Source: Syntrophomonadaceae bacterium (GTDB lineage Bacteria; Bacillota; Dethiobacteria; DTU022; PWGO01). Taken from it: a stretch of 44,542 nucleotides of DNA. Shown here one piece after another: positions 1 through 44,542 of this stretch. The stretch spans positions 1 through 44,542 of the forward strand of contig PUKQ01000204.1 in NCBI GenBank assembly GCA_003550565.1, given 5' to 3'. The position numbers were made by a program, and so were the translations under genes. Positions within the stretch are counted from its first letter, which is position 1. The number at the start of each line of letters is the position of its first letter. Below the pieces are notes generated by a model, which searched no databases, had not been told where the DNA came from, and saw nothing but the letters and a program-made list of their open reading frames with translations.

Positions 1-338
1 GCCCTTTCGCCATTTGCAAGCTCGCATTGGTGAGGACACAGATCACATCTAACCTTTTCACCGGATAGCTCTGTATACCAGGGGGATCTTTGGGTCTTGA
101 TGAGGCCTTTTTGAGCAGTTTGCGCTCCGGGTGCCGAAGGGGCAGGCTTTTCGTTTTCCGTAACGTCATCTTCCGGGACGCATCCGTAAATACCTGCCAG
201 GCAAAGCAAGCAAAACCAGGCTCCTCCTCTTCTAAATAGCTGACGACGACTTAATATGCCGCCGGAGGCAGTATTTTCCGATGAGTTCTTCTTGAAAAGT
301 TCGGTAGAAATAGGTGACAGTTTTCCTCTGTCAGGCAT
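1..338 (-). CDS. Radical SAM protein with twin-arginine/lipoprotein-like leader (N-terminal 112 residues only)
   Basis: This is the first 112 codons of a gene that continues beyond the window edge. The start ATG (338-336) overlaps the stop of the upstream membrane protein by 8 bases, so the two are translationally coupled. Residues 30-35 read SRRQLF, a twin-arginine motif, followed by a hydrophobic stretch (about 40-52) ending in IYGC, a weak lipobox with Cys53. After a Pro/Ala/Glu-rich linker, residues 98-105 form C-x2-C-x3-C in the context CDLCPHQC. That context resembles the accessory cysteine motif near the N-terminus of radical SAM enzymes of the AmmeMemoRadiSam type (family knowledge). 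The radical SAM CxxxCxxC motif itself would lie outside the window. An exported or membrane-anchored radical SAM protein would be unusual. The family call is inferred from a short stretch. Confidence 0.6.
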   Translation of the reverse strand, partial: MPDRGKLSPISTELFKKNSSENTASGGILSRRQLFRRGGAWFCLLCLAGIYGCVPEDDVTENEKPAPSAPGAQTAQKGLIKTQRSPWYTELSGEKVRCDLCPHQCELANGER

Positions 339-2922
339 ATTTGAGACCCCCTTCTTTTTTACAGATCAAGAGTACTACAAAAGCAGTGGAGTTGACAATA
401 GCAGCTAGCACAAAGCAAGCCAAAATACCAAGTATGGGGGCCACCACGACACTGGCCAGGGCAGCACCAATGCATGCCCCCACCAGTTCCAGGCCGTAAA
501 CCGTGCCTGCTGTTTTTTCCGCCTGTCCTCGCAGCGACATGTAGCAAGCAGCTGACAAAGGAAAGTCTATGCCGTTGATTAACCCGGCAGTGAAAGTAAG
601 ACTGGAAAAGAAGGCAAAAATAACTGCGGGAGAGGGAACACCCGCTGCCCAGTTTAATAAAGCGGCTATGAGCAGAGCCAGCATGGCTATTATCAGCTGC
701 ATTGTTGCCAACAAGTTTAAATTAGATTTAGGAGTGATGTAGCGATGGGTAAAGAAAGCCCCCAGGGAAAGGCCGCACATGAACAGGGCCATGATCAGGC
801 CCACCATTTCGTAAATAAATCCGTAAATGCTTTGGAAAGAAAACAATAGAGCGATCTGCATTGCCATGGTGGAAAAACCGGTGGTAAACACAGTAAAAAG
901 TACCGCAAATTTGGTATCAGATTGCTGTTGTGGTTTTTTTATGGCAGAATTACCCGTATTTTCAGCAGTTTTCTTGCCTTGCGGCGCTTTTTTTGGGGGT
1001 GTCCCCTTTTCGCGTTTAAAATTTTGCATCCGCAACCAGGCAACTATAAGCAGCGGAAAAATACACAGAGGTAAAATCCACCACCACCGGACATGAAGAA
1101 GTTTTTGCAGCATATGAGTTTGGTCGGGGCGGGTAAGTTCATCCCAAAGCATCAGAGTGTAATAATAGCCGATAGGTTGGAAATCGGTGTTGATAAAAAA
1201 GTTTTCTTCCACAGAGGGTAATTGCTGCTCGGTTTTTTCCTGTTCGGGTATGGGATCCAGAAAAATTGGATCCAATGCGGGACCTTTTAAATGAGCGTCG
1301 GCGGTACGTCCGTGGCTGCGGACAACCCAGTTTACTCGACGTAACTGTCCTTCTTCCAGCAGAGCCTGGAAGTGATAGGGAGAAAATTCTTCCCCTTCCA
1401 CATCACTTTCCCGGAAGCGCTCCTGCAAAGTGCTTACTTCCAGGGTAATTTGTTCCGGTTTATTACTGGCGATAAAGGTCATGAAACGCTCGCCGGCGGG
1501 AAGCACTCTTTTAAAAACATCATTAAGGGTGTGGTAGATGGTGGCGTTGCGGTTGGCAACTGCCGTGCCGCGTAAATCAGGGGTAGAAGTAGCCCCGCTT
1601 ACCAGAACACCATCCGGGTTGAGCAAATCACGGGCTTCAGCAAAGAATTCCTGCGTATAGTAGCGGTTAAGGACGGCTGTGGCCGGATCGGGAATATCTA
1701 CCATAATAAGATCGTATTTTTTCGCAGCGGTCTTAACAAACATGCGCCCATCGGTATGAATCAAGTTTACCCTGGGGTCTTTCAGTGCTTCCCGGGTGGC
1801 GGTGGATACGTGGGGCAGAGCTGCACTGGTGAGGGTTTCGTCAAGTTCTATGTAATCAATTTTTTCCACTGCGGGATAGCGGGTTATTTCTCCAAGAACT
1901 CCCCGGAGACCGCCGCCAATTAAAAGGATTTTTTGTGGTTTCTGGTGCTGTGCCATAGCCATGTGGGCCAATTCAACCGCTTCCTGTTCTTCCAGTCCGG
2001 GAGCAATTGTTTCGGGGCCTGCGGTAGTAAAAACCAGGTGTCCGCTTTGAAAAAAGGAGTATTGATCGTACCGTTGAACCACAGAAATGGCTCCATGTTC
2101 TGAATGGTGCATTTCAGAAAGCTCATGTTCCGGAGTAAAATGCTGCCACTGAAGCCGGTAAGCCCAGTCATCTAAATTCTCCAGGAAAGGAAAAATTATG
2201 ACGGCTAAAACAAGGAAGCTCCAAAAAACCGGATGGATTTTCCCAAAGTTCCCTTTATGCCGGATGTTGCCAACATTATTGGTTTTAGGGGCAGTGGTGT
2301 TGGTTCCTATTAATGATTTGTGGTGAAAAGCGAAAATAGCTGCCCCCAGCATCAGAAATCCCACCAAAAAAGCAGATTGAAAAGGGTTCAGGTAATGCAC
2401 CAGGATAAAAGTAAAAAGTAATCCCCCGAGCATATTTCCTCCTGCTTCACCCACGTAAGTTTTGTCTATGCCGGAAGTGCCTGCTTCTCCATCACTTTCA
2501 CGCCATACCCGGGAAAGAAAAACAAATTGAGCCCCTAACAGCAGGCATACCGGAGCCATTAGCAAAAAACTGGAGAGAGCTATGTCATTTAGAGAGAGAT
2601 GGGCTCCGGGAGGCAAGTCATAAAAGGCACGAAGAAAACGAATTAACAAGATGGTAGCCGGCAAAAATACCATTAGAGCGGCTGCACTTTTCAGTAAAAG
2701 CACGAGAGGTTTTTGAATTTTAACTACAATCCATGCCCCCAGCCGACTGCCTACTCCTACCCAGATTAGCCAGGCGGCAAGGATAAGACCGATGGAGAGC
2801 TCGTTGCCGTGGAAAACCATGAGCATCTCCCGCAGTAAAAGCACCTGTCCAACCTGGGCGGCAATACCCATCATCAATACCGCCCAAATATGTGGAGGCA
2901 TTCTTATCGTTGTTGTGGGCAA
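331..2922 (-). CDS. Polytopic membrane protein with spermidine-synthase-like domain
   Basis: A protein of 863 residues starting at TTG, with GGGGG about 8 bases upstream. Residues 1 to about 230 contain several hydrophobic segments. A soluble central region carries a spermidine-synthase/methyltransferase fold, with the nucleotide-binding motif GGGLRG, an acidic strand end (YIELDE), TDGRMF and VDIPDPA. A further block of membrane segments follows from about residue 625 to the end. This is the architecture of the fused transporter-like/spermidine synthase membrane proteins. Such proteins are often annotated as polyamine aminopropyltransferases, but many are unlikely to make spermidine, and the substrate is unknown here. 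A short Lys/Gln-rich linker (GKKTAENTGN region) separates the soluble domain from the C-terminal membrane block. It overlaps the downstream radical SAM gene, suggesting they act together at the membrane. Confidence 0.8.
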   Translation of the reverse strand: MPTTTIRMPPHIWAVLMMGIAAQVGQVLLLREMLMVFHGNELSIGLILAAWLIWVGVGSRLGAWIVVKIQKPLVLLLKSAAALMVFLPATILLIRFLRAFYDLPPGAHLSLNDIALSSFLLMAPVCLLLGAQFVFLSRVWRESDGEAGTSGIDKTYVGEAGGNMLGGLLFTFILVHYLNPFQSAFLVGFLMLGAAIFAFHHKSLIGTNTTAPKTNNVGNIRHKGNFGKIHPVFWSFLVLAVIIFPFLENLDDWAYRLQWQHFTPEHELSEMHHSEHGAISVVQRYDQYSFFQSGHLVFTTAGPETIAPGLEEQEAVELAHMAMAQHQKPQKILLIGGGLRGVLGEITRYPAVEKIDYIELDETLTSAALPHVSTATREALKDPRVNLIHTDGRMFVKTAAKKYDLIMVDIPDPATAVLNRYYTQEFFAEARDLLNPDGVLVSGATSTPDLRGTAVANRNATIYHTLNDVFKRVLPAGERFMTFIASNKPEQITLEVSTLQERFRESDVEGEEFSPYHFQALLEEGQLRRVNWVVRSHGRTADAHLKGPALDPIFLDPIPEQEKTEQQLPSVEENFFINTDFQPIGYYYTLMLWDELTRPDQTHMLQKLLHVRWWWILPLCIFPLLIVAWLRMQNFKREKGTPPKKAPQGKKTAENTGNSAIKKPQQQSDTKFAVLFTVFTTGFSTMAMQIALLFSFQSIYGFIYEMVGLIMALFMCGLSLGAFFTHRYITPKSNLNLLATMQLIIAMLALLIAALLNWAAGVPSPAVIFAFFSSLTFTAGLINGIDFPLSAACYMSLRGQAEKTAGTVYGLELVGACIGAALASVVVAPILGILACFVLAAIVNSTAFVVLLICKKEGGLKYA

Positions 2923-3025
2923 TACAAATACCCCCAGGTAATTTAAGTCAGTTTAATGTGCCTAAAGATTGTTAAGTTATCTTTGCCATATTCCTTTGCA
3001 CCTACTATAGCTTTAAGAAAATAAC

Positions 3026-3664
3026 TTAGAGATGTTTTTCCAAAAAGGAAACGATTAAACCGGCTGCTTTATTTTCATATCCCCACCAGAAATGGTCGGC
3101 TTCATTTATTAACTCTACGGAACCTTCTCCATTTCCGACTATTTTTTCTTCATACTCGGCAATAGTGGAGGCAGGGACCAGCATGTCCTGACCTCCGCTG
3201 ACAACCAGGCGGGGTTTGGAACTTCCCGAAAATTGGGGAAGGCCTGCCGGTGATATGGCGGCCATTGCTTTTACTTTTTGTTCTTCCATTCCCGCATCAA
3301 GGGCAATGGCTCCTCCAAAGGAGTAACCCACCAGACCCAGGCGGTTACCGTCAATATCTTCGTATTTGCTCAAAAATGAAACCGCGGCCAAAGCGTCTTC
3401 TTTTTCGCCTGTTCCGTCTCCTTGTTTGCCAGTGCTTTTGCCTACGCCGCGGAAATTAAACCTTAAGGCGTATATGCCTTTTTCTACAAGAGCCTTGCTG
3501 ACGGCCACTACTACGTTATTGTTCATATCTCCTCCGTATAGGGGATGAGGATGGCAAATAACTACTCCCGTTCCGGCAGGTTCATCCAATGGCTTTTCCA
3601 ATATGCCTTCTAACTTAAAATCGCCGCTGGTAAATTCAATTATTTCTTCTTTGAACTCGCTCAT
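3026..3664 (-). CDS. Alpha/beta hydrolase of the COG2945-like type
   Basis: A 212-residue protein beginning MSEFKEE. The ATG at 3664-3662 is preferred over an in-frame ATG at 3682 because GGAAGGAGAG lies just before it and contains the upstream region. The sequence has CHPHPLYGGDMNNN (residues 37-50), a signature of small predicted hydrolases acting as esterases or thioesterases. The nucleophile elbow is GYSFGG with Ser115. A later DMLVPA aspartate and an ADHFWWG histidine complete a plausible Ser-Asp-His triad. There is no signal peptide, so it is probably cytoplasmic. It lies upstream of the spermidine-synthase-like gene on the same strand with a gap of about 100 bases, so co-transcription is possible but not shown. 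The natural substrate cannot be told from the sequence. Confidence 0.85.
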   Translation of the reverse strand: MSEFKEEIIEFTSGDFKLEGILEKPLDEPAGTGVVICHPHPLYGGDMNNNVVVAVSKALVEKGIYALRFNFRGVGKSTGKQGDGTGEKEDALAAVSFLSKYEDIDGNRLGLVGYSFGGAIALDAGMEEQKVKAMAAISPAGLPQFSGSSKPRLVVSGGQDMLVPASTIAEYEEKIVGNGEGSVELINEADHFWWGYENKAAGLIVSFLEKHL

Positions 3665-3837
3665 GTGTTCTCTCCTTCCCATTAGCTTTATTGCTAAAAA
3701 AACTTTTTGGGGATGAAAAAAATAAAAAAAGAAATTCTAATTAATATTTTCACTTACATTAATTATACCACGCCTGAAAAAGCTTCATACATAAAAATAA
3801 GTAAAAGAAGATCAATCTTTAAACGGAAGTTTTTTTC

Positions 3838-3983
3838 TGTGGGCTGTTTTTAAAGTAACAGCCAAGCAGGCAAGGGGATCAGGCAAGGGGACGGTTCTCT
3901 TGCCTGATGTGGGCTGTTTTTAAAGTAATATCACTACAGCGAAACTTTTAAGGCACGCAAGGCAAAAGAACCGTCCCCTTGCC
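3838..3983. repeat. REP-like repeat cluster: 21-nt direct repeat and 23-nt inverted repeat
   Basis: In the gene-free stretch 3665-4132, a 21-nt unit beginning TGTGGGCTGTTTTT occurs at 3838-3858 and again, identical, at 3908-3928. A 23-nt unit around GGCAAGGGGACGGTTC lies at 3882-3904 and recurs inverted at 3961-3983 with one mismatch, so the two could pair as a long stem. A shorter GGCAAGGGGA copy sits at about 3870-3879. Such gene-free clusters of short direct and inverted units resemble REP/BIME elements, which are mobilised elsewhere by IS200-like transposases. No transposase is present here. The rest of the gap is AT-rich and shows nothing else I can support. Confidence 0.7.
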
Positions 3984-4132
3984 TTTTATTTTGTTGTTTT
4001 ATTTTTGCGCTTGATCCTGTAAAATAACAAATTGAGCAGTAAAATTATGCTTTAAAGGAAAATAATCCTTTTAAGCCATGATGAATGAAGGAATATAAAA
4101 TTGCCAATACATTCAAACAGGAGGGATAACCA

Positions 4133-5002
4133 TTGCAGACTGAAAATGAAATTTATTCCGGAACGGGGGATTATATTGCGTCGCAGGAGTTGCAAAACAG
4201 CGTAAACGTAGCAGTTTCGTTGGGAAGACCCCTTTTAATTAAGGGAGAGCCGGGCACGGGTAAAACCATGCTTGCAAGCAGCATTGCCGACAACCTGGAG
4301 AAAAAATTTCTCATCTGGAACATTAAATCTTCTACCAAAGCCAAAGACGGTCTTTACATATACGATACAGTACAACGACTTTATGACAGCCAATTTGGCG
4401 ACCACGACGTTTCTGATATCAGCCAATACATCAAATTGGGGAAACTTGGGGAAGCACTTATCTCCGAGGAGCAGGTCGTGCTGCTTATTGACGAGATTGA
4501 TAAGGCCGATATCGAATTTCCCAACGATCTGCTCTGGGAACTGGATATAATGAGCTTTGATATCCCGGAAACGGGAGAAAAGATCCATGCCAAGCAACGT
4601 CCTATTGTAGTTATTACCAGCAATGCGGAAAAAGAGCTGCCCGATGCTTTCCTGCGTCGGTGTATCTTTCACTACATTGCTTTTCCCGATCCTTCGCTGA
4701 TGGAAAAGATAGTTCGCGTTCACCATCCGGACCTGGACAAGAAGCTTTTGAAAGAAACCATAGATGTATTCTATAAAATTCGCGCTATTAATGGCATACA
4801 GAAAAAACCCAGCACCAGTGAACTTATAGACTGGGTTCAGGCACTTGCTTTGGGAGGCATAGATCCGGGAAAAATCCAGGAAGAGCTTCCCTTTCTGGGC
4901 GTCCTCATTAAGAAAGACGAGGATTTTCATAACCTCCTCCAGAAATTGCACAGCCGGGGCGCAGAAGACAATCTTGGTCCGCGGGTAATACGCAGCTGGT
5001 AA
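4133..5002 (+). CDS. MoxR-family AAA+ ATPase
   Basis: A 289-residue ATPase starting at TTG (4133), with CAGGAGGG about 7 bases upstream. The Walker A motif is GEPGTGKT (residues 38-45, Lys44 and Thr45). The Walker B motif is VLLIDEIDKAD with Asp120 and Glu121. A sensor-1 element (VVITSNAEKELPDAFLRRC) follows, with arginines that could serve as the finger. This order is typical of MoxR ATPases, which act as chaperones remodelling a partner together with a von Willebrand A protein. Here the VWA partner lies directly downstream, 21 bases away on the same strand. The family is known for maturation of enzymes such as CO or methanol dehydrogenases, but no obvious client gene is adjacent. The target is therefore unknown. 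Confidence 0.9.
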   Translation: MQTENEIYSGTGDYIASQELQNSVNVAVSLGRPLLIKGEPGTGKTMLASSIADNLEKKFLIWNIKSSTKAKDGLYIYDTVQRLYDSQFGDHDVSDISQYIKLGKLGEALISEEQVVLLIDEIDKADIEFPNDLLWELDIMSFDIPETGEKIHAKQRPIVVITSNAEKELPDAFLRRCIFHYIAFPDPSLMEKIVRVHHPDLDKKLLKETIDVFYKIRAINGIQKKPSTSELIDWVQALALGGIDPGKIQEELPFLGVLIKKDEDFHNLLQKLHSRGAEDNLGPRVIRSW

Positions 5003-5023
5003 GGGGGTAAGTTACCAGAAGCA

Positions 5024-6220
5024 ATGTTTATTAACTTTTTTTATAAGCTGAGAGCATATGGAGTGCCGGTAACCATAACGGAGTGGATGATGCTCATGGA
5101 AGCCCTTAGCCGGGGCATGGCTCATTCCAGCCTTACAGGTTTTTATTACCTGGCCAGGGCAGTACTGGTGAAAAGTGAAACCTATTATGACCGTTATGAC
5201 CTGGCTTTCTATAATTATTTTCGTGGCGTGGAAACCCCGCCAGAACTTACCGAAAGAGTGTTGGAGTGGCTGGAAAATGCCCTGCCGCCACAATACCTTA
5301 CCCCCGAAGAACGGGAGCAGTTTAATGAATGGGACCTGGATGAACTGCGCCGTAGGTTGGAAGAGCGACTGCAGGAGCAAACAGAACAGCACCACGGTGG
5401 TGACAAATGGATTGGTACCGGCGGTACCTCTCCCTTTGGACATTCCGGAAGGCATCCCGGGGGAATTCGCATCGAGGGCGATTCGGTAAACAAATCGGCG
5501 GTAAAGGTGGCAGCAGAGCGCCAGTTCAAAGGATTTCGCTCCGATTCTACCATAGGGGTGAGACAGTTTGAGGTGGCTTTGCGTAAACTCCGGCAGCTGA
5601 GTACAAAAATAGAAGGCCCCCGTGATGAGCTGGATATTGACGAAACTATCCAGGAAACCGGTCAAAAAGGCGGCGTACTGCACATGGTCTGGACCCGGGG
5701 GCGCAAAAACATGGTAAAGGTAGCCCTGCTTATGGATTCGGGAGGCTCCATGGAACCATATATGAGGCTTTGTAGCCAGCTGTTTACTGCCATGAACCGT
5801 TCCAGTCATTTTAAAGATCTGCGCTTCTTCTACTTCCACAACTGTATCTACCAGCACATTTACACAGAACCCACCTGCCGCATGGACAGCGCTATCAGAA
5901 CAGAAGATTTCTTCCGAAACCTGGATCCCGACTATAAAGTGCTTATTGTGGGGGACGCAGCCATGGCGCCTCCCGAATTGGTAAGGCCAGGCGGTTCCAT
6001 AGATTATTACTATCATAATGATGAAGCGGGAATTACCTGGTTGCAGCGTATCGCCGGGCATTTTAGCCACGTGGTCTGGCTGAATCCCATCCCTTCAACT
6101 TTCTGGGACACTACTACCGGTAACTACACTATTTCCCTTGTCCGGAAGGTCTTCCCCATGTATCCTCTCACCGTGGAAGGACTGGAAGAGGCCATAAATA
6201 AGTTGAAAGTGCAGAAGTAA
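5024..6220 (+). CDS. VWA-domain protein, CoxE-like, partner of the MoxR ATPase
   Basis: A 398-residue protein. The N-terminus (FYKLRAYGVPVTITEW) is characteristic of CoxE-type proteins. A charged Glu/Gln-rich region around residues 85-135 leads into a von Willebrand factor A domain in the C-terminal half. The metal site is DSGGSM at Asp238-Ser242: it is D-x-G-x-S rather than the classical D-x-S-x-S. I recall a Gly at the third position in other CoxE-type proteins. It presumably binds a client metalloenzyme and couples it to the upstream AAA+ ring. It ends well before the thiamine riboswitch, so this two-gene unit appears self-contained. The ribosome binding site is weak (a purine-rich stretch 5003-5009). 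Confidence 0.85.
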   Translation: MFINFFYKLRAYGVPVTITEWMMLMEALSRGMAHSSLTGFYYLARAVLVKSETYYDRYDLAFYNYFRGVETPPELTERVLEWLENALPPQYLTPEEREQFNEWDLDELRRRLEERLQEQTEQHHGGDKWIGTGGTSPFGHSGRHPGGIRIEGDSVNKSAVKVAAERQFKGFRSDSTIGVRQFEVALRKLRQLSTKIEGPRDELDIDETIQETGQKGGVLHMVWTRGRKNMVKVALLMDSGGSMEPYMRLCSQLFTAMNRSSHFKDLRFFYFHNCIYQHIYTEPTCRMDSAIRTEDFFRNLDPDYKVLIVGDAAMAPPELVRPGGSIDYYYHNDEAGITWLQRIAGHFSHVVWLNPIPSTFWDTTTGNYTISLVRKVFPMYPLTVEGLEEAINKLKVQK

Positions 6221-6299
6221 ATAGCTTTGAAATTACTCCGCATATTTTTAAACTGTATGTTTTTATATGGTGCGTGGAAAAAATTTTGCTAATTATAGG

Positions 6300-6328
6300 T
6301 TGTAAAAAGAGTACATATAGGTTATACT
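6300..6328 (+). promoter_or_regulatory. thiC: Probable sigma-70-type promoter of the thiamine operon
   Basis: TTGTAA at 6300-6305 and TATACT at 6323-6328 are separated by 17 bases. This places a transcription start about 35-40 bases before the TPP riboswitch, as expected for a riboswitch leader. Confidence 0.55.
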
Positions 6329-6373
6329 TTTTTCAAGTGTTAAATAATAGAATAAGTAATTAATTATTATCAC

Positions 6374-6478
6374 TGGGGGAGCTTCTGCTAGAGGCTGAGA
6401 AAGCAGGTATTACCTGTTGACCCTTGGAACCTGTGTGGCGCTATTTTGCCCTTTGGGTAATTCCAGCGGAGGGAAGGT
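6374..6478 (+). promoter_or_regulatory. TPP riboswitch (THI element)
   Basis: The leader contains the conserved THI-box pieces in order: a GGGGAGC start, GAGGCTGAGA (about 6391-6400), ACCTGTTGACCCTTGGAACC, then GGGTAATTCCAGCGGAGGGAAGG at 6455-6477. This is the thiamine pyrophosphate aptamer. It lies upstream of thiC and is followed by an intrinsic terminator, so TPP is expected to cause premature termination of the thi operon. Confidence 0.95.
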
Positions 6479-6500
6479 GATGTTCAAGCTATTTGTACAC

Positions 6501-6530
6501 AACCGCAGTTCATCTGGAATTGCGGTTTTT
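6501..6530 (+). terminator. Riboswitch-controlled intrinsic terminator
   Basis: AACCGCAGTTC and GGAATTGCGGTT form a stem (one G-T pair) followed by a run of T. It sits between the TPP aptamer and the thiC start. It is the likely expression platform of the riboswitch. Confidence 0.8.
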
Positions 6531-6556
6531 ATTATTTGTGCAAGGGGGAAAGGGTA

Positions 6557-7840
6557 TTGACACAGATGAAGCAGGCTTTGGAAGGGGTAATTACGCCGGA
6601 AATGCAAAAAGTAGCCCAAACAGAAGGTCTTTCGGAAGAATATATCGCTGAAGGCCTGAGCATGGGTAATGTTGTGATACCGGCAAATAAAGAAAGAAAC
6701 AACCTAAAACCTGTAGGAATTGGGCAGGGTTTGTCCACAAAAGTTAATGCCAATATAGGTACTTCTCAGAAGAAAAGCGATTCCCGGCTAGAAATAGAAA
6801 AAGCTTCCACTGCAGTTGCGGCTGGGGCTGATACACTGATGGATCTAAGTACCGGGCAAGACATGGATTATATCAGGAAAGAGCTATTAAAAAACATTGA
6901 ACTTCCTTTGGGGACAGTTCCGGTTTACCAGGCAGCTTTAAAAGCCTGGCATGAACATGACGCTCTGGTGGAAATGACTGCGGAAGATATATTCAAGGCT
7001 GTAGAGCAGCATGCCGGAGAAGGGGTAGACTTTGTTACCGTTCACTGCGGCGTAAATTTGGAAGCAGCGGAACGCTTGAAAAAGAGCAATAGAATTGTTG
7101 ATATAGCCAGCAGGGGGGGATCTTTTCATCTGGCCTGGATTCTTCATCATGAACAAGAAAATCCCCTCTATGCAGACTACGACAGATTGTTGGAAATTGC
7201 TTTAAAATATGATGTAACCTTAAGTTTGGGTGACGGTTTTCGTCCCGGCAGTGTTGTTGATGCCACTGACAGGCCTCAAATTCAGGAATTAGTTGTCCTG
7301 GGGGAATTGGTGAAAAGGGCGCGGGATGCCGGTGTACAGGTTATGGTTGAAGGGCCCGGCCATGTCCCTATTCATCAAGTAGAGGCGAATATAATGATGC
7401 AAAAGCGTATTTGTGACAATGCTCCCTTTTATGTTTTGGGGCCTTTAGTTACTGATGTGGCTGCCGGTTATGATCATATTGCTGCAGCTATAGGGGGTGC
7501 TGTTGCCGCTTCTGCCGGAGCTGATTTTTTATGTTATGTGACTCCGGCGGAACACCTTTCTCTGCCCGACATCCAAGATGTGTGGTGGGGAGTAACTGCC
7601 AGCAGAATTGCAGCTCATGCCGGAGATATCGGCAAAGGGCTCCCCGGAGCATTAGATCGTGACGAACAGATGTCCCGGGCCAGAAAAGAATTAAATTGGG
7701 AAAAGATGCAAAATTTTGCTCTGGATTCGGAAGGAGTAGCTTTATTCAAAAAGAGGGAAGAGCTTTCTTCAGGTGAAGCATGTAGTATGTGTGGAGATTA
7801 TTGTGCCATGAAAATCATAAAAGATTATCTAAAACGTTAG
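6557..7840 (+). CDS. thiC: Phosphomethylpyrimidine synthase ThiC
   Basis: ThiC converts aminoimidazole ribotide into hydroxymethylpyrimidine phosphate by radical S-adenosylmethionine chemistry in the thiamine pathway. The reading frame is open back to 6536. I choose the TTG at 6557 because it gives the family N-terminus [16 protein letters not shown] with AGGGGGAAAGGG upstream, making 427 residues. Recognisable family blocks include [45 protein letters not shown] and [11 protein letters not shown]. The C-terminal cluster motif is C409-x2-C412-x3-C416 (CSMCGDYC), which binds the [4Fe-4S] cluster. It is the first gene of a tight five-gene operon under the TPP riboswitch. It has the short form, without the N-terminal extension of some ThiC proteins. 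Confidence 0.96.
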
Positions 7841-7853
7841 GAGGTAAATTTTT

Positions 7854-8690
7854 ATGCTCGAGATATCTAAAGTAATTGATAAAATTGAAGAGGGATTAAA
7901 CAATTTGCGCGATAAAAAGCCGCTCATCCACCATCTTACAAATCATGTAGTAATGAGTGATTGTGCAAATATCACTTTACATATTGGAGGGGCGCCGGTT
8001 ATGACCCTGGCTCCTCAAGAAACAGAAGACATGGTTTCTGTGGCTGATGCCCTGGTCCTTAATATTGGTACCCTTACGGAAGAGTATGTAAGTGAAATGA
8101 TATATGCTTCTAAAGCAGCTCAAAAACAAAATATCCCTGTTTTGCTAGATCCGGTGGGTGCAGGGGCAACGCCTATGCGGACAGAAGCAGCCAATCGAAT
8201 TTTAAGGGAAGGTGGAGTAGACATAATCAAGGGAAATGCCGGTGAAGTATCTGTTCTTGCCGGTGTAGAAGCTACTGTCCGAGGAGTAGATTCGATAAAT
8301 TCCAGTATGGAGGCAGTGGAAGTTGCTCGAAAATTAGCCCATGTTTACCAGAGTGTAGTGGCTATAACCGGTGAAACAGATTGGGTGGCAGATAAAGAGC
8401 GTGTTTTTAAAGTGGCTAATGGAGATAAAATGCTTTCATCTTTAGTGGGAACGGGGTGCATGTTGGATTCCATCACGGCATCTTTTGCTGCCGTAATGGA
8501 AGACAAGCTTTTGGCAGCATTGGCTGCTTTAGTATCTATGGGTGTCGCCGCAGAATTGGCTGTTTTTGAAAGAGAAGGACAGGGTCCCGCTTCTTTTAAA
8601 AATGCTTTATTCGATGAAATATATGCCCTGGACGGTGCGAAAATTAGGAAGTATGCCAGCATTGAGGAGGTGAATGATCATAAATCTTGA
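7854..8690 (+). CDS. thiM: Hydroxyethylthiazole kinase ThiM
   Basis: A 278-residue cytoplasmic salvage kinase that phosphorylates hydroxyethylthiazole. A TAGGAGG site precedes the ATG, 13 bases after thiC. Family motifs include PLIHHLTNHVVMSDCAN near the N-terminus, GGAPVM, LDPVGAGATP, GNAGEVSVLAG and the C-terminal VGTGCMLDSITASFAAV with the active-site cysteine. Its presence in an operon with no thiG, thiH or thiS visible suggests the thiazole moiety is salvaged, or made by genes elsewhere. It overlaps thiE by 17 bases, so translation of the two is likely coupled. Confidence 0.95.
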   Translation: MLEISKVIDKIEEGLNNLRDKKPLIHHLTNHVVMSDCANITLHIGGAPVMTLAPQETEDMVSVADALVLNIGTLTEEYVSEMIYASKAAQKQNIPVLLDPVGAGATPMRTEAANRILREGGVDIIKGNAGEVSVLAGVEATVRGVDSINSSMEAVEVARKLAHVYQSVVAITGETDWVADKERVFKVANGDKMLSSLVGTGCMLDSITASFAAVMEDKLLAALAALVSMGVAAELAVFEREGQGPASFKNALFDEIYALDGAKIRKYASIEEVNDHKS

Positions 8691-9315
8691 AGTATATGTT
8701 GTTACTGATAGCAACCTTGTGGCCGACAGAGATTTAATTGATATTGTAGAAAAAAGTTTGCTTGGTGGCGCAGGTTTTGTCCAGCTTCGGGAAAAAGATA
8801 TTTCCACCCGGGAATATTTACATAAAGCCCGAGAAATAAAGAAACTTGTAGAAAAATATAAAAATAGATTTTTTTTGGTAAATGATCGGGTAGATATAGC
8901 GCTGGCATCCGGTGCAGATGGCGTTCACCTGGGGCAGGATGACATGCCCATACTTGATGCCCGCCGCATTCTTGGCTATGACGCCATAATTGGCATCTCT
9001 GTGGCTACGGTGGAAGAAGCTAAGTCTGCTGTGGCTGACGGAGCCGATTATTTAGGAGTAAGCGCCATATATGGCACTCCCACTAAGGCTGAAGTTGAAG
9101 TGGTTGGCGTGGATGGTTTGCGTCAAATTGCAGCGGCAGTGGATATTCCGCTGGTAGCCATAGGAGGAATCAACAGAAATAACGTTTCTGAAGTAATAAA
9201 AGCGGGAGCTGATGGAGTGGCGGTTGTTTCAGAAGTGATGGCTGCGGTAGATCCTGCTAAAGCAGTGAGGGAATTGTTAGATCAGGTAAATAAAGTTAAA
9301 CAGGGGGATGTTTGA
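8674..9315 (+). CDS. thiE: Thiamine-phosphate synthase ThiE
   Basis: ThiE joins hydroxymethylpyrimidine diphosphate and hydroxyethylthiazole phosphate into thiamine monophosphate. The 213-residue protein starts at ATG 8674 inside the end of thiM, with GAGGAGGTGA directly before it. Motifs are VQLREKD (diphosphate binding), FLVNDRVDIALASGADG, VHLGQDDMP, GISVATVEEA, GVSAIYGTPTK and VAIGGI, giving the usual TIM-barrel order and length. Its stop codon overlaps the thiL start (TGATG). Confidence 0.95.
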   Translation: MIINLEVYVVTDSNLVADRDLIDIVEKSLLGGAGFVQLREKDISTREYLHKAREIKKLVEKYKNRFFLVNDRVDIALASGADGVHLGQDDMPILDARRILGYDAIIGISVATVEEAKSAVADGADYLGVSAIYGTPTKAEVEVVGVDGLRQIAAAVDIPLVAIGGINRNNVSEVIKAGADGVAVVSEVMAAVDPAKAVRELLDQVNKVKQGDV

Positions 9316-10349
9316 TGCAAATATCCGAAATGGGCGAAGTAAAATTGATTGAACACTTGACGGCTAAACTCAAACATAGTTATGATTCTACGGTGCATTT
9401 GGGAATTGGCGATGATGCAGCTGCAATTCGGATATCCGCCAACAAATATCTGTTGATTGCCGTGGATATGTTGGTGCAAGATCGACATTTTGTGCTTGAT
9501 AAGATAGAACCGGAACAGTTGGGCTATAAATCGATAGCGGTGAATTTAAGCGATATAGCAGCTATGGGAGGAACGCCCACGCATGCAGTTATTTCTATAG
9601 GGTGGCCTGCAAAAACGGAACTGAGATATGCAGAAAAAGTATACCATGGTATAGAAGAAATTGCCAATCAGTTTGAGGTTAATATTATCGGTGGTGATAC
9701 CGTTAAATCACCACAACTGGTGATTGATGTGACCGTGTTGGGTGAAATGAAAGAAAAACCTGTATCCAGAAGCGGGGCCAAACCGGGTGATTATATTGCA
9801 ATTACCGGCCGGGTGGGTGCTTCGGCTGCCGGCCTGGCATTATTGCAGAATGAAGAAAGCGAAAAAATTATTTCTCCTTTTATGCGTAATGATCTTTTAA
9901 AAGCACATTTATGCCCTTATCCCCGGGTAAGGGAAGCTCTCAAATTAGTGCAGGCAGGTATTCCGTCGGCCATGATTGATATCAGTGACGGCGTGGCCAG
10001 TGAAATTAACCACATTTGTGCCCAAAGTAAAGCAGGAGCCTTGGTTTATGCTGAAAGTATACCAATTGATCTACATACTCGTAAAACTGCCGATTTTTTG
10101 AGAGAAGAATATTTATCCTGGGCTTTGTATGGAGGGGAAGATTACGAGTTAATTTTTACTTTCTCCCCGGAATTGGAGGTTGCTGCCCAGGAAGCTCTTG
10201 CGGCAATGGATTTGGATTTGCACGTGGTGGGAGAAATATTACCGCCGGAGAAAGGAATTAACTTGTCTTTGGAGGGAAGGATTGTCCCCCTGGGGGGGAA
10301 AGGTTATGACCACTTTTGCTCTGAAGATGATCAAGGGAATGATAAATAG
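9315..10349 (+). CDS. thiL: Thiamine-monophosphate kinase ThiL
   Basis: ThiL phosphorylates thiamine monophosphate to the active cofactor TPP. The ATG at 9315 shares a base with the thiE stop (TGATG) and follows CAGGGGGAT; an in-frame TTG three bases earlier is less likely. The 344-residue product has the PurM-like kinase fold with GIGDDAA, LIAVDMLVQDRHF, SLSDIAAMGG-type text (NLSDIAAMGGTPTHA), IIGGDTVKS, the glycine-rich GRVGASAAGLALL, MIDISDGVASEI and the ATP-related GGEDYELIF. These residues match active members of the family. The gene completes TPP formation in the same operon that the TPP riboswitch senses. Confidence 0.95.
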   Translation: MQISEMGEVKLIEHLTAKLKHSYDSTVHLGIGDDAAAIRISANKYLLIAVDMLVQDRHFVLDKIEPEQLGYKSIAVNLSDIAAMGGTPTHAVISIGWPAKTELRYAEKVYHGIEEIANQFEVNIIGGDTVKSPQLVIDVTVLGEMKEKPVSRSGAKPGDYIAITGRVGASAAGLALLQNEESEKIISPFMRNDLLKAHLCPYPRVREALKLVQAGIPSAMIDISDGVASEINHICAQSKAGALVYAESIPIDLHTRKTADFLREEYLSWALYGGEDYELIFTFSPELEVAAQEALAAMDLDLHVVGEILPPEKGINLSLEGRIVPLGGKGYDHFCSEDDQGNDK

Positions 10350-10394
10350 TAATAAAGCAAAAGGTGGTTTCCATTAAAGGGAGGTAACCTACGG

Positions 10395-11183
10395 ATGTTT
10401 AAAAGAGTTTTAACTATTGCCGGTTCCGATTCGGGAGGGGGAGCCGGGATTCAGGCTGATTTGAAAGCATTCGAAAACATGGGTGTATATGGTATGAGTG
10501 TTATTACTGCTGTGACTGCTCAAAACACACAGAGGGTTTTGGATGTTTACCAGCTTCCGGCGGAATTTGTAGGCAAGCAGCTTGATGCTGTAATAAAGGA
10601 TATTGGAGTAGACGCAGTTAAAATAGGCATGCTGGGCAATGCGGAAGTAGTAAAAATAGTGGCTTCAAAAATAAATTACTACAAACTGGAAAATGTGGTT
10701 CTTGATCCCGTTATGGTTGCTACCAGTGGTGATCCCCTGCTTGCGGCAGATGCCATTGAAGTAATAAAAGATTACCTGATGCCTTGTGCCCGAATTGTCA
10801 CGCCAAACCGCCAGGAGGCAAGTATTTTGAGTGGAATGGCTTTAAGTGGCCTTGAAAGTTTAAAGAAAGCGGGTCAAATAATATATGATTTAGGGCCTGC
10901 AGGGGTCCTTATAAAAGGTGGAGACTTTGAAGAAACAACGGTTACCGATCTTTATTATGATGGAAACGATTTTTATCAATTTAAGGCAGAAAAAATATGG
11001 ACTTCTCATACTCACGGCACAGGCTGCACTCTTTCTTCGGTTATTGCTGCTTGTCTGGCGCAAGGCATGACAGAGTTGGATGCTACTAAAATTGCCAGGG
11101 AGTATGTTTATAAAAAAATTATATTAGCCCAGAATAATCCTTTAGGCCATGGCAGTGCCCCCATTTCTCTTCCCTCAAAGTAA
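10395..11183 (+). CDS. thiD: Hydroxymethylpyrimidine/phosphomethylpyrimidine kinase ThiD
   Basis: ThiD phosphorylates hydroxymethylpyrimidine (phosphate) to the diphosphate used by ThiE. A 262-residue ribokinase-fold enzyme with AAAGGGAGG before the ATG. Motifs include TIAGSDSGGGAGIQADLKA, VTAQNT, KIGMLGN, LDPVMVATSGD, TPNRQEA, LIKGGDF and the C-terminal anion-hole THGTGCTLSSVIAA with the catalytic Cys region. It is the last gene of the thiC-thiM-thiE-thiL-thiD operon; the following 130 bases contain a separate promoter for the NuoE-type gene. No strong terminator is visible after it, so readthrough cannot be excluded. Confidence 0.95.
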   Translation: MFKRVLTIAGSDSGGGAGIQADLKAFENMGVYGMSVITAVTAQNTQRVLDVYQLPAEFVGKQLDAVIKDIGVDAVKIGMLGNAEVVKIVASKINYYKLENVVLDPVMVATSGDPLLAADAIEVIKDYLMPCARIVTPNRQEASILSGMALSGLESLKKAGQIIYDLGPAGVLIKGGDFEETTVTDLYYDGNDFYQFKAEKIWTSHTHGTGCTLSSVIAACLAQGMTELDATKIAREYVYKKIILAQNNPLGHGSAPISLPSK

Positions 11184-11212
11184 ATTTTTTTAAATTATTA
11201 ATTTATTTATCA

Positions 11213-11242
11213 TTGAAGGATTATAAATAATACAGGTAGAAT
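11213..11242 (+). promoter_or_regulatory. Possible promoter of the first NuoE/NuoF cluster
   Basis: TTGAAG (11213-11218) and TAGAAT (11237-11242) are 18 bases apart in an AT-rich gap after thiD. This fits a housekeeping promoter but is only a match by eye. Confidence 0.4.
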
Positions 11243-11315
11243 ATCTTAAGTAAAAGCTTCAACGGTGTCATAGAAGGAAAATTCAGAAAATATATGCAAG
11301 GGAGGTTATGTACTT

Positions 11316-11798
11316 TTGGCTGCCGTAATTGAACAGGAACAAGAATTTGATTATCAAAGAGCGGATGCGATAATTGAGCAGTTTTTGGGTAAAAAGGGGA
11401 TGATTATTCCGGCTTTGCAAAAGCTGCAGGATGAGTATGGTTACCTGCCGCGGCCGGCTGTAGAAAGAATGGCCAAGCGCATGCGGATTCCATCGAGCAA
11501 AGTTTACGGGGTAATTACCTTTTATGCTCAGTTTAAGCTATCGCCGCGCGGTAAGTATATCATCAGGGTTTGTAAGGGAACGGCCTGCCATATTCAGGGC
11601 AGTCCCAAAATTGCGGAAAGAATCCAGGAGATACTTCAGGTAGAAGATGGGGAAACTACTCCTGATCTTAAGTTCACTCTGGAGGAAGTAGCTTGTATTG
11701 GCGCCTGTGCTTTAGCACCGGTGATGATGATTAATGATGACCCGCACGGGAGGCTATCCCCCGATCGGATTAAAGAAATCCTTGATAGCTACGAATAA
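11316..11798 (+). CDS. NuoE-like [2Fe-2S] thioredoxin-fold subunit, cluster 1
   Basis: A 160-residue homologue of the 24-kDa subunit of complex I (NuoE), also called HydC or the gamma subunit in bifurcating hydrogenases and formate dehydrogenases. The start is TTG at 11316, after GGGAGGTT. An N-terminal helical region (LPALQKLQDEYGYLP-like: IPALQKLQDEYGYLP) leads into a thioredoxin-like domain with YGVITFYAQF. The [2Fe-2S] ligands appear as CKGTAC and CIGACALAP, the usual four cysteines. It is about 60% identical by eye to the cluster 2 copy at 16571. In such complexes this subunit pairs with the FMN/NADH-binding subunit, here two genes downstream. Confidence 0.92.
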   Translation: MAAVIEQEQEFDYQRADAIIEQFLGKKGMIIPALQKLQDEYGYLPRPAVERMAKRMRIPSSKVYGVITFYAQFKLSPRGKYIIRVCKGTACHIQGSPKIAERIQEILQVEDGETTPDLKFTLEEVACIGACALAPVMMINDDPHGRLSPDRIKEILDSYE

Positions 11799-11838
11799 TT
11801 TCTGCATTTAACATTCTTTATCTTGAGGAGGTGGAGTT

Positions 11839-12018
11839 GTGGAAAAATTCATAGATCCCTGCTGTGATAAGTGTACCCATACTAAAGAGAATTCCTGCAA
11901 AGATTTTGTAAAATGTTGTATGGAAGGGCCTATATGCCATGAAGACTCTTCTTGTGTTGAAAAGAGAAAGGCAATTGTAAATGAAGTGGCTCTTAATGAT
12001 AAGTTTACTATTTGTTAA
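11839..12018 (+). CDS. Small cysteine-rich protein, cluster 1 (unknown function)
   Basis: A 59-residue protein starting at GTG 11839, with GAGGAGGTGG about 5 bases before it. It carries cysteines at 8, 9, 12, 20, 26, 27, 33, 39 and 59. It is paralogous to the protein at 17055-17234: both are 59 residues, 29 of the first 46 positions are identical, and seven cysteines (8, 9, 12, 20, 26, 33, 39) are shared. Shared text includes EKRKAI after the last common Cys and GPxCHE around Cys33. Both copies sit between the NuoE- and NuoF-type genes. The cysteine pattern suggests metal or Fe-S binding, so an accessory subunit or assembly factor of the complex is an inference. I do not recognise the family. 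Confidence 0.85.
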   Translation: MEKFIDPCCDKCTHTKENSCKDFVKCCMEGPICHEDSSCVEKRKAIVNEVALNDKFTIC

Positions 12019-12121
12019 TTTGTAAGAAAAGCGGCCATAAATATAAAGTATTTAATCAAGTAGCTATTAGAAAAATATAAATAGTCTCTTTTAAGAAGAG
12101 AACAAGGGAGGTAAGAGAACT

Positions 12122-13939
12122 TTGTATGAGAAGCATTTAATGCTCTGCGGAGCTACAGGATGTCTTTCTTCCGGAGCCGGCAAAATTGTAGAAGCCTTAA
12201 GGGAAGAACTTTCTAACCGGGGAATAGAGGAAAAATATCGCGTAGTTATGTCCGGTTGTCCCGGGTTTTGTGAAGTTGGGCCGATTTTGGTAGTTTATCC
12301 GGATGAAGTTTTTTATTGCCGGTTGCAACCGGATGATATTCCCAAAATAGTGGAACAGCATCTTATAGGTGGGGAAATATACGAAAAGCGCTTGTACACC
12401 GGGCCTGATGTAGAAGCACCAGCGCGTTTTTACGACACCATTCCTTTTTACTCCAAGCAGCTTTTCAATGTTTTGCGCAACAGCGGGATAATTAACCCGG
12501 AAAGCATAGACGAGTATATAATGCGCGGTGGTTATCGCGCTTTATCACGCGCGTTGACTATGGAACAACCGGAAATCATTGATGAGGTTCTGCAATCGGG
12601 CCTACGTGGGCGTGGCGGTGCCGGATTTCCTAGTGGCAAAAAATGGGAGTTTACCTATAAAGCCCCCGGTGAAAAAAAATATATAGTGTGTAATGCTGAC
12701 GAAGGTGACCCGGGAGCTTTTATGGATCGCAGTATTTTAGAAGGAGATCCCCATGCAGTGGTGGAGGGGATGTTGATTGCCGGCTTGGCCATTGGCAGTG
12801 ATGAAGGCTATATCTATTGTCGGGCAGAATACCCCCTGGCAATTGAACGCTTAAAAATTGCTATTCAGCAAGCGGAAGAATATGGGATCCTTGGTGATAA
12901 TATATTGGGCTATGGGTTTAATTTTAAATTAAATATTAAGGAAGGAGCAGGCGCCTTTGTATGTGGTGAGGAAACAGCTCTGTTGGCATCTATCGAAGGA
13001 GAAAGGGGAATGCCCCGTCCTCGGCCGCCCTTCCCGGCAAATTATGGTTTGTGGGGTAGCCCCACCTGCATAAATAATGTGGAGACATTTGGGAATGTTC
13101 CTCTTATACTCAGGGAAAATGGAGTAGAAGAATTTCAAAAAGTGGGAACGGAAGGCAGTAAAGGAACGAAAGTTTTTGCTTTGGCGGGTAAGGTTCGCAA
13201 TACCGGCTTATGCGAAGTTCCCATGGGTACTACCATCCAAGAGATTGTTTATGATGTAGGCGGCGGCATCAAGAACAACAAGGAATTTAAGGCTGTTCAA
13301 TGTGGGGGGCCCTCGGGTGGATGTATACCCAGCGATCTCCTTGATTTGCCTATTGATTATGATTCACTGACTCAAGCCGGTGCTATTATGGGTTCCGGTG
13401 GATTGGTAGTTATGGACGAAGGAACCTGTATGGTTGACCTGGCCAATTATTTCCTTAGCTTTACTCAAAAAGAATCTTGTGGAAAATGCATCCCTTGTCG
13501 GGAAGGCACCAAACGCATGCTGGAAATACTTGATCGTATTTGCGAAGGGAATGGCAAACCGGAAGATTTGGATCGGCTTGATGAACTGGCTAATAGTATT
13601 AAAGACAGTGCACTTTGCGGATTGGGGCAGACTTGCCCTAACCCTGTATTAAGCACTATACGTTATTTTCGCCATGAATATGAAGAGCATATCAATGAAG
13701 GCTTTTGCCGCTCGGGAATTTGTAAAGACCTCTTTAATTATTACATTGATGAAGAATCTTGTAACGGTTGTGGGCGCTGCGCGAAAGCCTGCCCGGTAGA
13801 AGCTATTACCGGTGAAAAGAAAGAATGTCATGCTTTAGATGTGGAGTTGTGCACCAAATGTGGCAGTTGTGTGGATAAGTGTCGTCAAAATTCAATTCGG
13901 ATTACACGTGTAGGGAGGGAAGCCGATGTCAGCAATTAA
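12122..13939 (+). CDS. NuoF-like NADH/FMN-binding subunit with extra Fe-S domains, cluster 1
   Basis: A 605-residue flavoprotein subunit that would exchange electrons with NAD(H). It starts at TTG 12122 after AGGGAGGTAAG. An N-terminal thioredoxin-like [2Fe-2S] domain (CGATGCL; SGCPGFCEVGP) precedes the NuoF core with GLRGRGGAGFPSGKKW (FMN/NADH glycine-rich loop), CNADEGDPGAFMDR and KEGAGAFVCGEETAL. The N3-type cluster motif ESCGKCIPCREG follows with a distal Cys. The C-terminus adds two [4Fe-4S] ferredoxin motifs (CNGCGRCAKACP; CTKCGSCVDKC). This layout is that of HydB/FdhF-type subunits of bifurcating hydrogenases and formate dehydrogenases. It overlaps the next gene by 14 bases. Confidence 0.93.
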   Translation: MYEKHLMLCGATGCLSSGAGKIVEALREELSNRGIEEKYRVVMSGCPGFCEVGPILVVYPDEVFYCRLQPDDIPKIVEQHLIGGEIYEKRLYTGPDVEAPARFYDTIPFYSKQLFNVLRNSGIINPESIDEYIMRGGYRALSRALTMEQPEIIDEVLQSGLRGRGGAGFPSGKKWEFTYKAPGEKKYIVCNADEGDPGAFMDRSILEGDPHAVVEGMLIAGLAIGSDEGYIYCRAEYPLAIERLKIAIQQAEEYGILGDNILGYGFNFKLNIKEGAGAFVCGEETALLASIEGERGMPRPRPPFPANYGLWGSPTCINNVETFGNVPLILRENGVEEFQKVGTEGSKGTKVFALAGKVRNTGLCEVPMGTTIQEIVYDVGGGIKNNKEFKAVQCGGPSGGCIPSDLLDLPIDYDSLTQAGAIMGSGGLVVMDEGTCMVDLANYFLSFTQKESCGKCIPCREGTKRMLEILDRICEGNGKPEDLDRLDELANSIKDSALCGLGQTCPNPVLSTIRYFRHEYEEHINEGFCRSGICKDLFNYYIDEESCNGCGRCAKACPVEAITGEKKECHALDVELCTKCGSCVDKCRQNSIRITRVGREADVSN

Positions 13940-16328
13940 TCTAACCATAGACGGTCAGCAAGTGGAGGTGGAACCTGGCACCACAATTTTGCAAGCAGCG
14001 GAAAAGCTGGGTATTGATATACCTACTTTCTGTTATGATCCGGACTTGACACGTAATGCTGCTTGCCGGATGTGCGTGGTAGAAGTGGAAAAAGCGCGGG
14101 CTTTAGTGGCGTCGTGTAGTGCACCTGTAGCGCCTGATATGGTGGTGCACACAGAAACTGAGCGAACTCGCAAAGCCAGGGAGATTATTTTGAGGCTAAT
14201 CTTAGCCAACCATTATTTAGATTGTGTTACCTGCGAAAAAACCGGGGAATGCAAGTTACAGGATTATTGTTACCGCTATGGCATTTCTTCCAGTGATTTC
14301 GTGGGGGCTACCAAAGAACTTTCCCTTGATGATACCAACCCCTTCTTTGTGAGGGACATGAACAAGTGTCTCCTTTGCGGACGCTGCGTGGGTAAGTGTC
14401 AAAACGTAAACGGCGCCGGGGCAATTGATTTTACCCAGCGGGGTTTTAAATCGAATGTAGGGACTCCTTTTGGAGATCCGATTGAAAATTCTACCTGTGA
14501 TTTTTGCGGTATGTGCATTGAAGCCTGCCCTGTAGGGGCCTTGGTTCCTAAATCCCGTATAGGCCGAGGGCGTCCTTGGGAAATAGAAAAGGTCAAAACT
14601 ATCTGCCCTTACTGTTCTACCGGATGTTCACTGGAACTTCATGTAAATATAGAGTCGGATAGTGAAGAAGAGATGGTTATTGATGCTACTGCAGATGAAG
14701 AGGCACCGGTAAACCAGGGTAGAATTTGTGCCAGGGGAAGTTTCGGTTGGGATTTCATCCATAATGAACACAGATTAACCATGCCTTTGGTTAAACAAGA
14801 TGGAGTTTTTGTAGAAGTAGAGTGGGAAGAAGCGCTGGAAATTATTGCGGAGAAATTACAGGAGCTAAAAATTAATTTTGGGGATGATTCTCTGGGTGGT
14901 TTAGTTTCCAGCCGGCTTTCCAATGAAGAAATTTATCTTTTCCAAAAATTATTGCGCTCCTGGGGAACCAATAATGTAGATCATATTTCTCACTACCATT
15001 ATAGTTCTTCACCGCATACAACGGAGGCTTTATTCAAAAGCGGTGTGATGGGCAGTGACATAGATGATCTGAACAATGCAGACTTGATTATGGTGGTTAA
15101 TTCCCATCTTGCAAGTTCACATCCGGTACTTAATTACCGGTTGCGAGAGGCGGCCCGTAATGGGACCAAAGTAATTGCCATCAATCCGGAGGAACAGGAT
15201 GATGCTGATCCTGCACACCTTTACATTTCCCCGGAAATTGGTGCGGATGAATTTCTACTGAATGGTTTGATCAATGTAATCATTGCCGAAAATATAGCTC
15301 AGGGTGAAGGTGCAAAAGACAGCGCAGTTTTTGAGGATATTAAAAAAGCTGTAAGCAAGAATACAGCCGAACAAGTAGAAAAAGTAACGGGTGTATCTGT
15401 TTCAGATATCCAGGAAGCAGCCCGCAGCTATGCCAATGCTGAACGTCCTTTAATACTTTTTGACTCTGCAAACTTTAAAAAGGGCTCGGGTTTGAAGGGC
15501 GTAAGAGCTATGTTAAGGTTGGCCGCTGTCGCCGGTAAAAATAGTGGTCCTCCCGCTGGAGTAAATTTCCTGCCGGACTTTAATAACTCTCAAGGTGCCT
15601 GCCTTATGGGAGCGCTGCCGAATTTCCTTCCTTCTCTGCAAAGTATAGAGGATAATAAGGCCAGAGAGAGTTTTTCCAAGGCATGGGCAACCGAGTTGAA
15701 TGCCCAACCCGGGTTAACAGCGCAAGAAATGATAGAGCAAGCATTTAAAGGCACACTTCAGGGCATGTTTATCGCGGGAGAAAACCCGGTTGTAGAGAGC
15801 AGTGAACAAGATTATGTCGTGGAAGCATTGCAAAATATAGAATTTTTAGTTGTCCAGGATTTGTTCCTAACTGAAACTGCTCAGCACGCTGATGTGGTGC
15901 TTCCTGCTGCTGCATTTGCAGAAAAATTAGGAACGTATATTAATGTGGAAGGACGGGTACAGCTTAGTTATCCTGCTTTAGAGCCTCCAGAAGATGCCAT
16001 GCCAGGTAGTGAAATTTTAGCTAATCTGGCAGATTACCTGGGAATGGATTGGTCTTCTTTCTTAATGGAAGATGTATTCCGGGAAATGGCTTCATTGTCT
16101 TCGGCTTTGGAAGGAATGAATTATGAGCAGTTGGGCTGTGTAAATAATCCTGTGGCTAAAGATTCCTGGCAGGACATTTTGCAGGAAATAGATAATGGAT
16201 TGGCAGCAGAAGATGAAAAGGGTTTAAAATTGCTTGAAGATGTGGAACTTAATTTTCCATACGCTACAGGTAAGGGTAAAGGGTCGATGGCTTTTCAATT
16301 GGCAGAAATAAATAATCGGGCACTTTAA
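13926..16328 (+). CDS. Formate-dehydrogenase-derived, NuoG-like subunit lacking catalytic residues
   Basis: An 800-residue paralogue of the selenoprotein encoded at 19098-21764. The N-terminus is intact: [2Fe-2S] cysteines, a His-Cys cluster (HYLDCVTC), two ferredoxin motifs (CLLCGRCVGKC; CDFCGMCIEACP) and the CPYCSTGC cluster of the molybdopterin domain. The catalytic site is not intact. By alignment with the copy-2 enzyme, Sec346 corresponds to His358, the following His to Tyr359, conserved Arg540 to Pro550 and Lys258 to Arg270. It ends near the point where copy 2 begins its C-terminal cofactor-binding domain, which is missing. The long open frame and retained Fe-S motifs argue against a pseudogene. 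I infer an electron-transfer or scaffold role like NuoG rather than formate oxidation. Confidence 0.88.
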   Translation: MSAINLTIDGQQVEVEPGTTILQAAEKLGIDIPTFCYDPDLTRNAACRMCVVEVEKARALVASCSAPVAPDMVVHTETERTRKAREIILRLILANHYLDCVTCEKTGECKLQDYCYRYGISSSDFVGATKELSLDDTNPFFVRDMNKCLLCGRCVGKCQNVNGAGAIDFTQRGFKSNVGTPFGDPIENSTCDFCGMCIEACPVGALVPKSRIGRGRPWEIEKVKTICPYCSTGCSLELHVNIESDSEEEMVIDATADEEAPVNQGRICARGSFGWDFIHNEHRLTMPLVKQDGVFVEVEWEEALEIIAEKLQELKINFGDDSLGGLVSSRLSNEEIYLFQKLLRSWGTNNVDHISHYHYSSSPHTTEALFKSGVMGSDIDDLNNADLIMVVNSHLASSHPVLNYRLREAARNGTKVIAINPEEQDDADPAHLYISPEIGADEFLLNGLINVIIAENIAQGEGAKDSAVFEDIKKAVSKNTAEQVEKVTGVSVSDIQEAARSYANAERPLILFDSANFKKGSGLKGVRAMLRLAAVAGKNSGPPAGVNFLPDFNNSQGACLMGALPNFLPSLQSIEDNKARESFSKAWATELNAQPGLTAQEMIEQAFKGTLQGMFIAGENPVVESSEQDYVVEALQNIEFLVVQDLFLTETAQHADVVLPAAAFAEKLGTYINVEGRVQLSYPALEPPEDAMPGSEILANLADYLGMDWSSFLMEDVFREMASLSSALEGMNYEQLGCVNNPVAKDSWQDILQEIDNGLAAEDEKGLKLLEDVELNFPYATGKGKGSMAFQLAEINNRAL

Positions 16329-16334
16329 AAATGT

Positions 16335-16407
16335 AAAACCCAAATTCCGCACATCCCTTTACGGTGGCTGAGGTCACTTTGTAGGGAATGCCGGAATTTG
16401 GGTTTTT
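16335..16407 (+). terminator. Long-stem intrinsic terminator between the two clusters
   Basis: AAAACCCAAATTCCG (16335-16349) pairs with CGGAATTTGGGTTTTT (16392-16407), ending in T5. The loop holds further self-complementary pieces (CATCCCT with AGGGAATG; GTG with CAC). It separates copy 1 from the selenoprotein cluster and suggests independent transcription of the two. Confidence 0.75.
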
Positions 16408-16570
16408 ATACTATATGGTGCTTAAACAAATTCTTTATCAATCAGCCGCATAATATAGATTATTATAAATATAATCAATCAATTTTTATACTTAGATGTG
16501 TTTATGTATAGAAAAAACCTAGTAGAAGGATGATTTGTAATAAAATAAATCAGAATGGAGGGAGTAAGGT

Positions 16571-17038
16571 TTGTCCAGAGAAGAATATCGAAAAATTCTA
16601 GAGCCTTACCAGGGTGAGCGAAAAGAATTAATACCTGTTCTTCAAGCGGTCCAGAACGAATTTGGGTACTTGCCGGAAGAGTCGTTTGCTATTATTGCTG
16701 AATATTTAGGAGCGCCTGAAAGTAAAATTTATGGGGTGGCTACTTTTTATGCCCAGTTTCACTTTAGTCCCCGTGGCAAATACATAATAAGGATGTGCCG
16801 CGGAACTGCCTGTCATGTTAAAGGAGTTTCTAAAGCTGCTGAAAAAATGCGGGACTTATTAGGCATAAGTGTGGGAGAAACTACTTCTGATTATAAATTT
16901 ACTTACGAGGAAGTGGCTTGCATTGGGGCTTGTGGACTTGCGCCGGTGATGATGATAAATGATCGGACTTACGGAAAGTTGACTCCGGATAAAATAAAAG
17001 AAATAATTGATAGTTATTATGAACCTGCAGAGGCATGA
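16571..17038 (+). CDS. NuoE-like [2Fe-2S] subunit, formate dehydrogenase cluster 2
   Basis: A 155-residue paralogue of the protein at 11316, starting at TTG 16571 with GGAGGGAG upstream. It has the same order: LIPVLQAVQNEFGYLPE, YGVATFYAQF, then CRGTAC and CIGACGLAP for the [2Fe-2S] cluster. It would pass electrons between the NuoF-type flavoprotein and the Fe-S chain of the formate dehydrogenase. It is the first gene of the E / small Cys / F / FdhA operon. A homology-based role in an NAD-linked, possibly electron-bifurcating, formate dehydrogenase is established for the family; bifurcation here is inference. Confidence 0.92.
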   Translation: MSREEYRKILEPYQGERKELIPVLQAVQNEFGYLPEESFAIIAEYLGAPESKIYGVATFYAQFHFSPRGKYIIRMCRGTACHVKGVSKAAEKMRDLLGISVGETTSDYKFTYEEVACIGACGLAPVMMINDRTYGKLTPDKIKEIIDSYYEPAEA

Positions 17039-17054
17039 AAGGAGAAGGTAGTTG

Positions 17055-17234
17055 ATGGAAAGGTTTATTGATCATTGCTGTGAAAAATGTGAGCATACTA
17101 AAGATAATCCTTGTGCCCAATTTGTAGAATGCAGGCTTTCAGGGCCATTATGCCATGAAAGTCAGTCCTGTGCTGAGAAGCGCAAAGCAATTATTGAAAA
17201 GTATAGCCACAGTGAAGGTTTCCAACAACATTAA
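17055..17234 (+). CDS. Small cysteine-rich protein, cluster 2 (unknown function)
   Basis: A 59-residue protein starting at ATG 17055 (a TTG lies three bases earlier), with AAAGGAGAAGG before it. Cysteines are at 8, 9, 12, 20, 26, 33 and 39, all shared with the paralogue at 11839. Also conserved are FID before the first Cys pair, KC and HTK around Cys12, FV before Cys26, GP and HE around Cys33, and EKRKAI after Cys39. The divergent C-terminus lacks cysteine. Conservation in sequence, length and position in both operons points to a real gene tied to the NuoE/NuoF module. It may bind zinc or an Fe-S cluster; its role is not known to me. Confidence 0.88.
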   Translation: MERFIDHCCEKCEHTKDNPCAQFVECRLSGPLCHESQSCAEKRKAIIEKYSHSEGFQQH

Positions 17235-17259
17235 GAATTTAAGTAAAGGAGGGGGCCAA

Positions 17260-19101
17260 GTGTACGACAAACAAATTTTGATCTGTGCCGGTACCGGTTG
17301 TATTGCTTCCGGTGCTACGGATGTCAGAGATGCTTTAGAAGAAGAGCTTAAAAAGCATGGGTTGCAAAATAAAGTTCGGATAATTCTTTCGGGATGCCAC
17401 GGTTTTTGTGAAAAAGGTCCCATTTTTATAGTGTACCCGGAAGATATTTTTTATTGTGGAGTTACTGCGGAAGATATGCCGGAATTAGTCGAAGAGCATA
17501 TGGTGAACGGTAATACAGTGGAAAGGCTTTTATATAAAGATCCCGTTACGGAAGAAGCCGTGACTTCTCATGAAGATATCCCTTTCTATAAACACCAAAA
17601 GAGAATTATTCTGCGTAATTGTGGCGTTATAGATCCGGAAAATATTGATGAATATATTATCCGGGGTGGATACCTGGGCTTGCGGAAAGCTCTCAATATG
17701 GAGTCCGGCGAAATAATTTCTAATATTAAAGACTCAGGGCTGCGTGGATTGGGCGGAGCCGGATTTCCTGCCGGCAGGAAGTGGGAAACTGCTTATAATG
17801 TAGCTGCCGATAAAAAATATGTGGTTTGTAACGCCGATGAGGGTGACCCGGGTGCATTTATGGACCGCAGTATTTTGGAAGGGGATCCTCATTCTGTACT
17901 GGAAGGGTTAATGATCGCCGGAAAGGCGATAGGTAGCGATGAAGCGTATGTTTATGTCAGAGCGGAGTACCCTCTGGCAGTGCGGCGGTTGCGGAAAGCA
18001 ATAGCCCAGGCTGAGGAGTACGGTCTTATTGGTGATAACATTCTTAATTCCGGTTTCAATTTTACTATAAATGTTAAAGAAGGAGCCGGAGCATTCGTTT
18101 GTGGAGAATCTACTGCTTTAGTTATGTCTATAGAGGGCAAGAGAGGAATGCCCAAGCCATTGCCACGTCCCCGCACTACAACTGCAGGGCTATGGGATAA
18201 GCCAACTTTGCTGAATAATGTTAAAACCTTATCGGTAGTTCCACAGATTATTAATAAAGGAGTTGAATGGTTCACCAGCGTTGGTACGGAGAAATGTAAA
18301 GGAACCGCAGTATTTGCCCTTACCGGAAAAACTAATCGGAGCGGGCTTATTGAAGTCCCTATGGGGACAAAACTGGGTGATATTATCCATGAAATTGGCG
18401 GTGGGGTCCCCGAAGGAAGAAATTTCAAAGCGGTTCAGACCGGTGGGCCTTCAGGCGGTTGCCTGCCTGCAAGTAAGTTGGATTTGCCCGTTGACTTTGA
18501 TACTCTCATAGAGGCCGGTTCCATGATGGGTTCCGGCGGAATGGTGGTTTTAGACGATTCTACTTGTATGGTTGATGTGGCCAGATATTTTTTGGATTTT
18601 ACTTATGCAGAATCTTGCGGCCAGTGCGTCCCCTGCCGATTGGGGACACACCAGATGTTGCAAATACTAAACGATATTTGTGAAGGCAGGGGGCGTGAAG
18701 ATGATATAGAACTACTTCTGGAATTGGGTGACTATATCATAAAAGGTTCAATCTGTGGATTGGGAAAAACAGCTCCCAACCCGGTTTTGAGCACTATAAA
18801 ATATTTTCGGGAAGAATATGAGCAGCATATCAGGGAAAAGCACTGTGTTGCCCTGGCGTGTAAGGAACTTATTTTATACCGGATAGATCAAGAAAAATGC
18901 AGTGCATGTGGTCGTTGTAGAAAGCAATGCCCGGCTGAGGCTATTATTGGCGAGAAAAAAGTTCCCCATGAGATAGACCAATCAAAATGCACTAAATGTG
19001 GGATTTGTTATGAAAATTGCCCCGAAAAGTTTGATGCAGTAGAAATAATTACCGGTGAGGAAAATATACCGGCTTTGAGTGGAAAGGAGGGGAACGAATG
19101 A
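17260..19101 (+). CDS. NuoF-like NADH/FMN-binding subunit of the formate dehydrogenase, cluster 2
   Basis: A 613-residue flavoprotein subunit paralogous to the one at 12122. The frame is open upstream to 17155 but overlaps the small Cys-rich gene. The GTG at 17260 follows AAAGGAGGGGG and gives MYDKQILICAGTGC, aligned with copy 1, so it is chosen. It has the N-terminal [2Fe-2S] domain (SGCHGFCEKGP), GLRGLGGAGFPAGRKW, CNADEGDPGAFMDR, KEGAGAFVCGESTAL, the ESCGQCVPCRLG cluster motif and two C-terminal ferredoxin motifs (CSACGRCRKQCP; CTKCGICYENCP). Together with NuoE it would connect NAD(H), and possibly ferredoxin, to formate oxidation or CO2 reduction. Its stop overlaps the FdhA start (ATGA). 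Confidence 0.93.
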   Translation: MYDKQILICAGTGCIASGATDVRDALEEELKKHGLQNKVRIILSGCHGFCEKGPIFIVYPEDIFYCGVTAEDMPELVEEHMVNGNTVERLLYKDPVTEEAVTSHEDIPFYKHQKRIILRNCGVIDPENIDEYIIRGGYLGLRKALNMESGEIISNIKDSGLRGLGGAGFPAGRKWETAYNVAADKKYVVCNADEGDPGAFMDRSILEGDPHSVLEGLMIAGKAIGSDEAYVYVRAEYPLAVRRLRKAIAQAEEYGLIGDNILNSGFNFTINVKEGAGAFVCGESTALVMSIEGKRGMPKPLPRPRTTTAGLWDKPTLLNNVKTLSVVPQIINKGVEWFTSVGTEKCKGTAVFALTGKTNRSGLIEVPMGTKLGDIIHEIGGGVPEGRNFKAVQTGGPSGGCLPASKLDLPVDFDTLIEAGSMMGSGGMVVLDDSTCMVDVARYFLDFTYAESCGQCVPCRLGTHQMLQILNDICEGRGREDDIELLLELGDYIIKGSICGLGKTAPNPVLSTIKYFREEYEQHIREKHCVALACKELILYRIDQEKCSACGRCRKQCPAEAIIGEKKVPHEIDQSKCTKCGICYENCPEKFDAVEIITGEENIPALSGKEGNE

Positions 19102-21764
19102 TTAATTTAACTATTAATGGGGTGAAAATAGAAGCTGAAGAGGGAATGACAATATATGAAGCTGCCCAAAAAGCGGGTATATATATACCCGTTCTATGCT
19201 ATCATCCTGACCTTTCTACTTTTGGTGCCTGTAGAGTCTGCATGGTGGAAGCTAACGGAAATTTGGTGACTGCCTGCCGGCTTCCGGTTGAAGAAGGAAT
19301 GGAGGTGCAGACAAATACCAGAGAGGTGCAGGAAGTTCGCCTGTTCAATGTAGAGTTAATTTTGGCCAACCATAATCAGGACTGCCAAACATGTGTCCGC
19401 AATAATAACTGTAAGTTGCAAGAAGTATCTTCATTTGTAGGTATCGACCTTCAAAGGATGGAAAGAATAAGGCGTTTTCAGGTAGAGACTCCCGTGGATG
19501 ATAGTAATCCTTTTTTCCATCGGGACCATTCCAGATGTATTCTTTGCGGAATTTGTATCCGAGCTTGTGAAGAAGTTAATGGAGTAGCGGCATTGGATTT
19601 TGCTTTTCGCGGTTATAACACAGCAGTTAGTGTAGCTGGAAATAAGCCCCTTACCGAGTCTTCTTGTGAATCTTGTGGTGAATGTATGGAAAGGTGCCCT
19701 ACGGGAGCTTTGGCTCCGGTAAAACAGAAAACCCCCGAGCGAGAAGTAGCAAGTGTTTGCCCTTATTGTGGAGTGGGTTGTAACATTTTCCTGGGAGTGC
19801 GGGGTAAGCAAATAGTAGGGGTGAGAGGAGACAAAGAAAGTCCTGTTAACCATGGTGAGCTTTGCGTGAAAGGTAGATTTGGCTATGATTTTGTTAATCA
19901 CCCCGAAAGGCTGCAAAAGCCTTTGATTAAGAAAAAAGGTGAATTTGTCGAAGCTTCATGGGATGAAGCTTTAGATTTAGTAGCCGAGCGTTTTAAAGGG
20001 ATTACGGATAAAAACGGACCTAATGCTTTGGGAGCTCTTAGCTCGGCCCGTTGTTCCAATGAAGATAATTACCTCTTTCAGAAATTAATCCGGAGCCTGG
20101 GAACCAATAACGTAGATCACTGTGCCCGGCTTTGACACGCGCCAACAGTAGCCGGTCTGGCTACAGTATTCGGGAGCGGCGCAATGACAAACAGCATTGG
20201 AGAAATAACCGGAGCTGATGCTCTGTTAATTATTGGTTCCAATACTACTGAGACTCATCCGGTAATTGGCTACCGGGTGCGTAGGGCGGTTCGTCAGGGG
20301 ACCAAACTGATTGTGGCGGATCCCCGCCGGATAAATTTAGCTACTCATTCCGCCCATATTCACCTTCAGCAAAAACCGGGCACTGATGTTGCCTTACTGA
20401 ATGGGATAATTAATGTCATCATTGAAGAGAATTTGGTGGATCAATCTTTCATTGAGAAGCGCACTGAAGGCTATGATAAGTTGAAAGAAACTGTGGCAAA
20501 ATATACCCCTGAATATGTGGCAGAAATTACCGGTGTTGCTGCTGAAAATATCCGGAAGGCGGCCAGGCTTTATGGGCAGGCAGAGAATGCTGCTATCCTT
20601 TATACCATGGGTATCACGCAGCATTCTTTCGGTACAAATAATGTTTTGTCTATTGCCAATTTGGCCATGGTTACCGGCAATTTAGGCAAACCTTCCACCG
20701 GGGTTAATCCCCTGCGGGGGCAAAACAATGTGCAGGGAGCCTGTGATATGGGAGCATTGCCCAATGTTTTTACCGGGTACCAAAAAGTAGCTACCGAGGA
20801 GGCTCGAAATAAATTTGTTGAGGGGTGGGGAATAAAAGTTGATATTAATCCCGGCCTTACAGTTACGGAAATGTTTGATGGGGCGGATAATGGCGATATT
20901 AAGGGCATGTATATCATGGGAGAAAATCCTGTAGTGAGCGATGCCAATTCTTCTCATGTAGTAGAAGCCCTGGAGAATCTTGAATTTTTGGTAGTTCAGG
21001 ATATTTTTCTTACCGAAACTGCCCGGTATGCTGATGTGGTTCTGCCGGCGGCTTCTTTTGCAGAGAAAATAGGGACTTATACCAACACGGAGCGTCGGGT
21101 GCAATTAAGCCATGCTGCTGTTGAATCTCCGGGTGAGGCTCGCCCGGATTGGGAAATAATTACCAGACTGGCTGCCAAAATGGGGTTTGAATGGAATTAT
21201 GCAAATGCCGAAGATATATTTAAAGAAATTGCTTATCTAACGCCCAGCTATGGTGGAATGACTTATGAACGCTTAAAAGAAAAAGGTTTGCAGTGGCCTT
21301 GTCCGGATGAAAAACATCCCGGTACCACTTACTTGCACAGCGATGAATTTAAACGGGGATTGGGGCTATTTAGTGCTGTAGAATACCAGCCTCCGGCGGA
21401 AGAAACGGATAACGATTATCCTTTGATTCTTACTACAGGACGCAATCTTTTCCATTATCATACCGGAACCATGACCCGTCGTTCTGAAGGTCTGTTGGAA
21501 TACCGTCCTGAAGAATTGGTGCAAATTAATCCCGATGATGCGGCGCAATTAAAAATAGAAGATGGTGATCAGGTAGAGGTAATTTCTCGCCGGGGGAAAG
21601 TAAAGGCAAAAGCTTCTCTTACCGAGGTGGTTATGCCCGGCGTAGTTTTTATGACTTTCCATTACCATGAAGCCCTTACTAATCTTCTAACCAACAGCGC
21701 TCTTGATCCCGTAGCCAAAACTCCGGAACTTAAAACCTGTGCCGTTAAAGTAATAAAGGCATAA
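19098..21764 (+). CDS. fdhA: Selenocysteine-containing formate dehydrogenase catalytic subunit
   Basis: The gene is one 888-residue reading frame with an in-frame TGA at 20133-20135 (codon 346) read as selenocysteine. The residues around it, DHCARL-Sec-HAPTVAG, are the formate dehydrogenase active site. The sequence continues in frame after the TGA with all family motifs. The enzyme oxidises formate or reduces CO2 at a Mo or W bis-pterin centre. The N-terminus has a [2Fe-2S] domain, a His-Cys cluster (HNQDCQTC), two ferredoxin motifs ([23 protein letters not shown]) and the CPYCGVGC cluster, followed by Lys258. Arg540 lies in [20 protein letters not shown]. The C-terminal pterin-binding domain is present. 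Standard gene callers would split it into 19098-20135 and 20184-21764. Confidence 0.97.
20133..20164 (+). promoter_or_regulatory. Selenocysteine UGA codon with bacterial SECIS hairpin
   Basis: After TGA (20133-20135), GTAGCC (20148-20153) and GGCTAC (20159-20164) form a perfect 6-bp stem around the 5-nt loop GGTCT. A GGUCU-type loop at this distance is also the key feature of the E. coli fdhF SECIS recognised by SelB (established knowledge). It supports recoding of this codon. Confidence 0.9.
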
Positions 21765-21770
21765 AAAATC

Positions 21771-21800
21771 AGCCTGGCCTTAAATAAAAGAGGCCAGGCT
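21771..21800 (+). terminator. Hairpin terminator after fdhA
   Basis: AGCCTGGCCT (21771-21780) and AGGCCAGGCT (21791-21800) form a perfect 10-bp stem with a 10-nt loop just after the fdhA stop. There is no good T-run, so it may be a weak or bidirectional terminator or a 3' stabiliser. Confidence 0.6.
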
Positions 21801-21943
21801 GTGATTTGTCAACTATCTGAATATTTAGTAAAGATGGTTATTGAATAAGTCCCCTGACAGCTCTAATCACCTGATGAAGCGTCTGAAAATAATCTTGCTA
21901 TTTTAGGTGTTTCCAAAATATAGATTGTTCCGGAGGTGGCATT

Positions 21944-22780
21944 ATGGAGCAAAATTATAATTATGCTCCGCGAGAGATCATCAAAGTTAAAGAAGGTATT
22001 CCCGAAAAGATGGAGGATAAAGTAGCCAGGGAAGAACCGGTGACCATTTTTTTAAATGATAAAGAGTTGGTCACCATGATGGCTACTCCGGTGGATTTAG
22101 AATATTTAGCCCTGGGTTTTTTATGTTCTGAAGGTTTTTTAGAAAGCAAAGACGATGTATTAAAGCTCCATGCTGATATAGAAAAAGGCTTGATATATGT
22201 TAATAGTAAAGAAGAAAAAGCAGCGTGGGCTGAGCAATTATACGGGCGCCGTACCATCACCACCGGTTGTGGAAAAGGCTCAACTTTTTTTAGCGCGTGG
22301 GATTCCTTGCGCAGCAGGCCTGCAAATGATGAATTTCGGGTTGATGCTTCCTGGATTCTTTTCCTGGTTAAATCTATGCAAGAAAAGGCACAAATATTTA
22401 GAGAAACGGGTGGTGTTCACAGTGCAGCCCTTGGCGATGAGAAAGGGATCCAAATATTTACCGAAGATGTGGGCAGACATAATGCTTTAGATAAAATTGT
22501 GGGTCAATGTTTTTGGAAAGATATTTCCCTAACAGATAAAGTACTTATTTCCAGTGGACGGATTTCATCGGAAATGATGTTAAAGGCTGCCAAGCTGCAA
22601 GTCCCGGTGGTAGTTTCTCGAGCAGCTCCTACTACCCTGGGCGTTGATTTGGCGGAAAAAATGTCTATTACCATGGTGGGATTCGCCCGAAATAAACGCC
22701 TCAATATTTACAGCTGCCCGGAAAGAATAGTAATGGATAATTCCAGTAAGGGAGGAAGTTGCGCCGATTATGAACCGTGA
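21944..22780 (+). CDS. fdhD: Formate dehydrogenase accessory sulfurtransferase FdhD
   Basis: FdhD carries sulfur from the IscS-type desulfurase to the molybdenum cofactor of formate dehydrogenase and is needed for its activity. The 278-residue protein has TTGCGKGS with Cys109. In E. coli this place holds a CxxC pair; here only one cysteine is present. Other family blocks are FCSEG-type text (FLCSEGF), GGVHSAAL, EDVGRHNALDKIVG, SSGRISSEMMLKAA, VSRAAPTTLGVDLA and GFARNKRLNIYS. A TTCCGGAGGTGG ribosome site precedes the ATG. It lies 180 bases after fdhA, past a hairpin, so it may be partly co-transcribed. Its position supports an active formate dehydrogenase in copy 2. Confidence 0.95.
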   Translation: MEQNYNYAPREIIKVKEGIPEKMEDKVAREEPVTIFLNDKELVTMMATPVDLEYLALGFLCSEGFLESKDDVLKLHADIEKGLIYVNSKEEKAAWAEQLYGRRTITTGCGKGSTFFSAWDSLRSRPANDEFRVDASWILFLVKSMQEKAQIFRETGGVHSAALGDEKGIQIFTEDVGRHNALDKIVGQCFWKDISLTDKVLISSGRISSEMMLKAAKLQVPVVVSRAAPTTLGVDLAEKMSITMVGFARNKRLNIYSCPERIVMDNSSKGGSCADYEP

Positions 22781-22868
22781 AACCATAAAATGCAATATTG
22801 AGGGAATGAAAATTATATTTTAAAAAGATGATTGTTTATATAAATAGCAATATATCCGTCATTTATCT

Positions 22869-22947
22869 GACAAAGTAAATATATTTCTCTCATTTGCAAG
22901 ACTAAGTGCAACCCATCCTTCCGGTGGGGGATTGCATTTACTTTGTC
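22869..22947 (+). other. Structured intergenic element after fdhD
   Basis: GACAAAGTAAAT (22869-22880) and ATTTACTTTGTC (22936-22947) are perfect 12-base inverted repeats. Inside them TGCAACCCATCC and GGTGGGGGATTGCA (about 22907-22935) form a second stem with a TTCC loop. The element could be a terminator for fdhD, a small mobile repeat or a regulatory RNA. It has no long T-run. The rest of the 22781-23077 gap is AT-rich and holds the following promoter. Confidence 0.5.
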
Positions 22948-22991
22948 AATTAACCAAAAATATTTAAATGGCGCAAATACCAAATAAAAGG

Positions 22992-23021
22992 TTGACTAAA
23001 GCAGCAGGTTTCATTTATGAT
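22992..23021 (+). promoter_or_regulatory. Probable promoter of the ferredoxin oxidoreductase genes
   Basis: TTGACT (22992-22997) and TATGAT (23016-23021) with an 18-base spacer, about 57 bases before the ferredoxin-subunit start. Confidence 0.55.
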
Positions 23022-23077
23022 ATAGTCTAATACAAAAATCATGAAATTGGCAAAAGAAGGAGGCGAGGAAATAAGCC

Positions 23078-23287
23078 ATGGGGAAAATAGTTATGGATAT
23101 TGAAAGATGTAAGGGTTGTGGCTACTGTGTGTCAGTTTGTCCCCAAAAGCTTATTAATATTAATAATACTTATAATCGCAAAGGCTTTCCCGTGGCCAGT
23201 TTTAAGCCTGAAAAGGATGATGATTGCAAAGCTTGTAAGTTATGCGCCGAAATTTGCCCGGATGTAGTCATCGAGGTTTATAAATAG
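23078..23287 (+). CDS. 2-oxoacid:ferredoxin oxidoreductase delta (ferredoxin) subunit
   Basis: A 69-residue protein with two [4Fe-4S] cysteine motifs: CKGCGYCVSVCP near residue 11 and CKACKLCAEICP near residue 50. Length and spacing are typical for the delta subunit of four-subunit 2-oxoacid:ferredoxin oxidoreductases, and the other subunits follow in order. GAAGGAGGCGAGG precedes the ATG. It carries electrons from the TPP-bound intermediate toward soluble ferredoxin. An intrinsic terminator lies just after it, so it may be expressed more strongly than the three downstream subunits. Confidence 0.9.
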   Translation: MGKIVMDIERCKGCGYCVSVCPQKLININNTYNRKGFPVASFKPEKDDDCKACKLCAEICPDVVIEVYK

Positions 23288-23304
23288 TAAAGGAAGGCTG
23301 CTTT

Positions 23305-23330
23305 AAAGAAGACGGTGTCTTCTTTTTTTG
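23305..23330 (+). terminator. Intrinsic terminator between delta and alpha subunits
   Basis: AAAGAAGAC (23305-23313) and GTCTTCTTT (23317-23325) form a 9-bp stem with a GGT loop, running into T7. It is a canonical terminator or attenuator inside the presumed operon. Confidence 0.75.
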
Positions 23331-23450
23331 TATATAGTAGGAAAAATTTCAGGGAAGCGGTATTTAATATACCAAAGAACTTAATAATATTTAATGAGCT
23401 ATTTTAAAAAAGTGGCAGAGATGCTTATTGTCCAATAAGGAGTGAGTTGT

Positions 23451-24530
23451 GTGCCGGAGGAAAGAGTTTTAATAAGGGGTTGTGTTGCCTTAGCCCAAGG
23501 AGCAATACAGGCAGGATGTCGTTTTTATTTCGGTTATCCTATAACACCTCAAAATGACATTCCCGAGTACCTTTCCGAACATCTTCCCCGGGCGGGAGGA
23601 GTTTTCATTCAGGCAGAAAGTGAATTGGCTTCTATAAACATGTTAATGGGTGCAGCTGCTGCAGGAGAAAGGGCTATGACATCTTCTTCTGGTCCGGGAA
23701 TATCTCTTATGCAGGAAGGTATATCTTATATGGCAGGTTCTGAACTGCCGGGGGTAATAGTGAACGTTACCCGCAGTGGTCCGGGATTAGGTGGCATTGC
23801 TCCCACGCAGGGAGATTACAAGCAGGCTACTCATGGTGGGGGGCACGGTGACTATCGTATGATTGTACTTGCGCCAAATTCTGTGCAGGAAATGCACGAT
23901 CTTACTATGGAAGCTTTTAACCTGGCTGATGCTTACCGCAACCCGGCTATGATTTTAACAGACGCTATCCTGGGACAAATGAAAGAGCCCATGCTAATTG
24001 AAAATCGCTTATCAAAAGCACCACCCAAACCCTGGGCTGTAACGGGAGCTAAGGGGAGGTCTCCGCAGCTTGTAAAATCCTTATACCTCAAGGAAGGCGA
24101 AATGTTCGAGCATAACTGGAAAATGTATGAAAAATATCAAGAGCTTGCGAAAAATGAAGTCCGGGCCGAAGTGGACTTGCCGGAAAAGGCAGATTTAGTG
24201 CTTGTCTCATTTGGTTCCTGCTCACGAGTAGTTCAAACAGCGGTTAAAAAGGCTCGCCAGAGAGGTGTAAATGTAGGCATGGTAAGACCTATAACACTTT
24301 TCCCGTTTCCAATGGAAACAATCCGTAACGCAGTGAAGCAAACCGGTCGAGCTCTGGTAGTAGAAATGAATACAGGTCAGATGGTAGATGATGTAAGATT
24401 GGCTGCTGCCAAAGAAGGAGAAATTTATTTCAAAGGATATCCGGGTGGAGCTATACCTACACCTGGCGAAATTGAGGAAGAAATTGACAAACTATGTGAA
24501 GTGGGTGAAAAAAATGTCGCAGGCAGCTGA
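23451..24530 (+). CDS. vorB: 2-oxoacid:ferredoxin oxidoreductase alpha subunit, VorB-type
   Basis: A 359-residue subunit binding the pyrimidine side of TPP. Two GTG codons are possible: 23442 sits inside the ribosome site AAGGAG, so I choose 23451. The sequence has FYFGYPITPQNDIPEYLSE, QAESELASINM, TSSSGPGISLMQEG, GGPGLGG-type text (SGPGLGGIAPTQGDY) and GGGHGDYR, all close to the branched-chain 2-oxoacid (VorB) and 2-oxoglutarate (KorA) enzymes. Substrate cannot be fixed from motifs: the VorB-like text favours 2-oxoisovalerate, while succinyl-CoA genes nearby would fit 2-oxoglutarate. Product is the corresponding acyl-CoA plus CO2, with electrons to ferredoxin. It overlaps the beta-subunit gene. 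Confidence 0.88.
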   Translation: MPEERVLIRGCVALAQGAIQAGCRFYFGYPITPQNDIPEYLSEHLPRAGGVFIQAESELASINMLMGAAAAGERAMTSSSGPGISLMQEGISYMAGSELPGVIVNVTRSGPGLGGIAPTQGDYKQATHGGGHGDYRMIVLAPNSVQEMHDLTMEAFNLADAYRNPAMILTDAILGQMKEPMLIENRLSKAPPKPWAVTGAKGRSPQLVKSLYLKEGEMFEHNWKMYEKYQELAKNEVRAEVDLPEKADLVLVSFGSCSRVVQTAVKKARQRGVNVGMVRPITLFPFPMETIRNAVKQTGRALVVEMNTGQMVDDVRLAAAKEGEIYFKGYPGGAIPTPGEIEEEIDKLCEVGEKNVAGS

Positions 24531-25293
24531 AAAAAAAGTATTTAGTAAGCCCTCCTGTTTAAAACCCAATCCGTTTCATTTTTGTCCCGGTTGTCATCAC
24601 GGGGTTATTCATCGTCTTATTGCTGAAAGCATTGACTTTCACGAAATTGCTTCTCAAGCGGTTGCCGTTATTGGTGTAGGGTGTGGGGTGTTTTTATATA
24701 ATTATATTGCGGTGGATGCGTGCGAGGCTCCTCATGGGAGAGCCCCTGCTCTGGCAACTGGTTTAAAAAGAGCTTCACCTGATAGCGTAGTGTTTACCTA
24801 TCAGGGCGATGGAGACTTAGGGGCCATTGGTACTTCAGAGATAATTCACGCGGCTAATCGAGGAGAAAATATTACTGTGTTTTTTGTGAATAATAGTGTT
24901 TATGGTATGACTGGCGGTCAGATGGCTCCAACTACCCTTAGTGGCCAAAAAACTACCACCTCTCCCTTAGGAAGAAATTACCAGAGTGACGGATACCCCC
25001 TGCGAGTGGCGGAGTTGATTGCTTCTTTAGAGGGCAGTACTTATGTAGAAAGAGTAGCCTGCCATACCCCTAAATTAATTAACCGTGCCCGTAAAGCAGT
25101 ACTCCGGGGCATGAAAATACAAATACAGGGAAAAGGTTTTTCCCTCATTGAGTTTATTTCAGCTTGTCCCACAAATTGGCGATTGCCTCCTGATAAGGCT
25201 GTAGAGAGAATGGAGGAAACCATGCTGGAGGTGTATCCTTTAGGGGTTTACAAGGATCCTGCTACTCAGGGCCTGAATTTAGATGAAGCATGA
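24514..25293 (+). CDS. 2-oxoacid:ferredoxin oxidoreductase beta (TPP-binding) subunit
   Basis: A 259-residue subunit starting at ATG 24514 inside the end of the alpha gene (17-base overlap, weak ribosome site, likely coupled). The upstream frame is open to 24445, but the family N-terminus LKPNPFHFCPGCHHG fits the later start. The TPP/Mg motif is GDGDLGAIG followed by NNSVYGMTGGQM about 28 residues on. PTTLSGQKTTTSPLGR is a family block near the substrate site. It catalyses the decarboxylation step with the alpha subunit. Together with delta, alpha and gamma subunits it completes the enzyme. Confidence 0.92.
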   Translation: MSQAAEKKVFSKPSCLKPNPFHFCPGCHHGVIHRLIAESIDFHEIASQAVAVIGVGCGVFLYNYIAVDACEAPHGRAPALATGLKRASPDSVVFTYQGDGDLGAIGTSEIIHAANRGENITVFFVNNSVYGMTGGQMAPTTLSGQKTTTSPLGRNYQSDGYPLRVAELIASLEGSTYVERVACHTPKLINRARKAVLRGMKIQIQGKGFSLIEFISACPTNWRLPPDKAVERMEETMLEVYPLGVYKDPATQGLNLDEA

Positions 25294-25328
25294 TCAAAGA
25301 CTTGTAAATAAGATTGGAGGTATTGCTC

Positions 25329-25898
25329 TTGGAATATACAGTGGTTATGTCCGGGTTTGGGGGCCAGGGGGTTCTTTTAATGGGAGATTTATTGGCCTAT
25401 AGTGCCATGAAGGCAGGTCTTCAAGTAACCTGGATGCCTTCTTACGGGGTAGAGATGCGAGGAGGTACGGCTAATTGTACAGTAGTTGTTTCAGATGAAA
25501 AAATAGGTTCACCCATCGTAGATAGACCAACAGCAGTTTTGGCTATGAATCTTCCCGCCATGGAAAAGTTTCAGGCTTACCTTCCTTCCGGTGGACTGTT
25601 ATTGGTTAATAGTACTATAGTTAAAAAGGTAGAGAATCCCCGTGATGATGTGAAAATTATTATGGTTCCTACCCAAAAGTTAGCGGAAGAAGCCGGTGAC
25701 AAAAAAATGAGCAACATTGCTATGTTGGGGGCTTTTCTTGGTGCAAGCAATGTTTTATCGGTAGATTTTATTGAAGAATGCCTGGATTCTTTTTTACCTG
25801 CAGAACGAAAAAAACTATTACCCCGTTTCGGACAAACTCTTCGTCTGGGCAAGGATTTTGTGAATGGTAACTTTAACCAACATGAAGCTTGTTCATAA
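25329..25898 (+). CDS. 2-oxoacid:ferredoxin oxidoreductase gamma subunit
   Basis: A 189-residue protein with [19 protein letters not shown] at its N-terminus and [18 protein letters not shown], both typical of the gamma (CoA-side) subunit. The frame is open to 25314, but GGAGG at 25315-25319 makes the TTG at 25329 the likely start. The C-terminus is a short helical region ending before a convergent gene. It is the last gene of the delta-alpha-beta-gamma set, 35 bases after the beta subunit. Confidence 0.92.
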
Positions 25899-25969
25899 CA
25901 AATTTTTAAAGTATAAGGTATTTAATGGTGGCATGAAAGTTTAGAAGATGTTTTTTAAGGTCTGCCAGT

Positions 25970-26878
25970 TTAGCTTTCTGTTGGATGCTTAATAAGGTTC
26001 ATTTGCTTCATATCAGCCTCAGAGGGAGTATCTTCACTTTGCTGAGTAATTTTAGAAAACTCGGGTAAATCTAAAGATAGTTTTACAGCCGAAACATTTA
26101 CTTCCTTAAGGTAGAAACCGGTTAAATATTCCAGGTGTTTTTTGATTATTTTTTGGGTTTCCATCAATGTATCTTTCATATTTGGGTAGAGGTATAGGGT
26201 AAGATCTATTTCTAAAATTATTCCCCTTGCATTAGAAAGGACTTTAACTTTGTTCACTTTCTGAATTGCCGGCACCTCTTCACATAGATATGTAACCAGA
26301 TTTATTATTACCTGTTCCGCTATAAAAAAATTTCCTAATGTGCTGTATACGGGGCGAACAATAGAACGCTCCATAGAAAGTTTTTTTTGCCCGGAGCGAT
26401 TAAAAATAGAACGTAAGGGAGAAATAAGGTAACCCGGAAAGTCTTTTTTGATGGCAAAGTGGGGCAGGGGAACCACATGACGGTTTTTAGTTTTTCTTAA
26501 TTTGAGGGCCTTTTCAATTGTTTTTGGAGGAAGGATGTCTTCAATGTGAATATACTTTTCCGGAATCGGGAGTTCCAACTTTTGGCTTAATCTCTGGGCC
26601 ATACGCTCCGAAGTGGCAATTAATAATATTTTGGGTGGGGTTAATTCTTTTAGTTTTTGTTTTATTTCCGCTGCATGTTCTGGATTTGTCAAAAGGGCGC
26701 GCCGGGCGGCTCCAATACGTGTAGCTTCTCGTTTGGCTGACCAGCCTGCCACTACCTGATTGTTTTGAATAAGAAGGCCATCATCGAGAATAAGGGAAAT
26801 ATTGTTTTCGTGAGCTAAGCGGGAGGCATGATGGCTTTTACCGGTTCCGCTTGCGCCTATCAAGGCATAAACTTTCAT
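25970..26878 (-). CDS. P-loop NTPase fused to an Asp23/Gls24-like domain
   Basis: A 302-residue protein on the opposite strand, preceded by AAAGGAACCC. The N-terminus is a P-loop kinase-like domain with GASGTGKS (residues 8-15) and an aspartate pair (ILDDG) near residue 31. From about residue 165 to 275 the text (SNARGIILEIDLTLYLYP; TGFYLKEVNVSAVKLSL) resembles the Asp23/Gls24 alkaline-shock fold. That fold is common in Firmicutes near the cell envelope. The fusion of the two is unusual, and no catalytic role beyond ATP/GTP binding can be read. It converges on the gamma-subunit gene and diverges from sucC, so it is its own transcription unit. The function is unknown. Confidence 0.7.
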   Translation of the reverse strand: MKVYALIGASGTGKSHHASRLAHENNISLILDDGLLIQNNQVVAGWSAKREATRIGAARRALLTNPEHAAEIKQKLKELTPPKILLIATSERMAQRLSQKLELPIPEKYIHIEDILPPKTIEKALKLRKTKNRHVVPLPHFAIKKDFPGYLISPLRSIFNRSGQKKLSMERSIVRPVYSTLGNFFIAEQVIINLVTYLCEEVPAIQKVNKVKVLSNARGIILEIDLTLYLYPNMKDTLMETQKIIKKHLEYLTGFYLKEVNVSAVKLSLDLPEFSKITQQSEDTPSEADMKQMNLIKHPTES

Positions 26879-27072
26879 GGAAAGGGTTCCTTTCTATTCT
26901 ATCGATAATCATGTCAAAACAATATCTTTAATTAGGCTTAATTATAGCATACTCTATATCAGTTTTGAAAATTTAAAATAAAATTATGAGGTTTCTCTTT
27001 TTGCAGGATTTTATCTTAAATTTTTAGAATATCATTACGAAGGGATATAAATTCATTTTTTGTTTATGTTAG

Positions 27073-27102
27073 TTGTGAATCGAGTATAGGATGCTATATA
27101 AT
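27073..27102 (+). promoter_or_regulatory. sucC: Probable promoter of the sucC-mmdA operon
   Basis: TTGTGA (27073-27078) and a perfect TATAAT (27097-27102) with an 18-base spacer, 27 bases before the sucC start. Confidence 0.6.
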
Positions 27103-27129
27103 AGTTAATATTGGTTTAAGGAGGTAGTT

Positions 27130-28251
27130 ATGAAGTTATATGAGTATATGGGCAAAGATTTATTTGCTCATTATGGGGTAAAAGTAGAATTATCACGGAT
27201 GGTGAAAACTCCTGCCGAGGCCCGTAGTGCGGCGGAAGAAATGGGGCCGGTAGTGGTAAAAGCTCAGGTTCTCTCCGGAAAGAGGGGAAAAGCCGGGGTT
27301 ATTTCTATTGTAGATAGCCCGGATGAAGCATACCGGGAAGCGGAGCGTATTTTACAGCAAGAAGTAGATGGGGAACAGGTAAAGTGTTTGTTGGTGTCGC
27401 AAAAAGTAATTATACATCAGGAACTATACCTGGCTATAACAGTAGATGGAAAAAGTCGCCGTCCAATTATCCTTGCTTCGTCCCATGGGGGTATGGATGT
27501 AGAAGAGGTGCCCGAAGGTGGAATGATAAAATGGCCTTTGGATATAAGTATGGGGTATCTCCCTTTTATGGGAAGGGAAATTGGGTTTCGTATGGGGTTG
27601 CAGGGTGCACTAGTTCACCGTTTTAGTGATCTATTGGGAAAACTTTATCATATGTTTCGGGCTACTGATGCCGAGCTGGTAGAGATAAACCCTCTGGCAG
27701 TTTGTGGTGAAGAGTTAATTGCCATTGACTCCAAGGTGAATATAGACGATGACGCTTTACAGCGGCAGCCTGAGTTGCCAAGAGTTCAAGAAAAAACAGC
27801 CCTGGAGAAAAAAGCTCAGGAGATGGATATAGCCTATGTGGATCTGGGTGGTGATATTGCTGTTATGGCCAATGGCGCCGGTATTACCATGGCCACTCTT
27901 GATCTGGTCCAGTATAACGGAGGGACTCCGGCTAACTTTCTTGATTTTGGTGGAGGCGCCGGAGTGGAAAAAACTTCTCAGGCAATGGAACTCATGCTGG
28001 GTACAAATCCAAAAGTAATATTAGTTAATATTTTTGGGGGAATTACCCGCTGTGATGATGTGGCCCGTGCTTTTGCTTCTGTTAAAGAAAACAAGGATAT
28101 TAATATACCGGTATTTTTCCGGCTGGTGGGAACCAATGAAGATGAGGGGCGGCAGGTGCTTAGGGAAATCGGTATTGAAGCATACAGTTCCATGGAAGAA
28201 GCGGTCCGCCGGGCTGTAGAAGCTTCTATAGGCAAGGAGGAGGTTAATTAA
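27130..28251 (+). CDS. sucC: Succinyl-CoA synthetase beta subunit SucC
   Basis: The 373-residue beta subunit binds nucleotide and forms succinyl-CoA from succinate, or makes ATP in reverse. AAGGAGGTAG precedes the ATG. The ATP-grasp N-terminus (KLYEYMGKDLFAHYGV; VVKAQVLSGKRGKAGVI) and C-terminal FLDFGGGAG and VNIFGGITRCD are family hallmarks. The ATP or GTP preference is not evident. Its stop overlaps the sucD start by one base (TAATG). The gene begins an operon that runs on into methylmalonyl-CoA mutase, so in this organism it probably serves the succinate/propionate route. Confidence 0.95.
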   Translation: MKLYEYMGKDLFAHYGVKVELSRMVKTPAEARSAAEEMGPVVVKAQVLSGKRGKAGVISIVDSPDEAYREAERILQQEVDGEQVKCLLVSQKVIIHQELYLAITVDGKSRRPIILASSHGGMDVEEVPEGGMIKWPLDISMGYLPFMGREIGFRMGLQGALVHRFSDLLGKLYHMFRATDAELVEINPLAVCGEELIAIDSKVNIDDDALQRQPELPRVQEKTALEKKAQEMDIAYVDLGGDIAVMANGAGITMATLDLVQYNGGTPANFLDFGGGAGVEKTSQAMELMLGTNPKVILVNIFGGITRCDDVARAFASVKENKDINIPVFFRLVGTNEDEGRQVLREIGIEAYSSMEEAVRRAVEASIGKEEVN

Positions 28252-29117
28252 TGTCTATTTATATAAATGAAAACACAAGGGTTTTGGTGCAGGGAATAAC
28301 CGGTAATCAGGGTTCATTTCATACGCGGCAGATGCTTGCTTACGGCACCGGTATTGTAGCCGGAGTTTCCCCGGGAAAGGAAGGGCAGCAGGTCGAAGGA
28401 GTGCCGGTTTATAATTCTGTATTTGCTGCTCTCCGAAAACACGAAGCTGAGGCTACTATTCTTTTTACTCCGGCTCCTTATGCCCGTGATGCGGCCCTGG
28501 AGGCCATAGAAGCGGGAATAAAGATAATTGTCATGATTCCGGAAAATATCCCTCTGCATGATGCCATGGAAATAATGCATTTTGCCCATTCCCGCGAAGC
28601 TGTTATTGTGGGGCCAAACACATTTGGTTTGGTATCTTCGGGAAAATGTAAGATAGGCATTATGCCGAATCGTATTTTTAATCCTGGGCCGGTAGGCGTG
28701 GTTTCTCGCAGCGGCACTCTTTGCTACGAAATAGTAGATCGCCTGGCAGAAAACGGATTGGGAACTACTACTGTAGTGGGTCTGGGTGGAGATCGTATAG
28801 TCGGGCTTGATTTTATTGAGGTGCTCACTAAATTTTCGCAAGATCCGGAAACAAAAGCAGTAGTGATGGTGGGGGAAATTGGTGGAAGTGCCGAAGAAGA
28901 AGCAGCTGCTTTTATAGAAAATAATATATCTCAGCCGGTGGTAGCATTTTTAGCAGGCAAATCGGCTCCTCCCGGAAAACGGATGGGGCATGCCGGTGCT
29001 ATAATTGAAGGGAGCCGAGGCACTTATGATAGTAAAGTGGAAGCCCTGGTTTCGTGTGGAGCAAGGGTGGCCGAACTTCCTTCTGAAATCCCCGAGTTGA
29101 TCAAACAGGTGCTTTAA
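28251..29117 (+). CDS. sucD: Succinyl-CoA synthetase alpha subunit SucD
   Basis: A 288-residue subunit. The CoA-binding Rossmann region (VLVQGITGNQGSFHTRQM) is at the start. GPNTFGLVS and VSRSGTLCYE are recognised family blocks. The phosphorylated histidine is His247 in RMGHAGAIIEGS. All key residues for a functional SucCD pair are visible. It is translationally coupled to sucC. Confidence 0.95.
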   Translation: MSIYINENTRVLVQGITGNQGSFHTRQMLAYGTGIVAGVSPGKEGQQVEGVPVYNSVFAALRKHEAEATILFTPAPYARDAALEAIEAGIKIIVMIPENIPLHDAMEIMHFAHSREAVIVGPNTFGLVSSGKCKIGIMPNRIFNPGPVGVVSRSGTLCYEIVDRLAENGLGTTTVVGLGGDRIVGLDFIEVLTKFSQDPETKAVVMVGEIGGSAEEEAAAFIENNISQPVVAFLAGKSAPPGKRMGHAGAIIEGSRGTYDSKVEALVSCGARVAELPSEIPELIKQVL

Positions 29118-29175
29118 TGTTGTTTTTGGGGACATTTAAGGAAAATCTATTAACTTAGGATAAAGGAGGTTTTCC

Positions 29176-30852
29176 ATGTTTGATAAGCGTAAACTGCAAG
29201 AAATTCAGGCGAAGAAAAAGGAAGTGGATGAAGAAATAGTAAATAATTTACAGAAGCGTCCTGAAAGGAAAAAGCAATTTAAACTAGACAGCGAGCTCCC
29301 TGTGGAAAGGTATTATACTCCTTTGGAAATAGAAGAAACAGATTATCTGCGGGATCTTGGCTTCCCCGGAAAATATCCCTATACCCGGGGAGTACAAACT
29401 ACCATGTACCGGGGAAAATTGTGGACAATGCGCCAGTATGCCGGTTTTGGTTCTGCCGAGGAAACCAACCGGCGTTTTCATTATTTGCTTGAACAGGGGC
29501 AAACCGGTCTCAGTATAGCCTTTGATCTGCCTACTCAAATCGGCTATGATTCTGACCATCCCATGGCTAAAGGTGAAGTTGGCCGGGTAGGGGTAGCTAT
29601 TGACTCTCTCAAAGATTTAGAAGTTCTTATGGAGGGCATTCCCCTCGATAAAGTTAGCACTTCCATGACAATTAACTCACCGGCAGCCATACTTTTGGCA
29701 ATGTACCTGGTTATTGCCGAAAAACAGGGAATAAAGTGGGAAACACTGAATGGAACTATTCAGAATGATATTCTTAAAGAATATGTAGCCCGCGGTACTT
29801 TTATTTTTCCCCCGCGGGAATCAATGCGACTGATTGTGGATGTGTTTGCTTTTGCCCGGGAAAATTTGCCTCGCTGGAACACTATTAGTATTAGCGGTTA
29901 TCATATCCGTGAAGCCGGATCTACAGCTGTTCAGGAAATTGCTTTTACTCTTGCTAATGGTATAGCTTATGTGCAGGCGGCTTTGGAAGCCGGCCTTGAT
30001 GTTGATGAATTTGCCCCGCGCCTGTCTTTTTTCTTTAATGCCCATGTTAATTTCCTGGAAGAGATAGCCAAGTTTAGGGCAGCCCGGCGTATTTGGGCCC
30101 GCATTATGAAAGAGCGCTTTGGAGCCAAAAATGAGCGTTCTATGATGCTCCGCTTCCATACTCAAACAGCCGGGTGCAGCCTTACTGCTCAGCAACCGGA
30201 AGTAAACGTGATCAGGGTAGCTTTCCAGGCGCTAAGCGCAGTATTGGGCGGAACGCAGTCTCTTCATACCAATTCCCGGGATGAAGCCCTGGCTTTACCC
30301 AGTGAAGAGTCTGTGCGCATTGCACTGCGTACTCAGCAGGTTATAGGGCATGAAATTGGTGTTGCCGATACTGTTGATCCTCTGGGTGGCTCTTATTACA
30401 TTGAATCACTTACCAATCAAATGGAAGAAAGTATCATGGACTATCTGGAGAAAATTGATCAGATGGGTGGAGCCATTGAATCCGTGGAAAAAGGATACAT
30501 GCAAAAAGAAATTCAACAAAGTGCTTATCGCTATCAAAAGGATATAGAAAATGACGAAAAGGCTGTGGTGGGAGTTAACCGTTTTGTCACCGAGGAAGAT
30601 GTTGATATGGAATTGCTTCGCGTAACGCCGGCTGTGGCCGAGCAGCAGAAAAAGCGCCTTGCTGAAGTCCGTGAAAGCAGGGATGAGCAAAGAGTAGAAG
30701 AGTCACTTTCTCAATTGCGCGAAGTTGCTTCTTCACAGGATAACTTGCTGCCTTCCATTATTGAAGCGGTGAGATCTTACGCTACATTGGGAGAAATATG
30801 CGGCATTCTTAGGGAAGAGTTGGGAGAATACCAGCAACAAGCATTAATCTAA
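29176..30852 (+). CDS. Methylmalonyl-CoA mutase, large (catalytic) subunit
   Basis: A 558-residue barrel subunit that rearranges succinyl-CoA and (R)-methylmalonyl-CoA using adenosylcobalamin. It has [20 protein letters not shown], the substrate-binding segment, plus [30 protein letters not shown], and the conserved [15 protein letters not shown] and [13 protein letters not shown]. It lacks a C-terminal B12 domain, which is supplied by the separate 131-residue gene immediately downstream; this split form is common in Firmicutes and archaea. GGAGG precedes the ATG. Related isomerases (isobutyryl-CoA or ethylmalonyl-CoA mutases) share much of this sequence, but the adjacent succinyl-CoA synthetase and epimerase support methylmalonyl-CoA. 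Confidence 0.93.
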
Positions 30853-30899
30853 TGTATTTATAAAGTTTAATCTTATTCGTCTAAAGGGGGAAAGCTTCC

Positions 30900-31295
30900 A
30901 TGGCCTCAGCGCCTATACGTGTGTTAGTGGGAAAAGTGGGACTTGACGGGCATGATCGGGGGGCAAAAGTAGTAGCCCAAGCTCTGAGAAATGCCGGTAT
31001 GGAAGTAATCTATACCGGTTTGCGCCAAACTCCTGAAACAATTGTAGAAACAGCTTTACAGGAAGATGTTCATGTTATCGGTATAAGTATGCTTTCCGGA
31101 GCTCATAATGAATTATTACCGGAAATACCCAAGCTGCTAAAAGAGAATAATGCCGAAGATGTGATTGTTGTAGCAGGTGGAATTATCCCCAAGGAAGACA
31201 TTCCACCATTAAAAAAAGCCGGCATTGCAGAAATTTTCACGCCTGGAGTTTCTACGCAAGATATTGTGGAATTTATCAAAGAGCATGTAAAATAA
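30900..31295 (+). CDS. Methylmalonyl-CoA mutase, small B12-binding subunit
   Basis: A 131-residue cobalamin-binding domain. The D-x-H-x-x-G motif is Asp16, His18 and Gly21 in GLDGHDRG, where His18 is the lower axial ligand of cobalt. SMLSGAH and [10 protein letters not shown] are the other B12-pocket blocks. It pairs with the large subunit encoded 47 bases upstream; GGGGGAAAG precedes its ATG. Length and motifs match the stand-alone C-terminal domain of the mutase. Confidence 0.95.
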
Positions 31296-31320
31296 ATTTA
31301 AGGAAGGAGATGAATTTTCT

Positions 31321-31725
31321 ATGGCGGAAAAAGTTGATCATATCGGCATAGCTGTTAACAATATAGAAGAAGCGTTAAAGTTTTATAGAGACCAACTTGG
31401 CCTAAACATGAACGGCATAGAAGAAGTACCCGAGCAAAAAGTAAAGGTTGCTTTTCTACCCGTTGGGGAAAGCAAAATTGAGCTGCTTCAGTCTACCGAC
31501 CCCGAAGGAGCTATTGCCAAATATATTAACACCCGGGGGGAAGGCATTCAACACGTAGCCCTGCGGGTGGATAACATTCGGGAAAAACTTGCCGAACTTA
31601 AAGCCCAAGGGGTAAAGCTTATAGATGAAGAACCTCGCCGTGGGGCCGGTGGGTCACAAATTGCTTTTATCCATCCTAAGTCCACCGGTGGTGTATTATT
31701 GGAATTATGTGAACGTGATACTTAA
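31321..31725 (+). CDS. mce: Methylmalonyl-CoA epimerase
   Basis: A 134-residue vicinal-oxygen-chelate protein that interconverts the (R) and (S) forms of methylmalonyl-CoA. Metal-ligand candidates are His7 (VDHIG), His78 (GIQHVALRV) and Glu128 (LLELCE), with the family text [15 protein letters not shown] and [31 protein letters not shown] precedes the ATG. It connects the mutase, which uses one stereoisomer, to the carboxyltransferase that follows in the same operon. Confidence 0.94.
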
Positions 31726-31801
31726 GATATAGTGTGGAAGAAAATTGTTAACAACCCTGTCTTCTTAAAAACAAATTTATGGGGAGGTGTATTTTTTTAA
31801 T

Positions 31802-33343
31802 ATGGAAAATAAATTAACTCACCTGCAGGAAAGGCGAGAGACCACCCTTGCAGGAGGAGGGGAGAAAAAACGGCAGGCTCAACATGAAAAAGGGAAGAAA
31901 ACTGCCAGGGAACGGTTGGAATTTCTCATGGATGAAGGCAGCTTTGTGGAGTTGGGAGTATTTACACAGGGAGATTTAGAAGAAGCAAGTTCGTTGGAGA
32001 TTAAAAATCCCGGTGAAGGCGTAGTTACCGGTTATGGTACCATAGAGGGACAAACCATATATGTATTTGCCCAAGATTTTACCGTGGCCGGCGGTTCCCT
32101 GGGAGAAGCCCATGCTTCCAAGATATGCCGGGTGCTTGACTTGGCGGCACAAAACGGAGCTCCCGTGCTGGGGCTTAATGATTCCGGAGGGGCCCGCATT
32201 CAGGAAGGTGTATACGCCCTCAATGGATATGGAGATATTTTTTATCGTAATACCATCTATTCGGGGGTGATCCCGCAGTTGTCGGTGATTATGGGGCCAT
32301 GCGCAGGGGGAGCGGTATATTCTCCGGCTCTTACCGATTTTGTTTTTATGGTCCAGCAAAGCAGCTATATGTTTATCACCGGTCCCCAGGTCATAAAAGC
32401 CGTGACGGGGGAAGAAGTAACTCCTGAGGAGCTAGGAGGCCCGCAGGCTCACACCAGGGATAGTGGTGTAGCTCATTTTGAAGACGATTCGGAAGAAAAA
32501 TGCTTGGAAAGAGTAAAAAAACTGCTGAGTTATATTCCCCCTAATAACCTGGAAGATCCACCTCGGCAGGAACCTAAAGAACCGGAACTTGATGCTGAGG
32601 AGCTTGTAAATTTGGTTCCTGAAGATACCAATAAAGGATATGATGTGAAAGAAATTATTCGGCGGGTTACTGACGGCAGTGATTTTTTTGAGGTACACGA
32701 GGAGTATGCCCAAAATGCAGTAGTAGGTTTTGCCCGCCTTGATGGGCATACTGTGGGAGTTGTAGCTAATCAGCCGCAAATAATGGCCGGTTGTCTGGAT
32801 ATTAATTCGTCGGATAAAATATCCCGGTTCGTGCGTTTTTGTGATTGTTTCAATATCCCGCTGGTAACCTTAGTGGACGTTCCCGGTTACTTGCCGGGAG
32901 TGCAACAAGAATGGGGCGGTATTATAAGGCATGGAGCTAAAATACTTTATGCTTATGCGGAAGCTACCGTACCACAGGTTACTGTTATCCTGCGAAAGGC
33001 TTATGGGGGAGCTTACCTGGCTATGAATTCCCAGGCTATGGGCGCAGATATTTCCCTGGCATGGCCTACTGCAGAGATTGCCGTTATGGGACCGGAGGGA
33101 GCAGTAAACATTGTGAACCGCAAGGAGATTGAACAAGCGGAAAACCCCCGGGAAGAAAGGGAAAAATTAGTAAAAAATTACAAAGAAAAGTATGCTAATC
33201 CTTATATTGCTGCTGCCAGGGGATGGGTTGATGATGTCATCGATCCCCGTCAAACAAGAAATAAATTAATTCGGAATTTAGAAATGCTGCGTTCAAAGAG
33301 GGAAAATCGCCCGCTGCGCAAACATGGTAATATGCCGTTGTAA
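31802..33343 (+). CDS. mmdA: Methylmalonyl-CoA carboxyltransferase/decarboxylase alpha subunit
   Basis: A 513-residue carboxyltransferase. The frame opens at GTG 31787, which overlaps GGGGAGG; ATG 31802 gives the family start and is preferred, though the spacing (14 bases) is long. The family blocks are KGKKTARERLEFLMDEGSF, GGSLGEAHASKICRVLD, NDSGGARIQEG, GPCAGGAVYSPALTDF and, in the C-terminal half, PGYLPG and RKAYGGAYLAMNS. These are shared by the decarboxylase alpha subunit, the 12S subunit of transcarboxylase and the beta subunit of propionyl-CoA carboxylase. No biotin carrier, gamma or membrane beta subunit is nearby, so the exact complex is open. It is the last gene of the sucC operon. 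Confidence 0.88.
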   Translation: MENKLTHLQERRETTLAGGGEKKRQAQHEKGKKTARERLEFLMDEGSFVELGVFTQGDLEEASSLEIKNPGEGVVTGYGTIEGQTIYVFAQDFTVAGGSLGEAHASKICRVLDLAAQNGAPVLGLNDSGGARIQEGVYALNGYGDIFYRNTIYSGVIPQLSVIMGPCAGGAVYSPALTDFVFMVQQSSYMFITGPQVIKAVTGEEVTPEELGGPQAHTRDSGVAHFEDDSEEKCLERVKKLLSYIPPNNLEDPPRQEPKEPELDAEELVNLVPEDTNKGYDVKEIIRRVTDGSDFFEVHEEYAQNAVVGFARLDGHTVGVVANQPQIMAGCLDINSSDKISRFVRFCDCFNIPLVTLVDVPGYLPGVQQEWGGIIRHGAKILYAYAEATVPQVTVILRKAYGGAYLAMNSQAMGADISLAWPTAEIAVMGPEGAVNIVNRKEIEQAENPREEREKLVKNYKEKYANPYIAAARGWVDDVIDPRQTRNKLIRNLEMLRSKRENRPLRKHGNMPL

Positions 33344-33382
33344 AGTGTTTATTAGTTAAGATTTTTCACATTTAGGCTTACT

Positions 33383-33491
33383 TGAGAAATTTCTCATTAT
33401 ATCCAAAAAGCACTGTCATGCTATATTCTCATTTCTCTGTGCTAATGTTATAATATAACATGAGTAAAATTAAGAATGATTTCTCATCATT
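33383..33491 (+). promoter_or_regulatory. Promoter region with three palindromes upstream of the glycyl radical enzyme
   Basis: Three palindromes are seen: TGAGAAATTTCTCA at 33383-33396 (perfect), ATGTTATAATATAACAT at 33445-33461 (perfect 17 nt, containing a TATAAT -10 box at 33449-33454), and AATGAT-5-ATCATT at 33475-33491. TTCTCAT recurs in this stretch. A repressor or activator site over the -10 box is likely; the regulator is unknown. A -35 element is poor (TTCTCA, 33426). Confidence 0.55.
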
Positions 33492-33511
33492 AAGGGGAGG
33501 AAGGTTATATT

Positions 33512-35893
33512 ATGTCTGTAAAACTTTGGCATGCCAGTAATTTAAGCCCCCGGGTGCAAAAATTGCGTGATGAATACTGGTCTTTTTACCAGCGGGATTA
33601 TTGCCGTAACGAAGTAATTTCTTATACTACCGGGGATACAGATGATGAAGTCTTTACTCCTTATAATTGGGGTGTGGTTCCGGAAATGTTTCCCATGATC
33701 CAGATATTTAGGGAAACACTTAAAGCAATGGCAGAAAAAGTAGATGTTCCGGATCATTTTTATAACCTTTCCATTGCCGAACGCCGGGCAACTTTTTTCA
33801 ATTTAGTCTTGGAAAAACATTTGCCGGCTATGCTTCTCCATGGTGAACTAATAGTTGGTTCTCATTTTAACACTGCTCTCTCCAAAAATCTGGATAAGAA
33901 AGATATGGAAAACTGGAGGCGCGATAGCTATGCTTTTATGGACAAATTATACGCTATTCACGAATGGGGCATAGGTAATGCAGGGGCGGTGCCGGGGCAT
34001 CTTATTCCCAATTACCGCAAGGTCCTTGAAAAAGGATTTAAAGGAATAATGGCAGAAATTGACGAACGGATAGCAAACGAAAGTGACCCGGAAAAGTTAG
34101 CCTATCTTAATGCCTTGAAAATATCTGTGGAAGCTCCCCGCATTATTTCTCGCCGTTATCAGCAAGTAATAACTGAAGCCCTTGCGGATGAAAGCTTGGA
34201 AGATGAATCTCGGCGCCTTGAATTAGAGACTATGCTGGAAAATGTATCCCGCGTGCCATTTGAAAAACCGCGTAGTTTTTGGGAAGCCCTGCAGTCGCTT
34301 TGGTTTACTCATATGCTGGTTATGGCTGCTGAATCTTACCCGGGAGCAGGGCTCTCATATGGAAGGATAGACCAGTACCTCTATCCTTTTTACCGGGATG
34401 ATATCGAAAAGGGAGTAATAAATAGGGAATTTGCCAAAGAACTTCTTCAATGTTTTTGGATTAAACATAATTATGCTTATGATTATCAAGGGAGAATTTT
34501 GCGGAACCAGGGCATTAATTCCAGTTTCGGACAACTAATAACTTTAGGAGGCTGTGGACCGAAAGGCGAAGACCTTACAAATGATTTAACCATGCTCATG
34601 CTTGAAGTAATCGAGGAGATGAATTTGCTTGAACCAAAACCCAACGTTCGCTTGCATGAAAATTCACCTCCGGAATTAATGCGTCGGGTATCCGAAATGA
34701 TTAAAAATAGCCAGGGTTCACCATTTTTGTTAAATTTTGATCGCCTTTCCATGCAGGCGCTGGAGTATGAAGGAGTTCCTGGGGATGAAGTTTGGGACTA
34801 TGCTCCGGTGGGATGCCTGGAAAATACCATGCAGGGAAATGATCGTTCCGGAACTGTTGATGTAAACCTTAACCTGGCCAAGGCTGTGGAACTGGCTTTG
34901 AATGATGGCAAAGATATGCAAACCGGTAAAAGGATTGGCCCTCGTACGGGAGATCCTCTTTCTTTTACCCGCGAGGATGATTTTCTGCGAGCTTTTTATC
35001 GTCAGCTTGACTTTATAGTAGAAAAAATAGTGGAGCTGGCCAGTGAAGCAGATCGGATCCGCAGCACTTACGATCCTACTCCTTATTTATCTTTGCTGGT
35101 GGATGGATGTATTGAGAAAGCCCGGGACGTTAATCGGTGTGGTGCAGTGTATAATTTTATCACTGTGGAAGGAGTAGGGCTGGCTACTGCTGCAGATTCG
35201 GTGACTGCAGTAAGAACTTTAGTTTATGAAGAAGCAAGTGTTTCCTTATCTGAATTGTGTGAAGCGCTTCGCAATAATTATGAAGGGAACGAAGTTTTAC
35301 GGCAGACCATGATCAATCATGCGCCCAAGTATGGTAATAATGAGAGCTTTGCCGATGAAAATGCCCGTGCTATTTCCCTTTATTGGACGGAGAAAGTTAT
35401 GCAGATGACTTCTCCGGCTACAGGAAGACGTTTTCGCGGAGGCTATCTTTCCTGGAATTATTGGCTTTCCTATGCTCCCAAAACGGCATCAACCCCTGAC
35501 GGACGAAAACGGGGTAATGTTTTATCCAATGGGGTATGTTGTGTTAATGGTATGGATAAGGAAGGGCCTACTGCTGCTGTTGCTTCTGTGGGCAATATAG
35601 ATTTACAGACAGTTCCCAATGGTGCCTCACATACTATGAGTTTTAACCCTTCATTATTAAGGGATGATGAACATACAGAAAAGTTTATTTCTTTCTTGCG
35701 TACTTATAATGATATTGGAGGAACAGCACTACAGGTTAACATGGTTGATCCCGAGACACTAAAGGAAGCGCGAAATAATCCTCAGGAATATTCCAATTTA
35801 TTGGTGCGGGTAACCGGTTATAATGCTTACTTTGTTCATTTAGGCCCGGAAATCCAAGAAGAAATTATCCAGCGCGAATCTCATGCCATGTAA
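33512..35893 (+). CDS. Glycyl radical enzyme (pyruvate-formate-lyase family), substrate unassigned
   Basis: A 793-residue enzyme. The glycyl radical motif is RVTGYNAY with Gly769, 24 residues from the C-terminus. The active site is GCLEN, with Cys435 and Glu437. True pyruvate formate-lyases have two adjacent Cys, so this is not one. The Cys-x-Glu arrangement is that of eliminases and decarboxylases such as glycerol dehydratase, hydroxyproline dehydratase and 4-hydroxyphenylacetate decarboxylase. The Cys435/Gly769 distance and length are close to those of the dehydratases (from memory). No HpdC-type small subunit or microcompartment gene is nearby. The adjacent activase supports a functional enzyme. 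The substrate remains unknown; the GCLEN text differs from GCVEP that I associate with dehydratases. Confidence 0.85.
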   Translation: MSVKLWHASNLSPRVQKLRDEYWSFYQRDYCRNEVISYTTGDTDDEVFTPYNWGVVPEMFPMIQIFRETLKAMAEKVDVPDHFYNLSIAERRATFFNLVLEKHLPAMLLHGELIVGSHFNTALSKNLDKKDMENWRRDSYAFMDKLYAIHEWGIGNAGAVPGHLIPNYRKVLEKGFKGIMAEIDERIANESDPEKLAYLNALKISVEAPRIISRRYQQVITEALADESLEDESRRLELETMLENVSRVPFEKPRSFWEALQSLWFTHMLVMAAESYPGAGLSYGRIDQYLYPFYRDDIEKGVINREFAKELLQCFWIKHNYAYDYQGRILRNQGINSSFGQLITLGGCGPKGEDLTNDLTMLMLEVIEEMNLLEPKPNVRLHENSPPELMRRVSEMIKNSQGSPFLLNFDRLSMQALEYEGVPGDEVWDYAPVGCLENTMQGNDRSGTVDVNLNLAKAVELALNDGKDMQTGKRIGPRTGDPLSFTREDDFLRAFYRQLDFIVEKIVELASEADRIRSTYDPTPYLSLLVDGCIEKARDVNRCGAVYNFITVEGVGLATAADSVTAVRTLVYEEASVSLSELCEALRNNYEGNEVLRQTMINHAPKYGNNESFADENARAISLYWTEKVMQMTSPATGRRFRGGYLSWNYWLSYAPKTASTPDGRKRGNVLSNGVCCVNGMDKEGPTAAVASVGNIDLQTVPNGASHTMSFNPSLLRDDEHTEKFISFLRTYNDIGGTALQVNMVDPETLKEARNNPQEYSNLLVRVTGYNAYFVHLGPEIQEEIIQRESHAM

Positions 35894-35952
35894 CCTGACA
35901 AATTTTTATATTCAACTTTAATAAGGAGTGGGCCTGAATCAACGCAAAAAAA

Positions 35953-36876
35953 ATGACAGCGCGAATTTTTAATATTCAAACCATGTCTACTGAGGATGGT
36001 CCCGGCATTCGTACTTCTGTTTTTTTCAAGGGATGCCCTTTGGCTTGTGCATGGTGCCAGAATCCCGAAGGATTAACCCAAGAAATTCATCTGGTGCATG
36101 ACTCCATTAGGTGTATTGGCTGTGGTAATTGTGTAGATAACTGTCCGCAGCAAGCTATTGAAATTTCACCGGAAGGGTTTACTTTTACTTCTGCCTGCCA
36201 AAAGTGCCTTACCTGTGTAAAAAATTGCCCTTCCACGGCAATCAGGGCTATCGGTGAAGATATTACTTTGGATGATCTTAAGTCAAAGTTGCTGCGGGAT
36301 CGCCCCTTTTATGAAAACTCCGGAGGCGGAGTTACCTTTACCGGAGGGGAAAGCCTGTTGCAGCCCGAATTTGTATCAGCTATCACTGACGAAATGAACA
36401 AAGAAGGTATTCATGTTTGCATAGATACTAGTGGTTATGTTAAAGAAGAAATTTTTCAGAGGGTAATTAAAAAAGCTTCTCTGATCCTTTATGACTTAAA
36501 AATTATTGACGAAGAGCGGCATAGTTTTTATACGGGGGTTTCCAATGTTCCCATTTTAGAAAATGCCAAATGGCTGAGAACTTCAGGAATACCGGTATGG
36601 GTACGAGTGGCTGTTATACCCGGATATACTGATGATTATGCTAATATTAAAGGTATTGCTGCTTTTATTCGGAGGCATATGCTGCCGGTGGTGGAACGAA
36701 TCGACTTATTGGGATATAATGACCTGTGTCTTAATGATTACCGGAGAATACGCATGGAATATAAACTGGAAGGTACCCCAAGAGTTAAAGAATCTGAAAT
36801 GATGAAACTTGTTGAATTAATGAATTCTGCGGGAGTAGATCAGGTAACTGCTTCCAACTACCGGGAAGGAGAATAA
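35953..36876 (+). CDS. Glycyl radical enzyme activating enzyme (radical SAM)
   Basis: A 307-residue activase that uses S-adenosylmethionine to generate the glycyl radical on the upstream enzyme. The radical SAM motif is CPLACAWC (near residues 29-36), then two inserted [4Fe-4S] ferredoxin motifs (CIGCGNCVDNCP; CQKCLTCVKNCP), which are typical of activases for enzymes other than pyruvate formate-lyase. GGGVTFTGGE is the SAM-binding block. The start ATG at 35953 lies about 24 bases after AAGGAG (35923-35928), and an A8 tract directly precedes it, which is unusually distant. An in-frame TGA lies just upstream, so no earlier start is available. Confidence 0.92.
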   Translation: MTARIFNIQTMSTEDGPGIRTSVFFKGCPLACAWCQNPEGLTQEIHLVHDSIRCIGCGNCVDNCPQQAIEISPEGFTFTSACQKCLTCVKNCPSTAIRAIGEDITLDDLKSKLLRDRPFYENSGGGVTFTGGESLLQPEFVSAITDEMNKEGIHVCIDTSGYVKEEIFQRVIKKASLILYDLKIIDEERHSFYTGVSNVPILENAKWLRTSGIPVWVRVAVIPGYTDDYANIKGIAAFIRRHMLPVVERIDLLGYNDLCLNDYRRIRMEYKLEGTPRVKESEMMKLVELMNSAGVDQVTASNYREGE

Positions 36877-36879
36877 TAG

Positions 36880-37617
36880 ATGCTCAATAAAAAACAATTG
36901 GAAATGCTGCAGTACAGCTTAACGCCAAAATTTATGGCTACCCGTGATCGGGAACAAAATATTAATCTGGTTATGATCAGCAGCATCGATTATTATCAAG
37001 AAATGATCGTTTTTAGCAACCTATTTATGTGGAAGACTTTTTATAATTTACAGGCAGATCCTTATGTGAGCATCCTGGTTATTGATGCCAATTTGAATTA
37101 CTTTAACATAGAGGGAAAATTTAAAGGGTTCGAAGAGACAGGAGAACTGGTTGATTATTTGAATAGAAGCGAATTTACCAGGTATAACGCCTATACCGGC
37201 ATCAGAAGTGCCGGTAAGATAGAAATAATTAGTATCAGCCCGGTAAAAAAGATGTCTTTTGCCTGGTTACTGTCAAAGCATTTAGCCAGCCGGGTTTTAT
37301 TTCGCAGTAGCGCCCCCCATTTTCCTCGGGCTGTAGCTGAAAAATTTTCCAGGCTTAAAAGTATTAAAGTTGTTTCCTTTCAAGATAATGAAAAAAATAT
37401 GTTCGTAATTCCTTTACCTGCATTTAACGTTAGCGGAGATTATCTTCTTTCTCCGGTAAGGCTTCCTGCCGGTAAAAAGTACGCCGCTAACGTAATTACT
37501 CCGGAAATTGTGTCGTTTCAGGTTAAAGGCACTATGGTTCCCCAGGAGTTGAAAGTAGAAGAAGTATATGCTGCAGGTCCTCCAGTGGCAGGCAAGCTTA
37601 TCTATTCCCTTACATGA
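36880..37617 (+). CDS. FMN-binding split-barrel-like protein, function unknown
   Basis: A 245-residue protein starting 4 bases after the activase. The N-terminal half (LTPKFMATRDREQNINLVMISS and DPYVSILVIDANLNYFNIEG-like text) resembles the pyridoxamine-5-phosphate oxidase/FMN split-barrel fold. No catalytic residues can be assigned. The C-terminal 100 residues are not recognised. Position at the end of the glycyl radical operon suggests a linked role, but this is inferred from context only. Confidence 0.55.
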   Translation: MLNKKQLEMLQYSLTPKFMATRDREQNINLVMISSIDYYQEMIVFSNLFMWKTFYNLQADPYVSILVIDANLNYFNIEGKFKGFEETGELVDYLNRSEFTRYNAYTGIRSAGKIEIISISPVKKMSFAWLLSKHLASRVLFRSSAPHFPRAVAEKFSRLKSIKVVSFQDNEKNMFVIPLPAFNVSGDYLLSPVRLPAGKKYAANVITPEIVSFQVKGTMVPQELKVEEVYAAGPPVAGKLIYSLT

Positions 37618-37646
37618 TAATTATTATAGAATTACGCTGGTAAAGC

Positions 37647-37664
37647 CCCGGACTTTAGTCCGGG
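37647..37664. repeat. IS200/IS605-like end hairpin or terminator
   Basis: CCCGGACT (37647-37654) and AGTCCGGG (37657-37664) form a perfect 8-bp hairpin around TT, followed by AAGTCGTCAC. Such GGACTTTAGTCC hairpins are typical of IS200/IS605-family ends. No transposase is nearby, so it may be a relic. It could also terminate both convergent operons. The flanking 37618-37816 gap is otherwise AT-rich. Confidence 0.5.
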
Positions 37665-37816
37665 AAGTCGTCACATAGCTATTAAACATAATTTATTTAT
37701 ATTCAAGGCATTTTCTATCTTTTAATAAAAAGTCAAGCCTTCGGAATGGAGTTTTGCTTTAATTTATACCCTAAAAGAGACTAAGTTAATTTTGCCTTTT
37801 TAAAAGTAATAATATA

Positions 37817-38608
37817 TTAGGGTTCATTATTATCAAGATTAGCTATAGAAACACCGGCCAGCTCAAAAAAGTTTAACATTAAAATTTCCCCGTCCGGCTT
37901 TCTTCCCCTTAATTCGGGATGGAACTGGACTCCATATATCTTTTTTTCTTCGTGTCGAATTATCTGGATTTCGCATAAATCTGTAGACCCCAGATTGATG
38001 AATTCTCCCGGAACCTCTTTAATTTCTTCGCTGTGCCAGCTAAAAACTGAAATAGGACTTTCCAATCCATCAAAAAAAGGATCATCCTGCAATAATTCTA
38101 CCTGTATATAACCTAACTCCTGATAGCCCATAGGTGCTACAGGAGCATTGTATGCCTGGGCTATCAACTGGTGCCCGCCGCAGATGCCCAATACAGGCAG
38201 TGAAGTTTCCCTTAAAAAAATGAACACCGGTTCCATTACCTCTTTACTGTAATCTGTCCATGGTGCAGTTTGGCCAGAAATGAGCACACACAACGGATCG
38301 TGCTTTTTAACTCTCCCCTTATCTGCTTCGGGGTAGTGTATTATATCTATATTAACATCTGCCAGTTGCTGGACGTAGTCAGCCAGGCAGTAAGCTGGGT
38401 TCATGATCAGGTTTTCTTCGGGAGGGGTATACATGGGGTCAATGATTACTATGGTTTCTTTTTCCTCTTCTATAGGGGTGGGTTGCCAAAAGATTCCCCT
38501 TACCATCTGCCACCTTAAGAAGTCTGTAATTAACAGCATGGCTGTTATCATTATTATTACCAGTAAAATCCAAATATAAGTCTTTTGCCACCATTTTTTT
38601 CTCTTCAT
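37817..38608 (-). CDS. Membrane-anchored class I glutamine amidotransferase-like protein
   Basis: A 263-residue protein with a ribosome site AAGGAGGAATA before the ATG. Residues 11-29 form one membrane segment (TYIWILLVIIMITAMLLI) after a positively charged start, so the rest probably lies outside, or is held at the membrane. The remaining region is a class I amidotransferase fold: the nucleophile Cys143 in GICGGH, with His230 and Glu232 in VQFHPE. The triad is complete. A membrane anchor on this domain is uncommon, and no synthase partner is fused or adjacent, so the amide donor/acceptor reaction is unknown. It is the last gene of a three-gene minus-strand operon. Confidence 0.78.
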   Translation of the reverse strand: MKRKKWWQKTYIWILLVIIMITAMLLITDFLRWQMVRGIFWQPTPIEEEKETIVIIDPMYTPPEENLIMNPAYCLADYVQQLADVNIDIIHYPEADKGRVKKHDPLCVLISGQTAPWTDYSKEVMEPVFIFLRETSLPVLGICGGHQLIAQAYNAPVAPMGYQELGYIQVELLQDDPFFDGLESPISVFSWHSEEIKEVPGEFINLGSTDLCEIQIIRHEEKKIYGVQFHPELRGRKPDGEILMLNFFELAGVSIANLDNNEP

Positions 38609-38647
38609 GTATATTCCTCCTTCATATTTTTCTTTCGCAAAAGATTA

Positions 38648-40318
38648 TTATTCCATCTTCAGCGATTGATAGAAGAGAGGGGTCGCCGGGCTGGTGGCTG
38701 TTGGATCTGTAATCACGTTAATGCAGGCCGGCTTTCCGGAATCAAAAGCTCTTTGCAAAGCCGGAATAATATCTTCGTCTCGGGTGACAAACTCACCATA
38801 TCCACCCAACCCTTCAACCATTTTTTCGTAGTGACGTGTGCCCAACTCCGCGCATTGAAGTCGATCTGCACCAAGGGATAGTTCTTGACTGTGTTTGATC
38901 ATTCCCCAAGCGCAATCGTTATTGATTACACAAATTACAGGAATATTATGACGTACCATAGTATCGAACTCCATCCCGTTAAAACCAAAAGAACCGTCGC
39001 CATTCAGTAAAATTACTTTTTTATTGGGATTTGCCACTTTTGCAGCCATAGCAAATGGAATGCCGGTTCCCAGGCAACCAAAAAGGCCCGAAGAAGTTCC
39101 TATAACTCCGGCTTTGTGCTGTGATCTGAATCCGGTAAGCCCAAAATAAACAGTGTCTCCGCCTTCTGCCACATAAAAGGCATCTTCACCTGCAAATTCT
39201 TGAATGCGGGCTGCCAGGCGGATAGGGTGAATTGGTTCTTCCGCTTTTTTCTTCATTCTTAATTCAAAGTCTAACATGGAACGGCTTTCCGCTTTTTATG
39301 TTTGTAGCCACTCCTGGTGATTATTTTTACTAACCAAAGGAATAAGCTGGGTAAGTATTGCTGCTGCATCACCTACTAGCCCCACATTAGCGTGGCGATT
39401 GCGGTTTATTTCATGGGGATCAATATCAATACGAATTACTTTCGCGCCAGGAGGGATCATTTCTCCTGATTGCATAATCCAGTTGAAACGCAGCCCCGCT
39501 GCTATAATGACATCGGCTTGCTGGAGAGTGACATTCATGCCGATATTACCACAATCCCATATGGAAAGATGGTGGTTATCGGGTAATGCCCCTCTTCCAT
39601 AGTTCATCAACATGAAAGGAAACCCTGTTTTTTCAATAAATTGCTGCAGAGGAACGGAACAATTGCTTAAACCAAGTCCGGTCCCCCCGAGAAAGAGAGG
39701 CTGTTTTGCATTATCGATTATTTCTGCTGCTTGTTTAAGTTTTTCTTCAGCAGAACAGATGGCACTGCTCTGTTTTGGACTAACAGGCATTGGTACCTGG
39801 CTTATATCCACAGAAACGTTTAAAATGTCAGGAGGCAGTTCCAAAAAAACAGGCCCAGGGCGCCCTTCACGAGCGTAACGAAAAGCTATGGACAAATACT
39901 CAGGAATACGATTTACATCGTAACAGGTGGCAGCCCATTTGGTTATGGGCTTAACCATATCCATTTGATTCATCTCTTGTAGCGCTCCTTTAAGATCATC
40001 CCGCAGTGGTGCTCGTCCACAAAGCACTACCAGAGGGGTGTTTTCCAAATAAGCATTCACAATGCCCGTGAGGCCATTGGTGAAACCCGGACCTGCAGTT
40101 AGAAAGCAAACTCCCGGTTGCCCGGTATATATGGTCCAGGCATGAGCGGCCATCACTGCCGCCTGTTCATGACGTACATCGATGGTACGAATATTGTATT
40201 CGGTGAAACCATCTAGAATAGATTCGATATGGCCGCCGGATATGCCGAATACAGTGTCAATTTTTTCTACTTCTTTTAAATATTTTACGGCCAAATGGCC
40301 GCCGTTTATTATATTCAT
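38648..40318 (-). pseudogene. TPP-dependent acetolactate-synthase-like enzyme interrupted by one in-frame TAA
   Basis: Two segments lie in the same reading frame: 39296-40318 (340 residues) and 38648-39277 (209 residues), separated by a TAA at 39298-39296 and six codons. The first part has the catalytic Glu51 (RHEQAAV), GPGFTNGLTG and the middle domain. The second has the TPP/Mg motif GDGSFGFNG followed by NN. Together they make a full acetolactate-synthase/IlvB-like enzyme of about 555 residues. The stop falls in the linker between the middle and C-terminal domains. The C part has no good ribosome site before its ATG, so the two are not an obvious designed split. Reaction and substrate are not known; it is expressed after the SCP2-like gene at 40742. 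Confidence 0.8.
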
Positions 40319-40382
40319 AATATTCCTCCCTGTGCCTTATGTTTAAAAATTGTCCCAAATTATGTTGGACAACTGGCTCCAA

Positions 40383-40742
40383 TTAAAAAATTAATTTTAC
40401 AGCTTCATTGAACCATTGGGCAAAATAAGCCATGCCGTCAATTTTCATTTTTCCCGCTGCTGCTGCTTTGAATTGCTCCTCGTCGCTTTGAGAGAGCATT
40501 ACTTTATAGCCCGTGAAAGCGTCTGACCAAATAATGGCTGCATCGTAAGCATGGTTTGCCCCCCGGAGGGAGTGGACTGTGCCGGCATCAAAAATGTACA
40601 GCCTGCCCCGTTTTCCGTCTGTTGTTTTGATCATAATACGGAGATTGTGTATGTTGCCGATATAGCGCCGGAAAACCTTATTATCCTTTGCAGCTTTCCT
40701 TAACAGGAAGTAGAGAATAAAAAGTAAAAGTGAGAACCGCAT
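40383..40742 (-). CDS. Small membrane-anchored protein, possible SCP2-like domain
   Basis: A 119-residue protein. The first 15 residues are hydrophobic (MRFSLLLFILYFLLR), likely one membrane anchor or signal. The rest (IMIKTTDGKRGRLYIFD; ending AGKMKIDGMAYFAQWFNE) loosely recalls the sterol-carrier-protein-2 fold with its GK-hydrophobic-G segment, but this is weak. It is the first gene of the minus-strand operon and is followed by the broken TPP enzyme 64 bases on. A T-box-controlled arg operon diverges upstream. The function is not known. Confidence 0.55.
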   Translation of the reverse strand: MRFSLLLFILYFLLRKAAKDNKVFRRYIGNIHNLRIMIKTTDGKRGRLYIFDAGTVHSLRGANHAYDAAIIWSDAFTGYKVMLSQSDEEQFKAAAAGKMKIDGMAYFAQWFNEAVKLIF

Positions 40743-41008
40743 TGCTTTCTCCTTAGTTATCGGGTTTTCCTAAATAAATAATATAATTATTTAAGATAAC
40801 ATTATTTTGAAAATCATCGGGAAATATTATTCTTTAATAGTTTGTTTCAAAGCAGCGTTCAATTGGCTTGATTTTATTAAAATAGGCGCGTTATTCTTGT
40901 GCTATATTCTGATAAATAAATTCTCCAGCAAAATAATAATTCCTTCAAAAAAGCAACTTTTGAATAATTATATTTCTGTTGTAGATGTTTTTGGTGCAGA
41001 AGTTTTTC
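40743..41008. other. AT-rich intergenic stretch with no supported gene
   Basis: Between the divergent small membrane protein and the arg promoter nothing convincing is seen. A 71-codon open frame (40807-41022) lacks a ribosome site and an ATG, and it runs into the promoter, so it is not accepted. Confidence 0.5.
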
Positions 41009-41038
41009 TTGACAGTAATTGATAGAAAATGATAGACT
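41009..41038 (+). promoter_or_regulatory. argC: Probable promoter of the arg operon
   Basis: TTGACA (41009-41014, perfect consensus) and TAGACT (41033-41038) with an 18-base spacer, placed directly before the T-box leader. Confidence 0.6.
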
Positions 41039-41069
41039 ATATCCTCTAAGGAAATATTGTTTAAATCAG

Positions 41070-41352
41070 ATGAAGGGGAGAGTAGCTAGCGGATCATGTT
41101 TAAGCGAGCCGGAGATGGTGAAAGCCCGGTACATGCCGGATAGTGAAGCGCACCCCGGAGGAGTTCTACTGAAGCTCGTGTGATGGGTGGTAGGTAGTTA
41201 CCGGTTCCTACCGTTAACAGGTTTTATCCGAGCGCCTTGCCGGATAAAAATGAGTGGGCCTGATTTAACATTTTTTGAATTATTAATCAAGGGCCAATAA
41301 AGGTGGTACCGCGAGCAAAGCCTCTCGTCCTTTAAAGGAAGAGAGGCTTTAA
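41070..41352 (+). promoter_or_regulatory. T-box leader of the arg operon with terminator
   Basis: The leader contains Stem I elements (AGAGTAGC near 41080; GGTGAAAGCC near 41117), the T-box AGGTGGTACCGCG at 41301-41313, and a terminator stem AAAGCCTCTC (41317-41326) with GAGAGGCTTT (41341-41350). Binding of uncharged tRNA would favour the antiterminator. The cognate tRNA is expected to be tRNA-Arg from the downstream genes; I could not place the specifier codon with confidence. Confidence 0.9.
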
Positions 41353-41447
41353 TAGTGTGGCAGTTTTTAATAATCTTATTTTCGATTTATTACTTTGATG
41401 TTTTAATTAATTATGTATTTATTGTTGGCAGGGAAGGAGGGAAAAAC

Positions 41448-42557
41448 ATGGGTGTAAACACCGGCAATGAAATTAAAAAGAAAAAAATTGCTGTATTAGG
41501 CGCTACCGGCTACACGGGCATGGAATTGATACGCCTGCTGGCAAATCACCCTGGTGTGGAAATAACTTTTGTAAGTTCGGAAAGCCATGCAGGGGCGGAA
41601 TTATCTGAGGTGCTTCCTCAATTTTATGGGATAAATAATATGAAATTTTCTTCTCTGGAAATTGAAGCTATACCTTCAGAAGTTGAATTCGTTTTTTGTG
41701 CTTTACCTCACGGACGATCTATGGAAGTGGTACCCGCTTTGTTAAATCAGAAAAAACGGATCATTGATCTTAGCGCGGATTTTAGGTTAAAAGACAGTTC
41801 TCTCTACCCAAAGTGGTATGAACGCAATCATTTGCATCCTGAACTTCTTTTGCAAGCAGTTTATGGATTATCAGAGATTTATCGGCAGGAAGTACGGGAA
41901 ACTGATCTTTTGGCAAACCCGGGTTGTTTCCCTACTGCGACAATTTTGGCGTTGGCGCCTTTGCTAACGGAAAATTTGGTTGATTTGAAAAGTATTATTG
42001 TAGATGCAAAATCCGGTGTTTCCGGGGGTGGACGTTCCCCCAAGCAGGCATTTCATTTTTCTGAATGCAGTGATAGCTTTAAAGCTTACCGGGTGGCCAA
42101 TCATCAGCACACTCCGGAAATTGAACAGGAGTTAAACTTTTTGCAAGCCGGCAAGCTGCTACCCCATCAGGAAAATAGGCCAGGTTCGGGGAATGCTACT
42201 ATTACCTTTACTCCCCACCTGCTTCCTATGAACAGGGGAATACTGGCAACTAGCTATCTTTCTTTGCGGCAGGATATTTCAGAGCATGAGCTCATAAGCT
42301 GTTACCAATCTTTTTATCAGGAAGAGTTTTTTGTAAATGTGCTTAATTTTTCAACTTTACCGGAAACACGCTGGGTTAGGGGCACCAATTTTTGTCACCT
42401 GGGGCTCCGCCTTGATAAACGTAACGGCAGAGTAATTGTGATTTCGGCAATTGATAATCTGGGGAAAGGTGCTGCTGGTCAGGCAATACAAAATATGAAC
42501 ATCATGAGCGGTTGGGCGGAAGAAACAGGGCTGAACAGTGCCGCTGTGGTACCTTAA
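41448..42557 (+). CDS. argC: N-acetyl-gamma-glutamyl-phosphate reductase ArgC
   Basis: ArgC reduces N-acetylglutamyl phosphate to the semialdehyde in arginine biosynthesis. The frame is open to 41355, but ATG 41448 follows GAAGGAGGG and gives a 369-residue protein of family-like length. It has an NADP-binding glycine-rich start (IAVLGATGYTGMELIRLL), CALPHGRSM, DLSADFRL, the catalytic cysteine in NPGCFPT and KSGVSGGGR. It starts the argC-argJ-argB operon under T-box control. Confidence 0.96.
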   Translation: MGVNTGNEIKKKKIAVLGATGYTGMELIRLLANHPGVEITFVSSESHAGAELSEVLPQFYGINNMKFSSLEIEAIPSEVEFVFCALPHGRSMEVVPALLNQKKRIIDLSADFRLKDSSLYPKWYERNHLHPELLLQAVYGLSEIYRQEVRETDLLANPGCFPTATILALAPLLTENLVDLKSIIVDAKSGVSGGGRSPKQAFHFSECSDSFKAYRVANHQHTPEIEQELNFLQAGKLLPHQENRPGSGNATITFTPHLLPMNRGILATSYLSLRQDISEHELISCYQSFYQEEFFVNVLNFSTLPETRWVRGTNFCHLGLRLDKRNGRVIVISAIDNLGKGAAGQAIQNMNIMSGWAEETGLNSAAVVP

Positions 42558-42611
42558 ATATTAATCAGATAGAATTATTTTGTAGATGTTTAAAGGAGGT
42601 CACAAAAGAAA

Positions 42612-43841
42612 ATGGAGCAAAAGCCGGTTGTGGAAAAAATACCTGAAGGGGGCATTACTTCCCCCCAGGGATTTCAGTCAGCAGGAGTTTGTTGTGGTAT
42701 TAAAAATAATACCAACAGCAAAAAAGATTTGGCCATGATTTTCTCAGAAGAACCCGCGGCAGCAGCGGGTGTATTTACCCGGAACCTATTTCAAGCTGCC
42801 CCGGTGATAATAAGCCGTGAGCGCATTAATAATGCTATTCAGGCGATTGTAATCAATAGTGGAAATGCCAATGCCTGTGTTGGAAAAGCCGGTTATCAAG
42901 ATGCCCTGGAAATGGGAACTATAACCTCCCAAAAGATGAATGTCCCGGAGGAGTCAATCCTGATAGCTTCCACAGGGCCGATTGGCCAACGACTTCCCAT
43001 GGAAAAAGTTCGGGAAGGAATTGCTGCTGTATCTTCCGAACTGACTCCCTCTCCGGAGGGAGGAGACCTGGCTGCTCAAGCTATTCTTACCACAGACACA
43101 ACTATAAAGAAAGCGGCTTATCGTTCCTGGATAGGAGAAAGGCCTTTTGTTGTGGGAGGTATGGCAAAGGGATCGGGAATGATATGTCCTGATATGGCAA
43201 CTATGCTGGCTTATATAACTACCGACCTGGGCGTGGACAGGTTGATGCTACAGGAGGCTTTTGGGGAAGCGGCTTCACGGTCTTTCAACCTTATATCTGT
43301 AGATGGGGACACTTCTACTAACGATATGGCAGTAGTTTTGGCGAATGGCTCTTCGGGTTTAGTAATTGAAAGAGAAAATTCTGGTTATGAGCTTTTTTGT
43401 CACATACTGCGGGAAATTTGCCGGGATTTGGCATATCAAATCATCTATGACGGAGAAGGAGCCACTAAAGTGATTTCGTTGACCGTAAAAGGTGCTCCCG
43501 GATATGCAGAGGCCAAAAAAATAGCTCGGGCAGTGCTTAATTCTTTACTGGTCAAAACAGCTTTTTTTGGCGAAGATGCTAATTGGGGGCGTATATTTGC
43601 GGCTATGGGTTATGCAGGTGTGCCTTTTGACCCCCATAAAGTAGATCTTTATATGGGATCGTGTAAAGTTGCTTCCGGAGGGCATAATATTGACTTTAAC
43701 GAAAAAGAGGTTTTGTCTATTTTGCAAAATAAAGAAGTTTTTATCACTATTGATTTAGGCATTGGCACAGAAGAAATTGTGGCCTGGGGCAATGATTTGA
43801 GTTATGAATATGTTACTATAAATAGTGAATACTTGACGTAG
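42612..43841 (+). CDS. argJ: Bifunctional ornithine acetyltransferase/N-acetylglutamate synthase ArgJ
   Basis: ArgJ moves the acetyl group from N-acetylornithine to glutamate. The 409-residue precursor cleaves itself before a conserved threonine, here the Thr of KGSGMICPDMATMLAYI. It has AGVFTRNLFQAAPV, NSGNANACVG, TGPIGQRLPM and GEDANWGRI. AAAGGAGG precedes the ATG. Whether it also makes acetylglutamate from acetyl-CoA cannot be told from sequence. Its place after argC and before argB is the standard arg order. Confidence 0.96.
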   Translation: MEQKPVVEKIPEGGITSPQGFQSAGVCCGIKNNTNSKKDLAMIFSEEPAAAAGVFTRNLFQAAPVIISRERINNAIQAIVINSGNANACVGKAGYQDALEMGTITSQKMNVPEESILIASTGPIGQRLPMEKVREGIAAVSSELTPSPEGGDLAAQAILTTDTTIKKAAYRSWIGERPFVVGGMAKGSGMICPDMATMLAYITTDLGVDRLMLQEAFGEAASRSFNLISVDGDTSTNDMAVVLANGSSGLVIERENSGYELFCHILREICRDLAYQIIYDGEGATKVISLTVKGAPGYAEAKKIARAVLNSLLVKTAFFGEDANWGRIFAAMGYAGVPFDPHKVDLYMGSCKVASGGHNIDFNEKEVLSILQNKEVFITIDLGIGTEEIVAWGNDLSYEYVTINSEYLT

Positions 43842-43892
43842 TAATATTGAAGTGAAAAGTAATTAAAGAGGAAGGGGGAGCAGATAGTTAAG

Positions 43893-44542
43893 ATGGTAGC
43901 CATGGAAAATCTTATTGCTAAGGCAGAAATATTAGTAGAGTCACTTCCTTACATTCGCAATTTTGCCGGTAAAATATTTATAATCAAGTATGGCGGACAA
44001 GCCATGGTAGATGAGGAATTAAAGAAAAAAGTAATTGTGGATATAGTTTTACTCAAATATATTGGCATAAACCCCGTGCTAGTTCATGGGGGCGGAAAAG
44101 AAATAACTGTATGGAGTGAGAAAATGGGGCTAAAGCCTTCTTTTTCTCAAGGTTTGCGTGTTACTGATCCTGAGACCATGGAGTTAGCGGAAATGGTATT
44201 AAGCGGAAAAGTAAACCGCCAGATTGTTAGCTTGATTAACCACGAGGGCGGGAAAGCTATTGGCATTAATGGAAGAGATGCAAATTTACTTATGGGCCGC
44301 CGGCTTCCTCCGCGGAAGGTGAGCATTGAAGGGAAGGAAGAAACTGTAGACTTAGGGCTTGTCGGAGAAATTACAGCAGTTAACCCGGAAATTATATATT
44401 CTCTTATACATCAAAATTATATTCCCATTGTTTCTTCCATTGGCATTGATTCCCATACGGGAGAAGGGCTTAATATTAATGCAGATGCTGTAGCCGGTGA
44501 ATTGGCCGCATCACTGGCGGCGGAAAAATTGATTTTTTTAAC
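43893..44542 (+). CDS. argB: Acetylglutamate kinase ArgB (C-terminus beyond the window)
   Basis: The gene is cut by the window end after 216 codons. ATG 43893 (or 43902, MENLIAKA) follows GGAAGGGGGAG. ArgB phosphorylates N-acetylglutamate. The N-terminal IIKYGGQAM (lysine and glycines for phosphate binding), LVHGGGKEI, GLRVTDPETMELAEMVL, INGRDANLLMG and NINADAVAGELA match the family, including the arginine in GLRVTD. The final residues of the amino acid kinase fold are missing. Confidence 0.95.
   Translation, partial: MVAMENLIAKAEILVESLPYIRNFAGKIFIIKYGGQAMVDEELKKKVIVDIVLLKYIGINPVLVHGGGKEITVWSEKMGLKPSFSQGLRVTDPETMELAEMVLSGKVNRQIVSLINHEGGKAIGINGRDANLLMGRRLPPRKVSIEGKEETVDLGLVGEITAVNPEIIYSLIHQNYIPIVSSIGIDSHTGEGLNINADAVAGELAASLAAEKLIFL

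Follow-up and report, generated by a model that had tools for sequence, protein, structure and literature searches.

HndB, of the Hnd hydrogenase, is a thioredoxin-like [2Fe-2S] protein that represents an N-terminal segment of NuoF encoded by a small gene of its own between NuoE and NuoF. The stretch of DNA analyzed here, hereafter the window, is the 44,542-nucleotide contig PUKQ01000204.1 of a Syntrophomonadaceae bacterium; it carries two Nuo/Bfu-type clusters [Table 1] in which a small gene occupies the same site, but here NuoF retains its thioredoxin-like part and the separate piece is a different, Cys-rich domain, referred to below as the CCxxC domain. The Bfu family, to go by the accessible text of its description by Schut et al. 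(2022; PMC9304861), was proposed to carry out electron bifurcation involving NAD(H), ferredoxin and one further substrate. Relative to the BfuABC/HydABC complexes and the Type 1 Fdh-Bfu enzymes defined in that text, NuoF and NuoE of the window share the defining domains, which in BfuB are FMN-binding 51K, SLBB, NADH_4Fe-4S and a C-terminal Fer4 pair and in BfuC a NuoE-type domain (PF01512, PF10589, Fer4 and PF01257 all score over cut-off, and SLBB, at 26.3 bits, just below its cut-off of 27), and the BfuA of cluster 2 has a formate dehydrogenase domain. The CCxxC domain, present here, goes without mention in the same accessible text.

Table 1. Genes of the two Nuo/Bfu-type clusters of the window and of the accessory gene that follows them; the start given for the second NuoF is the most likely one.
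Feature	Coordinates	Strand	Evidence
NuoE/BfuC-type [2Fe-2S] thioredoxin-like subunit, cluster 1	11316..11798	+	PF01257 182 bits; NF005722 over cut-off
CCxxC small protein, copy 1	11839..12018	+	59 aa, GTG start; NF040902.1 65.4 bits
NuoF/BfuB-type FMN/NADH subunit, cluster 1	12122..13939	+	PF01512, PF10589, Fer4
NuoG/BfuA-type subunit with FDH-like pterin domain, cluster 1	13926..16328	+	PF13510, PF10588, PF04879, PF00384
NuoE/BfuC-type subunit, cluster 2	16571..17038	+	PF01257 180 bits
CCxxC small protein, copy 2	17055..17234	+	59 aa, ATG start; NF040902.1 68.5 bits
NuoF/BfuB-type subunit, cluster 2	17260..19101	+	Sequence; start comparison with relatives
Formate dehydrogenase alpha/BfuA, cluster 2	19098..21764	+	Two ORFs matching TIGR01591 positions 2-128 and 146-672
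FdhD, formate dehydrogenase accessory sulfurtransferase	21944..22780	+	TIGR00129 218.8 bits, cut-off 140.9

The solved chains closest to the NuoF of cluster 1 are the bifurcating HydB/StnB/NfnB subunits, and its aligned residues include the equivalents of A. mobile C438, H525, C531 and C536 of the B2/Zn site (numbering from PMC8880783), with the same H-x5-C-x4-C recurring in the other BfuB genes of the genome. This site likewise binds metal in the same subunit, but it lies near the C-terminal bridge of NuoF and is additional to the CCxxC domain. The second NuoF, which is 52% identical to a naturally fused CCxxC-NuoF protein (L083), most likely starts at the GTG at 17260, after AAAGGAGGGGG, rather than at the mechanically called ATG at 17155. 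The formate dehydrogenase alpha gene of cluster 2 is split into two mechanical reading frames (19098-20135 and 20184-21764) by a TGA (20133-20135) that stands in frame where the catalytic selenocysteine is encoded, a position at which homologues have Cys. A selenocysteine insertion hairpin sought after the TGA folded no better than shuffles (z -0.7), so that the Sec assignment rests on active-site homology. Since this TGA-containing formate dehydrogenase stands at its end and fdhD follows, the best reading of cluster 2 is that of a Type 1 Fdh-Bfu.

The NuoG/FdhA-like subunit of cluster 1, in which Pfam searches did not detect PF01568, has a His-Tyr pair (DHISHYHY) at the position of the catalytic (Cys/Sec)-His; most of its orthologues read SYTRHCH, where Cys-His is kept in an altered context, and one reads SYTKHSH. 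Given the His-Tyr at the catalytic site, this subunit probably does not oxidize formate, and it may, by analogy, be a pterin-domain subunit with lost formate chemistry similar to StnC, for which an inactive FdhF domain was reported (PMC10482914). A third FDH-like complex is found elsewhere in the genome (contig C111; L146:2-5968) with the gene order G-E-F and without CCxxC; its NuoF is fused to a GltD-like domain and its pterin site is changed (NHIDNGSSLYNAATRAGL).

The preliminary description of the small gene of cluster 1 had proposed a 59-codon frame with a GTG start, and this was confirmed; the frame ends in TAA and a GAGGAGG lies a few bases 5' of its start. Pairwise realignment of the two copies gave 30 identities over 46 N-terminal positions with both starts read as Met, or the originally reported 29 with GTG read as Val, together with the seven shared cysteines of the initial account. 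The placement between NuoE and NuoF, said to be kept in both clusters, was found for each copy. Of third codon positions 56% differ, compared with 28% of first and 21% of second positions, and the median dN/dS of CCxxC genes (19 unsaturated pairs) is ~0.10. This two- to threefold excess of variation at position 3 and the low dN/dS, together with matches of the two copies to the NF040902 model (E-values of 3e-18 and 3e-19), argue against a chance reading frame, and the 59-codon gene is genuine, conserved and under purifying selection.

The suggestion that these proteins belong to an unrecognized family did not hold. Both copies score above the curated cut-off (45 bits) of NF040902.1, an NCBIfam model named NuoF_pre_CCxxC ("CCxxC motif-containing NuoF prefix domain-containing protein"), and cover 49-51 of its 53 positions, and the model matches 28 of 28 aligned members (E <= 0.001). 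The preliminary description had offered a match to an already characterized family as grounds for abandoning its reading; the family proved to be catalogued, but the model has no function attached to it. The window proteins resemble the family in the CCxxC motif and in their place directly before NuoF; whereas the model is named for a prefix of NuoF, the window and its own class have instead a separate protein, encoded from start to stop by a gene of its own. NF040902.1 is a domain model, and fusion to NuoF is suggested by its name, not required by the model; in the window the domain is encoded by a separate gene with its own stop, in a different reading frame from NuoF. The CCxxC family is thus one that is already catalogued and functionally unstudied, and the window proteins are separate-gene members of it. 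Neither the two copies nor their relatives had a significant match in Pfam, and a phmmer search of the PDB with CCxxC proteins returned no hits. A search of the PDB with the family profile gave a best E-value of 1.5, to the unrelated SWI1, and hence no match in solved HydABC, Stn, Nfn, Wor or any other PDB chain; our literature search found no paper naming the CCxxC domain.

Ten residues (C8, C9, C12, C20, C26, G30, P31, C33, H34 and C39) are invariant with gap-free spacing in all 78 distinct sequences compared, among which H14 and C27 vary. The invariant set places eight candidate ligands, seven Cys and one His, within 32 residues in the order CC-x2-C-x7-C-x5-C-x6-CH-x4-C, an arrangement suggestive, at the level of sequence, of two four-ligand metal sites. 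Two metal ions would be bound, the adjacent residues of C8-C9 and of C33-H34 being shared out so that each pair gives one ligand to each site. Such a count is typical of two-zinc modules with seven Cys and one His, among them RING, PHD, LIM and MYND. The ligand order of MYND (C6-H-C) is the same as that of the CCxxC domain, but the latter differs from all four in its spacing, with adjacent Cys-Cys and Cys-His, and neither Pfam nor fold comparison matched it to them. Structural Zn2+ would be the most likely metal and an Fe-S cluster a less likely one. The second of these options corresponds to an alternative in which the domain carries an Fe-S cluster (e.g. a [4Fe-4S] cluster bound by some of the Cys and perhaps a His) and contributes a further electron-transfer step near the N-terminal [2Fe-2S] of BfuB, for example by providing formate-dehydrogenase-type enzymes with a ferredoxin docking or exit site of their own. 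We hold this to be possible, if on the unlikely side: seven invariant Cys inside a cluster-rich redox complex, attachment to a thioredoxin-like [2Fe-2S] domain and restriction to some bifurcating NuoF clades speak for it, but no Fer4, Fer2 or other Fe-S family profile of Pfam matched the CCxxC proteins, adjacent cysteines depart from the CxxCxxC pattern common in ferredoxins, and the ligand count is the one familiar from zinc modules. That the identity of a bound metal is beyond what sequence alone can settle is illustrated by the 3Cys+1His (B2/Zn) site of HydB, which was disputed between two structures, one assigning it to Zn (PMC9499530) and the other to a [2Fe-2S] cluster (PMC8880783).

AlphaFold2 modeled the separate protein alone with low confidence (pLDDT 61, pTM 0.37). 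In the natural fusion L083 the domain reached a pLDDT of ~60-77 and was predicted as a two-helix unit (helices 23-29 and 37-50) followed by a short linker and then the thioredoxin-like domain, whose first strand is at 58. Foldseek returned no fold relative for the CCxxC domain, and with the whole fused model its matches were HydB/StnB/NfnB, subunits of bifurcating enzymes whose structures are solved. Owing to the low model confidence and this negative Foldseek result we make no claim as to the fold of the domain, and the docking and metal geometry put forward here are to be taken as guesses for the same reasons.

Scores over the curated cut-off were obtained in 36 of the 399 genomes of a phylum-wide sample and in 54 of 98 genomes of the window's class; none of 14 control genomes has the domain, and the genome of the window has its two copies and no others. 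A record titled Desulfovibrio (L076) was rejected as evidence of spread to another phylum, its contig number and coordinates being identical to those of a genome of the window's order (G459); it is probably a mislabelled MAG, and because the two represent the same contig position we confine our claims to the phylum. In the window's class the domain is nearly always a separate open frame of 59-91 codons with its own start, its own stop and, mostly, a Shine-Dalgarno-like site, the distance from stop to NuoF being roughly 25-113 nt and the reading frames mixed. In other families of the phylum the frame mostly has 530-1130 codons because the domain is fused to NuoF; in these fused frames, of 534-1128 aa, it is always the N-terminus of NuoF. 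Two exceptional arrangements were dismissed upon inspection: the apparent NuoE-CCxxC fusion of L074 (a 206-aa frame), whose extra 147 residues are a chance frame overlapping NuoE, and the apparent separate form of L129, which is a fused gene with a stretch of masked bases inside it.

An unrooted tree of 70 NuoF proteins grouped 35 of the 36 rows scored as separate in one clade (SH-aLRT 97), the 36th being the masked fused gene of L129, and spread the fused rows over several deep clades; two of the rows lacking the domain sit on long branches and are of unsure placement. The simplest reading is that one gene was split in the ancestor of the class's NuoF clade, a direction that we infer from a tree without a root. 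That the domain is separate in only one NuoF clade might also be expected of a vestige cut off from NuoF and now decaying, but a dN/dS of ~0.10, the fact that none of the eight putative ligands varies in the separate form, and retention of start, ribosome-binding site and stop make this explanation highly improbable. The small size, Cys-rich composition and operon location of the protein would likewise befit an assembly or maturation factor, absent from the finished enzyme, whose task is to bring NuoF a cluster or metal or to hold one for it. We consider such a role improbable, since a domain permanently fused to NuoF in many lineages across the phylum is more easily seen as a stoichiometric part than as a turnover factor.

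The association with NuoE and NuoF envisaged in the preliminary description extends to many other genomes. Over 68 distinct loci, that of the window included, the domain in every case either immediately preceded NuoF or formed one protein with it, and NuoE was upstream in all but four, two of which are at contig edges and two of which have NuoE fused to FdhA. The earlier interpretation is in this sense partly supported, strongly so for the NuoE/NuoF association and not for the family being unrecognized. The third subunit of these loci is a formate dehydrogenase alpha with Sec (35 loci) or Cys (8 loci), a degenerate FDH-like protein (13), an [FeFe]-hydrogenase (4) or is unresolved or truncated (8). 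As the four hydrogenase-type loci carry the domain, the link to formate dehydrogenase is strong and not exclusive. Four other BfuB-type NuoF genes that stand in other contexts in the window's genome are without the CCxxC domain, which indicates that the bifurcating core as such can do without it. As a separate observation, the CCxxC-NuoF of locus L103 runs into a GltD-like FAD domain that replaces the ferredoxin-like C-terminus, a second locus (L123) shows the same lengths, and in both the next gene is an FdhA with NuoE fused at its C-terminus.

We regard it as probable that the CCxxC protein is a small subunit that binds metal within a soluble complex of the NuoEFG-like (Bfu/HydABC-type) kind, representing the detached form of a domain that in most relatives outside the window's class is joined to the N-terminus of NuoF/BfuB. 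The protein would pack on the N-terminal thioredoxin-like [2Fe-2S] domain of BfuB and stabilize or dock the arm formed by the FDH-type BfuA, a location proposed because the fused form joins NuoF directly at that domain. Made as a polypeptide of its own from the same operon, it would be expected to join the complex stoichiometrically; the pattern of fusion and separation is what leads us to favor a stoichiometric part of NuoF over an assembly factor. A more far-reaching proposal, that the CCxxC domain represents a kind of redox or metal module not described before (e.g. a Cys7His Fe-S center), which adapts the bifurcating BfuBC core to FDH-type partners by providing an electron exit or a dock for ferredoxin that all solved HydABC, Stn and Nfn structures lack, strikes us as doubtful.

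The remainder of the window includes, in a row at 27130-33343, genes for a succinyl-CoA ligase, a methylmalonyl-CoA mutase in two parts, an epimerase and a methylmalonyl-CoA decarboxylase alpha-like protein, corresponding to the methylmalonyl-CoA route as in syntrophic propionate oxidizers. Adjoining them (33512-37617) are a PFL2-family glycyl radical enzyme, for which no equivalog cut-off was reached, and its activase; the 245-aa ORF after the glycyl radical enzyme genes (36880-37617) had no match in NCBIfam.

In anaerobes that live as syntrophs or acetogens, electron-bifurcating formate dehydrogenases serve to couple formate with NADH and ferredoxin, and in the loci sampled the CCxxC domain marks mainly formate-dehydrogenase-type complexes of Bacillota. 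Purification or heterologous expression of such a complex without the 59-codon gene could yield a defective enzyme. The separate form in turn makes the function of the domain testable through a small gene, with NuoF left untouched.

Follow-up and report, generated by a model that had tools for sequence, protein, structure and literature searches.

A NuoEF-linked, truncated formate dehydrogenase-like subunit with a complete Fe-S ligand set and no recognizable formate active site in a Syntrophomonadaceae bacterium

Organization of the two NuoEF-linked gene clusters

The DNA analyzed here (the window, 44,542 nucleotides of contig PUKQ01000204.1 of a Syntrophomonadaceae bacterium) contains two adjoining gene clusters, NuoE1-NuoF1-FdhX (cluster 1) and NuoE2-NuoF2-FdhSec (cluster 2), followed by an FdhD-like gene (Table 1). 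FdhX opens with an ATG and is free of internal stops over its 800 codons, in line with the open frame described in an earlier note on this DNA.

NuoE1 carries the 2Fe-2S thioredoxin-like domain of a BfuC subunit, and NuoF1 has the domains of a BfuB subunit (Complex1_51K, NADH_4Fe-4S, 2Fe-2S_thioredx and two Fer4 stretches in Pfam). The signature of bifurcating BfuB proteins consists of the B2 cluster ligands Cys, Cys/Thr, His, Cys and Cys at conserved spacing, of which the His is missing from non-bifurcating homologues (PMC9304861). In NuoF1 these ligands are C(-87), C(-49), H523, C(+6) and C(+11), spaced as published for BfuB. As NuoF1 bears this signature, the NuoE1-NuoF1-FdhX module (module 1) would be more than an NADH:acceptor scaffold. 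NuoF1 is strongly conserved, and its branch in the tree is ordinary (0.18). The gene overlap between NuoF1 and FdhX also occurs in orthologues, which is consistent with the earlier proposal that FdhX assembles with this copy of NuoE and NuoF. The hairpin that follows FdhX occurs as a single copy in the genome; an automated scan for short-loop terminators missed it because its loop is long, and it was found by reading and folding the sequence.

Table 1. Coordinates of genes, protein regions, codons and hairpins in the window
Feature	Position	Strand	Basis or remark
NuoE1, BfuC-type [2Fe-2S] subunit	11316..11798	+	PF01257 E=7e-54; 69-76% identity to NuoE of orthologous operons
NuoF1, BfuB-type: N-terminal 2Fe-2S thioredoxin-like domain, FMN domain, NADH_4Fe-4S, two C-terminal Fer4	12122..13939	+	Pfam; 75-81% identity to orthologues
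FdhX, FdhA/BfuA-type subunit of 800 aa, truncated at its C-terminus and lacking the formate active site	13926..16328	+	14-bp overlap with NuoF1
FdhX N-terminal Fe-S relay, residues 1-215: 2Fe-2S, His/Cys3 4Fe-4S, two Fer4 clusters	13926..14570	+	31/31 invariant positions kept; normal conservation
FdhX former catalytic part, residues 216-736: fifth cluster, 4Fe-4S (C227, C230, C234, C268), kept; pterin domain diverged	14571..16133	+	43/121 invariant positions lost
Arg270 codon, replacing the Lys that bridges 4Fe-4S and pterin in active enzymes	14733..14735	+	Alignment to FdhSec
His358-Tyr359 codons, replacing Sec-His	14997..15002	+	Alignment to FdhSec
Pro550 codon, replacing the catalytic Arg	15573..15575	+	Alignment to FdhSec
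Long hairpin then T run, probable transcription terminator ending the NuoE1-NuoF1-FdhX unit	16331..16409	+	RNA fold -38 kcal/mol, z=-6.8
NuoE2, intact adjoining cluster	16571..17038	+	Orthologue in G001
NuoF2, also with B2 ligand signature	17155..19101	+	Pfam; ligand check
FdhSec, intact selenocysteine formate dehydrogenase (U346 = TGA at 20133-20135)	19098..21764	+	Pfam; TIGR01591 912 bits vs cut-off 666
Terminator-like hairpin 3' of FdhSec	21770..21801	+	Terminator scan
FdhD-like gene, presumably a formate dehydrogenase sulfurtransferase	21944..22780	+	44-54% identity to the gene after orthologous truncated operons

Active site and Fe-S ligands of FdhX

FdhX is 43% identical to FdhSec over 738 columns (BLASTP). 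Residues K258, U346, H347 and R540 of FdhSec align with R270, H358, Y359 and P550 of FdhX, the same four substitutions that had been noticed earlier. Pfam identified Fer2_4, NADH-G_4Fe-4S_3, Fer4, Molybdop_Fe4S4 and Molybdopterin in FdhX; Molydop_binding (PF01568), present in FdhSec at E=6e-36, was not found in FdhX by this search. The 242 bp between the FdhX stop and the next gene are too short for this domain of approximately 110 aa and hold no in-frame remnant, which rules out a frameshift or a C-terminus continuing past the stop, and the C-terminal pterin-binding domain is indeed absent, as claimed before. The score of FdhX against TIGR01591 (NAD-linked formate dehydrogenase alpha subunit) is 464.8 bits, below the cut-off of 666.25. 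FdhX therefore lacks the characteristics of a formate dehydrogenase alpha subunit: the Sec/Cys-His pair, the Arg, the bridging Lys, PF01568 and a sufficient TIGR01591 score.

All Fe-S motifs had been described as retained, and 20/20 ligand positions are kept in FdhX; the cluster that adjoined the pterin has four Cys, all of them invariant in 41/41 aligned sequences. With the active-site residues and PF01568 gone, this agrees with the earlier view of a subunit that has probably lost catalysis and kept its Fe-S chain.

The changes in FdhX reach far past the four named residues. Among positions invariant in 20 intact enzymes, 43/121 are changed in the pterin part vs 0/31 in the N-terminal Fe-S part, an alteration that exceeds chance. 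On a fixed tree, the FdhX branch for the Fe-S part (0.209) equals that of the Sec enzymes (median 0.211) almost exactly, whereas the pterin part (1.007 vs a median of 0.205) has evolved approximately five times faster. The predicted model is confident (pLDDT 80.8) and has a fold like that of formate dehydrogenase (TM 0.83 to MeFDH1); the tail at residues 758-791 (pLDDT <50) is disordered and unrelated.

Descent of the NuoE-NuoF-Fdh operon

The NuoE-NuoF-Fdh operon is conserved across the order. Four relatives (L041, L052, L054 and L119) encode an intact Sec enzyme in the orthologous operon, and a fifth (L066) a full-length enzyme in which the catalytic Arg is replaced by Cys. A large clade of at least seven genus groups has a form of approximately 816 aa, in which the Arg is replaced by Tyr and the C-terminal pterin domain is missing as in FdhX; one member of this truncated clade (L124) has lost the metal-ligand Cys too (Ser). 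The truncated operons are followed by an FdhD-like gene, and no additional oxidoreductase gene was found within the operon at the truncated-clade loci that were read.

FdhX had been taken for a duplicate of the adjoining enzyme. Trees and synteny reject an origin by local duplication, as FdhX and FdhSec belong to older, separate orthologous groups, and the clusters do not stay together: cluster 2 occurs without cluster 1 beside it in G001, and cluster 1 without cluster 2 beside it in G002 and the truncated clade. By these comparisons, FdhX descends from an intact Sec enzyme of the kind that relatives encode in this operon, and cluster 2 is an older paralogue. FdhX may share its loss with the truncated clade, which it joins at 89-93% bootstrap, and a grouping with the intact Sec trio was not rejected (AU test, p=0.20). 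In the AU test, a clade uniting all non-Sec sequences, as a single common loss of catalysis would give, was rejected (p=0.009, and p=0.037 when rows were added). This points to at least two origins of the predicted loss, for a group that was chosen with the tree already in view and that contains the long window branch.

A putative electron relay and its alternatives

We consider it rather likely, judging from the sequence, that NuoE1-NuoF1-FdhX is a bifurcating-type NADH/ferredoxin module whose formate site has been turned into a non-catalytic relay for a separate partner. It would be a soluble module of the Bfu family, descended from a formate-linked Sec Fdh-Bfu, in which the former formate-oxidizing domain of FdhX serves as a scaffold for electron relay and docking. 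In the NuoEF core, electrons would be exchanged between NAD(H) and ferredoxin; the Fe-S clusters that FdhX has kept would carry them as far as the 4Fe-4S cluster next to where the pterin used to sit. At this cluster, formate would be replaced by a separate redox partner encoded elsewhere, which may have gained access once the pterin and the C-terminal domain were lost. We infer accordingly that module 1 would lack a Mo/W cofactor and would support this electron flow and bifurcation. Counted against the relay reading were the fast evolution of the pterin part, which may be losing its function, the hairpin that parts clusters 1 and 2, the lack of an extra oxidoreductase gene in the operon at those truncated-clade loci that were read, and the draft state of the genome, whose contamination is estimated at 6.4%.

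The partner could also be a catalytic formate dehydrogenase, either FdhSec or a Sec enzyme encoded on other contigs, that docks onto FdhX as onto a Type-3-like BfuA adaptor; module 1 would then still bifurcate electrons from formate. There is a precedent in the Fdh-Bfu of Gottschalkia acidurici, in which BfuA holds A1-A5 and the pterin resides in an extra subunit (PMC9304861). An intact Sec enzyme adjoins FdhX, TGA-containing formate dehydrogenase-like frames occur elsewhere in the genome, several truncated-clade genomes also have intact Sec enzymes, and the FdhD-like gene after the truncated operons fits as well. However, FdhSec has its own NuoE2 and NuoF2 and an Fe-S N-terminus that is complete, the clusters are separated by a strong hairpin, and their adjacency is not conserved, so that we regard this arrangement as unlikely.

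Gene decay, in which FdhX lost its function after the intact Sec enzyme took over and drifts toward a pseudogene while NuoE1 and NuoF1 persist for now, we consider doubtful. The pterin part evolves so fast that its function may be disappearing; the five-fold excess in rate limited to the former catalytic part, the 43 invariant positions and the domain lost, and the disordered tail would all fit. Yet in simulations of unconstrained drift to 46% identity, approximately 15 stops were expected (minimum of 5 in 200 runs), and FdhX has none. In addition, its Fe-S ligands and the rate of its Fe-S part are as in intact enzymes, NuoF1 is strongly conserved, and many genera still carry the analogous truncated form, whose pterin part is under purifying selection (dN/dS 0.07-0.14). 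These dN/dS values, a check suggested by the earlier note, were thus obtained for the truncated clade of relatives; the nearest full-length relative of FdhX is approximately 55% identical to it. Of the earlier view that FdhX is a scaffold and not a decaying pseudogene, the second half probably holds (domain-specific constraint, predicted fold and selection on the analogous clade), and for the window gene alone, too, decay is probably not the explanation. With wiring and partner proteins kept and similarly disabled versions under selection in related anaerobes, FdhX looks like a rebuilt electron-passing adaptor and not like a dying gene.

FdhX might still be a molybdo- or tungsto-enzyme of other chemistry, with His358 or no protein ligand at the metal and another subunit standing in for the lost C-terminal domain, as in the split subunits FwdB and FwdD. 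The invariant 4Fe-4S cluster beside the pterin site, the FdhD-like gene and other pterin enzymes in the genome would suit such an enzyme. We think this very improbable, as the Lys bridge, the Arg, the His and many invariant positions of the pterin part are gone. A split enzyme was rejected, since no stand-alone PF01568 was found in the genome; the matches lie inside large oxidoreductases, except for one at a contig edge that might yet be such a copy. That FdhX is the NuoG of a complex I NADH module, which would fit the NuoEFG-like gene order and a TIGR01973 match spanning its full length, can hardly be upheld, as this score (419.6 bits) is below the cut-off of 470.05, no Complex1_49kDa (PF00346) homologue was found in the 96%-complete genome (11/14 controls positive), and in the phylogeny FdhX lies within the NuoEF-linked formate dehydrogenases, which refutes the identity with an ordinary NuoG that the earlier note had considered, barring a membrane arm in the absent few percent.

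Comparison with known systems and implications

In its three-gene operon, BfuB B2 signature and full BfuA Fe-S set, cluster 1 resembles Type 1 Fdh-Bfu (NuoE-NuoF-FdhA; PMC9304861), and the four relatives with an intact Sec enzyme have direct orthologues of this kind. Unlike Type 1, FdhX has other residues at the Sec/Cys, His, Arg and Lys positions and lacks the C-terminal pterin domain and any recognizable third-substrate site. In the Stn transhydrogenase of Sporomusa ovata, which showed no formate activity, StnC has an FdhF-like domain that lacks catalytic activity and makes tetramer contacts (PMC10482914). In both systems, a core of the bifurcating NuoEF type is joined by a NuoG-like subunit with a pterin-enzyme domain that is inactive or predicted to be so. 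The third-substrate site of StnC is a GltD-like NADPH domain, whereas Pfam found no GltD-like NADPH/FAD domain in FdhX, which in addition appears to descend from a NuoEF-linked Sec formate dehydrogenase of its own order. SfrA, the NuoG-like subunit of Geobacter SfrAB, has been named a StnC relative (PMC7483475); like FdhX it is a NuoG-like protein, in a soluble flavoenzyme, but it is paired with a GltD-like NADPH subunit rather than with NuoE/NuoF. The genome also has an SfrAB-like pair (L091), and its NuoG-like subunit is likewise without PF01568. Complex I NuoG shares with FdhX the Fe-S chain, the presumably non-catalytic pterin-enzyme fold and possibly the evolutionary route, and differs in that no complex I was found here, the NuoF partner is of the bifurcating type and FdhX scores below the NuoG cut-off.

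We found no paper in the open literature describing an inactive formate dehydrogenase in NuoEF operons. A predicted inactive Fdh-like subunit such as FdhX has precedents in NuoG and StnC. Orphan NuoEFGI genes have been reported for 'Ca. Syntrophonatronum', in which the membrane arm is absent, and these may be FdhX-like clusters.

Tentatively, several syntrophic-type lineages of the Firmicutes could have independently turned a formate-oxidizing bifurcating complex into an adaptor that bifurcates with an external redox protein, a new Bfu type. If true, this would replay, inside one order, the step from formate dehydrogenase to NuoG proposed for complex I. Automatic annotation of such genes as 'formate dehydrogenase' or 'NuoG' would credit environmental genomes with formate or complex I chemistry that is possibly absent, and FdhX points to a further, putative partner of the bifurcating NuoEF core. 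One conserved operon holds a natural series, from the intact Sec enzyme via an Arg-less enzyme to truncated subunits devoid of the active site, with the Fe-S clusters kept throughout. With this series, the proposal that NuoG arose from a formate dehydrogenase can be tested directly on proteins that exist today.

Residues lost and kept in FdhX

FdhX, the FdhA/NuoG-type product of the third gene of cluster 1 (NuoE1-NuoF1-FdhX), is 43% identical over 738 aligned columns to FdhSec, the intact selenocysteine formate dehydrogenase of cluster 2 (NuoE2-NuoF2-FdhSec). The four substitutions listed in the earlier note proved exact (K258, U346, H347 and R540 of FdhSec are R270, H358, Y359 and P550 in FdhX), and the C-terminal pterin-binding domain (PF01568) is absent, as it had stated; no in-frame trace of PF01568 was found in the DNA read downstream of the FdhX stop codon. 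The loss extends beyond these four residues. A set of 20 intact Sec/Cys enzymes defined 121 invariant positions in the former catalytic part (residues 216–736) and 31 in the N-terminal Fe-S part; FdhX differs at 43 of the 121 and at 0 of the 31. The Fe-S motifs are retained, with all 20 ligands of the five clusters present (20/20), including the four cysteines of the cluster next to the former pterin.

Coordinates of features in the window and at related loci
Feature	Location	Coordinates (strand)	Remarks
FdhX ORF	window	13926-16328 (+)	800 aa; start shares 14 bp with NuoF1 end
Hairpin and T run	window	16331-16409	immediately 3' of FdhX
FdhSec	window	19098-21764 (+)	cluster 2
Methylmalonyl-CoA block	window	23442-33343	adjoins the formate dehydrogenase clusters
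Acetolactate-synthase-like TPP enzyme	window	38648-40318 (-)	one in-frame TAA near 39296
Beta-glucosidase-like gene	L017, relative	10446-11801
Beta-glucosidase-like gene	L018, relative	7338-8714
SfrAB-like pair	L091, own genome (contig C8)	5904-10195

Orthologous operons and losses of catalysis

Many genomes from the window's order carry orthologues of the NuoE, NuoF, Fdh operon, often accompanied by an FdhD-like gene; their NuoF is 75–81% identical to NuoF1. The Fdh of this operon is an intact Sec enzyme at four loci (L041, L052, L054, and L119), a full-length Cys enzyme with Arg replaced by Cys at L066, from the window's own family, and elsewhere a truncated form of approximately 816 residues, in which Arg is replaced by Tyr, Sec by Cys (Ser in L124), and Lys is variable. 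The truncated clade covers at least 7 genus groups; its member from MAG KA22 was assembled from two contig ends sharing an exact 71-bp overlap. A C-terminal tail, CxCxSExxxRSVI, is conserved in this clade (L012, L014, L018, L025, and relatives) and, judged from its sequence, is apparently what is left of the first part of the missing pterin-binding domain, with Cys residues gained. In part of the clade, a beta-glucosidase-like gene (named by eye) lies between the truncated Fdh and the FdhD-like gene.

The earlier note had proposed a duplicated enzyme; trees and synteny reject a recent duplication. FdhX falls inside the clade of its own operon with 99–100% support, apart from FdhSec, and is thus an active-site-less orthologue of a Sec Fdh-Bfu enzyme (Bfu, the bifurcating NuoE/NuoF-type family). 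The nearest relative of FdhSec is found in the related genome G001, where the cluster 2 equivalent occurs without cluster 1 and with an identical set of downstream genes. One loss common to all non-Sec members was rejected (p = 0.009 and 0.037), so that catalysis was lost at least twice; the long branch of FdhX makes its placement with respect to the truncated clade insecure.

Two further loci were observed in the same genome. In the SfrAB-like pair of L091, the first protein fuses the C-terminal 4Fe-4S domain of NuoF with GltD; the second, NuoG-like and 729 aa long, has no PF01568 either and is this genome's second FDH-like subunit devoid of the active site. L092 (contig C111) encodes an FdhA/NuoG-like protein with Tyr/Asn at the Sec-His positions and its N-terminus cut at the contig end, followed by NuoE and a 1032-aa NuoF-GltD fusion.

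Probable maintenance of FdhX and its genomic setting

On a fixed topology, the FdhX branch measured 0.209 for the Fe-S part (Sec-tip median 0.211) and 1.007 for the former catalytic part (median 0.205), and the NuoF1 branch length is ordinary. In simulations, the catalytic part was allowed to drift without constraint until it had diverged as far as observed; at least 5 stop codons arose in 200 of 200 runs, compared with none in FdhX. Close pairs of the truncated clade, some with synonymous sites near saturation, showed dN/dS of approximately 0.07–0.14 in the pterin part and 0.03–0.08 in the Fe-S part. The AlphaFold model of FdhX has a confident FDH-like fold up to approximately residue 740, followed by a disordered tail; among PDB structures, it matches NAD-linked formate dehydrogenases best (TM 0.83). 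The hairpin after FdhX is strong (z = -6.8), occurs once in the genome, and is consistent with cluster 1 being a separate transcription unit. Taken together, branch rates, stop-free frame, truncated-clade dN/dS, fold and hairpin argue for a maintained protein, the support for the window gene alone being indirect. The assembly is of draft quality, its contamination estimated at 6.4%; both clusters match the window in base composition.

The methylmalonyl-CoA (propionate) pathway block contains genes for 2-oxoacid:ferredoxin oxidoreductase, succinyl-CoA synthetase, methylmalonyl-CoA mutase with B12 subunit, an epimerase-like glyoxalase-fold protein and a carboxyltransferase. The TPP enzyme is split between two consecutive ORFs in the same frame, the first with the N and middle domains and the second with the C domain, and is either a nonsense-broken gene or an assembly error. 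Contigs C65 and C139 of this genome carry RnfC-like proteins above the family cut-off, near Sec or pterin oxidoreductase genes, and a third RnfC lies elsewhere.

A putative adaptor role for FdhX

All the expected domains are present in NuoF1, as is the Cys/Cys/His/Cys/Cys ligand pattern, which NuoF2 shares. According to Schut et al., this pattern is diagnostic of electron-bifurcating BfuB (the NuoF-type subunit), non-bifurcating homologues lacking the His (PMC9304861). Within the Bfu family, the sole role of the Fdh/NuoG-like BfuA is to supply third-substrate electrons to the core. The inactive FdhF-like domain of StnC (PMC10482914) is a precedent for an inactive FDH domain persisting inside such a complex; Stn lacks formate activity (PMC7483475).

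As FdhX has the Fe-S wire without the formate site, an adaptor mechanism appears most likely. A working relay is preferred over a purely structural scaffold, mainly because the last 4Fe-4S cluster is invariant. The neighboring FdhSec is a possible partner; complex I as the context of FdhX was excluded by a genome search. As an adaptor, FdhX would let an external redox protein dock close to its last 4Fe-4S cluster and exchange electrons with NuoE1-NuoF1, which in turn would exchange them with NAD(H) and ferredoxin.
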